From Clostridia bacterium (GTDB taxonomy: Bacteria > Bacillota > Clostridia > Christensenellales > Borkfalkiaceae), in NCBI GenBank assembly GCA_017522945.1, contig JAFWXT010000085.1:1-52787 (forward strand): a stretch of DNA of 52,787 nucleotides, read 5' to 3'. The notes below the pieces were generated by a model. It ran no database searches. It saw only the letters and a list, made by a program, of their open reading frames with translations, and was not told where the DNA came from. Shown piece by piece: positions 1-52,787 of this stretch. The position numbers and the translations under genes are program-made. Numbering within the stretch: position 1 is the stretch's first letter; every line of letters starts with the position of its first letter.

Positions 1-34
1 GCTCTTCTATGGTAAAATGATGATAGCAGTTCAT
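1..34 (-). CDS. IS30-family transposase, N-terminal fragment (cut by window edge)
   Basis: Eleven codons are visible, reading MNCYHHFTIEE. IS30-family transposases typically begin with a short segment ending in (L/F)TIEER, the start of the N-terminal helix-turn-helix. An AAGGAG-type ribosome-binding site lies 7 bases upstream on the minus strand. The gene is cut by the window edge; whether it is intact cannot be seen. Confidence 0.65.
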   Translation of the reverse strand, partial: MNCYHHFTIEE

Positions 35-96
35 ATATTTCTCCTTGGTAATTTGTTTTGTGGTTATTATATTTTACCATAGATTTATATGAACTG
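6..96 (-). promoter_or_regulatory. IS leader with two interleaved inverted repeats over the transposase start (left copy)
   Basis: This is the mirror copy of the structure at 52692-52782. An 11-base arm upstream of the transposase can pair with the start codon, and a 13-base arm can pair with codons 6-10. The arms are interleaved, so they form a pseudoknot or alternative folds. See the right-hand copy for details. Confidence 0.6.
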
Positions 97-147
97 TCAT
101 TCTTTTTTTAGGTGTTGCACTTGATAGTATAATTCACCAAAATGCTT

Positions 148-179
148 AAACATGCCGTATTAAAAAATACGGCATGTTT
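148..179. terminator. Strong symmetrical hairpin terminator
   Basis: A perfect 14-base stem (148-161 with 166-179) closes on an AAAA loop. It lies between the IS tip and the minus-strand gene ending at 206, so it terminates that gene's transcript. On the plus strand it is followed by a T-rich stretch and would also stop transcription coming out of the IS. Confidence 0.8.
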
Positions 180-205
180 GCATTTTTTATAAATAAAGTT
201 TTTAA

Positions 206-919
206 TTAAGCGTTAACTGTACCGTCGGTTACTCTTGCAACAACGTTCATACCTTCTAAGCAAGCATGGAACTTGTCGTGTTCAGCCTTAGTATCTAATC
301 TGAAAGTATCAGTGATTGTTTTGCTTTCATCATTAGCATCAGTAACGTCAAATACGTTTAATTTGATAGCTTCTCTTAAAGCAGCTTCATCTAAAACGTA
401 AGTGAAGTGAGTAATGTTACCTTCGCCGTCTTTTACTGCAGTCCATTCAAAGGTGTGGTTTAATTCGCCGTCTGCAACGTTGTTGAATACGAAAATATCT
501 TTAGTTATAGTAGCAGATGCAGGCTCAGCGTAGTTACCGTATTTGTCCATTGTGTATTGGCTAGCAGGGCATGACCAGTATAATTCAGCAGGAACAGCAT
601 TTTGTTTAATATGTGATGGAGCATTTGTAGCTGGAGTGAAAGTGATAACTAATTGTACTGGATCGCTGTTGTTAGACTTAAATAGTAATTCAGCGTAGTG
701 ATTGTCATCTCTTTGGTCGATTTCTAAAATTAAGTTAGAAGAGATAGTGAAAGTACCGTTTGCACCAACAAGAGATACGTCAGAAACAACAACTTTTGAT
801 TCGCCGTAAACGTCAGCAATATCATCAGTGAAAGAGTAGTTCCAAGTTGCGTAAACGCTACCGATGGTTGTGCATAAAATTAAAACGATTAATGCACTTA
901 AAGCTTTAATTCTTTTCAT
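206..919 (-). CDS. Secreted protein with SipW-type signal peptide
   Basis: This 237-residue protein is probably exported. Residues 1-25 form a signal peptide (MKRIKALSALIVLILCTTIG) followed by SVYATWNY. The YATW sequence just after the hydrophobic core is typical of proteins processed by SipW-type signal peptidases, such as TasA/CotN-like proteins. The rest is a beta-rich sequence without cysteines in the core motif region that I can assign. The start is supported by an AGGAGG ribosome-binding site about 11 bases upstream. It is a single-gene unit, with promoter at 974-1003 and terminator at 148-179. No SipW peptidase gene is in the window. Possible roles are a surface or biofilm matrix protein; function unknown. 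Confidence 0.7.
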   Translation of the reverse strand: MKRIKALSALIVLILCTTIGSVYATWNYSFTDDIADVYGESKVVVSDVSLVGANGTFTISSNLILEIDQRDDNHYAELLFKSNNSDPVQLVITFTPATNAPSHIKQNAVPAELYWSCPASQYTMDKYGNYAEPASATITKDIFVFNNVADGELNHTFEWTAVKDGEGNITHFTYVLDEAALREAIKLNVFDVTDANDESKTITDTFRLDTKAEHDKFHACLEGMNVVARVTDGTVNA

Positions 920-973
920 TGTTTTTTGTCCTCCTAAAAGTACGCATTATTGCGTAACTTTATTTACTGCTTC

Positions 974-1003
974 ATTATATCAAAATTACAAAAAAATTGT
1001 CAA
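974..1003 (-). promoter_or_regulatory. Promoter of the SipW-type secreted protein gene
   Basis: On the minus strand TTGACA (998-1003) and TATAAT (974-979) are both consensus, with an 18-base spacer. The 5' leader then contains a small hairpin (acgcaataatgcgt) just before the ribosome-binding site. Confidence 0.75.
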
Positions 1004-1160
1004 GTATTTTTTATGTTTTTTATTATAAAATAATAAATTTTGTTCGCTAGGGCGTAAAAATTTTTAATATTGTGCAAAAGTAAAAAGGATACAAAATAAC
1101 TTGCGGTTACAAATTATAATAATTTTGAATTTATGGTTTTTATTCGTTACTGCTTTAGGG

Positions 1161-1189
1161 TTGACTTTTTTTTAGGATTATGTTAGAAT
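1161..1189 (+). promoter_or_regulatory. Promoter of glyA
   Basis: TTGACT (1161-1166) and TAGAAT (1184-1189) are separated by 17 bases, ending 32 bases before the glyA start. No riboswitch-like structure is evident in the short leader. Confidence 0.65.
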
Positions 1190-1221
1190 GTTTTTAATTA
1201 AACTTTTGGGGGCAAATTGCA

Positions 1222-2466
1222 ATGATAAAATACGAACTTTTAAAAAGTTTAGATCCCTGTCTTTACGAAGCCGTATCTAACGAACTTAACAGACAAAGAA
1301 ATAAAATCGAACTAATAGCGTCTGAAAATTTTGTTTCACCTACCGTGATGGAAGCAAATAGCACTATTTTAACTAATAAGTACGCCGAGGGTTATCCTTC
1401 AAAAAGATATTACGGTGGTTGCGAATACGTTGACGTTGTTGAAAGTTTAGCAATCGAGCGCGCTAAAAAGCTATTTAATGCGGGCTTTGCTAACGTACAA
1501 CCACACTCGGGCGCGCAAGCAAATATGGCGGTTTTTTACGCCTTATTAACACCAGGTGATACTATACTTTCAATGAATCTTGCGCACGGCGGTCACCTTT
1601 CGCACGGTTCGCCCGTAAATATGTCGGGTAAGTATTGGAATATCGTTCACTACGGCGTTTCAAAAGAGAGTGAACTTATTGACTACGATGAAGTTGAGCG
1701 TTTAGCTTTGCAAAATAAGCCAAAGTTGATTTTAGCGGGTGCTTCGGCATATCCAAGATTTATAGATTTTAAGCGTTTTAGAGAAATTGCCGATATGGTT
1801 GGCGCATATCTTATGGTTGATATGGCGCATATTGCAGGCTTAGTTGCCGCAGGCGTTCACCCAAGCCCTATTCCTTACGCTCACGTTACAACTACCACTA
1901 CGCACAAAACTTTACGCGGACCTCGCGGTGGATTAATACTTTCAAACGATGAAGAAATTGCAACGCGCATAAACAAAGCTATATTCCCCGGTACGCAGGG
2001 CGGTCCGCTTATGCACACCATCGCGGGTAAGGCGGTTTGCTTTGGCGAAGCATTACAAGATAATTTTAAGGATTATGCAAAACGCATCGTTGAAAACTGT
2101 AAAGTTCTTTCTGATGCTTTAAAAGATGAAGGCTTCCGCATCGTTTCGGGCGGAACGGATAATCATCTTATTTTGGTTGACCTTACCGGAATGAAGGTTT
2201 GCACGGGTAAAGAAGCCGAACACCTTTTAGATGAAGTGGGAATTACTTGCAATAAAAACGCTATACCTTACGATAAAGAAAAACCTTTCGTTACAAGCGG
2301 TATAAGGCTTGGAACACCTGCCGTTACTACTCGCGGTTTTAATACCGAAGATATGAAAACGGTTGCAAAACTTATTTCAATGACTTTAAAGGATTTTGAA
2401 AATAACCGCGAAAAGGTTATAAGCGGTGTTAAAGCTCTTTGTGAAAAATATCCACTTTACGAATAA
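1222..2466 (+). CDS. glyA: Serine hydroxymethyltransferase
   Basis: GlyA is the PLP enzyme that interconverts serine plus tetrahydrofolate with glycine plus 5,10-methylene-tetrahydrofolate, the main entry to one-carbon metabolism. The 414 residues match the usual bacterial length. Family landmarks are clear: IELIASENF near residue 29, [11 protein letters not shown] near 56, VDMAHIAGL near 199, and the PLP-binding lysine K229 in [17 protein letters not shown]-type ribosome-binding site precedes the ATG. It is a single-gene unit with its own promoter and a hairpin terminator downstream. The call is close to certain. Confidence 0.97.
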
Positions 2467-2524
2467 AAATTTTTAATCGTTTTAAATAGTTTATAGCGAT
2501 TTAGTAATAAAAACAAAACTTATA

Positions 2525-2560
2525 AAAAGCGTGTTAATCAACTTATAGCGCGCTTTTTTG
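2525..2560 (+). terminator. Terminator after glyA
   Basis: AAAAAGCG pairs with CGCTTTTTT across a loop, with a bulged base, and ends in a T run. Confidence 0.65.
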
Positions 2561-2644
2561 TTTGTAATTTTACTTATCTGTTAATAATTTTTGTTTTAAA
2601 AAACTATTTATAAAAAAATATAATTGCTATTTTTGTAGCTGCGC

Positions 2645-2673
2645 TTGACAAATTTATTCATTTAAAATATAAT
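2645..2673 (+). promoter_or_regulatory. Consensus promoter of the ZIP transporter gene
   Basis: TTGACA (2645-2650) and TATAAT (2668-2673) are perfect consensus boxes with a 17-base spacer, 50 bases before the start codon. Confidence 0.8.
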
Positions 2674-2723
2674 GATATTATTGAGTATACTTAAAGGATA
2701 AATCCTTTGATGGAGAAATATTT

Positions 2724-3476
2724 ATGGAAAAAATTGTATTTTTAACTGCGCTTGGCGTTGGCGGGGCTACGGTGTTTGGCTCGCTTCTTGGTTTTATTTT
2801 TAAAAACATTTCGCACAGGTTTTCAGATATAGTGTTATCTTTTGCCGCTGGTGTAATGCTCGCCGCGGCAGTTTTAGGGCTTATCGTTCCATCGGTTGAC
2901 TACGGTGGTAAATGGGGGCTACTAATCACGGTTGTTGGCATTTTTGTTGGCGCAATTTGTTTAACCTTTATCGATAAGGCAGTTCCGCATCTTCATAAGA
3001 TGATGGGCGCGGATGAAGAACAAAAGGGTGCAAATTTGCAAAAAGTTTTATTGTTCGTTATAGCCATTGCAATACACAACCTGCCCGAAGGTATTGCAGC
3101 CGGCGTAAGCTTTGGTACGGGCAATAACGAGCAAGCATTTATGATTGCAGGCGGTATCGCTTTACAAAATATTCCCGAAGGTATGGTTATTATCGGACCT
3201 ATGCTTGCGGCGGGCGTTAGTAATCGCAAAACCTTTGTTTGCGCGCTTATAACGGGACTTATTGAAGTAGTAGGCACGGTTTTAGGCTTTTATGCGGCAA
3301 CCGTTGTTGAAGCCTTTTTACCTTTTGCTTTGGCTTTTGCAGGCGGAACTATGCTTTATGTAATTAGCAACGATATGATACCCGAAACTCACGCACACGG
3401 TAGTGAGCGCGGTGCAACTTATGCCTTACTAATAGGGTTTTGCGTGATGCTTGTTAGCGACGTTTTATTAGGCTAA
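2724..3476 (+). CDS. ZIP-family metal transporter
   Basis: This 250-residue membrane protein belongs to the ZIP family (ZupT/GufA-like), which brings Zn2+ and related divalent metals into the cytoplasm. About eight hydrophobic segments are visible. The metal-site signatures of the fourth and fifth segments are present: HNLPEG at 118-123 and QNIPEG at 148-153. A short His/Asp/Glu-containing loop (residues 88-101) lies between segments three and four. The start is supported by GGAGAA upstream. It has its own consensus promoter and no metal-regulator gene next to it. Substrate preference cannot be read from sequence. Confidence 0.93.
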   Translation: MEKIVFLTALGVGGATVFGSLLGFIFKNISHRFSDIVLSFAAGVMLAAAVLGLIVPSVDYGGKWGLLITVVGIFVGAICLTFIDKAVPHLHKMMGADEEQKGANLQKVLLFVIAIAIHNLPEGIAAGVSFGTGNNEQAFMIAGGIALQNIPEGMVIIGPMLAAGVSNRKTFVCALITGLIEVVGTVLGFYAATVVEAFLPFALAFAGGTMLYVISNDMIPETHAHGSERGATYALLIGFCVMLVSDVLLG

Positions 3477-4118
3477 AATAAGCCTTATCTACTTCGCAAT
3501 ACTTTGTTCTTTTAATTTTACCCACATTCCTACGACCAACAAGGTCGCTCCCTGCGGTTAAAATTAAAACGCCTCGTCTTGCTCGCATCTAAGGCTTATT
3601 TGCAATAAAAAACTGATAGTCTTGTCGTATAGAAAAAACTCCGCTTTATTTCGGGGTACGTACGCACAAGTACGCGCCCTTGTTTAATGCGCAGTTTTGC
3701 TCTCTTGCGTGCATCTAAACGCTTTACGCTAAAGCTTATTCTCAATTGTTTTTTTATCATCGCCTTGCAATACTTTGTTTTTGTATGTAAAAAAACTATT
3801 AACTGCGTACGCGCCCCTTATAAATGCTCGTTTTTGTGCCACTAACTCGCATCTAAGGCTTATTTTGAAAGTATAATTGGCTCTATCGTCATTCTGAGTG
3901 AAGCGTAGCGCAGTCGAAGAATCTAAAATAATTCAAGTAAGATGTTTCGACTTCGCTCAACATGACAAAAAACACACTTAAGGTAACGGCAAACTGTCAT
4001 TCTATGTGAAGCGTAGTGCAGTCGAAGAATCTCTATTGATATATAAGCTTACATTTGTAGTTTTGAGTAAACCTGCATAATCTAAGTAAAATTTAAAAAC
4101 AATCAAAGGAAAAAATAT
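3477..4118. repeat. Repeat-rich intergenic region without a gene
   Basis: No convincing gene is present in these 642 bases. The block holds a 20-base exact direct repeat (ctcgcatctaaggcttattt at 3582-3601 and 3846-3865), a repeated gcaatactttgtt motif near 3495 and 3765, and two copies of a CATTCT(N)GTGAAGCGTAG-type element (about 3889-3926 and 3996-4034). Between the latter lies a partial inverted copy (gtttcgacttcgctcaacatgac, 3943-3965), so the right part can fold into a long imperfect hairpin. A weak promoter for the next gene (TTGAGT 4063-4068, TAAAAT 4087-4092, 18-base spacer) is at the right end. The elements look like small interspersed palindromic repeats. Confidence 0.65.
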
Positions 4119-5066
4119 ATGAAAACTGTTATAAGAAAAAACGTATTTGAAACTAATAGTTCAAGCACTCACTCCCTTTCAATTTTAGGGCGCGCTAAAA
4201 ATAAATGTGCTTCAAAGGGATATTCTTTCGAGCTTCGTTCACCACTTGCTAAAGCGGTACAAATGATTGGGCTTATTGATAACGCTGAAAAGCATTATTT
4301 GTCTGAAGGATACTGGATTGACGAAGATGAACAAACTATTTTAATAAAACAAAAGATTGCAAGTAGGGTTAAAGAATTTTTCCCCGAAAGCTTTGCTGAT
4401 AAAAAGGTTGAAGATATAACCGCGGTTGAACTTTGCAATTTACTAAATGAAATTGACGAAGATAAAATTTTTGGTGAGTACGGCGAAAATCAAGATGAGT
4501 TCTTTGGCGAAGACGATTACCTTATTAGTAACTTTTTCACAATCGACCGTTATGAAGTACAGGCTATTTTAAAGTTTAGAGAGTATATTATTGAAGAATA
4601 CGCTAAAAAAGTTGGTAAAAGCAAGCAAGAAGGACTTTATGACCTTGAGTTTGAAGCCTTTGCCAACGTTGAAATTAAAAAGATTTTAGATGATGGCGTT
4701 AACGTTGAACAAAAGCTTACCGATAATATGAAATTTAATTATAAGTTTAAGCGCGAGTTTGATGAAAGCAAAGAAAAAGATATAGTTAAATTTGCAAAAG
4801 AGTTTTTAATTAAAGATTTTGAAGAATTTAAAGAGTATCGTAAAGGTAAATTTAGTTGTGAACTATATTTTTGTAACGGGTGTTTAGATAGTTGTTATTG
4901 TGGTTTTGAAAGCGCGTTTGATATAGTAATGAAGCTTGATCTTCAAACCGATAACGATTTGCAATTAAAAGAGAAAGCTAAATGGCTTTTAAGTAATGCT
5001 TGTAGAATTGTGGCTAAAGAATATTACAGCGGATTGATACTAGAAGAAACGGGGGAAATTTATTGA
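4119..5066 (+). CDS. Conserved protein with FETNSSSTHS motif, function unknown
   Basis: I do not recognise a characterised function. The 315-residue protein begins MKTVIRKNVFETNSSSTHSL; the FETNSSSTHS signature recurs at the start of many uncharacterised Firmicutes and phage proteins. The rest is charged, mostly helical and Lys/Glu rich, with a cysteine cluster late in the protein (CNGCLDSCYCGF near residues 253-264). That cluster could bind metal. AAAGGA precedes the ATG. Its stop codon overlaps the start of the radical SAM gene by one base (TGATG), so the two are translationally coupled and probably act together. It could be the substrate or partner of the radical SAM enzyme; this is inference. 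Confidence 0.7.
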   Translation: MKTVIRKNVFETNSSSTHSLSILGRAKNKCASKGYSFELRSPLAKAVQMIGLIDNAEKHYLSEGYWIDEDEQTILIKQKIASRVKEFFPESFADKKVEDITAVELCNLLNEIDEDKIFGEYGENQDEFFGEDDYLISNFFTIDRYEVQAILKFREYIIEEYAKKVGKSKQEGLYDLEFEAFANVEIKKILDDGVNVEQKLTDNMKFNYKFKREFDESKEKDIVKFAKEFLIKDFEEFKEYRKGKFSCELYFCNGCLDSCYCGFESAFDIVMKLDLQTDNDLQLKEKAKWLLSNACRIVAKEYYSGLILEETGEIY

Positions 5067-5941
5067 TGCAAAACCCCTTGATAGGTTATTATCAAAACGG
5101 AAATTACGTTGTTAAATTTTATTCAAACGGAACAAAAATTAAACAAACTAACGAAGATAAATTTATTGCCAAATTTCCCGATAGTATCGATTTAAAAATA
5201 ACCGATTATTGTGATAAAAACTGCCCAATGTGCCACGAAAAATCATCAATTTTGGGATTACACGGCGATTTAAACGAAGAATTTTTAAAAACGCTAAAAA
5301 GGGGAACGGAACTTGCAATAGGCGGTGGGAATCCGCTTTCGCACCCTAATTTAGAAAAGTTTTTAAAAGAAATGAAAGCACGTGGCGTGATTTGTAGTTT
5401 AACAGTAAACGGTGACCACTTAATAGCTGATAACGAGCATATAGAGGCACTTATAAAAGATAAATTGATATATGGGTTGGGTATTTCTATTCAAAAATAC
5501 AATCAAAAAGTAATAGATTTTGCTCAAAAATATCAAAACGCAGTGTTGCATCTTATAAATGGGGTTTTTACAGATTTTAATAAGCTTTTTGATAAAAACC
5601 TTAAAATTTTAATACTTGGATATAAAAAATTTGGCAAAGGCGAGCAGTTTTTTTCAAATGAAGTTGAAAATAATATGCTTTATTTAAAAAATAATATATC
5701 AACTTTTTTTAATCGCTTTAACGTTGTATCTTTTGATAACCTTGCTCTTTCACAGCTTCATATAAAAAATCTTTTATCAAAAGAAGAATATGAAAGTATT
5801 TTTATGGGTGATGACGGCGACAGCAGTATGTATATCGATTTGGTTAAAAAACAGTTTGCAAAAAGTTCTACTAGTGTTGAAAGATATCCGCTTGGTAAAG
5901 ATATTTTTGAAATGTTTAGTAAAATAAATAATAACAAATAA
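5066..5941 (+). CDS. Radical SAM domain protein
   Basis: This 291-residue protein carries the iron-sulfur motif CDKNCPMC (C49, C53, C56; CxxxCxxC), followed by a GGGNPL segment that fits the glycine-rich SAM-binding strand. It is therefore a radical SAM enzyme generating a 5'-deoxyadenosyl radical. No SPASM-type auxiliary cluster is evident at the C-terminus. I chose the ATG at 5066, which overlaps the preceding TGA, over the in-frame TTG one codon earlier. Its only partner is the upstream FETNSSSTHS gene. Peptide or protein modification is possible, but no precursor peptide was identified. Confidence 0.85.
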   Translation: MQNPLIGYYQNGNYVVKFYSNGTKIKQTNEDKFIAKFPDSIDLKITDYCDKNCPMCHEKSSILGLHGDLNEEFLKTLKRGTELAIGGGNPLSHPNLEKFLKEMKARGVICSLTVNGDHLIADNEHIEALIKDKLIYGLGISIQKYNQKVIDFAQKYQNAVLHLINGVFTDFNKLFDKNLKILILGYKKFGKGEQFFSNEVENNMLYLKNNISTFFNRFNVVSFDNLALSQLHIKNLLSKEEYESIFMGDDGDSSMYIDLVKKQFAKSSTSVERYPLGKDIFEMFSKINNNK

Positions 5942-5950
5942 AATTTCAAG

Positions 5951-5975
5951 GCGTGGCGTTAGGCTACGCTTTTTT
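5951..5975 (+). terminator. Terminator after the radical SAM gene
   Basis: GCGTGGC pairs with GCTACGC (one G-U pair) around a five-base loop, followed by six T. Confidence 0.75.
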
Positions 5976-6043
5976 AATGCAATAATGCATTGCTTTTTAA
6001 AGCGAATAGCAATAACACATAGCATATTTTTACTTGAAACATA

Positions 6044-6072
6044 TTGACGCTAAATAATTTTAATGCTATACT
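6044..6072 (+). promoter_or_regulatory. Promoter of the GH25 gene
   Basis: TTGACG (6044-6049) and TATACT (6067-6072) are 17 bases apart, about 40 bases before the start codon. Confidence 0.7.
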
Positions 6073-6112
6073 TTTGCCCGTAAAAAACAAATGAAAAAGG
6101 GGAAAAGAAAAA

Positions 6113-7132
6113 ATGACAAAACATAAGATAATCGCGCTATTGACCGCTTTTTTATGTATAATAGCAGTTAATTTAGGCACGAAAAACAACTACGTGAAGG
6201 CAAACGCAAAAGACAGCGTTAAGGTAGGAATCGACGTTTCTTATCATCAAGGGGAAATCGATTGGAAAAGTGTAAAAAGTTCGGGGGTGGATTTCGTTAT
6301 GCTTAGGATAGGATACGACTTTTCAATGGATAAAAATTTTGAAAATTATTTAAAGGGGGCGAAAAGCGTTGGGCTTGATATAGGCGCGTATTTTTACAGT
6401 TATGCCGATAGCGTAGCCGACGCGATAGCCGAAGCCGAAAATTGTGTTAAGTGGCTTGATAAATATCCCGAAACCTTTACATATCCCATCGTTTACGATG
6501 CTGAAGAAAAAAAGATGGAAAAGTTTGCTTCAAGCGCATGCGAAGCATTTTGCAAAGTGCTTTTAGATAATGGTTATTACGCTATGATTTACGCTAGTAC
6601 AAATTGGTTTAATGAAGTTATAACCCCACTTTCTACAGTTTCGCATATAGAATTTTGGCAAGCAAACTATTATTCTTCATACTCGAATAAAACGCCTAAT
6701 GAGTTGATTTTAAAAGCGTCAAATCGCCCAAAAATCAAATCTTACGATAGCAACGTTAAAATGTGGCAATGTACTGACTCGGGAAAGGTAGAGGGTATAA
6801 CGGGTGGGGTTGACGTGAATATTTGTTACGTTGATTTTTCGAAAATTATTACTCAAAAGGGATTTAACGGATTTAAGCCAAGCGAAGAAAATAATAAGGA
6901 AGAAATAAACAAGCCGACAATTGATGCCGATACTAATGATAGTGCTAATAAAATCCCAACGCAAAATGAAAGTGTTAATAAAAATCCAAGCCAGGAAAAT
7001 AGTGAACAAATTACCAATTCGAGTGAAGGTTTAAACCAACAAAAGGGGTGTGCTTCGGTGGTAAGGGGCGATTTGGCGGTTTTAGGCTTGAGCATTTCTT
7101 TAATCGTTTTTATAAAAAGAAAAGTTGCTTAG
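6113..7132 (+). CDS. GH25-family lysozyme-like cell-wall hydrolase with C-terminal membrane tail
   Basis: This 339-residue protein is a glycoside hydrolase family 25 muramidase, cutting the glycan strands of peptidoglycan. Residues 1-32 are a signal peptide. The catalytic domain starts at VGIDVSYHQGEIDW (D41) and carries VYDAEE (D129, E131), the conserved acidic motif. A low-complexity Asn/Glu/Lys linker follows (about 258-310). The end is unusual: GCASVV, a hydrophobic segment of about 20 residues, then KRK. That Cys-led tail resembles a membrane-anchoring sorting tail rather than LPXTG. GGGGAAAAG precedes the start. It is monocistronic. A role in wall turnover or defence at the surface is inferred. 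Confidence 0.92.
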   Translation: MTKHKIIALLTAFLCIIAVNLGTKNNYVKANAKDSVKVGIDVSYHQGEIDWKSVKSSGVDFVMLRIGYDFSMDKNFENYLKGAKSVGLDIGAYFYSYADSVADAIAEAENCVKWLDKYPETFTYPIVYDAEEKKMEKFASSACEAFCKVLLDNGYYAMIYASTNWFNEVITPLSTVSHIEFWQANYYSSYSNKTPNELILKASNRPKIKSYDSNVKMWQCTDSGKVEGITGGVDVNICYVDFSKIITQKGFNGFKPSEENNKEEINKPTIDADTNDSANKIPTQNESVNKNPSQENSEQITNSSEGLNQQKGCASVVRGDLAVLGLSISLIVFIKRKVA

Positions 7133-7193
7133 TGGGAGAGTGTTGAATAGATAAAAAAATTAGCTAACGACAGCGCTTTGAATAAGTTTAAAT

Positions 7194-7232
7194 AAAAAGT
7201 TGCGCAACACCTTAGTTAACGCAACTTTTTTT
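7194..7232 (+). terminator. Terminator after the GH25 gene
   Basis: AAAAAGTTGCG pairs with CGCAACTTTTT around a 15-base loop and ends in a T run. The gap 7133-7483 holds this hairpin and the promoter of the next operon and nothing else that I see. Confidence 0.85.
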
Positions 7233-7372
7233 GTGTAACGAAAAAATTAAGAAAAATTAGATATATTGGTTATGAAAAACAGAAAAATGTAAAAATAATG
7301 CGTAGAAAATGCCCGCAAAAGTGCGAAAAATAAGTTTTTTTGTACTAATTTTGCTTTTTCGACCTAAATTAT

Positions 7373-7401
7373 TTGACTTTATTATATTATAATAATAAAA
7401 T
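7373..7401 (+). promoter_or_regulatory. Promoter of the SPFH/ESCRT-like operon
   Basis: TTGACT (7373-7378) and TAAAAT (7396-7401) are 17 bases apart. It lies about 80 bases before the first gene and is the only good promoter between 7.2 and 11.8 kb, so the five following genes are probably co-transcribed from it. Confidence 0.65.
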
Positions 7402-7483
7402 AATACTAATGGCAAAACATTATGCGAATTTTTAAATTTTGTCAAATTAAAAACGAAAATCTAAACCTTATAAGGAGAAAAAG

Positions 7484-8491
7484 ATGAAAAAACAACCAGA
7501 AATTATCAAATATGAAGGAAATAACGAAGAATTATTCGTTAAAATTTCTTTAGACGAATGTACTTACGGCTCAAGAATTATTGTTCCTGAAACACACAAC
7601 GCAGTATTTTTAAAAGACGGCGTTTTAATGAACGTTTTAGATTCAGGCGCTCACGACGTTTTTGAAATGAAGAAAGTTGGTCTTTTTGCTAAAAAGCCAA
7701 CCGCTTGTACAGTTGACGTTATTTACCTATCAAAAACTGCAAAGTTAAGAGTTTTATGGGGAACTAAACAACAATTTGATACAAGAGACCCTATTACCGA
7801 CCTTTCAATTAAAGTTGGCGGAAGCGGTGAATTTGAAGTTCAAATCGGTAATCCAAGAAAGGCTTATCTTGAACTAATTGGTGCAACTAAATCGTTCTCT
7901 TTACAAGAACTTAAAGAACGTCTTTCTGGCAGAATGGCAGTTTATATTGAAGAAGCAATTGCTAAGGCTATGAGAGAAAAGAACCTTTCTTACGATCGTT
8001 TTAGCGAACACAAAAACGAAATTGCTGAAAACGTTAAGGCAATCCTTGCTAAAATGTTTGCAGAAGATTACGGCCTAAAGTTATTCTCGTTCACTTTATC
8101 AAGAGTTGTTATCGACGAAAAATACATACAAGCAATTCAAGATCATCTTAAATCAATCGAAAACGAAAAGAAAGCTGCTATTGCTGAAGCTGACAGAAGA
8201 AAGAGAGAAGATGAAGAACGCGTTCGCGCTGAAATCGCCGAAGATAAACGCAGACGTGAAGAGGAACGCCTTGACGATAAGGAATGGGAAAGAGAAAAAT
8301 GGCTTCTTGAACTTAAGAGCAAGGATTATGAAAAATACCTTGAAGTTGTTAAAGCTTTAGGTATTCAAGCGCAAGAAAAAGCTAAGCGCGATGAAGACAA
8401 AGAATGGGAAAGAGAAAAATGGCTTATGGAACTAAAGGTTAAAGATTACGACAAATATCTTGAAGTAATCAAAGCTTTAGCAAGAAAGTAA
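7484..8491 (+). CDS. SPFH-domain protein (YdjI-like) with repeated C-terminal coiled coil
   Basis: This 335-residue protein fits the SPFH/band-7 group close to Bacillus YdjI, a family that assembles on membranes and in Bacillus sits next to PspA (YdjF). Residues 1-210 are the SPFH-like region (VPETHNAVFLKDG, then an SGEFEVQIGNPRKAYLELIG segment). From about 211 on it is a long charged coiled coil. The last 70 residues contain two near-identical units, DKEWEREKWL(L/M)ELK...DYEKYLEV, beginning near 265 and 305, encoded with a 120-base period. No transmembrane segment or zinc ribbon is seen. AAGGAGAAAAAG precedes the ATG. First gene of the ESCRT-like operon; probably a membrane platform for it. 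Confidence 0.82.
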   Translation: MKKQPEIIKYEGNNEELFVKISLDECTYGSRIIVPETHNAVFLKDGVLMNVLDSGAHDVFEMKKVGLFAKKPTACTVDVIYLSKTAKLRVLWGTKQQFDTRDPITDLSIKVGGSGEFEVQIGNPRKAYLELIGATKSFSLQELKERLSGRMAVYIEEAIAKAMREKNLSYDRFSEHKNEIAENVKAILAKMFAEDYGLKLFSFTLSRVVIDEKYIQAIQDHLKSIENEKKAAIAEADRRKREDEERVRAEIAEDKRRREEERLDDKEWEREKWLLELKSKDYEKYLEVVKALGIQAQEKAKRDEDKEWEREKWLMELKVKDYDKYLEVIKALARK

Positions 8492-8536
8492 TCCAAATCT
8501 AAAATAAACCAAAATAAAATTTAAAGGGAGAATATT

Positions 8537-8875
8537 ATGTGCTTTTTTAAAAAACGTAGATCAAACGACGAAGGTTTAGTAGAAAATAAACGCGCTATCG
8601 AAGCTATGACCGGTAGCTTAGAAACTTTAAAGGTAGCAACCGACAATGCTGAAATTTTAGCAAAAATCGACCAAATTCAAGAAAAAATTAAATATATGAA
8701 CCCAACTCTTGATAAAAATGCGCACAACTTCGATAAGAAGATTAACGACGCTATTGGTGATTTAAAAATTGCAGTTATGAAAATTAAAACTGATGACGAC
8801 ATTGCTAAAATTTTAACTTCTTTTAAGCATCTTGAAATGCTTGTAGCAGACAGAATTAATAATTCAAGAGCATAA
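8537..8875 (+). CDS. Small helical protein, function unknown
   Basis: I do not recognise this 112-residue protein. It starts MCFFKKRR and is otherwise helical and charged with heptad-like spacing (residues 15-105). The short hydrophobic-basic N-terminus resembles that of the next gene (MGFFDFLFKKK), suggesting membrane contact. AAAGGGAG precedes the ATG. It lies 45 bases after the SPFH gene and 17 bases before the first ESCRT-III-like gene, so it is an operon member. It could be a third, shortened coiled-coil subunit or an adaptor. Confidence 0.7.
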   Translation: MCFFKKRRSNDEGLVENKRAIEAMTGSLETLKVATDNAEILAKIDQIQEKIKYMNPTLDKNAHNFDKKINDAIGDLKIAVMKIKTDDDIAKILTSFKHLEMLVADRINNSRA

Positions 8876-8892
8876 TTAAAGAAGGTGCGGTT

Positions 8893-9507
8893 ATGGGCTT
8901 TTTTGATTTTTTATTCAAAAAGAAAAATAAGTTCGATAAACTTACTCGCGACGAAGTAGTTAATTCGATTATCGAACTTGAAAGACAAGAAGAAAATTTA
9001 GAACACGAACTTGATGCTAAGGAAAAGGAAATTGCTAATTTAAAAGAAAAAGGCAGAACCGAAACTAACCATCAACGCAAGGTTCTTTACGCTAAAAAAA
9101 TACAATATTTAACACAAGAAACTAACGCAATCGTGCAACGTATTATGTACACGATGTATAACGTTTCTTTACTACAAAAATTAAAGGTTGCAGTTGACGA
9201 TAAGAACTTCTTCTTAGGCAGTCAAAATCAATCTTTAACGGCTTTACTTGCCGACCAACGCGCTTTAGCTGGATTTTTGAACGACGCTTTACAAACTCGC
9301 GTTAAAGCAGAAGATATTTTTACTTCTGCCGACGAAACTTTCAATATGATCCAAAGCGAATACAGTCCTAACGAAACCATTTATGGTATTAGCGAAAGCG
9401 AAGAAGAAATGCTTGCTATATTTGAAGAAGGCGCGCAAGCTGAAGCAGGTGCTTCAATCGGAGCGTTGGATACTCCGCAAGAAACAAAAACTAAAAGTTC
9501 AAGTTAA
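8893..9507 (+). CDS. Coiled-coil protein, candidate ESCRT-III/PspA-superfamily subunit (first copy)
   Basis: This 204-residue protein is almost entirely helical. It starts MGFFDFLFKKKNKFDKL, a short amphipathic segment like the membrane-inserting N-termini of ESCRT-III and PspA/Vipp1 proteins. A long helical hairpin follows (about 20-110), rich in Glu, Lys, Asn and Gln. The C-terminal quarter is acidic (SESEEEMLAIFEEGA) and ends in a loose Thr/Lys/Ser tail, the charge layout of ESCRT-III subunits (basic core, acidic regulatory tail). It precedes the second ESCRT-III-like gene by 19 bases. I infer a filament-forming membrane scaffold. A generic coiled coil remains possible; structure prediction would decide. 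Confidence 0.6.
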   Translation: MGFFDFLFKKKNKFDKLTRDEVVNSIIELERQEENLEHELDAKEKEIANLKEKGRTETNHQRKVLYAKKIQYLTQETNAIVQRIMYTMYNVSLLQKLKVAVDDKNFFLGSQNQSLTALLADQRALAGFLNDALQTRVKAEDIFTSADETFNMIQSEYSPNETIYGISESEEEMLAIFEEGAQAEAGASIGALDTPQETKTKSSS

Positions 9508-9526
9508 TTAAAAAGGAAAAGTAGAA

Positions 9527-10114
9527 ATGTTTGGCAATAAAGAAAAGAAAGAAATGGAAAAAAGATTGCTAGTTAAAAGAACGATTGCTTCAATGAACAA
9601 GCAAATCGAAAAACTTGAACAGCAAAAGAAATTCTTTTTAGATAAAGCAGTTGAAGCAAGAAAAAAAGGATTAGATTCTCAACTTGTTACCGCTATGAAC
9701 GGTTATAAAACAACAGCTATGCACCTAAAAAGAACTCAAGAGATGTTATTAAATTTTGAACTTACTTCTCAAATGAAGGATATGACTATGATGACTTCAG
9801 AATTCCTTCGCAGTATGGGCTCGCTAAGCAAAGAAATGGGCAAGCTTGCCGACGATAAAGAGTTTGTTAAGGTTCAAAAAGAATTTATGCGCGCTATGGA
9901 CAAGGTTGAAGTTCAAACTGAACAAATGGATACCTTTATGGAAATGAGCAAGGATTCGTTTACCAGCGCGGCAGGCGTTACTGCAAGCGCATCTTCAAAT
10001 GCCGAGCTTGAAAAACTTATCGACGATACTATCGTTGCCGAAACCGAAAGCCCAGCAAGCGCAGAAATGGATGATATCGAAGCGTTAAAGAAAAAAATCG
10101 ATTCTATGATTTAA
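9527..10114 (+). CDS. ESCRT-III/CHMP-like coiled-coil protein with C-terminal MIM-like motif (second copy)
   Basis: This 195-residue protein has the layout of an ESCRT-III (CHMP/Snf7) subunit. A basic helical hairpin occupies residues 4-95 (KRTIASMNKQIEKLEQQKKF, then KGLDSQLVTAMNGYKTTAMH), followed by a methionine-rich region (MKDMTMMTSEFLRSMGSLSK) and an acidic linker. The last residues are DDIEALKKKIDSMI. The stretch LKKKIDSM (187-194) fits the LxxRLxxL core of MIM1, the motif that binds MIT domains, with conservative changes. The next gene, 13 bases on, encodes an ATPase with an N-terminal MIT-like domain. PspA and Vipp1 are established bacterial members of the superfamily; a Vps4-type partner is much rarer. 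Confidence 0.68.
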   Translation: MFGNKEKKEMEKRLLVKRTIASMNKQIEKLEQQKKFFLDKAVEARKKGLDSQLVTAMNGYKTTAMHLKRTQEMLLNFELTSQMKDMTMMTSEFLRSMGSLSKEMGKLADDKEFVKVQKEFMRAMDKVEVQTEQMDTFMEMSKDSFTSAAGVTASASSNAELEKLIDDTIVAETESPASAEMDDIEALKKKIDSMI

Positions 10115-10127
10115 GCGGGGTAGGCTT

Positions 10128-11735
10128 ATGATAGACAACAACAAAATTAATCTGCTAAACGATGAGTTTTCGCATTTTTCACAAAAGGCGAAAGAGGCGC
10201 AAGAAGCAGGTAATTTGGATGGAGCAAGTAGATTTTATATTCTTGCCGCAAAAAAATTGGTTGAAATTGCTGAAATTTGCCCCGATAGGTTAAAAGCGGC
10301 AAAAATTTCGCATGCAAAACAGCTTATTGAACTTGCCGAAAGTTTAAAAAATCGCGCGCCACTTCCACCAAAACGTCCACAAACAAGGCCAACCGGCGGT
10401 AACGGTGGCGGTTCTAACGAACAAGGCGACGGTGAAGATGGAACTAAGTGGACGGCAAGCGCTATTCCCGATATTAGTTTTGACGATATTGCAGGGCTTG
10501 AAGACGTTAAAAGGGTTATTACTTTAAAAATGATTAACCCTATTAAGTATCCCGAAAAATACAAAACTTACGATATTAGAACGGGTGGCGGTGTGCTTTT
10601 ATTCGGCCCTCCGGGAACGGGTAAAACTATGATTGCTAAGGCAATCGCGCACGAGGTAGGCGCAACTTTTTACCAAGTTAAAGCATCCGACGTTATTAGT
10701 AAATGGGTTGGTGAATCCGAACAAAATATTCGCTCGCTATTTGAAACCGCACAAAAAGACGATAGAGCTATTATTTTTATCGACGAGTTAGACGGTTTGT
10801 TTGGCGAACGCGGAAAAGACGTTCATAACGACCGCCGTGTTAACGAATTTTTACAACATATGGATGGATTCGTTTCCAAGTCGGACAACCTATTATTGCT
10901 TGGCGCAACAAACCTTCCATGGATGGTTGACGCTGCGGCAAAACGCCCGGGTAGATTTTCGCAAGAAATTTACGTACCACTTCCCGACTATGAAGCGAGA
11001 AGATTCTTGGTTGCTAAAAGCCTTAAAAAATTTAAAGCAAACAAGGTTGTTGACGTTGAATTAGTTGCCAAGGTTTTAGAGGGATACAGCGGTGCGGATA
11101 TTTCGGAAATTTGCGATAGAGCAAAATCAAGATGTTTAGATCGCGACCTTTTAACAAGCGAAGCACAAACCCTTACTATGGACGATTTTTATGCGGTTAT
11201 TTCAACAAGCCGTCCTTCAGTATCTTCTGCCGACCTTGCTAAGTATGAAAAATACGCAAAGATAGATACTTCAAGAGCCGATGCTTTAATGCAAGGAATG
11301 AACGGTAATTTTAAATTCCCTGAAACTCCAAAAGCTCCCGAAGTTCCTAAGCAAGAGCCAAAAGCAGAAGAACCAAAAGCTCCCGAAGTTCCTAAGCAAG
11401 AACCAAAAGAAGAAGAACCAAAAGCTCCTGAAATGCCTAAGCAAGAACCAAAGAAAGAACAACCATCGGTTGAAGTTGAGTTTGAAAATACCAAAATTTC
11501 GGTTATGCCAAACGAAAAACCTGTTCTTGCATTCTTTGTAAGCGAAAAGGCTGAATGGATTGACTTGGTTATCGACGGTAAAACTTACGGTTGTACGGGT
11601 AGATTAAGAACTTGGGAAAGTGATCCGCTTGACGTGGAATCAGGTGAATATGAAGTAACTTTAAAGAGTGAAAAATTCACTTATAAAACAACTATCGAAT
11701 TTGTAAAAGGTTTATCTGAAAACGATTTGTTTTAA
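10128..11735 (+). CDS. Vps4-like AAA+ ATPase with N-terminal MIT-like domain
   Basis: This 535-residue protein is built like Vps4, the ATPase that disassembles ESCRT-III filaments. Residues 5-75 form a MIT-like three-helix segment (KAKEAQEAGNLDGASRFYIL). A Pro/Gly linker runs 76-107. The AAA module begins with ISFDDIAGLEDVKRVI (116-131), then Walker A GPPGTGKT (160-167), pore loop SKWVGESE (191-198), Walker B IIFIDE (215-220), sensor 1 GATN (259-262) and the KRPGRF arginine region (272-277). After about 390 it has three 15-residue Pro/Glu/Lys repeats (401-445) and an 85-residue beta-rich domain I cannot name. It follows the ESCRT-III-like genes in one operon. Katanin/spastin-type ATPases are the nearest alternative. 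Confidence 0.85.
   Translation: MIDNNKINLLNDEFSHFSQKAKEAQEAGNLDGASRFYILAAKKLVEIAEICPDRLKAAKISHAKQLIELAESLKNRAPLPPKRPQTRPTGGNGGGSNEQGDGEDGTKWTASAIPDISFDDIAGLEDVKRVITLKMINPIKYPEKYKTYDIRTGGGVLLFGPPGTGKTMIAKAIAHEVGATFYQVKASDVISKWVGESEQNIRSLFETAQKDDRAIIFIDELDGLFGERGKDVHNDRRVNEFLQHMDGFVSKSDNLLLLGATNLPWMVDAAAKRPGRFSQEIYVPLPDYEARRFLVAKSLKKFKANKVVDVELVAKVLEGYSGADISEICDRAKSRCLDRDLLTSEAQTLTMDDFYAVISTSRPSVSSADLAKYEKYAKIDTSRADALMQGMNGNFKFPETPKAPEVPKQEPKAEEPKAPEVPKQEPKEEEPKAPEMPKQEPKKEQPSVEVEFENTKISVMPNEKPVLAFFVSEKAEWIDLVIDGKTYGCTGRLRTWESDPLDVESGEYEVTLKSEKFTYKTTIEFVKGLSENDLF
11328..11462 (+). repeat. Three 45-base tandem repeats inside the Vps4-like gene
   Basis: Units start at 11328, 11373 and 11418 and encode PKAPE(V/M)PKQEPK-type segments. 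They form a flexible, proline-rich linker between the AAA module and the C-terminal domain. The near-identity at base level suggests recent duplication and possible length variation between strains. Confidence 0.85.
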
Positions 11736-11755
11736 AAATAACTAAACTAATGCAA

Positions 11756-11810
11756 CTTTGTTACAACAACTGCGTAAAATTTGTTTTACCTTTTATTTGT
11801 TGCAACAAGG
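11756..11810 (+). promoter_or_regulatory. Nested inverted repeat between the Vps4-like gene and the protease gene
   Basis: Positions 11756-11769 can pair with 11797-11810 (14 pairs, one mismatch and one G-U). The loop contains a second hairpin (gtaaaa...ttttac). Each outer arm is itself a 12-base palindrome (ttgttacaacaa at 11758, ttgttgcaacaa at 11797). There is no T run after it, so it is more likely an mRNA-processing or stability element, or a double operator, than a terminator. Confidence 0.5.
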
Positions 11811-11853
11811 CTACTAATAAAAAGCGATATTTAATTGAACGGAGAATATAAAA

Positions 11854-12804
11854 ATGGCTGTATATTGTAAAAATTGTGGTGGCGAAGCAAAAGAACTTAG
11901 CGCTAACCAATATGAATGTTTATGCTGTGGTGAAAGATTTTCAACTGCACCAGCGCGTACTGAAGCGCCTGCCCCAGCACCAGCTCCAGCCCCTGCGGTA
12001 AGCGAACCTGTTAAATCAGGTAGAAGAGTTTGGTCGGGTGATGAAATTTACGAACATGCAATCGGCGCGGTAGTAGAAGTTTACGCAATGCATCCAGGTT
12101 CAAACTGGATGAGTTCGGCTTCGGGCTTTGTTATTTCCGAAAAGGGATTTATTTTAACTAACGCTCACGCAGTTTTAGATGATAAAGGAAAATTATACGA
12201 ACAAGTTACCGTTAAAACTTCAGTAGGTAATTTTGCCGCTAAAATAGTTGCTTACGGCAGACCAGCTGACGGCAGACACGACAACGTTGACCTTTGCTTA
12301 TTGTTTGCCGAAGGATTAAGGGTTGAACCTAACGTTTTAGGTGATTCAGGCGCGTTAAAAAATGGGCAAAAAGTTTACCTTATTGGTAACTCTCTTGGCG
12401 CAGGAACTTGTATTACAAGCGGTATTATAAGCGATAAAGCAAGAGCGCAATCAGGTTTATCTTATCCTTATATTATGACTGACGCCGCTGCAAACCACGG
12501 TAACTCAGGCGGTCCGCTATTTAACGAATACGGCGAAGTTATTGGTGTTTTAGTTGCAGGTATTGAAAACGCAAAGGGAATGAACTTTGCTATTCCATCT
12601 GACGTAGCTAAGCAATTTATCGAATACGTATTCTCAAGCACCGAAATGAAGTATGCAAACCTTGGCGACTTGAATGAATACGCAGTTAAAAGAGTTCAAA
12701 CATATAGCGTTGCCGGAACGCTTACTGCTATTGCAACGGGCATAAGCTTAGTTGCTGAAGTTATTAACTTTTTAGCTAAGTACGTATTTAACAAAAACAA
12801 CTAA
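11854..12804 (+). CDS. Zinc-ribbon trypsin-like serine protease (HtrA/DegP-like, no PDZ)
   Basis: This 316-residue protein joins an N-terminal zinc ribbon (YCKNCGG...YECLCCG; C5, C8, C22, C25) to a trypsin-like protease through an Ala/Pro linker (32-50). The protease has SASGFVISEKGFILTNAHAV (H105), NVDLCLL (D146) and NHGNSGGPL (S218), a complete HtrA-type triad. No PDZ domain follows. The C-terminus (about 287-312) is a hydrophobic segment that may anchor the protein to the membrane. There is no signal peptide, so the domain order suggests a cytosolic protease. CGGAGAA precedes the ATG. The same zinc ribbon starts both TIR proteins downstream. A cleavage-activated effector or quality-control protease is inferred. 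Confidence 0.88.
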   Translation: MAVYCKNCGGEAKELSANQYECLCCGERFSTAPARTEAPAPAPAPAPAVSEPVKSGRRVWSGDEIYEHAIGAVVEVYAMHPGSNWMSSASGFVISEKGFILTNAHAVLDDKGKLYEQVTVKTSVGNFAAKIVAYGRPADGRHDNVDLCLLFAEGLRVEPNVLGDSGALKNGQKVYLIGNSLGAGTCITSGIISDKARAQSGLSYPYIMTDAAANHGNSGGPLFNEYGEVIGVLVAGIENAKGMNFAIPSDVAKQFIEYVFSSTEMKYANLGDLNEYAVKRVQTYSVAGTLTAIATGISLVAEVINFLAKYVFNKNN

Positions 12805-12861
12805 TAGAAGGCGCTAAAACGCAAAAGGTAAGAAAGACCTAAATATTTAATAAAAACGTTG

Positions 12862-12891
12862 TTGCCACAGCGAGATTTTTCGTTGTGGCAA
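12862..12891 (+). other. Hairpin between the protease gene and the first TIR gene
   Basis: TTGCCACAGCG pairs with CGTTGTGGCAA (one G-U pair) around an eight-base loop. No T run follows, so it may only weaken read-through. The 227-base gap 12805-13031 holds no other feature that I can support; no clear promoter was found. Confidence 0.5.
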
Positions 12892-13031
12892 ATGTTTAGT
12901 AAAGTAGTGCTTTAATCAAATCAACTTTATTAGCTTAATTCTAAATAAATTGCACTAAACTTTATAAAATAACAATTTTACACCTTAAAAACCTACAATT
13001 AAATTCTGTAAAAAGAAGGGAGATTTTTTTC

Positions 13032-16000
13032 GTGGATACAAACGTAGAGCAATTTCACTTACCGGTATGCCAAAGCTGTGGCGGTGAATACGAACATATA
13101 TCTGAAAACAAATATAAATGTAAAAACTGTGGAAACGTTCATTTTATAAACAATCCACTTTCTTCTCAAGTAACGAGCGCTTCAATTCGTGAAGGAACGA
13201 TACTTCGTAACGACGGTTATTTTGATAAAGCCGAAAGCCATTTTATGGACGTTATTGAAAAATCCTCAAACCCTGCCGATTTAGCCGAAGCTTATTGGGG
13301 AAGATTTTTATGTGAATACGGTATTATACACGTGCGCGATAAAAAAACGGGCACTTATTTGCCAACCGCTTGTCACAGAATAATGTCTATTCCTGCGCAG
13401 AAGGATAAATATTATTTAAAGGCTTTAGAATATTGTGATAGTCAGCTTAAAAAAGAAGAATATACAAAGGGCGCGGAATATATTGAAAATATTCGTTTAC
13501 GCCAAATTGAAGAAGCAAAAAAGCAACCTTATCAAATTTTTATAAGCCATAAAAAGACTATTGATAACCCCGGCGCATCAACTGAAAGTTACACACGTGA
13601 CTACATTCAGTCGGGTAAACTATACCGCTTTTTAACAGGTAAGGGATATAAAGTTTTCTTTGCCGACGAGTCTTTAACTAAAGGCTCGGTAGGTAGCGCG
13701 TTTGAAGCGCAAATTTTTACGGCTATTGCAACCAGTAAGGTTATGATAGTTTTAGGTAGCTGTAAGGAAAATTTAAACGCGCCTTACGTTAAAAACGAAT
13801 GGACAAGATTTTTACGCCAACAAGAATACGACCACGAAAAGGTTATTATTCCCGTTTTAATTGACGGTATGCCACCAAACCAACTACCAAGTGAACTTCG
13901 TAAAATCGAAGGGCTTGAAATGGATGCCGATTTTAACGAAAAACTATTAAAACAGTTAGAAGTTATATTTAAAAACGACAAAGCGCACGATATAAAAACT
14001 AAAGTTTTAGGCGCGCGTGATGCTAAAAAGGCAACAAAGGTTTCGGGCGTAGAAAAAAGAAGTTTTGCAAATAGCGGTATTGAAGCGAAAAAACTTCTTA
14101 TTCAACAAGAAAGAGATATCGACGTGGCGTTTAGATATTTAGGCGAACACGCTTACTCTGATGCAAAATATATATTAACAAAACAAATTGAATACACCGA
14201 CGACGTTGATGAAATTGTTGATTTCGGTTTAAAACAAATTTCTATAGTTCCAAAGCTTATTAAAGCAGAGTTTAACCACGCGCTTGACCAAAGCGTATTC
14301 AACACTTTTAACGAAGCAGTTAAGGGTGCGCCCGATAGCTCAAGAGAGATTATTTTTAACTACTTTGAAAACTTTACTTTAGAGGCATTAAAGGTATCAA
14401 ATATCAGCTGGGGTGTTAAATTATACTCAACTATAATGGCTTGGGACTACGAAGGTAGAGATAAATTCGACGATAAAGTTCGTGATTTAGCACATAGTTG
14501 GCTTGACAAAACAACACCACAAATGCTTAAAAACTATACTTTACTTATGAAGGAAGTTTTAAAGTTTGACGAAGGTGGCATTGATAATTACTTGCTTGGC
14601 TTAAACACTTGCGCTGATAATATTTTAGCGGCAGGCAATAAAGAAATAGGTGTTCCTAAAACAATCATACGCGAACTTGCGCTTTCTTTCTATAATGATA
14701 TTGTAGAACACGATGAAGGCGATTACAAAACTCGTTGGAAAATTATTCTTTTTAAAACGGGCACTACAGAAGAAAAATATTTGAAAAACGTTATTTCAAA
14801 CTTTACCTTCTTCCAAGAATTTCAGTTGATGCTTGAATTTACGCCCGAAAAAAACCGTCACGATTACGTTGATAAACTTATAAACGCAATTATAGGCGGA
14901 ACAAAAGATTTTTTAGCTAAAAAATCAAATAATAAGGTTGACCCATATCTTGCTTTATTTAACGAAGCAATTACATTTACGGGTAACGGCAAAGATATTT
15001 ATCTTCGCGGTAAACTTTATGAATTTGCTCGCGTTTTACAAGATGCTTACGAGTTTTTACACGCGATTACTTATTATAATATGATAGTGCGCGAAAAACC
15101 CGATGAATGTGACGCGCATTGGGGTTTATTGCAATGTAAAACAAATAGCCGTAACGACGATGAGTTGATTGCGCAGAAAAAGCCTATTCACCGCATGAAA
15201 GAGTTTACTAACGCTTATCAAGCGGCAGGCTCGAACGAAACTAAGGTTAATTACTATTTAGAAGTAAAGCGTAAACAAGGCAAGCACACTGTATCAACTT
15301 CTACTGAAAAACGTTATAAACGAAATAAAACGTACGGTATTTTTGCAATAATTTTTTCTTTAATATCACTTGTGGCTGCATTTTATGCTTTTTATAAAAT
15401 AACGGAGGACTATATGATAGATATGAAGACATTAGCGCTAAGCACCGAGTTCCCAATGTTTATGATTTGCGCAGCAGCAACGTTAATTGCAATAATTATA
15501 GGCTCAATAGGTCTTAAAAAACCTGCCGAAAAGAATAAAGCTAAAATTATTTTAAACGTTGTTACAACTTTATTCTTACTAGTTTCAACCTTCTCGTCTT
15601 TTGTTGCTTGTAAAACATATACGGGATTTAAAGTTGTTTTACATCACGACGGGCAAGTTACTGAATATCTTGCAAACCCATATGATAAAGAAATTAGTTT
15701 TATACCACTAAAAGATGGTAAAAAATTTGTTGGCTGGCGCGATGAAAAGGGTAACATTGTATTACTAAGGGGCGAAACCTTTGAAGAATTCCCTTGGAAA
15801 GATGGCGTTACTCTTCACGCAGTGTGGGAAGACGTTACAGTTCAAAGTGTTACAACCCAAGAACAAATTACAAATATTGTTAACGAAATAAACTCGTGGG
15901 CGCTTCTTGATTGTAGCCAAGTTGAAGAAGGCACACCTATTAAGGTTACAGTTCCTAAACACGTAAGCCATTTAAAGGTTAGCGGTAACGGCAACGTTTT

Positions 16001-17798
16001 AGATATTTCCTTTGATATTGGAGATAGAAGTGAAGCCATTACCTTTGAGTTTGAAAACGTTATTGTTAATTCAACTTCAACGATTATAACAAGCAATAAT
16101 AATGCAAGTGTAAACGTTGTTGCTTCGGGTACAGAATTTGATTTTGTTGGTGACAAGCAAGGCGAACCTGCTAGAATATTTAACGTTAACGGCGACCTTA
16201 TGCTTACTTTTAACGAAGAAGTTAAGGTAAACGAAGGCGCAGGCAAAAACTACAACCTTTCACTAAACGGTGGTATTAAGTGTAACGATTTAACTATTAA
16301 GGGCAGTAATGGTGGCGGTTGGTTTAATATTCAAACCAGCGATATAATCGCTATCGAAGCATCAATGGTACAAATTGACTGCAGTAAGTTTACTTGCTAT
16401 CAATATTCAAACAAAACCGAAGGCGCAATTATTGCTTGTTCAAGTTTAATTGCCGAAGTTGATACTTTTGAACTTTCAAACGAAGGCAACGCAAACAATT
16501 CGCCTATTGCAATTCAAGCAACTTCTGCTACAATAAAAGCAAACTCACAAATTAATATTTCTGCCGTTTACTCGTTTAACGTAAGCGAAAAACTAAGCTT
16601 AGAATTTATTCAAAGTGAAGTTCAACCTTTAAGCGAAAGCGCTCAACTTTGTGGAACTGGCGCTATCGAGTGTGGCGAATTATCTCTTCTCGGCGGTAGT
16701 TATAATATTGCAGGTATTGAAAAAACGGCTATCAAAGCAATTAACGTAAGCGTAAAAGCTAATAAGTTAAACGTTGTAAGCCTACCTACAAGCAATACAA
16801 ACGTTGATCTTGTAAGTTGTGAAAACTTTAACGCTGAAGTTGAAGAATTATCGATAGTTTGTGGAAACTATAATAATAACGGAGCAAACGCTTTAGTTGC
16901 TACAAACGTAAATATCAAGGTTTTAACTTCTGCCAATATCGAAGGCGGTAGAGCAGTAGGCTCAGCGTGTGTGGGCGGTAATGGTATTGTTGCTACAAAC
17001 GTTGTTATAACTGGCGAAGAAAACACAACTCTTACAGTAGAAGGTGGTAACGGATATTTAGCAGTTGGAAATACTGGTGCAACCGGTGGTAACGGTGGTA
17101 ACGCTATTTGCGCAAATGATATTCAATTAAGCGGTTTAACTGCTCACTTATTTGCGGGCGCAGGTGGTACTGGCGCGCAAGGGACAACGGGTTATACCCC
17201 ATGGCCTCCATCCGCAAGAGGTCAACATAACGAAGGTGGAACTAAAGGCTATAGGGGTTATGACGGATATCAAGGTGGTACTGGCGGTAAAGGTGGTACT
17301 GGCGGTAATAGCGGTAGGGCTATAGCAAACGCTACAACCCTTACTATTTCAAACGGCGCAATTATCCACGCGCACGAAGCAGATAGTGGCGCTGGTGGTA
17401 AAGGCGGTACTGGCGGTGCGGGTAGCCGTGGAGGTGACGGTGGCGCAGGTACAGATGCTAAATTCTTAGGAAGAAAGGGTTCAGATGGTGGTGACGGTGG
17501 TACTGGTGGTAAAGGTGGTACTGGCGGACCTGGTGGTGACGGCGGTGTTATTTTAAATGCAATACAAAGTGGTGTTCAGTTAAATAGTGAAGAAGGTTGT
17601 ACTTTGCAAGTACACACGCGACCTGCAAGCGGAGGTGCTGGAGCGCCTGGCGCAGGTGGGGCTGGAGGCGCAGGTGGGGCTGGTGGTAGAGCTGGTGATG
17701 GTATAACAGCTACTTATTCTAGAGGATCAACAGGCGCACCTGGTGCAACTGGTAATACCGGAACTATTTACGGCAATCCAAGAACTCACGAAATATAA
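13032..17798 (+). CDS. Giant zinc-ribbon / TIR / transmembrane / glycine-rich protein
   Basis: This 1588-residue protein has several modules. An N-terminal zinc ribbon (CQSCGGEYEHISENKYKCKN; C13, C16, C30, C33) precedes a TPR-like helical segment. A TIR domain runs about 166-300 (YQIFISHKK, then KGYKVFFADESLTKG, with E225 at the usual catalytic glutamate position). A long helical region follows. Three transmembrane segments lie near 770-791, 809-827 and 838-859. An InlB-type repeat (about 862-928, ending VTLHAVWE) leads to beta-helix-like repeats. Residues about 1337-1576 are glycine-rich (GGTGGKGGTGG), recalling PGRS or collagen-like surfaces. The start is GTG with AAGGGAG upstream. I infer a cytosolic TIR part and an extracellular C-terminal part. 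Confidence 0.85.
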   Translation: MDTNVEQFHLPVCQSCGGEYEHISENKYKCKNCGNVHFINNPLSSQVTSASIREGTILRNDGYFDKAESHFMDVIEKSSNPADLAEAYWGRFLCEYGIIHVRDKKTGTYLPTACHRIMSIPAQKDKYYLKALEYCDSQLKKEEYTKGAEYIENIRLRQIEEAKKQPYQIFISHKKTIDNPGASTESYTRDYIQSGKLYRFLTGKGYKVFFADESLTKGSVGSAFEAQIFTAIATSKVMIVLGSCKENLNAPYVKNEWTRFLRQQEYDHEKVIIPVLIDGMPPNQLPSELRKIEGLEMDADFNEKLLKQLEVIFKNDKAHDIKTKVLGARDAKKATKVSGVEKRSFANSGIEAKKLLIQQERDIDVAFRYLGEHAYSDAKYILTKQIEYTDDVDEIVDFGLKQISIVPKLIKAEFNHALDQSVFNTFNEAVKGAPDSSREIIFNYFENFTLEALKVSNISWGVKLYSTIMAWDYEGRDKFDDKVRDLAHSWLDKTTPQMLKNYTLLMKEVLKFDEGGIDNYLLGLNTCADNILAAGNKEIGVPKTIIRELALSFYNDIVEHDEGDYKTRWKIILFKTGTTEEKYLKNVISNFTFFQEFQLMLEFTPEKNRHDYVDKLINAIIGGTKDFLAKKSNNKVDPYLALFNEAITFTGNGKDIYLRGKLYEFARVLQDAYEFLHAITYYNMIVREKPDECDAHWGLLQCKTNSRNDDELIAQKKPIHRMKEFTNAYQAAGSNETKVNYYLEVKRKQGKHTVSTSTEKRYKRNKTYGIFAIIFSLISLVAAFYAFYKITEDYMIDMKTLALSTEFPMFMICAAATLIAIIIGSIGLKKPAEKNKAKIILNVVTTLFLLVSTFSSFVACKTYTGFKVVLHHDGQVTEYLANPYDKEISFIPLKDGKKFVGWRDEKGNIVLLRGETFEEFPWKDGVTLHAVWEDVTVQSVTTQEQITNIVNEINSWALLDCSQVEEGTPIKVTVPKHVSHLKVSGNGNVLDISFDIGDRSEAITFEFENVIVNSTSTIITSNNNASVNVVASGTEFDFVGDKQGEPARIFNVNGDLMLTFNEEVKVNEGAGKNYNLSLNGGIKCNDLTIKGSNGGGWFNIQTSDIIAIEASMVQIDCSKFTCYQYSNKTEGAIIACSSLIAEVDTFELSNEGNANNSPIAIQATSATIKANSQINISAVYSFNVSEKLSLEFIQSEVQPLSESAQLCGTGAIECGELSLLGGSYNIAGIEKTAIKAINVSVKANKLNVVSLPTSNTNVDLVSCENFNAEVEELSIVCGNYNNNGANALVATNVNIKVLTSANIEGGRAVGSACVGGNGIVATNVVITGEENTTLTVEGGNGYLAVGNTGATGGNGGNAICANDIQLSGLTAHLFAGAGGTGAQGTTGYTPWPPSARGQHNEGGTKGYRGYDGYQGGTGGKGGTGGNSGRAIANATTLTISNGAIIHAHEADSGAGGKGGTGGAGSRGGDGGAGTDAKFLGRKGSDGGDGGTGGKGGTGGPGGDGGVILNAIQSGVQLNSEEGCTLQVHTRPASGGAGAPGAGGAGGAGGAGGRAGDGITATYSRGSTGAPGATGNTGTIYGNPRTHEI

Positions 17799-17873
17799 AA
17801 GTAGCGTTAATCGCGCTATAAGCTTACTAAATTACAAAAAAATAATTAGGATAATATATAAAGGAGAAAATAT

Positions 17874-19325
17874 ATGGAAACTGAATTACAAGGCAAATTG
17901 TGTAAAAACTTTTCGGGAATGGTTGTTAAAAAAACCGATTTGAAGTCTGTTTTTGGAACTTTAAATATTCCTTCATACGTACGTGACTGGTTCGTTCGTA
18001 AGTATTCAGACCAAGAAGGTAATTTTAATGCGCGTGAAGGTTTAAGAAACCTAAGAAAAATTATGCCTGAAAGCGGCGAATGGACTGCGGTTTTAGATAA
18101 AATAATGGAAGGCGAGCAAGTTAAAATTTTAGCAAGAACTTCTGTTAAAATGAGCATTAAAACAGGTCAAGTAAGCTTTACTTTACCCGACTACGGCGTA
18201 ACCGAAAACGATACCTATATTTCTCCCGACGTGTGGAACAAAGTTAAAGGTTCATTCCTTTCTGAAAACGAAGGTTGGGGTATTGTTGTGTTAGGTTATA
18301 CTCGCGTTGCAGTTGGCAAAAACTTTGTTGGTAAGGTTGCACTCGTTGACTATGCCGACTTTAGACCATATAACGTTGAACTTGATTACTACAAAAAAGC
18401 AAGATCTCTATTTACAACCGAAGAATGGATTGATATTATGCTTGGCTCTATCGACTATAACGCTGATGGGTTTGCAAGCGAAGAACAAAAGCTTACTATG
18501 CTTAAGCGTTTAATGCCGTTCGTACAAGCAAGATTAAACCTTATCGAACTTGCGCCAAAGGGAACGGGTAAATCATATTTATTCTCACAAATAAGCAAAC
18601 ACGGTTGGCTTGTTAGCGGTGGCAGTATGACCAGAGCAAAACTTTTCTACGATATGCAACAACACCGTGAAGGCTTAATCACTCGTTACGACTATATTGC
18701 TTTCGACGAAATTTCTACTATGACTTTCCCTAACGAAGACGAAATGAAGAGCGCTTTAAAGGGCTACTTAGAAAACGGCAAATTTACAGTTGGTAACAAA
18801 ACCGGTAAAGGTACTGCTGGTTTAATTCTTTTAGGTAATATTAACCAAAGCGATATGAACGTAAACAAGAATATGTTTACAACTCTTCCCGATATTTTTG
18901 CGGAATCTGCGCTTCTCGATCGTTTCCACGGCTTTATCGAAGGTTGGAAAATTCCAAGACTTAGCGAATCAATTAAGATGAACGGTTGGGCAATCAATAG
19001 CGAATATTTTTCAGACGTTATGCATAAACTACGCGACGATGAAACGTACGCAAACCTTGTTAACCAACTTATAGTAGTTCCCGATAATGCCGATATGCGT
19101 GATACTACCGCAGTTAAGCGTTTAACCGAAGCGTTTATTAAAATTTTATTCCCACACTGGCAAGAAAAAGAAGACGTTAACAACGAAGAATTTATTAAAT
19201 ATTGCTTAACACCTGCTGTTGAAATGCGTGCGGTTATAAGAAAACAACTTTCTATTTTAGATAGTGAATATCCAAGCGAAATGAACGTTTACACTTCTTC
19301 ACTTGAAGAAAAGCAAGAAGCGTAA
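17874..19325 (+). CDS. brxL: BrxL-like AAA+ ATPase lacking the Lon-type C-terminal domain
   Basis: This 483-residue protein matches the BrxL family of BREX phage-defence loci. Signatures are the N-terminal SGMVVKKTDL...IPSYVRDWF, FTTEEWIDIMLGSIDYNADG, LNLIELAPKGTGKSY (Walker A at 228-234), WLVSGGSMTRAKLFYD, YIAFDE (Walker B, 274-279), LLGNINQSD and LLDRFHGFIEGWKIP. Full-length BrxL is usually nearer 650-700 residues with a Lon-protease-like C-terminus; that part is absent and the gene ends cleanly. AAAGGAG precedes the ATG. No pglX, pglZ or brxC is present, so this is a stand-alone BrxL in a TIR/ESCRT-like setting. A DNA- or filament-binding ATPase is expected; its target is unknown. Confidence 0.85.
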   Translation: METELQGKLCKNFSGMVVKKTDLKSVFGTLNIPSYVRDWFVRKYSDQEGNFNAREGLRNLRKIMPESGEWTAVLDKIMEGEQVKILARTSVKMSIKTGQVSFTLPDYGVTENDTYISPDVWNKVKGSFLSENEGWGIVVLGYTRVAVGKNFVGKVALVDYADFRPYNVELDYYKKARSLFTTEEWIDIMLGSIDYNADGFASEEQKLTMLKRLMPFVQARLNLIELAPKGTGKSYLFSQISKHGWLVSGGSMTRAKLFYDMQQHREGLITRYDYIAFDEISTMTFPNEDEMKSALKGYLENGKFTVGNKTGKGTAGLILLGNINQSDMNVNKNMFTTLPDIFAESALLDRFHGFIEGWKIPRLSESIKMNGWAINSEYFSDVMHKLRDDETYANLVNQLIVVPDNADMRDTTAVKRLTEAFIKILFPHWQEKEDVNNEEFIKYCLTPAVEMRAVIRKQLSILDSEYPSEMNVYTSSLEEKQEA

Positions 19326-19352
19326 AACTAAATTAAAATTAAATAATAAAAG

Positions 19353-19388
19353 AAAATCGCGTATTGTCAAAGGCAAACGCGATTTTTT
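19353..19388 (+). terminator. Terminator after the BrxL-like gene
   Basis: AAAATCGCGT pairs with ACGCGATTTT around a 14-base loop and runs into T. It separates the last two genes of the locus into their own transcript. Confidence 0.85.
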
Positions 19389-19412
19389 ATTGAAAGTTAT
19401 CTTAAAATAACC

Positions 19413-19441
19413 TTGAAATTTTTTTAAAACTGTGTTAAAAT
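19413..19441 (+). promoter_or_regulatory. Promoter of the phosphopantetheinyl transferase-TIR pair
   Basis: TTGAAA (19413-19418) and TAAAAT (19436-19441) are 17 bases apart. The -10 box ends only 7 bases before the ATG at 19449, so the mRNA would be nearly leaderless or start at a later codon. Confidence 0.5.
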
Positions 19442-19448
19442 GTAAGGT

Positions 19449-20102
19449 ATGAACAAAAAAACAAGCACACAAACTACGTTAAAAGAGCATAGCGCGTTTG
19501 AAAAAATTAAAACTTATGTTTACTATGCTAAAATTCCTAAAAAATATACCTTTGAAAAGGTATATCCTTTGTCGCGCCAAAAAGAAATTGATAGCGCTTT
19601 AAACACAAAGGTTAAAGAGCAAAAGTATTTTGTGTGGAAGCTTTTGTCGGTTAGTTTAAACCACCTTTTCGGGCTTGATATAAAGCAGTTTAATATGCGC
19701 AAAAAGCATAGCGGAAAGTGGGTGAGTAAAGATATTTATTTTTCGTTATCGCATAGTAAAAACGTGGTGGCGGTGGCTATTTCTTGCGAGCCCGTTGGGG
19801 TTGATTTACAAGCAATAGTTGATTTAAGGGGAAAACTTGAAAATAAAGCTCTAACCAAAAAAGAAAAGCAAGAGTTTAACTTGCTACAAGAAGAACAAAA
19901 GCAAGAGTATTTAATTACTAAATGGGCACAAAAAGAAAGTGTTTTTAAAATGAAAAACAGGCTTGTGTTTAAGCCTTCCAAAATACAAACTTCTTCTTAC
20001 TCGCTTTTAAATTATACATTTACTGTGGGCGATCAAAACTTTGTACTTTGTACTAGCGGTAAAAATTTAAGTGGCGCAAGAATTTGCGAAAAGCAAATTT
20101 GA
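19449..20102 (+). CDS. Sfp-type 4'-phosphopantetheinyl transferase
   Basis: This 217-residue protein belongs to the Sfp/AcpT superfamily, which moves the phosphopantetheine arm of CoA onto a serine of a carrier protein. The family signatures are present: FSLSHSKNVVAVAIS, PVGVDLQ and WAQKESVFK. The substrate is unclear: no carrier protein, NRPS or PKS gene lies in the window. It is followed after 9 bases by the second TIR gene, so the two are co-transcribed. The annotated ATG lies just after a putative -10 box with little room for a ribosome-binding site; a slightly later start is possible. It may serve a carrier elsewhere in the genome. Confidence 0.85.
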   Translation: MNKKTSTQTTLKEHSAFEKIKTYVYYAKIPKKYTFEKVYPLSRQKEIDSALNTKVKEQKYFVWKLLSVSLNHLFGLDIKQFNMRKKHSGKWVSKDIYFSLSHSKNVVAVAISCEPVGVDLQAIVDLRGKLENKALTKKEKQEFNLLQEEQKQEYLITKWAQKESVFKMKNRLVFKPSKIQTSSYSLLNYTFTVGDQNFVLCTSGKNLSGARICEKQI

Positions 20103-20111
20103 GGATAAATT

Positions 20112-23100
20112 ATGATAGAATTATACTGTAAAAACTGTGGCGGAACGCTACAACCCATAAGCGAAGATATTTGCAAATGCGAAAACTGTGGCTCTACTTA
20201 CACGCAGGTAACCGCAAAAAAACAGCAAGAACTTTTAGATGGGTTTTTAAACAAACAAAAACAAGATAAACTTAATAGTTTGCGCCGTCATCTTTGGCAA
20301 GAAGTAACTGCCAAGTTTATTGACAGTAGCAAAATAATTTCTATTTGCTTGGATATTAAAAATATTTATCCAAACGATTTTCTTGCAAATTTTTACGAAG
20401 TGGCTTGCGGTAAAAATACCGCTCAAACCACTGATTTTATCGACCAAATCGACGCTCAAGAAAACTACGATACAATAGAACAAGTTGTAAACTTTTTAAT
20501 TAAATCTTTAAAAAGTGAGTATTTGCTTTCTGTTAACAACTTAATTGAAAGAGCGTATAAGGGCAGGGATTTACAAACCTATAACCGCCTAACAACAGCT
20601 TTTGCAAGTCAAGCCGAGCTTGTTGAAGAGGGCGTTTACGAAATAAATATCCCGCGTGACGTGTTCGTGGCGTATTCAAGCGCGGATATGGCGTACGTAC
20701 AACAAGCGGTAACTGCTTTAGAAGAACAAGGCATTACTTGCTTTGTTGCAATGCGTAACCTACAACACGGCGCAGGCGCAGTTGATAACTATCAACACGC
20801 GCTTGAAAGCGCAATGGATAACTGCAAAATAGTGCTATTTATATCATCAAAAAATTCGCGCAGTTTAAAGTGTGACGCAGTAAAGCACGAGCTTCCTTAT
20901 TTAAAAAAGAGCGACTTAGCAAAGCTTTCGCTAAAATTTCCTAACGTTCCTTACGAAAAAATTGATTATAGATACAAAAAGCCAAGGATTCAATGGCGAA
21001 TTGATGATAACAAAAGCCTTGCCGTTGATAGGCTAATTGGCGAAATTTTTAACGGGCTTGAATACTGTTATAGCGTTGATAGCGTTATCGAGCGCGTTGG
21101 CGAATACTTGTTTGGCGAAACTTACGAAGAAGAGCCTTCGGCAGTTCAAAAGCAACTTGAAGAGCAAAACAAGCTTTTACAAAAACAACTTGAACAGCAA
21201 AAAGAATTTTTAAAAAAACAAGCCGAAGAACAAGAAAAGCGCTTAAAGGAAGAACTTAAAAAAAAGGTTGCTTCACTAAATAATGAGCCACAAAAATCGC
21301 CAAACGTTAGTGAAAGTAAACAACCTGCCTTAAAAGATACAAACGTTAACGAAAATAGTCAAGCTACTTTAACAAACACAAAAGTTGGTGACTATATAAA
21401 ATTTGGTAAATACCCGCAAAGCGACGCTAATACCAAAGAAGATATCGAGTGGTTAGTGCTTGATACACAGGGTAGTAAAGCTTTGGTTATTAGTAAATAT
21501 GCTTTGGATTGCCAAAAATATAACGATAAAAAAATTGACGTAACCTGGGAAACTTGCTCTTTAAGAAAATGGCTAAACGGCAAGTTTATAAATACTGCTT
21601 TTTCAACCAAAGAAAAGAAATTTATACAAACAACGCTTGTTAGTGCAGACAAAAACCCAGACCATAAAACAAATCCAGGAAATGAAACTGAAGATAAGGT
21701 TTTTTTATTAAGCATACAACAAAGAGGCAAATATTTGCCAATAACAAAAGAAAAGTTTTGCAAGCCAACAAAATATGCGAAAGATAATAAGTTATTTACA
21801 AGCAGTAATGACGCTTGTTCCTGGTGGCTACGTTCGCCTGGTTATTGCCAAACGAACGCATCTAGCGTACAAATTACAGGTTATTTAGATAGTTACGATA
21901 GTGTTATATGTGATAACGCCGTGCGCCCGGCAATGTGGGTTGAGCTTGATGAACAAGCCAAGCAAGATAATCAAGTAAGCAAAAAAACAATCTTAAATAA
22001 GCCAGTAAAATCTTATAAAAACGCTGAAGTTGGCGATATTATTCAGTTTGGTAAATACCCACAAAGCGTTGCTAATACCAAAGAAGATATCGAATGGTTA
22101 GTGCTTGACAAACAAGAAGGTAAACTATTAGTTATTAGTAAATACGGGTTAGATCGTAAAAAATATAACGAGCAATTCGAAGAAAAAACAACGTGGGAAA
22201 ATTGTAGTTTGCGTAATTGGTTGAATAATGAGTTTATAAATAATGCATTTACAAGCGAAGAGAGCAAAAAGATACAAGCTTCTTGTGTTCGTGCAGATAA
22301 AAACCCAAGCTATAATACAAACCCAGGAATATCAACGAATGATAAGGTATTTTTATTAAGTACAAACGAAGTAAATAAATATTTTACAAGTGATAAAGAA
22401 AGGGAATGTAAGATAACTGCCTATGCAAAAGGTAGTTTGTTTAAAGATAAAAACGACAACTGCGACTGGTGGCTACGTTCACCCGGAAAGGCGCAGGACA
22501 GGGCGAGTATCGTTGGTGGTGCAGGTAGCGTAAATAACTATGGTAACTACGTTGGTAATAGTGACAACGCCGTTCGCCCGGCAATGTGGATATACGTTGA
22601 AGAGCCTAAAAAAGAAGAGCCAAAAACTGAAGAAAGCACAACCTTAAGCAAGGCCAAAAAAGCGGATACTGCAACAAAGACTGCAGTAACTAAAACTACG
22701 GCAACTGAAAAGGCTACGGCTACCACTAAAACTACAAAAACTGCAGTAACTAAAACTACGGCAACCGAAAATATTGCCGAAAGCAAAAAAGAGCCTGCAA
22801 AAACGTTATCTGCAACAGCCGAGGCAAAGCCTTTAGCAAAAACCGAGGCAAAAAAGCAAGATGACAAGTATAAAAAGGGCGCGATTATTACTTTGGGTAG
22901 TTATCCACAGTCTAGTTCTACACAAAAAGAGCCTATCGAATGGAAGATTATTAAAAAGCAAGGCAATAAAGCCCTTCTTATAAGCAAACACGCGCTTGAT
23001 ACAAAGGTGTTTCATTCAAAAGAAGAAAGCATTACTTGGGAAAATTGCTCGCTTCGTACGTGGCTTAATACCGAGTTTTTTAACACTGCATTTTTAGATA

Positions 23101-25598
23101 GTGAAAAGGCGCAAGTGGTAACTTCTACGGTTGAAGCGCAAACTAATCCAAGGTTTACAACTTCATCGGGCAACCCAACTAAAGACAAAGTTTTTATTTT
23201 AAGTTTAACCGAGGCAGAAACCTATTTTACTAGCGATAGCGCGCGTGCTTGTGAGCCAACTGAATACGCTATAACACGCAAGGCTAGGTACGATATAAAA
23301 ACTGGCAAAACAACTTGGTGGCTTCGTACACCTGGATCGCAACCTAATAGAGCAACGCAAGTTTCAATGAGTGGCTTCGTTTTAGGTGGTGGTCAAATTG
23401 TAAACGGCGATAGTAGCCTTTATATCGATGGCGTTCGCCCTGCTATTTGGGTATATACTGATGAAACTCGCGAGCCTGTAGTTAGCAAAAATACTACTAA
23501 AAATCTTAACTTAAGTAAAGAAGTAAAAACAACCGACGATAAGTATAAAAAAGGCGCGATTATTACCTTTGGTAATTATCCTTTAGTTAGCGAAGATAAA
23601 AAAGAGCCTATCGAGTGGGAAATTATTGATAAACAAGATAGCCAAATTTTGGTAATTAGCAAATATGGGCTCGACGGCAAAAAATTTGATGAAGAATACT
23701 TAGAAAGCACTTGGGATGATTGTACTTTAAGAACTTGGCTAAATAACGAGTTTTTAAACCAAGCGTTTAAAAAAGAAGAACAGTCCTTAATAAAAACAAG
23801 TTTGGTAAAGGCGGAAGCAACGCCGGGATACGTAGTATATCCAGGTAATTCAACTAACGATAAAATATTTTTGTTAAGCGTTAACGAAGCAAATAAATAT
23901 TTTTCTTCAAAAAGCAAAAGGCAATGTAAGGTTAGTGAATACGCAGTAAAAAATAAAGCGTATAAATGGTCTAACGAAAACTGTTCTTGGTGGCTTCGTA
24001 GTACGGGATTTAATGCGCTTCAAGCATCATTCGTAAGCCATTTGGGTGAAATATCAACGCTTGGCTATAAAGTTAACGATGGTAGTTCGGCGGTTCGCCC
24101 TGCGTTATGGATAGATACGAAATTTGCAAAAAACGGGCAAATTAATTTAAAACTTGAAAAGGATTTGAATGTTATAGCAAATACTCAAACACCTGCAAGC
24201 ACGGTTTTAAACAAAATCCAAGAAGTTAAGGAAGAAACGCAAAAAAATGTTACGCTAAATGCTAATAAAAACCCAACTGCAACTCAAACAACGGCAGTTA
24301 AAACTGCAACAACTAGTGATAACTGCCCTTATAAAGTGGGTGACTTAGTTGCTTACGGTTATTATCCACAATCAAGCGCAAACACACGCGATTTAATCGA
24401 GTGGAAAGTTATTGATAAGCAAGGGGGTAACCTTTTACTAATTAGTAAATATGCACTAGATAGTAAAAAGTTTAACGAAAATTACGTTGATACCGTTTGG
24501 AAAAATTGTAGTTTAAGAGCTTGGCTTAACGGCGAATTTATTAAAAAGGCTTTTACAACCGAGCAAATAAACGGCATAATACCTGCAAGCGTAGTGCCTG
24601 AAGCTCGCCCCGATACCATTGGGAATATTGGCGAAACCACAACTGATAAAGTGTTTATTTTAAGCATTTCAGAAGCCGAAAGGTATTTTAAATATAACGC
24701 CGAAAGGGGCACTACTCCTACTGCTTACGCCCTAAAACAAGGTGTTTATAGTTACGATGGGCATTGTTGCTACTGGCTTCGCAACGTTGGAAATAAAATG
24801 GCAACCGACGTTTATCACGGTGGGCATATTGATAAAAACGGATATAGCATTATTAGTTCTATTCCTGCAGTTCGCCCTGCAATGTGGGTGAGTGGTAACG
24901 CTATTAAGTGTGGTAATTTAAAGAGTGCTGAGCCAGCTTTAAGTAGTCAACCTGCAACAAACGGTAAACCACAGCCTGCAAAAGTAGCAGAAAAGCCCAA
25001 AATTGCTTTAATAGACGCGAAAGTTGGCGATATTATTACCTTTGGTAGTTATAGCCAGTCGAGCGCAAGCGAAAAAGAGCCTATTGAGTGGATTGTTCTT
25101 GAAAAGAAATTAAGTAAAATACTTGTAATCAGCAAAATGGGGCTTATAAACAAAAAATTTAACGAAAAGCTTACAAAAGTAACTTGGGAAGATTGCTCAC
25201 TTAGAAGTTGGCTTAACAAACAGTTTGTTGATAGTGCGTTTAATGCCAAAGAATTAAGCCAAATTGAAACTACTTCGGTTTATTACGAAAAACTTGGTTT
25301 GTTTAAAAAGAAAAAAGCAGCAGGCGTAACACAAGATAAGGTGTTTTTATTAAGTGTTGATGAAGCACAATTTCATTTAACCACTACCCAAAAAAAGTGT
25401 GTGCCAACAGCAGTTGCTAAGAAACAAGGCATTTATACGGATAGTTTTAGCGGAAATTGTTGGTGGTTTCTTCGCACGCCGGGTAGCGAACAAAAAGAGG
25501 TGGCAATCGTGTTTTCCGATGGAAAAATTAATGAAAACGGAAATTCTGTTGATAGTAATTACGGTATTGTTCGCCCTGCAATGTGGATTAAGTATTAA
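20112..25598 (+). CDS. Zinc-ribbon / TIR protein with six DUF6273-like domains
   Basis: This 1828-residue protein starts with the locus zinc ribbon (YCKNCGGT...CENCG; C6, C9, C23, C26). A helical region follows, then a TIR domain (about 178-320; RDVFVAYSSADMAYV, LFISSKNSR). The position usually held by the catalytic glutamate appears to be Gln in NYQHALESAM. A coiled coil rich in Gln/Glu/Lys lies at about 338-395. Six DUF6273-like domains begin near 429, 642, 925, 1149, 1413 and 1641; each opens with (F/L)G(K/S/N)YPQS-type sequence, contains SLRxWLN, and ends WWLR(S/T)PG...VRPA(M/I/L)W. Thr/Lys/Ala linkers join them. No transmembrane segment is seen. It may be a sensor with repeated binding domains; ligand unknown. 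Confidence 0.85.
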   Translation: MIELYCKNCGGTLQPISEDICKCENCGSTYTQVTAKKQQELLDGFLNKQKQDKLNSLRRHLWQEVTAKFIDSSKIISICLDIKNIYPNDFLANFYEVACGKNTAQTTDFIDQIDAQENYDTIEQVVNFLIKSLKSEYLLSVNNLIERAYKGRDLQTYNRLTTAFASQAELVEEGVYEINIPRDVFVAYSSADMAYVQQAVTALEEQGITCFVAMRNLQHGAGAVDNYQHALESAMDNCKIVLFISSKNSRSLKCDAVKHELPYLKKSDLAKLSLKFPNVPYEKIDYRYKKPRIQWRIDDNKSLAVDRLIGEIFNGLEYCYSVDSVIERVGEYLFGETYEEEPSAVQKQLEEQNKLLQKQLEQQKEFLKKQAEEQEKRLKEELKKKVASLNNEPQKSPNVSESKQPALKDTNVNENSQATLTNTKVGDYIKFGKYPQSDANTKEDIEWLVLDTQGSKALVISKYALDCQKYNDKKIDVTWETCSLRKWLNGKFINTAFSTKEKKFIQTTLVSADKNPDHKTNPGNETEDKVFLLSIQQRGKYLPITKEKFCKPTKYAKDNKLFTSSNDACSWWLRSPGYCQTNASSVQITGYLDSYDSVICDNAVRPAMWVELDEQAKQDNQVSKKTILNKPVKSYKNAEVGDIIQFGKYPQSVANTKEDIEWLVLDKQEGKLLVISKYGLDRKKYNEQFEEKTTWENCSLRNWLNNEFINNAFTSEESKKIQASCVRADKNPSYNTNPGISTNDKVFLLSTNEVNKYFTSDKERECKITAYAKGSLFKDKNDNCDWWLRSPGKAQDRASIVGGAGSVNNYGNYVGNSDNAVRPAMWIYVEEPKKEEPKTEESTTLSKAKKADTATKTAVTKTTATEKATATTKTTKTAVTKTTATENIAESKKEPAKTLSATAEAKPLAKTEAKKQDDKYKKGAIITLGSYPQSSSTQKEPIEWKIIKKQGNKALLISKHALDTKVFHSKEESITWENCSLRTWLNTEFFNTAFLDSEKAQVVTSTVEAQTNPRFTTSSGNPTKDKVFILSLTEAETYFTSDSARACEPTEYAITRKARYDIKTGKTTWWLRTPGSQPNRATQVSMSGFVLGGGQIVNGDSSLYIDGVRPAIWVYTDETREPVVSKNTTKNLNLSKEVKTTDDKYKKGAIITFGNYPLVSEDKKEPIEWEIIDKQDSQILVISKYGLDGKKFDEEYLESTWDDCTLRTWLNNEFLNQAFKKEEQSLIKTSLVKAEATPGYVVYPGNSTNDKIFLLSVNEANKYFSSKSKRQCKVSEYAVKNKAYKWSNENCSWWLRSTGFNALQASFVSHLGEISTLGYKVNDGSSAVRPALWIDTKFAKNGQINLKLEKDLNVIANTQTPASTVLNKIQEVKEETQKNVTLNANKNPTATQTTAVKTATTSDNCPYKVGDLVAYGYYPQSSANTRDLIEWKVIDKQGGNLLLISKYALDSKKFNENYVDTVWKNCSLRAWLNGEFIKKAFTTEQINGIIPASVVPEARPDTIGNIGETTTDKVFILSISEAERYFKYNAERGTTPTAYALKQGVYSYDGHCCYWLRNVGNKMATDVYHGGHIDKNGYSIISSIPAVRPAMWVSGNAIKCGNLKSAEPALSSQPATNGKPQPAKVAEKPKIALIDAKVGDIITFGSYSQSSASEKEPIEWIVLEKKLSKILVISKMGLINKKFNEKLTKVTWEDCSLRSWLNKQFVDSAFNAKELSQIETTSVYYEKLGLFKKKKAAGVTQDKVFLLSVDEAQFHLTTTQKKCVPTAVAKKQGIYTDSFSGNCWWFLRTPGSEQKEVAIVFSDGKINENGNSVDSNYGIVRPAMWIKY
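22681..22770 (+). repeat. Direct repeat in a Thr/Lys/Ala linker
   Basis: A 30-base unit (22681-22710) recurs at 22741-22770 with one mismatch, exactly 60 bases later. It encodes the linker between the second and third DUF6273-like domains (TAVTKTTATE). Expansion or loss between strains is likely. Confidence 0.8.
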
Positions 25599-25616
25599 AA
25601 AGTATAAAAACAACAA

Positions 25617-25654
25617 AAAACGGTTTGGAATTAAAATTTCCAAGCCGTTTTTTT
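25617..25654. terminator. Bidirectional terminator between convergent genes
   Basis: AACGGTTTGGAA pairs with TTCCAAGCCGTT (one G-U pair) around a seven-base loop, with A run before and T run after. It serves the TIR gene on the plus strand and the desulfidase-family gene on the minus strand. Confidence 0.9.
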
Positions 25655-25686
25655 ATGCTTAATAATATTTATTTGTTGTAAGTTTT

Positions 25687-26964
25687 TTAACCGTTGTCGC
25701 CGTCAAGCATAATTTTAATTATCTCTTTATCCGTTTCGCTCATTCCAGTTGATGCTACCTGCGAAACGCTTTCAATGGTCTTTTCAACGTTTTCTTTAAC
25801 AAGCCCGTCGCCTGCAAAAAATTGTTTTCCGCTATAGTGCATTTGTAAGCCTAAAAGCCCCGATTCAACTGCGGTTGCTACCTTTGCAGCGCAACTTGCC
25901 TTTGCACCGTCACATAAAATACCCGAGTCGATTGCAAGGGCGTTAACGAGCGTATGAGAAACGTCTTCGTAGTTGCCACCTAAAAGATATGCAACCCCAC
26001 AACCTGCTCCAGCTCCTGCAGAAACCGCACCACAGTAAGCAGATAAAGTGCCTATGCCTGCTTTTAAGTGTAGGGTAATTAGATTAGATATACATAGCGC
26101 GCGGTATAACTTTTCGTTTGGGATTTTAAGCCCCCTTGCGTAAACGATAACGGGGATAGAAGTTGCCATACCTTGGTTACCGCTTCCCGAGTTGATAATA
26201 ACGGGCAAATCGCAACCGTTCATTCTTGCGTCGCTACCTGCGGCGGCGTAAGCCTTTGCTGTCATTTTAATATCGGGTTGATATGAACGTAAAATTATTT
26301 TTCCTATACTTGCGCCGTAATCACCGCGTATGCCTTCTTCGGCAATAGCCATATTGTATTCAATTTGTCTATCTAAAATTTGCTTAACGTCGTCTATTTT
26401 AACAATATCGGCAAACTCGGTTATATCCTTTACACAAAGCAAGGTTTTTTCTTTTGAGCGAAGTTCAATAGGGGGTACGTTTTCGTAAACTATTTGGTTG
26501 TTTTTTTGCATAAACACAATATTAGTGTGGCTACGCATTATTCGCACTTTCGCGCTATTTTCTTTACCTTTTAAAGTTACTGTAATATCAAAAACGTCGC
26601 ATCTGTCGGGCACTACAATTTCTAAAGGAAAGTCCTTTACCGCTTGTTTAATTTGGGCGATTTGCTTTTTTGTAACCTTTGAAATGGTTTCAAGCTTAGC
26701 ATCAGAATTTCCGCAAACGAGCCCTGCACAAAAGGCAGGTTTAATACCTTTCATGCCACCGGTATTCGGTACGGTTACACTTTTTGCGTTTTTAACTATA
26801 TTCGCGCTTATTTCAAGTTTGCCTAAAACCGCATTTTCGCCAAGTAAATCACGAGTTTTTGCAACGGCATAGGCTATAGAAATAGGCTCGGTGCAACCCA
26901 TTGCAGGAACTAACTCTTCTTTAAGTAAGTTTAAATAGGTTTGATATTTTTCTTTTGAAAGCAT
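25687..26964 (-). CDS. L-cysteine desulfidase / UPF0597 family protein (CyuA-like)
   Basis: This 425-residue protein belongs to the UPF0597 (YhaM/CyuA) family, which has the fold of the L-serine dehydratase alpha chain. Members degrade L-cysteine to pyruvate, sulfide and ammonia using an iron-sulfur cluster. Landmarks are MGCTEPISIAYA (C24), VPNTGGMKG near 59, INSGSGNQGMATSIPV and the Gly/Ala-rich AYCGAVSAGAGAGCGVAYLL, plus the later ILCDGAKASCAAK cysteines. AAAGGATAAAAC precedes the ATG on the minus strand. It is alone, with its own promoter. Sulfide production and cysteine detoxification is the likely role; substrate specificity is not provable here. Confidence 0.9.
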   Translation of the reverse strand: MLSKEKYQTYLNLLKEELVPAMGCTEPISIAYAVAKTRDLLGENAVLGKLEISANIVKNAKSVTVPNTGGMKGIKPAFCAGLVCGNSDAKLETISKVTKKQIAQIKQAVKDFPLEIVVPDRCDVFDITVTLKGKENSAKVRIMRSHTNIVFMQKNNQIVYENVPPIELRSKEKTLLCVKDITEFADIVKIDDVKQILDRQIEYNMAIAEEGIRGDYGASIGKIILRSYQPDIKMTAKAYAAAGSDARMNGCDLPVIINSGSGNQGMATSIPVIVYARGLKIPNEKLYRALCISNLITLHLKAGIGTLSAYCGAVSAGAGAGCGVAYLLGGNYEDVSHTLVNALAIDSGILCDGAKASCAAKVATAVESGLLGLQMHYSGKQFFAGDGLVKENVEKTIESVSQVASTGMSETDKEIIKIMLDGDNG

Positions 26965-26993
26965 TGTTTTATCCTTTAACTATCGTTTGTAAT

Positions 26994-27022
26994 ATTTTAA
27001 CATAAAAAGCAAGTTATAGCAA
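26994..27022 (-). promoter_or_regulatory. Promoter of the desulfidase-family gene
   Basis: On the minus strand TTGCTA (27017-27022) and TAAAAT (26994-26999) are 17 bases apart, about 30 bases before the start. Confidence 0.6.
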
Positions 27023-27132
27023 TGTTTTTACTTTAAAAAGATTAAAATATTAGTTTTTAGTGGTTTTTAAAATATAAAAAAGCCATAAAACGCATAATTT
27101 GTTGCATAATAAGACTAAGTAATTAAAAAGGG

Positions 27133-27161
27133 TTGACTTAAAAATTTTTAATTGATATAAT
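27133..27161 (+). promoter_or_regulatory. Promoter of the V/A-type ATPase operon
   Basis: TTGACT (27133-27138) and TATAAT (27156-27161) are 17 bases apart. The leader then holds an imperfect hairpin (about 27186-27225: ATGAGCG/CGCTTAT plus T/A runs) whose role is unclear. Confidence 0.75.
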
Positions 27162-27253
27162 AATATTATATTATAATGGGTGGGTATGAGCGTTTTTTAA
27201 AAAACTAAAAAAAATCGCTTATAACCTTAAAGTAATAAAAAAGTTGGTAAAAT

Positions 27254-27574
27254 ATGATAAACGAAGTTATTAACGACATTTTGCAAGCCGAAAAACAGGC
27301 TGAAGAAATTATACAAAAAGCGCAAGACAATAGCGCCGAAATTTTAGCGCGTGCAGATAATGAAGCTTTAAAAATTTTAGCCGATGCTAAAGTAGAAGCT
27401 AAACTTTTACGCGAAAATATTCAACGCGAAAGCGCTAAAAAAGCTGAAAGCGAATATAAAAAGGCTATTAGTGAAAGCGAAGAACAAGTTAATAACTTAA
27501 AATCACAAAAAAGCGAACTTATTAAAAGCGTTAGCGAGCAAATTTTTGGGAGTATTGTAAATGGCAATTGCTAA
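27254..27574 (+). CDS. ntpH: V/A-type ATPase peripheral stalk subunit (G/H)
   Basis: This 106-residue protein is one long Ala/Glu/Lys-rich helix, as expected of the G/H subunit that pairs with subunit E to form the peripheral stalk (stator) of V/A-type ATPases. It is the first gene of a nine-gene operon and overlaps the subunit I gene by 14 bases, which implies translational coupling. Little besides coiled coil can be seen in the sequence; position and size decide the call. GTTGGTAAAAT precedes the ATG, a weak ribosome-binding site. Confidence 0.85.
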   Translation: MINEVINDILQAEKQAEEIIQKAQDNSAEILARADNEALKILADAKVEAKLLRENIQRESAKKAESEYKKAISESEEQVNNLKSQKSELIKSVSEQIFGSIVNGNC

Positions 27575-29525
27575 AATGCTCAAAATGCGCCTGATAAGTA
27601 TCGATGGCGAGCAAGATGCTATTTTAAACGCCTTGCATAAAACCGCTTCGGTACAGCTTGATAAGGAGCAACCATCCTTTGACGGTTTAAAAAAGATTCA
27701 GTGCGATAAGAGCGAAGTTAAAGACAAACGAGAGCGTGTTGAAACCGCGCTTTCCATAATAACGCGATATGCCAAAGAAGTAATGAAAGCGCTTCCTTAT
27801 GCAGACGGGTTCTCAGTTGATTACGCTAACTTTATGGCAATAAAGGGCGAAGAGAATAAGTGGCTTGATATATGCGACGAAGTTAAGCAATTTAGCGAAG
27901 ATATTTCGCGTTTAAAGGCTGAAATTTTAGTTAAAGAAAGCGAACTTGAAGGTTTTAAGCCTTACCAAGGCATTAACGAAAGGTTTTCACAGTTTAAAAA
28001 CACTAAAAAAACCGTTTGCAAACTTGGATATAGCGAAAAAGGTAAGTTTACAAAGCTTATTGAAGCAATAAAAGATATACCGCTACTTCAAATCACTAAC
28101 CTTTACGAGTTTGACAAGGGTATTAGTTATTGCGTGATATATCACGAAAGCATTTTACAAGAAGCTGAAAGAATTTTATCCGAGCATGCGTTTATAAGAT
28201 GCTTACACACAGGCGATTTTACTGCGAGTGAAAAGATTGACGAGATAAGCGAAGATATAAAACGAAAACGCAACGAAATTCAAGTTTTGAAGGACAAAAT
28301 AGTTCAAAAAACAAAGAACTTTATGGGGCTCAAAACCCTTTCGGACTATTATTTGTTTGAACTTGAAAAGTTATCGGGACAAGATGGTTTTTTACGAAGC
28401 GAACGAACTTTCTTACTTGAAGCCTTCGTTCCTGAAGAAAAAAGGGCAGAAGTTGAAACCGCGCTTAAAGATTTAAGCGGTAATATTTACACCGAGTTTG
28501 AGCTTTTGAGTAAAGATGACTTTGCTCCAACACTAATGAAAAACAAAAAGCTTACCAGCTCGTTTGAATTCGTTACCAACCTATATTCTGTTCCAAAATA
28601 TATGGAATTCGATCCTAACGCGATACTCGGCGTATTCTTTAGTTTATTCTTAGGCTTTATGACTGCCGACGTTGGCTACGGCTTACTAATGATAATCGGT
28701 GGTTTATTATTTGCTAAAAAACAAAAGCGTGAAACGGGTCTTAAAAAACTTGCTATAGTTTTAGCAATGGCAGGCGTTCCAACCTTAATATTCGGGTTGC
28801 TGTTTGATAGTTTCTTGGGGGTTTCACTTCTTCAAACCTTAAATCTTATAGATAAACCTTTCTTGCCCGACCCGATTAAAGATTCTTCGGTGCTTGCAGG
28901 TATAAGCGTTCCAACCTTACTTTTAATGTGTTTAGGAATGGGCGTTATACACATTATGGCCTCGCTATTTGTTAGCGCGATAATTCAGTTTAAAGAAGGC
29001 AAGATTATCGATGGTATTTGTGATGGGCTTATAATGGCGATATTCCTACTCGGGTTGTTTTTATTCGTGTACGACGCAACTAGCCCTTCAGTTAATATGG
29101 GTAGCATACCGATAATAACTATGATTTCGGCAGTTGTTTTAGGCGCGGTTACGGCAGGTAGATACGTTAAGGGATTTGGCAAGTTTACAAAAGGTTTCGG
29201 CTTTGTGTACGGACTTATCAACTATATGTCGGATATTCTTAGCTACGCGCGTTTATACGGACTAATGTTATCGGGCGCGCAAATTGCTCAAATCGTATCA
29301 AATCAATTAGCATTGCCTATGGCATCTAATGGAGTGGGCGGACTTATAGGTTGTATTTTAATAATGCTTATAGGGCATATATTTAACGTTGCAATGGGGC
29401 TTTTAGGTGCGTTTATTCACGGCGCAAGATTACAATACGTTGAGTTCTTCTCGCATTTCTATACGGGTGACGGCGAACTCTTTAAGCCACTTGGCAGAAA
29501 CTTTGAACATATTTATTTAGAGTAG
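27561..29525 (+). CDS. ntpI: V/A-type ATPase membrane subunit I (a subunit)
   Basis: This 654-residue subunit forms the ion half-channels and connects the stalk to the membrane. Residues 1-350 are the soluble coiled-coil arm. About seven or eight transmembrane segments follow (FFSLFLGFMTADVGYGLLMI onward). The segment MSDILSYARLYGLMLSGAQI carries the conserved arginine that faces the K-ring, and GHIFNVAMGLLGAFIHGARL follows. Length fits the family. It overlaps ntpH at its start and is followed by a 119-base gap before ntpK, longer than elsewhere in the operon. Confidence 0.95.
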   Translation: MAIAKMLKMRLISIDGEQDAILNALHKTASVQLDKEQPSFDGLKKIQCDKSEVKDKRERVETALSIITRYAKEVMKALPYADGFSVDYANFMAIKGEENKWLDICDEVKQFSEDISRLKAEILVKESELEGFKPYQGINERFSQFKNTKKTVCKLGYSEKGKFTKLIEAIKDIPLLQITNLYEFDKGISYCVIYHESILQEAERILSEHAFIRCLHTGDFTASEKIDEISEDIKRKRNEIQVLKDKIVQKTKNFMGLKTLSDYYLFELEKLSGQDGFLRSERTFLLEAFVPEEKRAEVETALKDLSGNIYTEFELLSKDDFAPTLMKNKKLTSSFEFVTNLYSVPKYMEFDPNAILGVFFSLFLGFMTADVGYGLLMIIGGLLFAKKQKRETGLKKLAIVLAMAGVPTLIFGLLFDSFLGVSLLQTLNLIDKPFLPDPIKDSSVLAGISVPTLLLMCLGMGVIHIMASLFVSAIIQFKEGKIIDGICDGLIMAIFLLGLFLFVYDATSPSVNMGSIPIITMISAVVLGAVTAGRYVKGFGKFTKGFGFVYGLINYMSDILSYARLYGLMLSGAQIAQIVSNQLALPMASNGVGGLIGCILIMLIGHIFNVAMGLLGAFIHGARLQYVEFFSHFYTGDGELFKPLGRNFEHIYLE

Positions 29526-29644
29526 GCTCTGTCAAACTGATATTTGTGGCTTTATATTATAAAAAACAAACAAATTTAATTTTTTCTTAATCGCTTAAAG
29601 CGTAAAAATAAAAAAATCTTTTTAAAAAATAGGAGAATAAAAAA

Positions 29645-30094
29645 ATGAACGGTCTTTCAATAGGTATTTTATCTTTAGCACTATGTATGATTTTATGTGG
29701 AACTGGTAGCGCATTAGCACTTTTCAAAACTGGTAGCGCAGCTGCTGGCGTTATCGGCGAAGATCCAAAGAAGTATTCAAAGGTTTTCGTATTATCAGTT
29801 CTTCCTGCAACACTAGGTATTTACGGTTTCGTAGTAGCGCTTATCGGTATGAGTAACCTTTCAGCTAATATGGATCTTAACGCAGGTTTAGCAGTTTTAT
29901 TTGCTACGCTTCCTATGACCTTAGTTGGTTTTATTTCAGCATACTTCCAAGGTAAAACTTCTATTTCTTCAATTCAAGCAGTTGCTAAAGAAGATTCTAT
30001 CAGCGGTAAAATGATTCTTTTCCCTGCGATGGTTGAAACTTACGCAATTTTAGCGCTTGTTATCACTATTATGTTATTTACAGCAGGTAAATAA
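29645..30094 (+). CDS. ntpK: V/A-type ATPase proteolipid subunit K (rotor ring)
   Basis: This 149-residue protein has four transmembrane segments in two hairpins, the 16-kDa type of rotor subunit. Compared with Enterococcus hirae NtpK, whose Na+ ligands are L61, T64, Q65, Q110 and E139, the matching residues here are L53, T56, L57, Q102 and E131. Four are kept and Gln65 is replaced by Leu. The carboxylate E131 lies in FPAMVETYAIL. AGGAGAATAAAAAA precedes the ATG. The ring probably carries Na+ or H+; loss of the Gln ligand makes the ion uncertain. Confidence 0.95.
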   Translation: MNGLSIGILSLALCMILCGTGSALALFKTGSAAAGVIGEDPKKYSKVFVLSVLPATLGIYGFVVALIGMSNLSANMDLNAGLAVLFATLPMTLVGFISAYFQGKTSISSIQAVAKEDSISGKMILFPAMVETYAILALVITIMLFTAGK

Positions 30095-30117
30095 TTAGCG
30101 TTTACTGGAGTAAAAAA

Positions 30118-30690
30118 ATGAACGACAAAGAAGTTATCTCGCGCAAGATAATTGAAGATGCTTCTTTGCAGGCTGAAAATATTTGTTTAAAAGCTAATCA
30201 AAAAGCCGAACAAGTTGTTGCCGATGCGAAGTCAAGTGCCAAAGAAGAACTTGATTTAGTAAAACAAAATGCACTAACCGACGGAGAAATGCTTGTTCAA
30301 AGAAAACAAACCATTGCTAAATTAGAAGCAAAAAAGGTTGTTCTTAGCGGTAAACAACAAATTATCGATAGCGTTTTTGATGCGGTTAAACAAAAACTTT
30401 TGGCTATGCAAAAAAGTGAATATTTATCTTTCGTGACAAAACAAATAGAAAAACACGCACAAAATGGTGATTGCGTGTCGATATGTACGTCTGCGCCTAT
30501 TTCTTTAGAAGATATTCTTTCTCTTGAAGTGGCAAAGGCTAAAAATTTAACTGCCCAAAAATGCGAAAATTTTGGTGGCGGTATTAAACTATTAGGAAGT
30601 AAAACGGATATTGATTTAAGTTTTAATGCTATCGTTAAACAATATGGCGATAACAACTTACAGGATATTTCTAAAAAATTATTTAATTAA
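30118..30690 (+). CDS. ntpE: V/A-type ATPase subunit E (peripheral stalk)
   Basis: This 190-residue protein has the subunit E layout: a long N-terminal helix (1-110) that pairs with subunit H, then a small globular domain (GGGIKLLGSKTDIDLSFNAI) that contacts the catalytic head. It lies 23 bases after ntpK, with a GGAG ribosome-binding site, and its stop is one base before the ntpC start codon. Confidence 0.9.
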   Translation: MNDKEVISRKIIEDASLQAENICLKANQKAEQVVADAKSSAKEELDLVKQNALTDGEMLVQRKQTIAKLEAKKVVLSGKQQIIDSVFDAVKQKLLAMQKSEYLSFVTKQIEKHAQNGDCVSICTSAPISLEDILSLEVAKAKNLTAQKCENFGGGIKLLGSKTDIDLSFNAIVKQYGDNNLQDISKKLFN

Positions 30691-30691
30691 A

Positions 30692-31672
30692 ATGAGCGCA
30701 GTTAACAAAAGTATTGATTATATAAACTCAATATGTAAATACCGCGAGCAAAAGCTTTTGGGCCGTGAACGTATTATGCGTATGGCTGAAGCTGAGGACT
30801 TACAAACCGCTTTTGATATCTTATGTGAAAGCGATTTTGGCGGTGATAAACTTTCGCTAAGCGTTAACGATTTTGAACGCTTAATAATAGCGGAAGAACT
30901 TTTGCTATGCGATTTTGTTAAAGAGTTTGCGCCTACTAAAGAAATTGAAAAATACTGTTTAATTTCTTACGATTTTTATAATGCTGAAGTTATAGTTAAG
31001 GGCGAATTTATCGGTCAAGATTATTCTTCGTTTTTATCTAACTGTGGTTTAATCGATATTCAAACCTTAATTAAAGCAATCGAAAGCAATAATCTTAACG
31101 ATTTACCTAAGGAACTTGGATGTGCAATTAGCGAAAGCAAAAGCGCGCTTAAAAACGGTAAGGGCGGTATGGTAGTAGGCTCTATCTTTTTAAAATCTAA
31201 AAACGAGTATTTAGATAGCCTTATTAAAACCGCATATCTTCGCGAGATTTTTAAAGCAGAAACCCTACTTAATTCGGTTGCTATTTGTTTAAGGGCAAAA
31301 AGGGTAGATATTGCAAGCGAGCAAATTTTAAACCGTGTGGATTTAAGCGAAAACGCTATTAAAGATTTATGCGAACTTAACGAGAATAAAATTAAAGCGC
31401 ATTTTGAAAAATCGTTATTTAAAGAAATCGTGCTAAACGCGGTAGCACAAGCAAAGCAAGGTAAACCACTCGTTGAACTTGAAAACTTTATTTCAAGTTT
31501 TGGCGCAGGGCGTATGATTGCTAACAGATATTTAGAAAATATGGGAACAAATCCCTTTATGCTATATTATTTTAAACGTAAAAACGAAATTGCGTGCGTA
31601 AGAACAATTTTAACGGGCAAAGCAAACGGTCTTAATACCGAAGAAATTAAGCGCAGAATTATCGTTAGTTAA
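30692..31672 (+). CDS. ntpC: V/A-type ATPase subunit C
   Basis: Subunit C links the central stalk to the rotor ring. I start it at the ATG at 30692 (MSAVNKSIDYINSICKYREQ; 326 residues) because the longer in-frame ORF beginning at 30626 would overlap ntpE by 65 bases and its extra 22 residues do not look like the family. The all-helical sequence with repeated YLR/LLSCE-like helices and the C-terminal NPFMLYYFKRKNEIACVRTI segment fit the family. No strong ribosome-binding site is seen, so coupling to ntpE translation is likely. Confidence 0.92.
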   Translation: MSAVNKSIDYINSICKYREQKLLGRERIMRMAEAEDLQTAFDILCESDFGGDKLSLSVNDFERLIIAEELLLCDFVKEFAPTKEIEKYCLISYDFYNAEVIVKGEFIGQDYSSFLSNCGLIDIQTLIKAIESNNLNDLPKELGCAISESKSALKNGKGGMVVGSIFLKSKNEYLDSLIKTAYLREIFKAETLLNSVAICLRAKRVDIASEQILNRVDLSENAIKDLCELNENKIKAHFEKSLFKEIVLNAVAQAKQGKPLVELENFISSFGAGRMIANRYLENMGTNPFMLYYFKRKNEIACVRTILTGKANGLNTEEIKRRIIVS

Positions 31673-31684
31673 AGGATTAAAAAA

Positions 31685-32017
31685 ATGGCTGAAAAAATGG
31701 CAATACTTGGCGAAGGCGATAGCGTTCTTGCCTTTAAGGCTTGTGGAATAGATGCGTATTACGCAAGCGAAAGAGAAGAAGCTAAAGATTTATTAAGAAA
31801 ATTAGCCAAGCAATACACTATAATATTTATAACCGAAAAGCTTGCGGGGCAAATGGATGATTTATTAAAAAAGTTTAATCAATCGGCTTATCCTATTATA
31901 TTACCCGTACCGTCGGGTAGTAATAGCGACGGCTATGCTCGCGCAAAACTAAAAGAGCGTATGGAAAAGGCTCTTGGCGTTGATATTTTGTTTAACAAGG
32001 ACAGAGAGGAAAAATAA
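31685..32017 (+). CDS. ntpG: V/A-type ATPase subunit F (NtpG-type)
   Basis: This 110-residue protein is the small Rossmann-like subunit F, part of the central stalk. [20 protein letters not shown] and [17 protein letters not shown] match the family, and [10 protein letters not shown] lies before the C-terminal helix. It sits between subunits C and A as in other bacterial V/A operons, with an AAAGGATT ribosome-binding site. Enterococcus calls this gene ntpG. Confidence 0.92.
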
Positions 32018-32019
32018 TT

Positions 32020-33786
32020 ATGCAAGGTAGAATTATTAAGGTTGCAGGTCCGCTTATCGTTGCCGAAAATATGGCGGATTGTATGTTATACGACGTTGTT
32101 AACGTTGGTGAAAAAAATCTTATTGGCGAAATTATAGAACTTCGTGGGGATAAGGCGTCTATTCAAGTTTATGAAGAAACCGCCGGTCTTTGCGTTGGCG
32201 ACGCCGTTTATTCTACTGGCGAGCCTTTATCGGTTGAACTTGCGCCAGGTCTTATTGAAGGTATATTCGACGGTATTCAACGCCCTTTAACAACACTCGT
32301 TAAACAGTACGGCGATAGAATTACAAGGGGTATTAAGGTTAATAACTTAGACCACGAAAAAACTTGGAATTTCGTTGCTACTAAAAAGGTTGGCGATAAA
32401 GTAAGCGCAGGCGACGAACTTGGCTACGTTGACGAAACCGAAGTTGTGCGCCATAAGATTACAGTTCCTTTCGGTGTTCAAGGTGTTATTTCAAGCATTG
32501 AAAGCGGGCTATTTAATATTGAACAAACTATTGCCGTTATTAGCGATAACGGTGAAGATAAAAAGGTGTGTATGCTTAGAAAATGGCCTGTAAGAAAGGC
32601 TAGACCTTACAAAGAAAAAATGCCACCTTCTATGCCTATGATTACGGGGCAAAGGGTCATTGATACTCTATTCCCAGTAGCAAAGGGCGGTTGTGCAGCA
32701 GTACCAGGCCCATTCGGTAGCGGTAAAACGGTAGTTCAACACCAACTTGCAAAATGGGCAGATGCTAAAATTATCGTTTACGTAGGTTGCGGTGAACGCG
32801 GTAACGAAATGACAGACGTTTTAAACGAATTCCCCGAACTTAAAGACCCAACAACCGGTTACCCACTTATGAAAAGAACAATTCTTATCGCAAACACTTC
32901 GGATATGCCGGTTGCTGCTCGTGAAGCTTCTATTTATACGGGTATTACTATTGCAGAATATTTTAGAGATATGGGTTTAGACGTTGCTATTATGGCAGAC
33001 TCTACTTCTCGTTGGGCGGAAGCCTTACGTGAAATGAGCGGTCGTTTGGAAGAAATGCCGGGCGACGAAGGTTATCCTGCATACCTTTCTTCTCGTCTTG
33101 CCGAATTCTATGAAAGAGCAGGTATCGTTAAGGTTTTAGGTAGTGAAGACTTAACAGGTTCGATAACGGCAATCGGTGCGGTATCTCCTCCGGGCGGTGA
33201 CCTTTCAGAACCAGTTTCACAAGCAACGCTACGAATTGTAAGAGTGTTCTGGGGGCTTTCAGCTTCACTTGCTTATAAACGTCATTTCCCTGCAATCGAC
33301 TGGCTTGTAAGTTACTCGCTATACGCCGACAAATTAGGCGCATGGTTCAAGGAAAACGTTGGGGCAGATTATAACGAGCTTCGCGCTTTCGTTATGAGAG
33401 TTTTACAAGAAGAAGCTGAACTTGAAGAAATAGTTCGCTTAGTTGGTATGGATGCGCTTTCTTATAAAGAAAGAATGACTATGGAATGCGCTAAAATTAT
33501 TCGTGAAGACTATCTTCACCAAAATGCTTTCCACGAAATAGATACCTACACTTCACTTAATAAACAATATAAGATTTTAAAACTTATTTATGAGTTTTAT
33601 AGACTTGGCAATATAGCTATTGATAATTACGCTGAACTCGATGAAATCCTATCTTCTAAAGCAAAAGAAAGAATAGGTAGAGCTAAATATATCGAAGAGG
33701 GCGAAATTGAACAGTTAGACGTTATTCTTCGTGAAATGAACGTTGAACTTAAAAAAATAGCAGAGGCTGGTGAAAGTGATGTATAA
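32020..33786 (+). CDS. ntpA: V/A-type ATPase catalytic subunit A
   Basis: This 588-residue protein is the catalytic subunit that hydrolyses ATP. It has the N-terminal beta-barrel, the characteristic non-homologous insert (about 110-190), the Walker A GPFGSGKT and the following [12 protein letters not shown], and the [20 protein letters not shown] segment. Length is typical. It begins two bases after ntpG and overlaps the ntpB start by eight bases. AGAGAGGAAAAAT precedes the ATG. Confidence 0.98.
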
Positions 33787-35149
33787 AGAATATAAAACTA
33801 TTAAAGAAGTAGTTGGACCTTTAATGCTTGTTGAAGGCGTTGAAGGCGTTGGTTATAACGAACTTGTAGAAATAACACAAAAAAATGGTGAAGTACGCCG
33901 TGGTAAAGTTCTTGAAATTAAAGACGATAAAGCTGTAGTTCAACTTTTTGAAAGCGCACAAGGTTTACAAATTTCAACTTCTAAGGCTCGCTTTTTAGGT
34001 AAGAGTATCGAACTTGCCGTTTCTGAAGATATGCTCGGTAGAGTATTCGACGGTATGGGTAATCCGCGCGACGGCGGTGCGCCCGTTATTGCAGATAAGA
34101 TGCTTGATATTAACGGCGAACCTATAAACCCTGCTGCTCGTGACTATCCAAACGAGTTTATTCAAACTGGTATTTCGGCAATCGACGGTCTAAACACTTT
34201 GGTTAGGGGACAAAAACTTCCTGTATTTAGTATGAGTGGCTTACCACATGCCGAACTTGCGGCCCAAATTGCCCGCCAAGCAAAGGTTAGAAATAGCGAC
34301 AGTAAGTTCGCGGTAGTTTTTGCGGCTATCGGTATCACTTACGAAGAAGCAGAATACTTTATTGATGATTTTAGAAAAACAGGCGCGATTGAAAGAACTG
34401 TATTGTTTACAAACCTTGCAAACGACCCTGCTATCGAACGTATTTCAACTCCACGTATGGCGCTTACTTGCGCGGAATATTTAGCTTTCGAGCTCGGTAT
34501 GCACGTTTTAGTTATTATGACCGATATTACCAACTATGCTGAAGCGTTGCGTGAAGTTTCAGCTGCTCGTAAAGAAGTTCCAGGTAGACGTGGCTATCCA
34601 GGTTATTTATATACCGACCTTGCTACTTTATATGAAAGAGCGGGTAGAATTAAGGGCAAAGAAGGCTCGATAACTCAAATTCCTATTTTAACGATGCCTG
34701 AAGATGATAAAACTCACCCTATTCCCGACCTTACCGGATATATTACCGAAGGACAAATTATTCTTTCAAGAGAACTTCATAAAAAGGGCGTAGTTCCACC
34801 TATTGACGTTTTACCATCACTTTCTCGTTTGAAAGATAAGGGTATCGGCGCGGGAAAAACAAGGGAAGACCACGCCGACACAATGAACCAACTTTTTGCA
34901 GCTTACGCGCATGGTAAAGAAAGTAAAGAACTTGCAGCAATACTTGGTGATTCAGCTTTAACCCCTACCGATAAACTTTATGCAAAGTTTGCCGAAAAGT
35001 TTGAAGAAAAATACGTTTCGCAAGGCTTCGAAGCAAATAGAACTATTGAACAAACTTTAGATTTAGGTTGGGAACTTTTATCAATGCTTCCAAGAACGGA
35101 ATTAAAGCGTATTAAAGAAAAATTCTTAGATAAGTATTTAAAACAATAA
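33779..35149 (+). CDS. ntpB: V/A-type ATPase regulatory subunit B
   Basis: Subunit B alternates with A in the hexameric head and lacks a working P-loop ([15 protein letters not shown] in its place). I start it at the ATG at 33779 ([20 protein letters not shown]), which lines up with the usual start of the family; a GTG three codons earlier is also possible. The 456 residues fit. Other landmarks are [20 protein letters not shown] and [20 protein letters not shown]. It overlaps ntpA by eight bases. Confidence 0.97.
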
Positions 35150-35168
35150 ATTATAAAGGAAAATAAGG

Positions 35169-35804
35169 ATGTCAAGGCTTAACGTTAACCCAACGAGAAT
35201 GGAGCTTAAAAAGCTTAAAGCAAGGCTTAAAACGGCTACTCGTGGGCATAAATTATTAAAGGATAAATTAGACGAAATGATTCGTCGTTTTTCCCTTTTA
35301 ATAAAACTTAATAAAAAGCTACGCGACGAAGTTGAAAGTCAGTTAGGGCAGGTGCTAAAGGAATTTGCTTTTGCTAAAGGTCAGTTGTCGAAAGGCGCGC
35401 TTGAAAACGCTTTTATGCTACCTACCGCTACCTTGCAACTTAAAAGGGGCACTACTTCTATTATGAACGTTGAAGTTCCTGCACTTTCGGTTGAAGAAAA
35501 AACCGGGAGCGAGCCTTATCCTTACGCGTTTGCTCAAATTACGAGTGAAGCCGATTATTCTGTTAAAAGAATAAGTGAAGTTGTTGCTAAACTCGTTAAG
35601 CTTGCCGAAGTTGAAAAACAAGTTGCTATGCTTGCCGACGAAATTGAGAAAAATAAGCGTAGAGTTAACGCTCTTGAATACGTTATGATTCCTCAACTTG
35701 AAGAAACTATAAGTTTTATTACCGGAAAACTTGACGAAAATGAAAGAGCTTCGATTACAAGGCTTATGAAAGTAAAATCAATGATAGCCGATAAAAACGG
35801 CTAA
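35169..35804 (+). CDS. ntpD: V/A-type ATPase subunit D (central stalk)
   Basis: This 211-residue protein is the central rotor shaft. It begins MSRLNVNPTRMELKKLKARL, the family start, and consists of two long antiparallel helices around a short beta segment, ending RRVNALEYVMIPQLEETISF, also typical. AAAGGAAAATAAGG precedes the ATG. It is the last gene of the operon, followed by a terminator. Confidence 0.96.
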   Translation: MSRLNVNPTRMELKKLKARLKTATRGHKLLKDKLDEMIRRFSLLIKLNKKLRDEVESQLGQVLKEFAFAKGQLSKGALENAFMLPTATLQLKRGTTSIMNVEVPALSVEEKTGSEPYPYAFAQITSEADYSVKRISEVVAKLVKLAEVEKQVAMLADEIEKNKRRVNALEYVMIPQLEETISFITGKLDENERASITRLMKVKSMIADKNG

Positions 35805-35817
35805 AATATACTAAAAA

Positions 35818-35872
35818 TCCACCTGCTTATTATCGGTAAAAGTGCCGTTAATTGTGCTATAGGTGGACTTTT
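35818..35872 (+). terminator. Terminator after the V/A-type ATPase operon
   Basis: TCCACCT pairs with AGGTGGA across a 36-base loop, followed by CTTTTTG. The gap 35805-36126 holds this and the next promoter and is otherwise AT-rich without a gene. Confidence 0.65.
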
Positions 35873-36014
35873 TGTTTGTTTTTAATATTTTTAAGGGCTT
35901 TATTTTGCTTTTTTTGCAACAAAAATATACTACGTGAATAATTATAAATTACACCGCGATTGTGATAAAATAAGGAAAAAAATAAAAAAAATTCAACTTT
36001 TTGCTTTTAAACTA

Positions 36015-36043
36015 TTGAAAAAAAAGTAAACTTGTGTTAATAT
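36015..36043 (+). promoter_or_regulatory. Promoter of the 867-residue membrane protein gene
   Basis: TTGAAA (36015-36020) and TAATAT (36038-36043) are 17 bases apart, with a leader of about 80 AT-rich bases. Confidence 0.5.
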
Positions 36044-36126
36044 ATTTACGTGTAAAAGTTATATTATAATATAAATATATATTTTAACTTCACATTTGTT
36101 AACTTGGCATTAGGGAGATACGTAAT

Positions 36127-38730
36127 ATGATGCTTAAAAAACGTTCACGAATAACGGCAATATTATTTACGCTTTTACTAAGCGTTAGTTTGCTGTTTTC
36201 TTCAGTAATCACCGTTTTTGCAGAGGGTGGGGCTCAAAGCGAAACTTTTGAATCTTACGCTGCAGCTCATAATCAAGAACTTATAGATTGTGGCATTATT
36301 AGCGAAAATTTAACTGAAATTTTTACAAATACTGGTTTTGAAAACGAAGAAAAGCTTGACCTTGCAAAATATTTGGTTGAAGTTATTTTGGTAGCTAGAA
36401 ATTCTTACGTTACTGAATACGGCGATGTTGCTGCCAAGTTTGAACCACATAGAGTTGAGGATATGCAAAAAGCTTACGCTGATGCGTTAGCTTGTTGTAT
36501 GGGGTTTAATGAGGAATGTTTTGCAGGCTTCAATTATGTCACCGTAAAAGGAATGCTTGAACAAGCTAAAGCGGATATGGACGCTGAGTTTGCTTTAATG
36601 GCTCAAACCGCTGAAACAGATAAAAACGCTTGGGAAGAAAAAGTTGCTTCGGCGCTTAAAGAGTTAGAAAATAAATATAACGAAAGAAGTGAACAAGCTG
36701 AAAGCAATTATAAAGACGAAGTTAAAGAAGTTTACGATGGCGATAAAAGCTATGTTAAAAAAATAAACGGTCTTAATTACGATCCTTCACAAATAGTTAG
36801 TCTTGAAGCTGAGTTAAAAGAATACAAAGATTCAGCACTAGATGCAATAGCAAAAGCGCCTATTAACGATATAGAATACGCAATGGTTTTATATCACGAT
36901 TGGTTAAGCGTTGTTGAAGGAAATAAATTTGCAAACGATTATACCGGGGCGGTTAAAGAAAAGGTTGACCTTTTAACTCCTGCGGCAAGAAAAGCAAAAA
37001 CAAAATACGAAAGCAGTAGCTCTTATGCAAGTTACAACGCTGAATATAAACTTTTAGTATCTTATTTGGATAACATTGAAGCCGATCCGTTATGGACGCC
37101 AGAAAGGACTACTTATTTACAAGATAGCCACAAAGTAATTACGATTACAGCTTTAAATGGTAATAATCCAGTAGAAGCAATACCTGCAAACTGCAAGTTA
37201 TATATCTATCAAACAAAGAACAGCTCGGCAAAAAGAAATGCATCTTTACTACTTAAAGAACAAGATAAAAAACTTTCGGTAGCATATTTTATTTCAATTT
37301 GGATTGAAAGAGGAATACACAAGTATGAACTTCCAAGCACAGTTGAAATTTTTAACGACAACGGAACGAGCAGAACAGTAAGCGTAACTTACGAAATTAA
37401 GTTCGACGTTAATAAATATTACGAAGAATACTTAAAAGATAGTAAAGAAAAATTATTACTTAATAATGTCAACGATGCCGTCAAGCATCTTGCTGAAGTT
37501 GAAGGTGAAAAACCATCTATATCTTACGGATATAAAGCAGGTAAAGATAATTTAGTAAAGCTTAACCAGATTACATTTGAAGGAGGCGTTCTTGTGTTTA
37601 GAACTAATTCACACTTAAATAGTTTCTTCCTTGCGGGAATAAACTTAGAATCATATTTAACTAGCCCAATCTTTTGGGTTATCGTGGTTGCTGCGTTTAT
37701 CCTACTAATTATTATCATTAAATTATTAGTAAAACACTGGAAGTACGTTATTAGATTTAAAACTAATGGTGGTAGCCACGTTAGTAGAGTTAGAGCATCT
37801 AAGGGCGAATACTTTGTTCTTCCTGAACCTCCTGTTAAAGATGGTTACGTATTTGCAGGTTGGTTTACCGATAAGGCGTTAACGGTAAGATTTATCGGCA
37901 ACTGTATGACCAGAAGAAGAAGCTTTAAGCTTTATGCTAAATGGGCAGCGCCCGTTGCAAGAGAGAGAATGCTTAAGTTCTACGACGTTCTTCGCGATAC
38001 TATGTGTTCATACAAGAAAGAGAGCTTTAAATCACTTCTTGGTCTTGCTGAAACTGAATTTATCGCAAGTATGGCGATGAAGGAAAATTACTTACAACTT
38101 AACTTAGCATTAAATCCAGACGAATTAAGAAAAGAAGGAATTACGGTTCTTACTGCAAAGGAAAAGAGATATGCCGAAGTTCCAGTTCAATTAAATATTT
38201 CTACCGAAGAAATGTTTGCTCAAGCACTTGATTTAACTAAACGCGTATTATTAAATAAGGGTTTACAACCTATTGAAGATTACGTTCCAGCTCCACCTTC
38301 TACCGAAGAAGAAAGAAAACGTGGCTTTGCATTCATTATTCACAACGAACGCGTTGCAAAAACCGCTGAAGATTATTTTGAACTTCTAAGAATTGCAGTT
38401 AAGTCTTACGTTCTTGAAAACGACTTAGGTAAGTTTAAACCTGGCGATAAAGTTACTCTTGCAAGAATTTACGTTACTAACGAAGTTGCTTGCTTACACT
38501 TACCAAAGATTAAGGGTGTTAAGGGCTTAAAGGGCTCGAAGAGAGCTCCATTTGCAGATACTCCTGTTGTATTCAAGATTCTTGCTCCAAGAGATATGCT
38601 TGAAGCATACGCTTTAATCGATAAGGTTATGAAAGCTAACGGATTTGTTAAACACCCAGAAAATGCAAACGATTTAGTTGACGTTAAAGTTCCTGCAACA
38701 AATGGCTTTGCTTATACTTTAATATTCTAA
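36127..38730 (+). CDS. Membrane protein with InlB-type repeat next to the transmembrane segment
   Basis: I do not recognise the overall family of this 867-residue protein. Residues 1-32 are a signal peptide (ITAILFTLLLSVSLLFSSVI). Residues 33-510 are helical, acidic and exported, with coiled-coil stretches. One transmembrane segment lies near 513-535 (WVIVVAAFILLIIIIKLL). Right after it comes an InlB/Flg_new-type repeat (about 543-612: IRFKTNGGSHVSRVRASKGE, GYVFAGWFTDKA, KLYAKWA), then a soluble C-terminal region of about 250 residues. If topology is as drawn, this repeat is on the cytosolic side, which is unusual. GGGAGATACGTAAT precedes two consecutive ATG codons. Monocistronic; function unknown. 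Confidence 0.75.
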   Translation: MMLKKRSRITAILFTLLLSVSLLFSSVITVFAEGGAQSETFESYAAAHNQELIDCGIISENLTEIFTNTGFENEEKLDLAKYLVEVILVARNSYVTEYGDVAAKFEPHRVEDMQKAYADALACCMGFNEECFAGFNYVTVKGMLEQAKADMDAEFALMAQTAETDKNAWEEKVASALKELENKYNERSEQAESNYKDEVKEVYDGDKSYVKKINGLNYDPSQIVSLEAELKEYKDSALDAIAKAPINDIEYAMVLYHDWLSVVEGNKFANDYTGAVKEKVDLLTPAARKAKTKYESSSSYASYNAEYKLLVSYLDNIEADPLWTPERTTYLQDSHKVITITALNGNNPVEAIPANCKLYIYQTKNSSAKRNASLLLKEQDKKLSVAYFISIWIERGIHKYELPSTVEIFNDNGTSRTVSVTYEIKFDVNKYYEEYLKDSKEKLLLNNVNDAVKHLAEVEGEKPSISYGYKAGKDNLVKLNQITFEGGVLVFRTNSHLNSFFLAGINLESYLTSPIFWVIVVAAFILLIIIIKLLVKHWKYVIRFKTNGGSHVSRVRASKGEYFVLPEPPVKDGYVFAGWFTDKALTVRFIGNCMTRRRSFKLYAKWAAPVARERMLKFYDVLRDTMCSYKKESFKSLLGLAETEFIASMAMKENYLQLNLALNPDELRKEGITVLTAKEKRYAEVPVQLNISTEEMFAQALDLTKRVLLNKGLQPIEDYVPAPPSTEEERKRGFAFIIHNERVAKTAEDYFELLRIAVKSYVLENDLGKFKPGDKVTLARIYVTNEVACLHLPKIKGVKGLKGSKRAPFADTPVVFKILAPRDMLEAYALIDKVMKANGFVKHPENANDLVDVKVPATNGFAYTLIF

Positions 38731-38745
38731 AAACAAAAAAATTAG

Positions 38746-38778
38746 CGCCTTGCTATCTAATAAATAGCAAGGTGTTTT
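38746..38778 (+). terminator. Terminator after the membrane protein gene
   Basis: CCTTGCTAT pairs with ATAGCAAGG around a seven-base loop, followed by TGTTTTTTT. Confidence 0.88.
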
Positions 38779-38794
38779 TTTATGTTGAAAAAAG

Positions 38795-38896
38795 TTATCC
38801 ACAATAATGGGCGATTTTTAGGTGAAAAAGTTGATAAATTTGTGGATAACTTATAACTTATCAACATTTACACCTTTTACTTATAACTTATCAACA
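38795..38896 (+). promoter_or_regulatory. Cluster of DnaA-box-like sites
   Basis: Two perfect DnaA boxes (TTATCCACA at 38795-38803; inverted at 38841-38849) lie with two TTATCAACA variants (38858-38866, 38888-38896) and a one-mismatch inverted site (38829-38837). Five sites fall in 102 bases, just before an AT-rich stretch and the amidase gene. The two perfect boxes are also an 11-base inverted repeat. DnaA binding is expected; whether this is regulation, titration or part of an origin is open. Confidence 0.6.
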
Positions 38897-38908
38897 TTTG
38901 CACGTTTT
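38849..38908 (+). repeat. Two 30-base tandem repeats carrying DnaA-box variants
   Basis: Units 38849-38878 and 38879-38908 differ at two positions. Each carries one TTATCAACA. The duplication doubles the number of potential DnaA sites. Confidence 0.85.
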
Positions 38909-38954
38909 AATAATAAATTAAACACATATATATAATATGATAGGAAAGATATAT

Positions 38955-39644
38955 GTGAAAAAGGTTATTAAAAGTGTAAGTTTGTGTATTTTAATAGGCG
39001 TTTTTTGTTTTAGCTTTTGTTTTTGCTTTAAAACCGATAAGGTTGCTAGTCCACCTAAAAAAATTACCGTTGTAATCGACGCGGGTCACGGTGGAATAGA
39101 CGGTGGAGTGAGTGGCGTTTTAACAAAGGTGAGTGAAAGTGAAATTAACCTATCTATTTCAAAAAAGTTAGCAAAAGTGTTTGAAGATAGTGGTTTTACA
39201 GTTGTTCAAACAAGGCGCTCGAGCGGTGGGTTGTACGGATTTTTGGGTGCGGGATTTAAAATGCGCGATATGCAAGCGCGCGAAAAAATTATTAAAGACT
39301 CAAACCCAACCTTGGTTATATCAATTCATCAAAATAATTTTAGCGACCACTCACGCCGTGGCGCTCAGGTTTTTTATCATATGGGAAGAGAGCAAAGTAA
39401 AGAATTCGCTATTTGTATGCAACAAGTGCTTAACAAAATGGAAGAAAATGCTAAAAAGTCTAGCGCACTTAGTGGAGATTATTACGTTTTAAAGGTTTCA
39501 CCTTGCCCGGCAATAATAATCGAGTGCGGATTTTTGTCAAACGAGCAAGATGAAAAATTACTTTTAAGTGAAGAATATCAACAAAAACTTTCAAATCAAA
39601 TATTTTACGGTTGCTTACAATACCTAACGAGTACAAAATATTAA
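38955..39644 (+). CDS. cwlD: N-acetylmuramoyl-L-alanine amidase, CwlD-like
   Basis: This protein is an Amidase_3 enzyme that cleaves the bond between muramic acid and the stem peptide. Zinc ligands are visible: VVIDAGHGGIDGG, the glutamate in SESEINLSISKKL and LVISIHQNNF; the C-terminal IIIECGFLSN holds the catalytic glutamate. An N-terminal hydrophobic segment exports or anchors it. I prefer the GTG at 38955 (229 residues), six bases after AGGAAAG, over the ATG at 38937, which sits on a TATAAT. CwlD makes muramic-lactam in spore cortex, but general wall amidases look alike. The DnaA-box cluster upstream may regulate it. Confidence 0.87.
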   Translation: MKKVIKSVSLCILIGVFCFSFCFCFKTDKVASPPKKITVVIDAGHGGIDGGVSGVLTKVSESEINLSISKKLAKVFEDSGFTVVQTRRSSGGLYGFLGAGFKMRDMQAREKIIKDSNPTLVISIHQNNFSDHSRRGAQVFYHMGREQSKEFAICMQQVLNKMEENAKKSSALSGDYYVLKVSPCPAIIIECGFLSNEQDEKLLLSEEYQQKLSNQIFYGCLQYLTSTKY

Positions 39645-39663
39645 AACAAATTGCCTAAAACAA

Positions 39664-39692
39664 TTGTAAAATAATGTAAAATATGATATAAT
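39664..39692 (+). promoter_or_regulatory. Promoter of the mrnC-recR run
   Basis: TTGTAA (39664-39669) and TATAAT (39687-39692) are 17 bases apart, about 70 bases before mrnC. The following six genes are tightly packed and probably share it. Confidence 0.65.
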
Positions 39693-39760
39693 ACAAGTTG
39701 AGCGTTTAAATAATTACTAAGGTCGTTATTTTGCGTATTTAACGTATTAAGGTAAAAACT

Positions 39761-40177
39761 TTGTTCGAAATTAGTCAAAAGATTCCACCCGAAAAAGCTA
39801 AATATATGAACGCAGTAGTTTTAGCCTATTTAGGCGACGCAGTTCATTGTTTATACGTGCGTGAAAAACTTGCATTTTCAAGCCAGGCAAAAAGCGGTGT
39901 TTTAAACAAAACTGCGGCATCTTTAATTTGTGCTACAGCGCAGGCTCAAGCTGCCGACAAATTGTTACCACTTTTAACAAAGGAAGAAAGTGATATTTTT
40001 CGCAGAGCAAAAAATGCAAAAAAACCTACTAAAGCTAAAAATACTTCGCGCGTCGAATACTCAAAATCAACTGGGTTTGAAGCGCTTATAGGTTATTTAT
40101 ACGTAACGGGGCAAGAAAATCGACTGAACGAACTTTTAGCAGTTCTTTACGAAAAAGGAGAAGAAGATGACGGTTGA
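39761..40177 (+). CDS. mrnC: Mini-ribonuclease III
   Basis: MrnC is a small RNase III-like enzyme without a dsRNA-binding domain that matures the 23S rRNA ends in Firmicutes. The 138 residues carry VLAYLGDAVHCLYVREKL, the catalytic-domain signature, and the later GFEALIGYLYVTGQ. The start is a TTG preceded by TTAAGG; an in-frame ATG 16 codons later would cut into the conserved N-terminus. It overlaps rlmB by 11 bases, an arrangement also seen in Bacillus. Confidence 0.92.
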   Translation: MFEISQKIPPEKAKYMNAVVLAYLGDAVHCLYVREKLAFSSQAKSGVLNKTAASLICATAQAQAADKLLPLLTKEESDIFRRAKNAKKPTKAKNTSRVEYSKSTGFEALIGYLYVTGQENRLNELLAVLYEKGEEDDG

Positions 40178-40886
40178 AGGTAAAAATGCTGTTAGCGAAC
40201 TTATAAAAACTCAAAAAACTATCGATAAGGTTTTAGTGCAAAACGGCATGCGTGACGCTGAGTCAAGAAAATTGATAAGTGAAATCCGCGAACGTGGCGT
40301 TAAAATTGCCTTTGCCGATAAATCGGTGCTTGATAAACAATGTAAAAGTGGTCGTCACCAAGGCTTTATCGCTTTCGTTACCGACTACGAGTATGCCGAT
40401 TTGTACGATATGATTGAAAATACTCGCGATAAGGATTGTTTCTTCTTAGTGCTCGACGGCATTGAAGACCCACACAATCTTGGAAGTATTATTAGGGTTG
40501 CCGAATGCGGTGGGCTTGACGGTATTATTATTGGCAAACACCGTAGCGCAAGCGTAACCGATACTGTAATGCGTATTTCGGAAGGTGGAGCAAACCATGT
40601 TGCAATTGCTAAAGAAACTAATATCAATAACGCAATCGATGCGCTAAAAGAAGCTGGCGTTTGGGTTTACGGATTAGAACTTGGCGGTGGCGATTTATAT
40701 AAAACCAATTTAAAGGGAAGAATTGCAATAGTAATAGGTGGTGAAGATACCGGCATCAACCGTTTAACCAAGCAAAAATGCGATGGTGTTGTAACTATTC
40801 AAATGCACGGAAAAATTAACTCTCTAAACGCTTCGGTTGCTTGTGGCGTTGCTGTGTTTGAAGCTCTTCGTCAAAGGAATAGCTAA
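40167..40886 (+). CDS. rlmB: 23S rRNA 2'-O-ribose methyltransferase (RlmB/TrmH family)
   Basis: This 239-residue SPOUT enzyme has the RlmB layout: a small N-terminal substrate-binding domain (about 1-75) and a knotted SAM-binding domain. Motif 1 is LDGIEDPHNLGSIIRVAEC, motif 2 is IAIVIGGEDTGINRL, motif 3 is INSLNASVACGVAVFE. RlmB methylates G2251 of 23S rRNA; related paralogues cannot be fully excluded, but linkage to mrnC and sigH supports RlmB. AAGGAGAAGAAG precedes the ATG inside mrnC. Confidence 0.92.
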   Translation: MTVEGKNAVSELIKTQKTIDKVLVQNGMRDAESRKLISEIRERGVKIAFADKSVLDKQCKSGRHQGFIAFVTDYEYADLYDMIENTRDKDCFFLVLDGIEDPHNLGSIIRVAECGGLDGIIIGKHRSASVTDTVMRISEGGANHVAIAKETNINNAIDALKEAGVWVYGLELGGGDLYKTNLKGRIAIVIGGEDTGINRLTKQKCDGVVTIQMHGKINSLNASVACGVAVFEALRQRNS

Positions 40887-41440
40887 TGAACGAACGTACT
40901 GATATTGAACTTATAGCCCTATTTAAAGGTGGACAAGATGAAGCTTTTAACGAGCTTTACGAAAGATATAAATATATGATTAAATCTTGCGCTCGTAGTT
41001 TCTTTTTGGTGGGGGGCGATAGCGAAGATTTAATGCAAGAAGGGGTTATAGGATTGCTTAAGGCTGTAAACAGTTATAACGGCGCAAACGCCTTTTCTAC
41101 ATACGCTTACACTTGTATTAAAAACTCACTTTTGTCAGCAGTTAAAAGGGCTCAGAGCTTTCGTAATAAGCCGTTAAATTATTCTATTTCGATATATAGC
41201 AACGGTTTTGAACTTACACCTACAACCGACCCAGAAGAAGAATTTATAGGTAAAGAGAGTGCCGATGAGTTAATTCAAAAGATAAATCAAAATCTTTCAT
41301 CTTTTGAAATTACCGTTTTAAAATTATATTTTGAAGGGCTTTCGTACGTAGAAATAGCAACTAAACTTAATAAAGAATCTAAATCAATAGATAACGCTTT
41401 ACAGCGTATTAAACGAAAAATAAGTAAAATACTTGTTTAA
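40886..41440 (+). CDS. sigH: RNA polymerase sigma factor, SigH-like
   Basis: This 184-residue sigma-70-family factor has region 2 (FNELYERYKYMIKSCARSFF, DLMQEGVIGLLKAVNSY) and region 4 (FEITVLKLYFEGLSYVEIAT, ending KSIDNALQRIKRKISK). The last segment is nearly the same as in Bacillus SigH, the early-stationary/sporulation sigma factor, which also lies near rlmB and mrnC there. Its ATG overlaps the rlmB stop by one base. Other 30-type sigma factors are possible. Confidence 0.87.
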   Translation: MNERTDIELIALFKGGQDEAFNELYERYKYMIKSCARSFFLVGGDSEDLMQEGVIGLLKAVNSYNGANAFSTYAYTCIKNSLLSAVKRAQSFRNKPLNYSISIYSNGFELTPTTDPEEEFIGKESADELIQKINQNLSSFEITVLKLYFEGLSYVEIATKLNKESKSIDNALQRIKRKISKILV

Positions 41441-41451
41441 AGGAGATAAAA

Positions 41452-43371
41452 ATGTCTTATCTGGCATTATACCGTCAGTTTAGACCTAAAACTTTTGAAG
41501 AGATTATAGGTCAAGAACACGTAGTAAAAACTTTAATAAACCAGATAAATACTGATAGAGTTGGCCACGCTTACCTATTTTGCGGTGCTCGCGGAACAGG
41601 TAAAACTACTGCGGCTAAGGTTTTTGCGCGCGCAATCAACTGCACGTCGCCTAAAAACGGTAGCCCTTGCGGTGAGTGCGAAGCTTGTAAAAAGTTAGAA
41701 AATTCTTCTAATTTGGATATTTTAGAAATGGACGCGGCTTCAAACAATAAGGTTGAGCACGTTCGTGATATTCGCGATAAAATTCAATACCCACCAGTTG
41801 CGGGCAAATATAAGGTTTATATCATCGACGAAGTTCATATGCTTACGCCAGAAGCGTTTAATGCTCTTTTAAAAACCTTAGAAGAACCGCCAGCGCACGC
41901 AGTATTTATTTTAGCAACTACCGAAGTGCATAAAATTCCGGCAACTATTTTATCAAGATGTTTGCGCTTTGATTTTAAGCTAATTTCTACACAACAAATA
42001 GCGTCGTTTATATGTTCTATTTACGATAAAGTTGGTAAAAAATACCAAAAAGAAGCGGTAACCTTAATTGCTAAGGCGGGCGAAGGTAGCGTTCGTGATG
42101 CGCTTTCTATTGCAGATATTTGCCTTTCATATTCAAACACCGAACTTACTTACGACGACGTTTTGGAAGTTTTAGGAACGAGTGACCGTGCCGTTATTGA
42201 AGATATTATAAACGCTATGAGCAAGGGCGAAACGGGCGAAATGCTTTCACTTATTGATAAACTTTGTATGCGCGGTAAATCGATTAGTATTTTAAATCGT
42301 GACGTTTGCACCGCACTTCGTGATATTTCAGTAATTAAAACTTGCAAAAACGCAGGCGAGATTTTATCTTTACCACAAGATAAACTTTTGGAGCTTAAAA
42401 AAATTGCTGATAATACGAGCGTTCAATCGGTTTTGCGCTCGATTGAAATTTTTTCTACTGCTGAAGCCGATTTAAAATATAGTACTCATCCGAAAATTGT
42501 GTTTGAAACTGCTGCGGTTAAGGCGAGTTTGCCACAAGCCGATTATAATATCGATGCGCTTATGTCAAGAATGAGCGCGTTAGAAAGCAAAATTGAAAAG
42601 GGTGAGTTTACAGTTAAAAGCGTTACTAAGGTTGTTGAAACAACAAAAGTGGAACAATCTGAACAACCATCTATAAAAGAGCAACAATCGTTGTCACCCA
42701 TAAAAGTTATAGAAAAGGCTGATAAAGTAGTAGAAAAAAGCGAAGAGATTACTAAACCAAATGCCTTAAAAAGCGAACCTATGGTTGATACGGTTGAAAG
42801 CAAAAAGCAAAGCACAAAAGCTGACGATTACGATGAAGATTTAGCAAGCCTAATGGCTTCTTACGACGGTTCGGCAGATGACGATTATAACGAAAATCAA
42901 TTTTCGTTTATGGATGATTTTTCGGCTGTTAGTAAGCCTGCTAAAAAGGTTGAAACTAAGTCGGAAGAGCCAAAAAGGGCTAATGGCAAGCAAGAGCAAG
43001 AAACTGTTAAACCAGTAGAAAAGTTGGCAAATAGCGCGATTAACGCAACAAAAGACTGTACTATGGTATGGGGCGCGCTACTTCGCAAGTTAAGGGCAGA
43101 CAAAGAAATTATGCTTTGGGTTGCTTGCCAAGACGTAACGGTTAAAGTAAGCGGGAATTATATTCTCGTTATTGCTCCGGGCGAAAACGAGTACGACCTT
43201 TTATCAAGGCAAGAAAACGTTAATAAACTTTCTTTATACCTCACAAGCGAAGGTTTTGATGGGGTTAAAATAGTAAAGGACGAAAATGCCGAAATAGAAG
43301 AACAAAAAAGTGATGAAAGCACCGATCAAGTAAAACAATATTTTGAAGGTGAAATTATAAATATAAAATAA
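41452..43371 (+). CDS. dnaX: DNA polymerase III subunits gamma/tau
   Basis: This 639-residue protein is the clamp-loader ATPase. It has Walker A GARGTGKT (45-52), a zinc module (C64, C73, C76, C79), VYIIDEVHMLTPEAFNALLK (Walker B) and ATTEVHKIPATILSRC (sensor 1 and arginine finger). From about 390 a Lys/Glu-rich linker leads to a C-terminal domain (about 540-620) that should bind the polymerase. AAAGGAG precedes the ATG. It sits 11 bases after sigH and starts the classic dnaX-ebfC-recR trio. Confidence 0.97.
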   Translation: MSYLALYRQFRPKTFEEIIGQEHVVKTLINQINTDRVGHAYLFCGARGTGKTTAAKVFARAINCTSPKNGSPCGECEACKKLENSSNLDILEMDAASNNKVEHVRDIRDKIQYPPVAGKYKVYIIDEVHMLTPEAFNALLKTLEEPPAHAVFILATTEVHKIPATILSRCLRFDFKLISTQQIASFICSIYDKVGKKYQKEAVTLIAKAGEGSVRDALSIADICLSYSNTELTYDDVLEVLGTSDRAVIEDIINAMSKGETGEMLSLIDKLCMRGKSISILNRDVCTALRDISVIKTCKNAGEILSLPQDKLLELKKIADNTSVQSVLRSIEIFSTAEADLKYSTHPKIVFETAAVKASLPQADYNIDALMSRMSALESKIEKGEFTVKSVTKVVETTKVEQSEQPSIKEQQSLSPIKVIEKADKVVEKSEEITKPNALKSEPMVDTVESKKQSTKADDYDEDLASLMASYDGSADDDYNENQFSFMDDFSAVSKPAKKVETKSEEPKRANGKQEQETVKPVEKLANSAINATKDCTMVWGALLRKLRADKEIMLWVACQDVTVKVSGNYILVIAPGENEYDLLSRQENVNKLSLYLTSEGFDGVKIVKDENAEIEEQKSDESTDQVKQYFEGEIINIK

Positions 43372-43386
43372 TAGGAGTAAATAAAA

Positions 43387-43728
43387 ATGGCAGGATACAA
43401 AGGTGGTTTTGGTGGATTTGGCGGTAATGCTCAAATGCAACAACTTATGAAACAAGCTCAAAAGATGCAAGAAGAAATGACTAAAGCTCAACAAGAACTT
43501 GACGAAGCAGAAATCGAAGGCGAAAGCGGTGGTGGTTTAGTTAAAGTTACCGTTAACGGCAAAAAAGTAGTTTCTTCAATAACGATTAGTCCTAATGCTG
43601 TTGACCCAGACGATATGGAAATGCTTGAAGATTTAATCATTGCAGCGCTTAACTCTGCGTATGACGCAGCTGACGAATTATATCAACGAAAAATGGGTAA
43701 ATTCGGCAACGCTGGAGGTATGTTCTAA
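43387..43728 (+). CDS. ebfC: Nucleoid-associated protein, YbaB/EbfC family
   Basis: This 113-residue protein is the small dimeric DNA-binding protein usually found between dnaX and recR. MQQLMKQAQKMQEEMTKAQQ, the VKVTVNGKKVV strand and EDLIIAALNSAYDAADEL are typical. The N-terminus has a Gly-rich GYKGGFGGFGGN stretch. AGGAGTAAATAAAA precedes the ATG. Confidence 0.96.
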   Translation: MAGYKGGFGGFGGNAQMQQLMKQAQKMQEEMTKAQQELDEAEIEGESGGGLVKVTVNGKKVVSSITISPNAVDPDDMEMLEDLIIAALNSAYDAADELYQRKMGKFGNAGGMF

Positions 43729-43731
43729 AAA

Positions 43732-44325
43732 ATGAAGGTGTTTATCGAGCCTATAGGTAGGCTCATAAATGAGTTTACAAAATTACCTGGTGTAGGTACT
43801 AAAACTGCTCAACGCTTTGCTTATAAGGTTATAAATATGAGTGAAGAAGAAGCTAAATCTTTTGCAGAAAGCATTATTAACGCTAAAAAACAGGTAAAAT
43901 ATTGCTCGGTTTGCGGTAACTATGCCGAAGAAGAAAGGTGTGATATTTGTAAAGAGAGAAGTAGCGAAACTATATGCGTGGTAAAAGAGCCTAAAGACGT
44001 TATTGCTCTTGAAAAGGCTCACGAATATAGCGGATGCTATCACGTTCTTCACGGAACGCTTAATCCACTTGAAGGTATAGGGCCTAACCAAATTAGGATT
44101 AAGGAGCTTTTAGAAAGAGTGCAAAAGGGCGGTGTTAGTGAAGTTATTATGGCAACTAATCCCGACGTTGAAGGTGAAGCTACCGCTATGTATATCGCTT
44201 CGCTTTTAAAACCGCTTGGCATTAAGGTTACGCGTCTTGCTCACGGAATTGCCGTTGGTACGGATATTGAGTACGCCGACGTTAGCAGTTTGTCAAGAGC
44301 AATTATCGATAGAAGAACTATGTAA
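43732..44325 (+). CDS. recR: Recombination protein RecR
   Basis: RecR works with RecO and RecF to load RecA on single-stranded gaps. The 197 residues carry the helix-hairpin-helix LPGVGTKTAQRFAYKVI, the C4 zinc finger (CSVCGNYAEEERCDIC) and the Toprim domain (ICVVKEPKDVIALEK, TNPDVEGEATAMYI). It begins three bases after ebfC; AAAAAATGAAGG surrounds the start, a weak ribosome-binding site, so coupling is likely. Confidence 0.97.
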   Translation: MKVFIEPIGRLINEFTKLPGVGTKTAQRFAYKVINMSEEEAKSFAESIINAKKQVKYCSVCGNYAEEERCDICKERSSETICVVKEPKDVIALEKAHEYSGCYHVLHGTLNPLEGIGPNQIRIKELLERVQKGGVSEVIMATNPDVEGEATAMYIASLLKPLGIKVTRLAHGIAVGTDIEYADVSSLSRAIIDRRTM

Positions 44326-44402
44326 TAGTTTTAAAAATTTCGGTTAATCAGCTTATAGGCGCACTTATCGTGTAATTTTAATAAATAAGTAAATAAAAAT
44401 CG

Positions 44403-44439
44403 TACTCGTTCATATAATGGTATGAACGGGTATTTTTTT
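44403..44439 (+). terminator. Terminator directly in front of the dapF start codon
   Basis: TACTCGTTCATA pairs with TATGAACGGGTA (one G-U pair) around a six-base loop, followed by seven T. It ends the dnaX-recR transcript. The dapF start codon I choose begins at the base right after the T run, leaving no room for a usual ribosome-binding site. Confidence 0.8.
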
Positions 44440-45243
44440 ATGCAGTTTTTTAAAATGCAAAACTTGGGCAACGATTTTATTTTTACCTTTAACAACGTAG
44501 TTATTAGCGAAATTTCTAAAATGTGCGATAGAAATTTTGGAATAGGGGCAGATGGCGTGGTTCAAATTTATTTAGAAGGGAATAAATACGGCTATAACGT
44601 ATATAATAAAGACGGGTCAATGGCATCCTTTTGTGGCAGTGCAACCTTGTGCTTGGGAAAATATTTATACGATAATAAGCTTGTGGGCGAAAATTTTGAA
44701 ATTATTACTCCAAGCGGAATAAAACAAGTAAGTGTTATAAGTAAAGGCGCAAAGCAAAAGGTAACCGTTAACGTTGGAAAACCAAGTTTTCAACAACGTA
44801 GCATAAAGCAGGAAATATTTAATAGATTACTCTTTTTAAAAAACGGCGAAAAAACTATAAGAGTAAGGGCAAGTTTGGTAAGCGTTGGAAATTTACATTT
44901 AGTAATAAAGGGCAACTATACTAAAAACGAGCAGTTGGAAATTGTAAATGGTGTAAATAATAGTGATTTGTTTTTAAATGGTGTAAATATTGAGTTCGCC
45001 AACAAAAGTTCAAGCGGAATTTTTATCGACGTTTACGAAAGGGGTGTAGGAAAAACTCTTTGTTGCACTTCGGGGGCGTGCGCCGTGTTTGGTTTGTTTA
45101 ATAAATTAGGCAACGCAAAAAACAAAGAAAAAATAATTTTTGATAGCGGTAATATGATTGCTGAAATTTTTGGCGGAGATATTTACATAACTTCTTCGCC
45201 AAGTTTCGTTTATTCGGGGGTGTGGAGCAAAAATGAGTATTAA
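44440..45243 (+). CDS. dapF: Diaminopimelate epimerase, divergent
   Basis: DapF turns LL- into meso-diaminopimelate for lysine and peptidoglycan. I start it at 44440 (MQFFKMQNLGNDFIF), matching the family; the in-frame ATG at 44422 lies inside the terminator hairpin. The two active-site cysteines appear present but their surroundings are changed: NKDGSMASFCGSATLC (usually CGNGxRC) and YERGVGKTLCCTSGACAVFG (usually ERGxGETxACGTGA). The protein, 267 residues, is of normal length. It overlaps dapL by 11 bases, which supports a working pathway. Activity may be reduced or specificity shifted. Confidence 0.87.
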   Translation: MQFFKMQNLGNDFIFTFNNVVISEISKMCDRNFGIGADGVVQIYLEGNKYGYNVYNKDGSMASFCGSATLCLGKYLYDNKLVGENFEIITPSGIKQVSVISKGAKQKVTVNVGKPSFQQRSIKQEIFNRLLFLKNGEKTIRVRASLVSVGNLHLVIKGNYTKNEQLEIVNGVNNSDLFLNGVNIEFANKSSSGIFIDVYERGVGKTLCCTSGACAVFGLFNKLGNAKNKEKIIFDSGNMIAEIFGGDIYITSSPSFVYSGVWSKNEY

Positions 45244-46360
45244 GTGTGGCTATAAGTCGATTATCGGCGATTACGTGTTTAATAAAGTTGCTTTAGAAGT
45301 GAAAAAATATAAAGAAATGGTATCAAACGATATAGTTGATTTGGGCGTTGGCGACGTTAAATTGCCACCGCCTAAGGGTATTTGTGAAAAGTTAATTGAA
45401 CAAAGCAATAGTTTTACAACGTTACAAGGATTTACTGGCTATCCAAACGAATGCGGAATTTTATCCTTGCGCGAAAAGATAAGTGAATATTATAATGAGC
45501 AGGGCGCGAATATTTCACCCGATGAAATTTTTGTAACGACGGGTGCAAAACCCTGCATAGGCGAAATAGTTGAACTTTCAAGCGCAAAAACCGCGTTGAT
45601 AGTAATACCTACCTATCCACTGTATGAAGAATTGTGCAAAGCCAATAATATTAAAACAACTTTTATAAAACTGGGTGAACTTGAAAAGATAAAAGATAAA
45701 AAATTTGATTTAATTTTTTTATGCTCGCCTAACAATCCAACAGGCGAAGTTATTGATAATGCGCTTATAGACAGCTTTATTGAACTTGCAAACCAAAATA
45801 ACGCCACTATTATTCTCGACGGGGCTTACGCAGATTTTTGCGATAATTATCCCTGCGTATATTCACTTAATGGTAGCGAGCGCATAATAGAAGTTCGTAC
45901 TTATTCAAAAAATTTGTGTTTTACCGGGCTTAGGTGTGGCTATGTAGTTATTAAAAACAAAAGCCCATTTAACGATGGGTATAAAAGGTATTTATCTTTG
46001 CGCTCGAACGGTGTTAACGTTATAATGCAAAAAACTGCACTTTTCGCTTACGATGAAAGTGTAATCGCCGAAGTTAAAAACCGCTTAACCGAGTATAGAA
46101 ATAGAGCAAGCCTAATAAAGGAAGTTTTATTAAAACGTAAGGTGCAATTTATAGGTGGAGAAAACGTTCCCTATCTTTTGTGTAAGGTAAATAATAGTGG
46201 CGAAGACTTTTTTAAGGACTTGTTAAATAAAAAAGGAGTAGTTGTTACTCCTGGCGAAGCATTTAGGGCAGAGGGGCAAATAAGAATTTCTTGTCTTGCT
46301 CCACGCGAACAAATAGAAAAAGGAGCGCACCTTTTAGATGAATACTTTTTAGGTTTGTAG
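45233..46360 (+). CDS. dapL: LL-diaminopimelate aminotransferase-like PLP enzyme
   Basis: This 375-residue fold-type I aminotransferase resembles DapL, which makes LL-diaminopimelate from tetrahydrodipicolinate in one step. Landmarks are GVGDVKLPPP, TTGAKPCIGEIVEL, CSPNNPTGEVI, ILDGAYADFCDN and the PLP-lysine segment TYSKNLCFTGLRCGYVV. The SK...FTGxRCGY arrangement is typical of DapL. It overlaps dapF by 11 bases, so both steps to meso-DAP are encoded together. General class I/II aminotransferases remain an alternative. Confidence 0.88.
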   Translation: MSIKCGYKSIIGDYVFNKVALEVKKYKEMVSNDIVDLGVGDVKLPPPKGICEKLIEQSNSFTTLQGFTGYPNECGILSLREKISEYYNEQGANISPDEIFVTTGAKPCIGEIVELSSAKTALIVIPTYPLYEELCKANNIKTTFIKLGELEKIKDKKFDLIFLCSPNNPTGEVIDNALIDSFIELANQNNATIILDGAYADFCDNYPCVYSLNGSERIIEVRTYSKNLCFTGLRCGYVVIKNKSPFNDGYKRYLSLRSNGVNVIMQKTALFAYDESVIAEVKNRLTEYRNRASLIKEVLLKRKVQFIGGENVPYLLCKVNNSGEDFFKDLLNKKGVVVTPGEAFRAEGQIRISCLAPREQIEKGAHLLDEYFLGL

Positions 46361-46404
46361 CTTAACATAAATTTTGCTAAAAATTTTTAAAAGAGCAACA
46401 AAAA

Positions 46405-46430
46405 ACCGACGGAAAATTTAATCCGTCGGT
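46405..46430. terminator. Bidirectional terminator between dapL and the FlaR-like gene
   Basis: ACCGACGGA pairs with TCCGTCGGT around an eight-base loop. The A run on the left gives a T run for minus-strand transcripts, so it is strongest for the FlaR-like gene and also serves dapL. Confidence 0.85.
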
Positions 46431-46434
46431 AATT

Positions 46435-46944
46435 TTATTGTTGCTCACTTAATTTGTTTAAAAAAGCCTTTAAGTCGCGATTATTTTTAATTTCAGTTAT
46501 GGGCGCGTTACAGTTTTTTAGCGCGTTTTTAATCTTTTTAAGTTTTTTGTGTTTAAAGGTAAGCACGTACTTTAAAAAATCAAAATCAAATCGTTCGGGA
46601 CAGTTGTTTCCCATATCGGGGCGAGTTCGCCCTTTATTTTGGTTAACCCTTTTAATTACTCTAAAAGCGCAAGTTAACGTAGGGTAGTTTAACAAAATAA
46701 CATGGTCACAGTATTCAAGTCGCAAAGGAAGGGTGTTTATAAAACAACCGTCGATAATCCATTCGTCGCGGTTTAGTTCCGCCATAAGCTCGGTTTTAAA
46801 AAGCTCTTTATCCTTTTCAACCCAGTTATCGAGCCAAAAAAGTTTATCTAAATGCACTACTGGTAGGTTTAAAATACCGCCAAGCGTGCGAGCCAAAGTG
46901 CTTTTACCCGAGCCCGGTGAGCCGATTATTAAAATTTTTTGCAC
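46435..46944 (-). CDS. P-loop kinase-like protein (FlaR/topology modulation family)
   Basis: This 169-residue protein looks like adenylate kinase: Walker A GSPGSGKS (residues 8-15), VVHLDKLFW, DEWIIDGCFINTLPLRLEYC and the later YPTLTCAFRVIKR. It fits the family annotated as DNA topology modulation protein FlaR, whose real activity is poorly known and may be nucleotide phosphorylation. The start is a GTG. It is a single-gene minus-strand unit with its own promoter. Confidence 0.85.
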   Translation of the reverse strand: MQKILIIGSPGSGKSTLARTLGGILNLPVVHLDKLFWLDNWVEKDKELFKTELMAELNRDEWIIDGCFINTLPLRLEYCDHVILLNYPTLTCAFRVIKRVNQNKGRTRPDMGNNCPERFDFDFLKYVLTFKHKKLKKIKNALKNCNAPITEIKNNRDLKAFLNKLSEQQ

Positions 46945-46987
46945 AAAAACACCCCATTAACCTTTTTTAATAATAAATTTTTAGTTT

Positions 46988-47016
46988 ATTGTAATGCTTG
47001 TTTTTGCAAAAGTCAA
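46988..47016 (-). promoter_or_regulatory. Promoter of the FlaR-like gene
   Basis: On the minus strand TTGACT (47011-47016) and TACAAT (46988-46993) are 17 bases apart. Confidence 0.65.
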
Positions 47017-47043
47017 CAAATTTTACACTATTGCGTAATAAAA

Positions 47044-47072
47044 TTGACAAATATATATAATTATGATAAAAT
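47044..47072 (+). promoter_or_regulatory. Promoter of the acyltransferase-acyl-CoA synthetase cluster
   Basis: TTGACA (47044-47049) and TAAAAT (47067-47072) are 17 bases apart, 79 bases before the acyltransferase-like gene and divergent from the FlaR promoter. Confidence 0.7.
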
Positions 47073-47150
47073 AATATTTAGTGTTGTTTTTAGTTTATAC
47101 AACTTTAGCAACGCAAGAAGGAGATAAATTTAGGATTAAGGAAAAAAAGA

Positions 47151-48107
47151 ATGGAAGAAATGAAGAAGGATCTTCAAGAAATTCAGGAAGAAATGAAGGA
47201 ACAAACGCCTAAAAAGGCGAAGAAGAACAAAAGAAAAATGGGTGACAGAAGGGATGGTAAGCGTTTAAAAAATATCGACTCGATGCATGCCTTTATGCCA
47301 TATTTATTGCCAAAAAGAACGGATAGCGAAGCTGTTTTATCTGAAAATATCGACGCAACTAAACTTTTACAGTACGTTGCCGAAAAAAACGCGCAAGGAC
47401 CATCTTTTAAATATACGGTTTTTCATTGCGTATTAGCAGCGTTAGCAAAAACCATTTATTTACGCCCAAAGATGAACTATTTTTACAAAGGGCATAGGCT
47501 TTACGAAAGAAACGATATAATTTTTGCATTTACAGCAAAGCGCACTTTTGAAGACCATAGCGAAGAAGCTTTAGCAAAAATTAAGCTTGATAAAGAAAGC
47601 GAACTTTCACCTATCGAACAAATGCATTCAAAGGTTGAAAAGTTTGTAACAATGGTAAGAAAACACAACCAAACCGATGGCGCAACCGATATTATAGGCA
47701 CGCTTTGTAAGTTTCCGCGTTTTATCGTTAGAACTGTAGTTGGGTTATTAAATTGGATGGATTATCACGGAATAATGCCTGAAGGTCTTGCAAATGAAGA
47801 CCCATATAATAGTACTGTTTTCGTATCTAATTTAGGTAGTATCAAGGCAACGGCCAACTACCATCACCTTACGGAGTGGGGAACAAACTCAATATTCGTA
47901 ATAGTTGGTGAAATGAAATATATGCAAGATATTGATAAAGAAGGTAATGCATCTATTAAAAAGATGATGCCAGTAGGGTTTACTATTGACGAACGAATTG
48001 CCGACGGATTTTATTTTGCAAAGAGTTTTAAAATTTTCCGCCACTTAATTGAAAACCCCGAACTTTTAGATAGACCGCTACAAGAACCTATTGATTTTAC
48101 CGTTTAA
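47151..48107 (+). CDS. 2-oxo acid dehydrogenase E2-like acyltransferase domain protein
   Basis: This 318-residue protein has the catalytic-domain fold of dihydrolipoamide/chloramphenicol acyltransferases but no lipoyl or subunit-binding domain. A Lys/Glu-rich N-terminus (1-40) precedes MHAFMPYLLPKRTDSEAVLS and FVSNLGSIKATANYHHLTEW. The active-site HxxxDG motif appears as DERIADGFYFAKS, so the usual histidine is Glu. It is probably either a CoA-acyl acceptor enzyme with altered chemistry or a binding protein. Upstream AAGGAAAAAAAG supports the ATG. It is followed by an acyl-CoA synthetase gene, suggesting a shared acyl substrate. Confidence 0.82.
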   Translation: MEEMKKDLQEIQEEMKEQTPKKAKKNKRKMGDRRDGKRLKNIDSMHAFMPYLLPKRTDSEAVLSENIDATKLLQYVAEKNAQGPSFKYTVFHCVLAALAKTIYLRPKMNYFYKGHRLYERNDIIFAFTAKRTFEDHSEEALAKIKLDKESELSPIEQMHSKVEKFVTMVRKHNQTDGATDIIGTLCKFPRFIVRTVVGLLNWMDYHGIMPEGLANEDPYNSTVFVSNLGSIKATANYHHLTEWGTNSIFVIVGEMKYMQDIDKEGNASIKKMMPVGFTIDERIADGFYFAKSFKIFRHLIENPELLDRPLQEPIDFTV

Positions 48108-48168
48108 TAAGTGTTATAGTAATAATTTGTAAAACAAACAACGTTTTAAAAAGAAGGAGAAAATAATT

Positions 48169-49887
48169 ATGATAAACACACCAAAAACACCTTGGCTTTC
48201 AAGCTATGGTGATAGAAAATTTAATTTAGATTATCCAACTTGTTCTATAAGTGAAAGGGTTTTACAAACGGCAGACGAATGCCCCGAAACGGTTGCTCTT
48301 TCATACCAAGGTAGAGACATAACTTTTAAAACTTTAAAACAAAAAATTCTTGAAACGGCAAAAGCGTTTACCGCTTTAGGTGTTAAGGAAGGCGATAAGG
48401 TAACCGTATGCTTGCCAAACGTTCCACAAGCAGTTTATTCGTTATATGCGCTAAACTATATCGGCGCTATAGCAAGCATGATTCACCCACTTTCTGCAGA
48501 AGGCGAAATAGTTTTTTATCTTAATACAGTAAAAAGCAAGTTCTGCGTAACGCTTGACATGTTTATGTATAAGTTTAAAGATATTCTTGATAAAACTTCT
48601 GTTGAAAAGGTTATCGTTGGTGGTGTAGAAGACGAATTAGTTCCACTTAAAAAGGTAATTTATAAGGCGTTTTTAAAGGATAAAAGACATAAAGGCTATA
48701 AAACTCAAGGCAAGCACATTCTTTGGGGTGACTTTATTAAAGCAGGTAAAAACGTACAAGCTCCACGCTTTGAAAAGAAGGCAAGCGATCCAGCTGTAAT
48801 TTTATTCTCAGGCGGTACAACTGGTGTAACTAAGGGTATAGTTTTAACAAACCTTAACTTTAACGCGCTTGCATATCAAACAATCGAGATGGCAAACTAT
48901 CCAGTTCGCGGTTCAAAAATGCTTGCTGCAATGCCCGTTTTCCACGGTTTTGGTTTAGGCGTTTGTATTCACACTATGATGGTTGCAGGCGGAACTTCAA
49001 TACTTGTTCCTAAATTTACACCACAAACTTATGCCGAACTTATTATTAAAAATCGCCCTAACTTTATTGCTGGCGTTCCAACCTTATTTGAAGCGTTAAC
49101 TCGCGGAACGTTTCTTGACGGAGCTGATTTAAGTTGCTTAAAGGGTGTTTTCTCGGGTGGGGATAGTTTATCAATCGAACTTAAAAAGAAATTTGACAAG
49201 TTCTTAAAAGACCACAACTGTTCAGTTCGTATCCGTGAAGGTTACGGCACTACCGAATGTGTTACTGCAAGCTGTTTAACACCTGTTAATAAAGAAAAAG
49301 AAGGCTCTATTGGTATTCCTTATCCAGATACGTACTATATGATTTGTGAACCGGGAACTAGCACAGAAGTGCCATATAATACCGATGGCGAAATTTGCTT
49401 ATGCGGTCCGTCTGTAATGCAAGGTTATTTAGATAAACCAGAAGAAAACGCAATAACTTTACGCACTCACGAAGACGGAAACGTGTGGTTACATACCGGC
49501 GACCTTGGTCAAATGGACGAAGAAGGCTTTATTTACTTTAAACAACGTATTAAACGTATGATTATCACAAGCGGTTATAACGTTTACCCATCACAACTTG
49601 AAAACATTATCGATAGCCACGAAAGCGTTAAAATGAGCTGTGTTATCGGCGTTAAAGACGATTATAAAATGCAAAAGATTAAAGCGTTCGTTGTTTTAAA
49701 AGAAGGTGTTCAAGAAAGCGATGAAGTAAAAGCAAGCATAATGGAACATTGCAAGAAAAATATTGCAAAATATGCTATGCCATACGAAATTGAAGTTAGA
49801 AAAGAATTACCTAAAACTTTAGTAGGTAAGGTTGCCTACACCGTTTTAGAAAAAGAAGAAAACGAAAAATTAGAAAAGAAAAACTAA
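48169..49887 (+). CDS. Acyl-CoA synthetase (AMP-binding family)
   Basis: This 572-residue adenylate-forming ligase joins a carboxylic acid to CoA through an acyl-AMP. Motifs are ILFSGGTTGVTKGIVLTNLN (A3), GYGTTE (A5), LHTGDLGQMDEEGFIYFKQR (A7-A8) and the C-terminal lysine region LPKTLVGKVAYTVL (A10). Length matches long-chain acyl-CoA synthetases. AAGGAGAAAATAAT precedes the ATG. It lies between the acyltransferase-like gene and a flavin reductase-like gene; a CoA-thioester pathway of unknown substrate is inferred. Confidence 0.93.
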   Translation: MINTPKTPWLSSYGDRKFNLDYPTCSISERVLQTADECPETVALSYQGRDITFKTLKQKILETAKAFTALGVKEGDKVTVCLPNVPQAVYSLYALNYIGAIASMIHPLSAEGEIVFYLNTVKSKFCVTLDMFMYKFKDILDKTSVEKVIVGGVEDELVPLKKVIYKAFLKDKRHKGYKTQGKHILWGDFIKAGKNVQAPRFEKKASDPAVILFSGGTTGVTKGIVLTNLNFNALAYQTIEMANYPVRGSKMLAAMPVFHGFGLGVCIHTMMVAGGTSILVPKFTPQTYAELIIKNRPNFIAGVPTLFEALTRGTFLDGADLSCLKGVFSGGDSLSIELKKKFDKFLKDHNCSVRIREGYGTTECVTASCLTPVNKEKEGSIGIPYPDTYYMICEPGTSTEVPYNTDGEICLCGPSVMQGYLDKPEENAITLRTHEDGNVWLHTGDLGQMDEEGFIYFKQRIKRMIITSGYNVYPSQLENIIDSHESVKMSCVIGVKDDYKMQKIKAFVVLKEGVQESDEVKASIMEHCKKNIAKYAMPYEIEVRKELPKTLVGKVAYTVLEKEENEKLEKKN

Positions 49888-50020
49888 TTTTAATATTATA
49901 GGTATAAAGCAAGGTTAAAAAACACCTACTACGCCATAAAACCAACGGTTAAAAGCGGTTTAGCTCGCTAAACATAACGGCAAAAATTTATAAATATATT
50001 TTTCATATTAGGAGGAAGAT

Positions 50021-50956
50021 ATGAGTAGTTTTGAAAACCTTAGAATTGTAGACAACTTTTATCAAACGTCGCTTTATTTTCCAATGCCAACGGTAATTAT
50101 AAGCACGCTTTGCGAAGATGGACAAACAACGTTAGGTCCATATTCTTTAGTTCAACCGTATTACGTTGCGGGTAAAGATTTTTATGCAATGTTACTTTCT
50201 TGCAGAAACTCTTCAAACACAGCGCAAAACATTTTAAGAAACGGTAAATGCACTTTAAACTTTATTGATGATAAGCCTTCAACCTTTAAAGAAGCAGTTA
50301 AGCTTTCTTGGCCGGGTGATAAACCTTCCGAAAAAATGCCAAGATGTAACTTTAAGCTTGAAAAAAGTATGATTGAAGAAGAAACGGGCGAACAAAGACC
50401 TATGGTTTTAACCGACGCTATTCAAGCAATCGAATGTACTTGGGTGCGCGAACTTGACGGCGCGCAAAACGACAAGGCGGGCGAACTTAACGGTTATGAA
50501 GGACCTTACCACGATTTTAACGGTATTACAAGCAAATTCGGCGCGCATTTTATTCTTCGCGTTGACAAAATCCTTATGAAGAAAAAATATAGTGATGCTA
50601 TTATTAACGGCGTTAAGGCTAGTGATTTCCCACCGCTTCCCGTTGACTACGGCTACCGTGATTCTAAAAACTTTTGGTATCACCGTAAAAGAAGAATGAG
50701 AGCCGAGCTTTTACAAATGCGCCAAGCATCGCTTGAATCGGTGCGTTACGCTGCCGATAGAGCAGACGACGTTGTTAAATTTACCGACGACGCTTTAAAA
50801 ACCGTTTTAGGCGTTCCAAGGGTATTTTTACCATTAGTTCTTCGTGGTTGCGTTGACTGGGCAAAGGAAAACAACGTTCAACTTATTACTGCCGAGCACA
50901 TGCAAATTATTAACGATAAGCGCGCTAAAGAAAAAGAAAAGAAAAACAAAAAGTAA
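50021..50956 (+). CDS. Flavin reductase-like split-barrel protein with PCP_red-type C-terminal helices
   Basis: This 311-residue protein starts with an FMN-binding split-barrel resembling flavin reductases (PMPTVIISTLCEDGQTTLGP, LLSCRNSSNTAQNILRNGKC). The last part (about 260-300: VPRVFLPLVLRGCVDWAKEN, LITAEHMQIIND) resembles the PCP_red helical domain found at the end of light-independent protochlorophyllide reductase subunits and in some other proteins. GGAGGAAGAT precedes the ATG. In the 133-base gap before it lies a small hairpin (gtttagctcgctaaac). Function is likely flavin- or redox-linked, with the preceding genes; substrate unknown. Confidence 0.77.
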   Translation: MSSFENLRIVDNFYQTSLYFPMPTVIISTLCEDGQTTLGPYSLVQPYYVAGKDFYAMLLSCRNSSNTAQNILRNGKCTLNFIDDKPSTFKEAVKLSWPGDKPSEKMPRCNFKLEKSMIEEETGEQRPMVLTDAIQAIECTWVRELDGAQNDKAGELNGYEGPYHDFNGITSKFGAHFILRVDKILMKKKYSDAIINGVKASDFPPLPVDYGYRDSKNFWYHRKRRMRAELLQMRQASLESVRYAADRADDVVKFTDDALKTVLGVPRVFLPLVLRGCVDWAKENNVQLITAEHMQIINDKRAKEKEKKNKK

Positions 50957-50975
50957 TTAAAACAAATTAAAAATA

Positions 50976-51015
50976 AAAACGATTTGTAGCCGTGTGACTT
51001 GCAAATCGTTTTTTT
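50976..51015 (+). terminator. Terminator after the flavin reductase-like gene
   Basis: AAAACGATTTG pairs with CAAATCGTTTT around a 15-base loop, followed by T. Confidence 0.9.
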
Positions 51016-51050
51016 ATGCTCTTTTTTAAATAATTTTTTATAAAAACCAC

Positions 51051-51089
51051 TTGACAACGGGTTAAATATATGATATCATTATGATATCA
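51051..51089 (+). promoter_or_regulatory. Promoter and twin-palindrome operator of the SPFH-RHH operon
   Basis: TTGACA (51051-51056) and TATCAT (51074-51079) are 17 bases apart. Two identical palindromes TGATATCA (51071-51078 and 51082-51089) lie over and after the -10 box, 11 bases centre to centre, one helical turn. That is the spacing ribbon-helix-helix repressors use, and such a protein is encoded at the end of this operon. Autoregulation is inferred. Confidence 0.65.
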
Positions 51090-51116
51090 AAATAATGTTA
51101 TTATTTGGAGGAAATT

Positions 51117-52145
51117 ATGGAAGAAAAAATTTTAAGAACTAAAAAGAACGGTATGACCGTTATGCTAACTTGCATTTTAGTTTTAATTGCAAGCATCGCC
51201 TTGGCTATATTTAGCGGAATTAAACTTGAAGCAGACGAAGACAATATTCTTTTTAACCTTTTAATGGGGCTTAGCTTTGTTATGCTTATTTGTGGCATAC
51301 TTCCACTACCTGGCTTAAAGGTTTTAAAACCAAACGAAGCTTTAGTTTTAACTTTATTTGGTAAATATATTGGCACGCTAAAAGGTGACGGTTTTTATGC
51401 AGTAAACCCATTTGCTGTTGCCTTTAACCCTGCTGCAACAACAAAACTAAAACAAAGCGGTGACGTTTCATCAACACCAGTCACAACCGTTTCTACTTCG
51501 GAAGGAACTACTACTACCGTTCAATCGGTAGATAAAAAGGTTTCGCTTAAGGTAATGACTTTAAACAATAGCCGTCAAAAAATTAACGACTGTTTAGGTA
51601 ACCCTGTTGAAATTGGTATTGCAGTTATGTGGCGTGTGGTTGATACGGCAAAAGCTGTGTTTAACGTTGATAACTACAAAGAATATTTATCACTTCAATG
51701 CGATATGGGCTTAAGAAATATTGTTCGTGCTTATCCTTACGACGTAGCTCCAAACGTTGATACTACTGGTGATGGCCTTGCAGATGATGGTAGCTTACGC
51801 GGTTCAAGCGAAATTGTTGCTCAAAAAATTAAAGAAGATATTCAAGCACGTGTTGAAGATGCAGGTATTGAAATTATTGATGCAAGAATTACCTACCTTG
51901 CTTATGCAACCGAAATCGCTTCTGTAATGCTTCAACGTCAACAAGCAGCTGCTATTATCGACGCAAGAAAGATGATAGTAGATGGCGCAGTTGGTATGGT
52001 TGAAATGGCTCTTGATAGATTAAGCGAAAATCAAGTTGTTACTTTAGATGAAGAAAGAAAAGCACAAATGGTTTCAAATCTTTTAGTTGTACTTTGCGGT
52101 AACCGTGATGCTCAACCTATTGTAAATTCGGGTAGTTTGTATTGA
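51117..52145 (+). CDS. SPFH/band-7 domain membrane protein
   Basis: This 342-residue protein has two transmembrane segments near the N-terminus (about 12-33 and 44-63) and an SPFH domain from about 68 (LKPNEALVLTLFGKYIGTLK, VMWRVVDTAKAVFNVDNYKE). The C-terminal half is helical (RVEDAGIEIIDARITYLAYA, MLQRQQAAAIIDARKMIVDG). I use the ATG at 51117; the in-frame TTG at 51105 overlaps the GGAGGAA ribosome-binding site. It is a different SPFH type from the YdjI-like one at 7.5 kb. SPFH proteins organise membrane microdomains and often hold proteases. It is followed directly by the RHH gene. Confidence 0.9.
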   Translation: MEEKILRTKKNGMTVMLTCILVLIASIALAIFSGIKLEADEDNILFNLLMGLSFVMLICGILPLPGLKVLKPNEALVLTLFGKYIGTLKGDGFYAVNPFAVAFNPAATTKLKQSGDVSSTPVTTVSTSEGTTTTVQSVDKKVSLKVMTLNNSRQKINDCLGNPVEIGIAVMWRVVDTAKAVFNVDNYKEYLSLQCDMGLRNIVRAYPYDVAPNVDTTGDGLADDGSLRGSSEIVAQKIKEDIQARVEDAGIEIIDARITYLAYATEIASVMLQRQQAAAIIDARKMIVDGAVGMVEMALDRLSENQVVTLDEERKAQMVSNLLVVLCGNRDAQPIVNSGSLY

Positions 52146-52147
52146 TT

Positions 52148-52333
52148 ATGGAAAACGAAAAGAAACAACTTCCGCTTCGATTAAGCAAAAAACTTTATAA
52201 TGAACTTTGCGCTTGGGCAGAAGATGATTTTAGATCGCTTAACGGGCAAATAGAGTATTTGCTTACCGAATGCGTTAAAAAGCGCGGGAAAAAACTAAAG
52301 GATAAAAACTTAAAAAATAAAGAAGAATTATAA
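52148..52333 (+). CDS. Arc-like ribbon-helix-helix DNA-binding protein
   Basis: This 61-residue protein fits the Arc/MetJ-type ribbon-helix-helix fold: strand KQLPLRLSKKLYNEL, then helices through DDFRSLNGQIEYLLTECVKK and a basic tail. The ATG at 52148 starts two bases after the SPFH stop codon (a TTG at 52142 is the alternative), so the pair is coupled. It is the likely repressor of its own operon through the twin palindromes at 51071-51089. Confidence 0.82.
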   Translation: MENEKKQLPLRLSKKLYNELCAWAEDDFRSLNGQIEYLLTECVKKRGKKLKDKNLKNKEEL

Positions 52334-52594
52334 AAGTGTGGCTATAACATCGTTAACGTGGTTTTAGAGGGCACACAAGTTAATGGCGAAACGGTGTATA
52401 GATCATACGGCAAGGGCATAATGCAATCCACCTTTACAAACGGCATAACGGGCGAAGCTGTAAAGCTAACCACCGCACAAATCTATTGGCCGGTGTACGG
52501 CACAACTATTCACGGTGTAGGCTTAACCCCTAAGCTCGATAGCAGAATACTTGCGACCGTAGGCGATCCAATCGAATACGCCCAAACCTTATAA
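52334..52594 (+). pseudogene. C-terminal remnant of a peptidase S41-type protease
   Basis: The reading frame that follows the RHH stop codon without interruption reads CGYNIVNVVLEGTQVNGETV and then YGKGIMQSTFTNGITGEAVK, LTTAQIYWPV and IHGVGLTPKL. These match the end of C-terminal-processing (S41) peptidases. The catalytic core is missing and no ribosome-binding site precedes it. It is a relic, probably left by a rearrangement near the adjacent IS. Confidence 0.7.
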
Positions 52595-52605
52595 AACAAA
52601 AAAAT

Positions 52606-52645
52606 AAAAGGTATGTAATCAAACCATTACATACCTTTTTGTTTT
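52606..52645 (+). terminator. Terminator after the S41 remnant
   Basis: AAAAGGTATGTAAT pairs with ATTACATACCTTTT around a six-base loop and ends in T. It is the natural end of the original peptidase gene and stops four bases before the IS tip. Confidence 0.9.
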
Positions 52646-52691
52646 TAAAGGTGAATTATACTATCAAGTGCAACACCTAAAAAAAGAATGA

Positions 52692-52782
52692 CAGTTCATA
52701 TAAATCTATGGTAAAATATAATAACCACAAAACAAATTACCAAGGAGAAATATATGAACTGCTATCATCATTTTACCATAGA
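52692..52782 (+). promoter_or_regulatory. IS leader with two interleaved inverted repeats over the transposase start
   Basis: Arm A (cagttcatata, 52692-52702) is complementary to 52751-52761, which contains the transposase ATG. Arm B (tctatggtaaaat, 52705-52717) is complementary to 52770-52782, inside the coding region. The order A-B-A'-B' gives a pseudoknot or two competing folds, either of which traps the ribosome-binding site or start. A TATAAT at 52717-52722 would start the native transcript after both arms, so only read-through mRNA could fold this way. Confidence 0.6.
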
Positions 52783-52787
52783 AGAGC
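52754..52787 (+). CDS. IS30-family transposase, N-terminal fragment (cut by window edge)
   Basis: Same eleven codons as at the left end (MNCYHHFTIEE), reading off the right edge. An AAGGAG ribosome-binding site lies seven bases upstream. Confidence 0.65.
   Translation, partial: MNCYHHFTIEE

Follow-up and report, generated by a model that had tools for sequence, protein, structure and literature searches.

ESCRT-III proteins cut membranes in human cells. According to the available part of a published survey, the pairing of ESCRT-III with Vps4 is confined to archaea and eukaryotes. In the archaeal Cdv/ESCRT system (CdvB with CdvC/Vps4), an ESCRT-III-family protein adjoins an ATPase that joins an MIT-like domain to an AAA domain, and in the methanoarchaeal 'Meth_adaptin' loci SPFH, ESCRT-III and Vps4 genes occur together, as described in the accessible sections of PMC10936438. 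Among bacteria, PspA-YdjI/band-7 loci combine an SPFH/band-7 protein with a protein of the ESCRT-III superfamily, and the AAA+ partners covered by the available parts of PMC11237479 and PMC10936438 are of other kinds, having either a coiled coil and a beta-propeller or two AAA+ domains. Vps4-like AAA ATPases also occur in bacteria, and in the accessible sections of PMC11237479 a TPR/6TM gene displaces snf7 beside the transferred ones. There, some bacterial PspA/Snf7 genes that neighbour AAA+ ATPases are already proposed to act in ATP-dependent membrane remodelling.

The locus described here lies on a 52,787-nucleotide contig of a Clostridia bacterium of the order Christensenellales (JAFWXT010000085.1, analysed over its whole length and referred to as the window), and it combines an SPFH gene, a gene for a predicted helical-hairpin protein (E3a), an ESCRT-III-family gene (E3b) and an ATPase gene. 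As in the archaeal Cdv/ESCRT system, the E3b gene adjoins that of an MIT-like-AAA ATPase (whose residues 9-377 are covered by the CdvC model), but the host is bacterial, SPFH and E3a partners are present, and the ATPase has an extra C-terminal region and a Cdc48-like AAA core. The 'Meth_adaptin' loci, as far as PMC10936438 is available, are archaeal and carry adaptin and ProX genes, neither of which appears in the scanned set of window genes. Where the PspA-YdjI/band-7 loci in the accessible sections of PMC11237479 and PMC10936438 have PspA, the window unit has a Snf7-like protein, and unlike the transferred Vps4-like loci in the available part of PMC11237479, its Snf7-like gene adjoins the MIT-like-AAA gene. 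Such a bacterial unit would alter the view of where ATP-driven ESCRT occurs and how it arose, and offers a small system for testing filament disassembly.

A conserved five-gene unit

The original prediction described five tightly spaced genes at 7484..11735, and the ORF list of the window indeed holds five ORFs on the + strand (7484-8491, 8537-8875, 8893-9507, 9527-10114 and 10128-11735), separated by 45, 17, 19 and 13 bases. It had also proposed a survey of neighbours in other genomes, which revealed matching neighbours on the matching strand across many genomes, and conservation of the gene unit is well beyond chance. We surveyed 297 genomes of the order, and neighbours were counted at 37 E3b loci. 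A candidate sigma-70-type promoter (TTGACT-17-TAAAAT, 7373..7401, + strand) is a weak call because the region's count of promoter-like sites (17 versus a mean of 14.3) is near chance. A terminator-like hairpin with a 13-pair stem (12862..12891, + strand) is a candidate end of the transcription unit; the region scan yielded 11 terminator-like sites versus a mean of 6.0 in shuffles.

The first gene (7484..8491, + strand) encodes the expected SPFH/Band 7 protein (335 aa; Pfam Band_7_1 3.7e-14, Band_7 2.9e-10; 53.3 bits versus a Band 7 cut-off of 24), a putative membrane platform whose gene is found no more than 5 kb from E3b in 25/37 loci. The small 112-aa protein encoded next (8537..8875, + strand) matches no Pfam family over cut-off and has a weak PADLOC match to JetB (4.5e-4); its gene lies within 5 kb of E3b in 19/37 loci.

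E3b is an ESCRT-III relative

On the profiles of its relatives and its predicted fold, E3b (195 aa; 9527..10114, + strand) is an ESCRT-III (Snf7-like) family protein. The window copy itself scored 16.3 bits against Pfam Snf7, below the curated cut-off of 27.3. This cut-off was exceeded by E3b relatives in 3 of the 297 genomes (33.3, 28.0 and 27.9 bits), the 28.0-bit match being a domain of a fusion protein. The 33.3-bit protein stems from genome G219, where its operon (L077) has the genes in the same order as the window, and is 42% identical to window E3b over 185 residues. Across 14 control genomes, the sole Snf7 match came from Sulfolobus acidocaldarius and was under the cut-off. In three further genomes (G306, G168 and G290), a Snf7-scoring ORF was located immediately 5' of a related AAA gene.

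Two alignments were used for profile comparison, one of 33 close E3b relatives (A2) and one of the wider E3b family with 23 members, 17 stand-alone and 6 fused (A6). Snf7 was the Pfam family matched by the largest number of E3b relatives (E up to 0.1), with matches for 9/23 members of A6 (best 2.8e-8) and 4/33 of A2 (best 0.0015), and PspA_IM30 was absent among the families listed (all 21 for A2; 25 of 42 for A6). Aligned with hhalign against six eukaryotic ESCRT-III proteins, A6 reached 95.2% (2.9e-8, 148 columns; reversed controls 0.3%), and A2 reached 27.7% against eukaryotic ESCRT-III (6.4e-4; reversed control 0.1%).

The AF2 model of E3b, of moderate confidence (mean pLDDT 71.8), shows a long helical hairpin and then shorter helices (residues 2-47, 50-107, 111-147, 155-173 and 179-194). 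The first 20 Foldseek PDB rows were all ESCRT-III, PspA, Vipp1 or CdvB (probability up to 0.99). For the E3b and E3a models alike, every Foldseek E-value exceeded 0.001, and VIA Z scores, which reached 10.6 and 12.9, failed to tell ESCRT-III from other helical hairpins. The ESCRT likeness could be generic helical-hairpin similarity, in a cytoplasmic coiled-coil scaffold that works with an unfoldase without membrane remodelling. We regard this as improbable, given that the Snf7 matches arise at sequence level with clean reversed controls, and that the SPFH gene recurs as noted above (25/37 loci).

E3a (204 aa; 8893..9507, + strand) is a predicted helical-hairpin protein and a possible PspA-like subunit. 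Its resemblance to PspA/Vipp1 is unproven and appears solely in a low-confidence predicted fold (mean pLDDT 65.7), for which Foldseek listed PspA, Vipp1, Asgard ESCRT-III or CHMP in 13 of its top 14 PDB rows, every one with E above 0.2. The 29 E3a members matched 24 Pfam families, none of them ESCRT-III or PspA, and hhalign against ESCRT-III gave 0.8%. Of the two ESCRT-III/PspA-like proteins originally predicted, E3b is therefore upheld by its relatives' sequences and its predicted fold, whereas E3a is not upheld by sequence.

The ATPase has a Vps4-like domain order and a Cdc48-like core

The last of the five genes (10128..11735, + strand) encodes a 535-aa protein with an MIT-like domain and a single AAA domain, the predicted filament disassembler. 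As originally described, an N-terminal part (about residues 5-77) is followed by a linker and then the AAA domain, and the motifs GPPGTGKT (Walker A, residues 160-167; 10605..10628, + strand), SKWVGESE, IIFIDE and GATN are all present.

On the sequence comparisons, the N-terminal domain (10140..10358, + strand) looks MIT-like rather than clearly TPR. Pfam MIT matched the window protein at 0.0021 (residues 1-81, 18.5 bits) and 5 of 36 family members (best 1.5e-6), and the first row of a PDB profile search with this domain was 2mpk (7.3e-4), which we take to be an MIT domain structure. The proposed MIT-like helices fit both searches, but none of the Pfam matches listed exceeds the curated 30-bit cut-off. 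Throughout the 297 genomes, Pfam MIT at E <= 0.001 gave 4 matches, 0 over cut-off, with an operon-type ATPase in G358 only; in G218 and G422 the regions examined matched no operon profile (G291 was left out). With hhalign, the domain scored weakly against VPS4 MIT (9.9%) and higher against consensus TPR (57%), a comparison that is not discriminating since VPS4 MIT itself scores 82% against consensus TPR.

A possible ligand for such a domain would be the C-terminal helix of E3b (10067..10111, + strand). Its tail is loosely MIM1-like in 20/33 close relatives (shuffled mean 0.8) versus 0/29 E3a proteins, by a pattern that was chosen after the tails were seen and that permits E at the MIM1 R/K position, and with a count inflated by kinship. 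The strict MIM1 pattern occurs in 0/33 close relatives, and in 3/17 stand-alone and 1/6 fused members of A6. The window tail reads LKKKIDSM and fits neither acid-led pattern (strict or loose).

The AAA part matches Pfam AAA (2.3e-40), AAA_lid_3 (7e-9) and Vps4_C (1.1e-7), the latter at 32.2 bits over a cut-off of 21.3, yet spanning profile positions 28-57 of 61 only; the ATPase of locus L064 scored 18.4 bits, below that cut-off. The best NCBIfam match of the window ATPase was CdvC (224.2 bits, far under its 650-bit cut-off), next to 212.5 bits for CDC48, and the best E-values among 21 chosen ATPase members were 7e-70 for CDC48 and 6.2e-67 for CdvC. VCP D2 outscored yeast Vps4 in 19 of these 21 (with one reference for each type, both eukaryotic), and the motif RPGRF in the second region of homology is of the Cdc48 D2 type, where yeast Vps4 has RRRFERRIY. 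The domain order is likely that of Vps4, as originally proposed, but the AAA core resembles Cdc48 D2 more closely than yeast Vps4; we therefore call the ATPase Vps4-like by domain order only, its descent from Vps4 being unproven. The original prediction did not mention the P/E/K-rich linker and the C-terminal region that follows it (about residues 440-535; 11448..11735, + strand), which is found in part of the family only.

These core features fit a PspA/YdjI-type membrane-stress system that independently recruited a Cdc48-derived ATPase, and so came to work in an ESCRT-III/Vps4-like manner while being assembled separately from the archaeal machine. The presence of an SPFH partner, a feature shared with the YdjI-PspA loci of the available part of PMC10936438, and the restriction of the system to a single order within the genome samples surveyed point the same way. 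On the other hand, Snf7 tops the Pfam matches of E3b, the families listed do not include PspA_IM30, and the combination of an MIT-like domain and a loosely MIM1-like tail is that of archaea and eukaryotes. We hold this origin to be a tentative option, somewhat short of even chances.

Linkage of E3b and the ATPase and a proposed mechanism

A strong MIT-like match was present in 27 of the 28 genomes with a strong E3b, versus 0/269 of the others, and in 34/37 loci an ORF on the strand of E3b combined an MIT-like part with an AAA part. At one locus (L028), a single 551-aa protein comprises an E3b domain fused to a Vps4-like AAA domain. By eye, the MIT-like protein of another locus (L085) bears another type of AAA domain.

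The analysis shows to which family E3b belongs (via its relatives), how the ATPase is built, that their genes are linked and co-occur, and that an E3b domain is fused to AAA in one case; from the genes we infer a complete filament-plus-disassembler module. The SPFH protein, E3b, E3a and the MIT-like-AAA ATPase probably make up an ESCRT-like machine of bacteria, whose ATPase is predicted to dismantle membrane-bound filaments. The SPFH protein would likely organise a site at the inner membrane, on whose cytoplasmic face filaments of E3b, probably together with E3a, would assemble. Docking of the C-terminal E3b helix onto the MIT-like domain would then allow the AAA hexamer to thread and extract subunits, so that the filament would be recycled or remodelled. 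Such an SPFH-anchored filament machine possibly serves in membrane stress or defence.

A more ambitious reading is a full bacterial ESCRT-III/Vps4-type machine, with SPFH-anchored filaments, an AAA ATPase coupled through MIT and tail, ESCRT-III domains fused to AAA, FtsK/SpoIIIE and RuvB motors, and membrane-damage immunity wired through TIR and protease effectors. This is conceivable, if not quite an even bet; it would place an ESCRT-III/Vps4 system in bacteria thought to lack such systems.

Protease, TIR and BrxL neighbours

Downstream on the + strand, a trypsin-like (HtrA-type) serine protease (11854..12804; Trypsin_2 1e-26; zinc-ribbon-like N-terminal cysteines by eye) is the probable last gene of the unit. 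It is followed by a 1588-aa TIR protein (13032..17798; TIR_2 3.2e-10), in which hydrophobic stretches and N-terminal cysteines resembling a zinc ribbon were noted by eye, and by a BrxL-like protein (17874..19325; TIGR02688, 427.6 bits versus a cut-off of 329.3). Because protease, TIR and BrxL recur as neighbours, the machine might be tied to membrane damage or defence signalling, which is the least certain step of the mechanism.

Taken further, the locus would be a defence (conflict) module in which filament proteins sense phage membrane damage, the ATPase and protease relay the signal, and TIR and BrxL act as effectors. Near E3b, relatives of the first 330 residues of the zinc-ribbon-TIR protein are found in 18/37 loci (within 8 kb), the protease in 10/37 (within 6 kb) and BrxL in 7/37 (within 8 kb); the system is patchy as well (21/126 genera, weak matches counted), and its ATPase and fusion partners vary between loci. 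We nevertheless deem this module unlikely, as 19/37 loci lack a zinc-ribbon-TIR relative within 8 kb (some contigs being short), a search of viral contigs with two peptide patterns found no relative, and E3a, E3b and SPFH had no PADLOC match at 0.01. Among the eight window proteins submitted to PADLOC, BrxL alone gave a strong match, and the ATPase and protease matched defence models via their AAA and protease domains.

Operon organisation and genomic setting

The five tightly spaced genes of the original prediction were recovered as five ORFs on the + strand of the window (7484–11735), encoding an SPFH protein (7484–8491), a small protein (8537–8875), the predicted helical-hairpin protein E3a (8893–9507), the ESCRT-III/Snf7-like protein E3b (9527–10114) and an ATPase (10128–11735), separated by 45, 17, 19 and 13 bases. 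A trypsin-like protease gene (11854–12804) lies 118 bases 3′ of the ATPase gene and has a terminator-like hairpin of 13 pairs (12862–12891) on its own 3′ side, and is therefore probably the sixth gene of the operon. The contig carries bacterial gene content (SHMT, a V-type ATPase operon and DNA polymerase III gamma/tau) and belongs to a genome of 99 contigs (1.85 Mb, 95% complete), while source names on related proteins include Eubacteriales bacterium and Clostridia bacterium. By eye, the C-terminal end of the SPFH protein (window 8200–8491) carries a charged segment, EDKEWEREKWL-ELK-KDY-KYLEV-KAL, twice in similar form. A second Band_7 protein is encoded at 51105–52145, distant from the operon.

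Distribution and co-occurrence of E3b and the ATPase

E3b was present in 14 of the 151 genomes of the family and in 32 of the 297 genomes of the order (28 strong matches, with E below 1e-10, and 4 weak), corresponding to 21 of 126 genera when weak matches are included. The window genome was the only one to match among 398 genomes across the phylum, or among 245 across the class searched with a wider profile. Across the order, a strong match to the MIT-like N-terminal domain of the ATPase was found in 27 of the 28 strong-E3b genomes versus 0 of the 269 others, the remaining carrier (G280) having a weak one (1e-4). Sequences for the MIT-like profile came from the window's family plus one databank protein; of the 28 carriers, just 4 fall in that family.

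Of 38 loci fetched, 37 contained a strong E3b (from 36 genomes, the window not counted); locus L030 (genome G112), having no strong E3b, was left out of the neighbour tally, and the weak order-level matches (G173, G274, G352 and G365; E about 2e-4) were not among the fetched loci. A single ORF with MIT-like and AAA parts lay on the same strand as E3b in 34 of these 37 loci, part of which supplied rows to the profiles used. The other neighbours were E3a (25), SPFH (25), the small protein (19), zinc-ribbon-TIR relatives (18), the protease (10) and BrxL (7); these counts and that of the MIT-like-AAA ORF are lower bounds because many contigs are short. At locus L028, a single 551-aa protein unites an E3b domain with an AAA domain, and the next gene encodes a MIT-like-AAA protein. 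This fusion and the co-occurrence support joint action of E3b and the ATPase. Scanning genome contigs with the ATPase returned a distant AAA (L001) as sole match.

Other E3b domains were fused to an FtsK/SpoIIIE motor (L029, 3978–5855; L081, 9509–11419; L082, 8719–10251) or to a RuvB-type motor (L085, 4969–6633). In the longer ATPases of L024–L027, L067 and L069–L072, the MIT-like part is separated from the Vps4-like AAA part by about 300 residues; in L025, the one locus scanned with Pfam, this stretch holds a second AAA with AAA_lid_6, of CbxX-like type.

Nine genomes had a Snf7 match: four were E3b-profile carriers, G217 and G348 were left out, and in G306, G168 and G290 a related AAA and a protease adjoin a match that the E3b profile did not detect. 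At the divergent loci L099–L101, Snf7-scoring ORFs missed by the E3b profile adjoin genes for a related AAA of about 396 aa and for a trypsin-like protease. The counts given here probably underestimate the family.

Domain architecture of the ATPase

The ATPase consists of an N-terminal domain, a linker and one AAA domain, followed in the window copy by a P/E/K-rich linker and a C-terminal region. Pfam MIT matched the N-terminal domain of the window copy at 0.0021 and 5 of 36 such domains at E up to 0.1 (best 1.5e-6), and TPR_8 matched 3 of the 36 (best 0.0026). A profile of the 36 domains searched against the PDB gave as first row 2mpk (chitin synthase 1; 7.3e-4), presumably a MIT domain, followed by an unnamed ORF and designed helical proteins (0.005). 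Further rows were 2w2u (0.017) and 2v6y (0.32), both labelled p60 katanin and both, we assume, Sulfolobus Vps4 MIT, then VPS4A (0.76) and VPS4B (4.4), alongside Sel1 repeats (0.8) and synthetic consensus TPR (1.2 or weaker). An earlier N-terminal alignment (A4) had chiefly retrieved designed helical proteins from PDB sequences. The best Pfam score and 2mpk agree with the MIT-like helices originally proposed, but none of the 4 Pfam MIT matches over the 297 genomes of the order was over cut-off, and judging from sequence the domain is best termed MIT-like. Only one of those 4 matches (G358) is an operon-type ATPase; G291 was left out, and the fetched regions of G218 and G422 held no match to any operon profile. 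By hhalign, the N-terminal domain matched three Vps4 MIT sequences weakly and TPR more highly; since that TPR is also matched by VPS4 MIT, the comparison does not tell the two apart and was set aside. Against reversed ESCRT-III, a control, the N-terminal alignment gave 4–5%.

In NCBIfam, the window ATPase matched CdvC first (224.2 bits over 9–377; cut-off 650) and CDC48 second (212.5). All of 21 chosen ATPases matched both, with best E values of 7e-70 for CDC48 and 6.2e-67 for CdvC. Pairwise, human VCP D2 outscored yeast Vps4 in 19 of the 21 (one reference each, archaeal Vps4 not included), and the second region of homology has the Cdc48-type sequence RPGRF. The domain order agrees with the claimed Vps4-type ATPase, but the core scores nearer VCP D2; given these scores and RPGRF, we call the ATPase Vps4-like in predicted architecture only.

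Relationships of E3a and E3b

Both coiled-coil proteins had been proposed to be ESCRT-III/PspA-like. For E3a, this agrees with the predicted fold (pLDDT 65.7), for which PspA, Vipp1, Asgard ESCRT-III and CHMP chains accounted for 13 of the 14 top-ranking Foldseek rows, with E never below 0.2, but no sequence method applied linked E3a to ESCRT-III or E3b, and its kinship to PspA/ESCRT-III is uncertain. E3a was not called a paralog of E3b because hhalign between the two gave only 1%. Against PDB sequences, the E3b profile (A2) had no match at E up to 1, and the E3a profile (A1) returned two rows, both unconvincing. VIA structural alignment was set aside as an ESCRT-III test, since generic hairpins were not distinguished from ESCRT-III. 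Foldseek against viral models gave no ESCRT-rich top list among the 50 matches listed (a single phage PspA at rank 8), and viral contigs scanned with two peptide patterns yielded 0 relatives.

C-terminal tails were scanned with what we take to be the strict MIM1 consensus. None of 33 close E3b relatives had it, against a shuffled mean of 0.24. In the wider set, 3 of 17 stand-alone proteins carried it (shuffled mean 0.13), as did 1 of 6 fused ones. A looser pattern permitting E in place of R/K, defined after the tails were inspected, matched 20 of the 33 (shuffled mean 0.8) and none of 29 E3a proteins; the tail of the window E3b, LKKKIDSM, fits neither pattern.

Proposed mechanism and published context

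The likeliest reading is that the SPFH protein would organise a membrane-bound ESCRT-III filament, which the MIT-AAA ATPase would disassemble; we infer filament formation, tail binding and a membrane role. None of the titles listed in literature searches, with preprints and subscription journals thinly covered, described a bacterial ESCRT-III and MIT-AAA operon. According to PMC11237479, snf7 is displaced next to Vps4-like ATPases of bacteria, and certain bacterial genes for PspA or Snf7 lie close to AAA+ ATPases of other kinds; ATP-dependent membrane remodelling was already proposed for the latter genes.

Possible defence-related neighbours

With TIR, protease and BrxL genes among its neighbours, the operon may act in stress or defence. 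Among eight window proteins submitted to PADLOC, BrxL was the sole strong match. BrxL (17874–19325) scored over its curated cut-off. By eye, the TIR protein at 13032–17798 has hydrophobic stretches and then a very Gly-rich, repetitive second half. An 1828-aa protein (20112–25598) combines TIR with six DUF6273 stretches and is adjoined by a phosphopantetheinyl transferase-like gene (19449).
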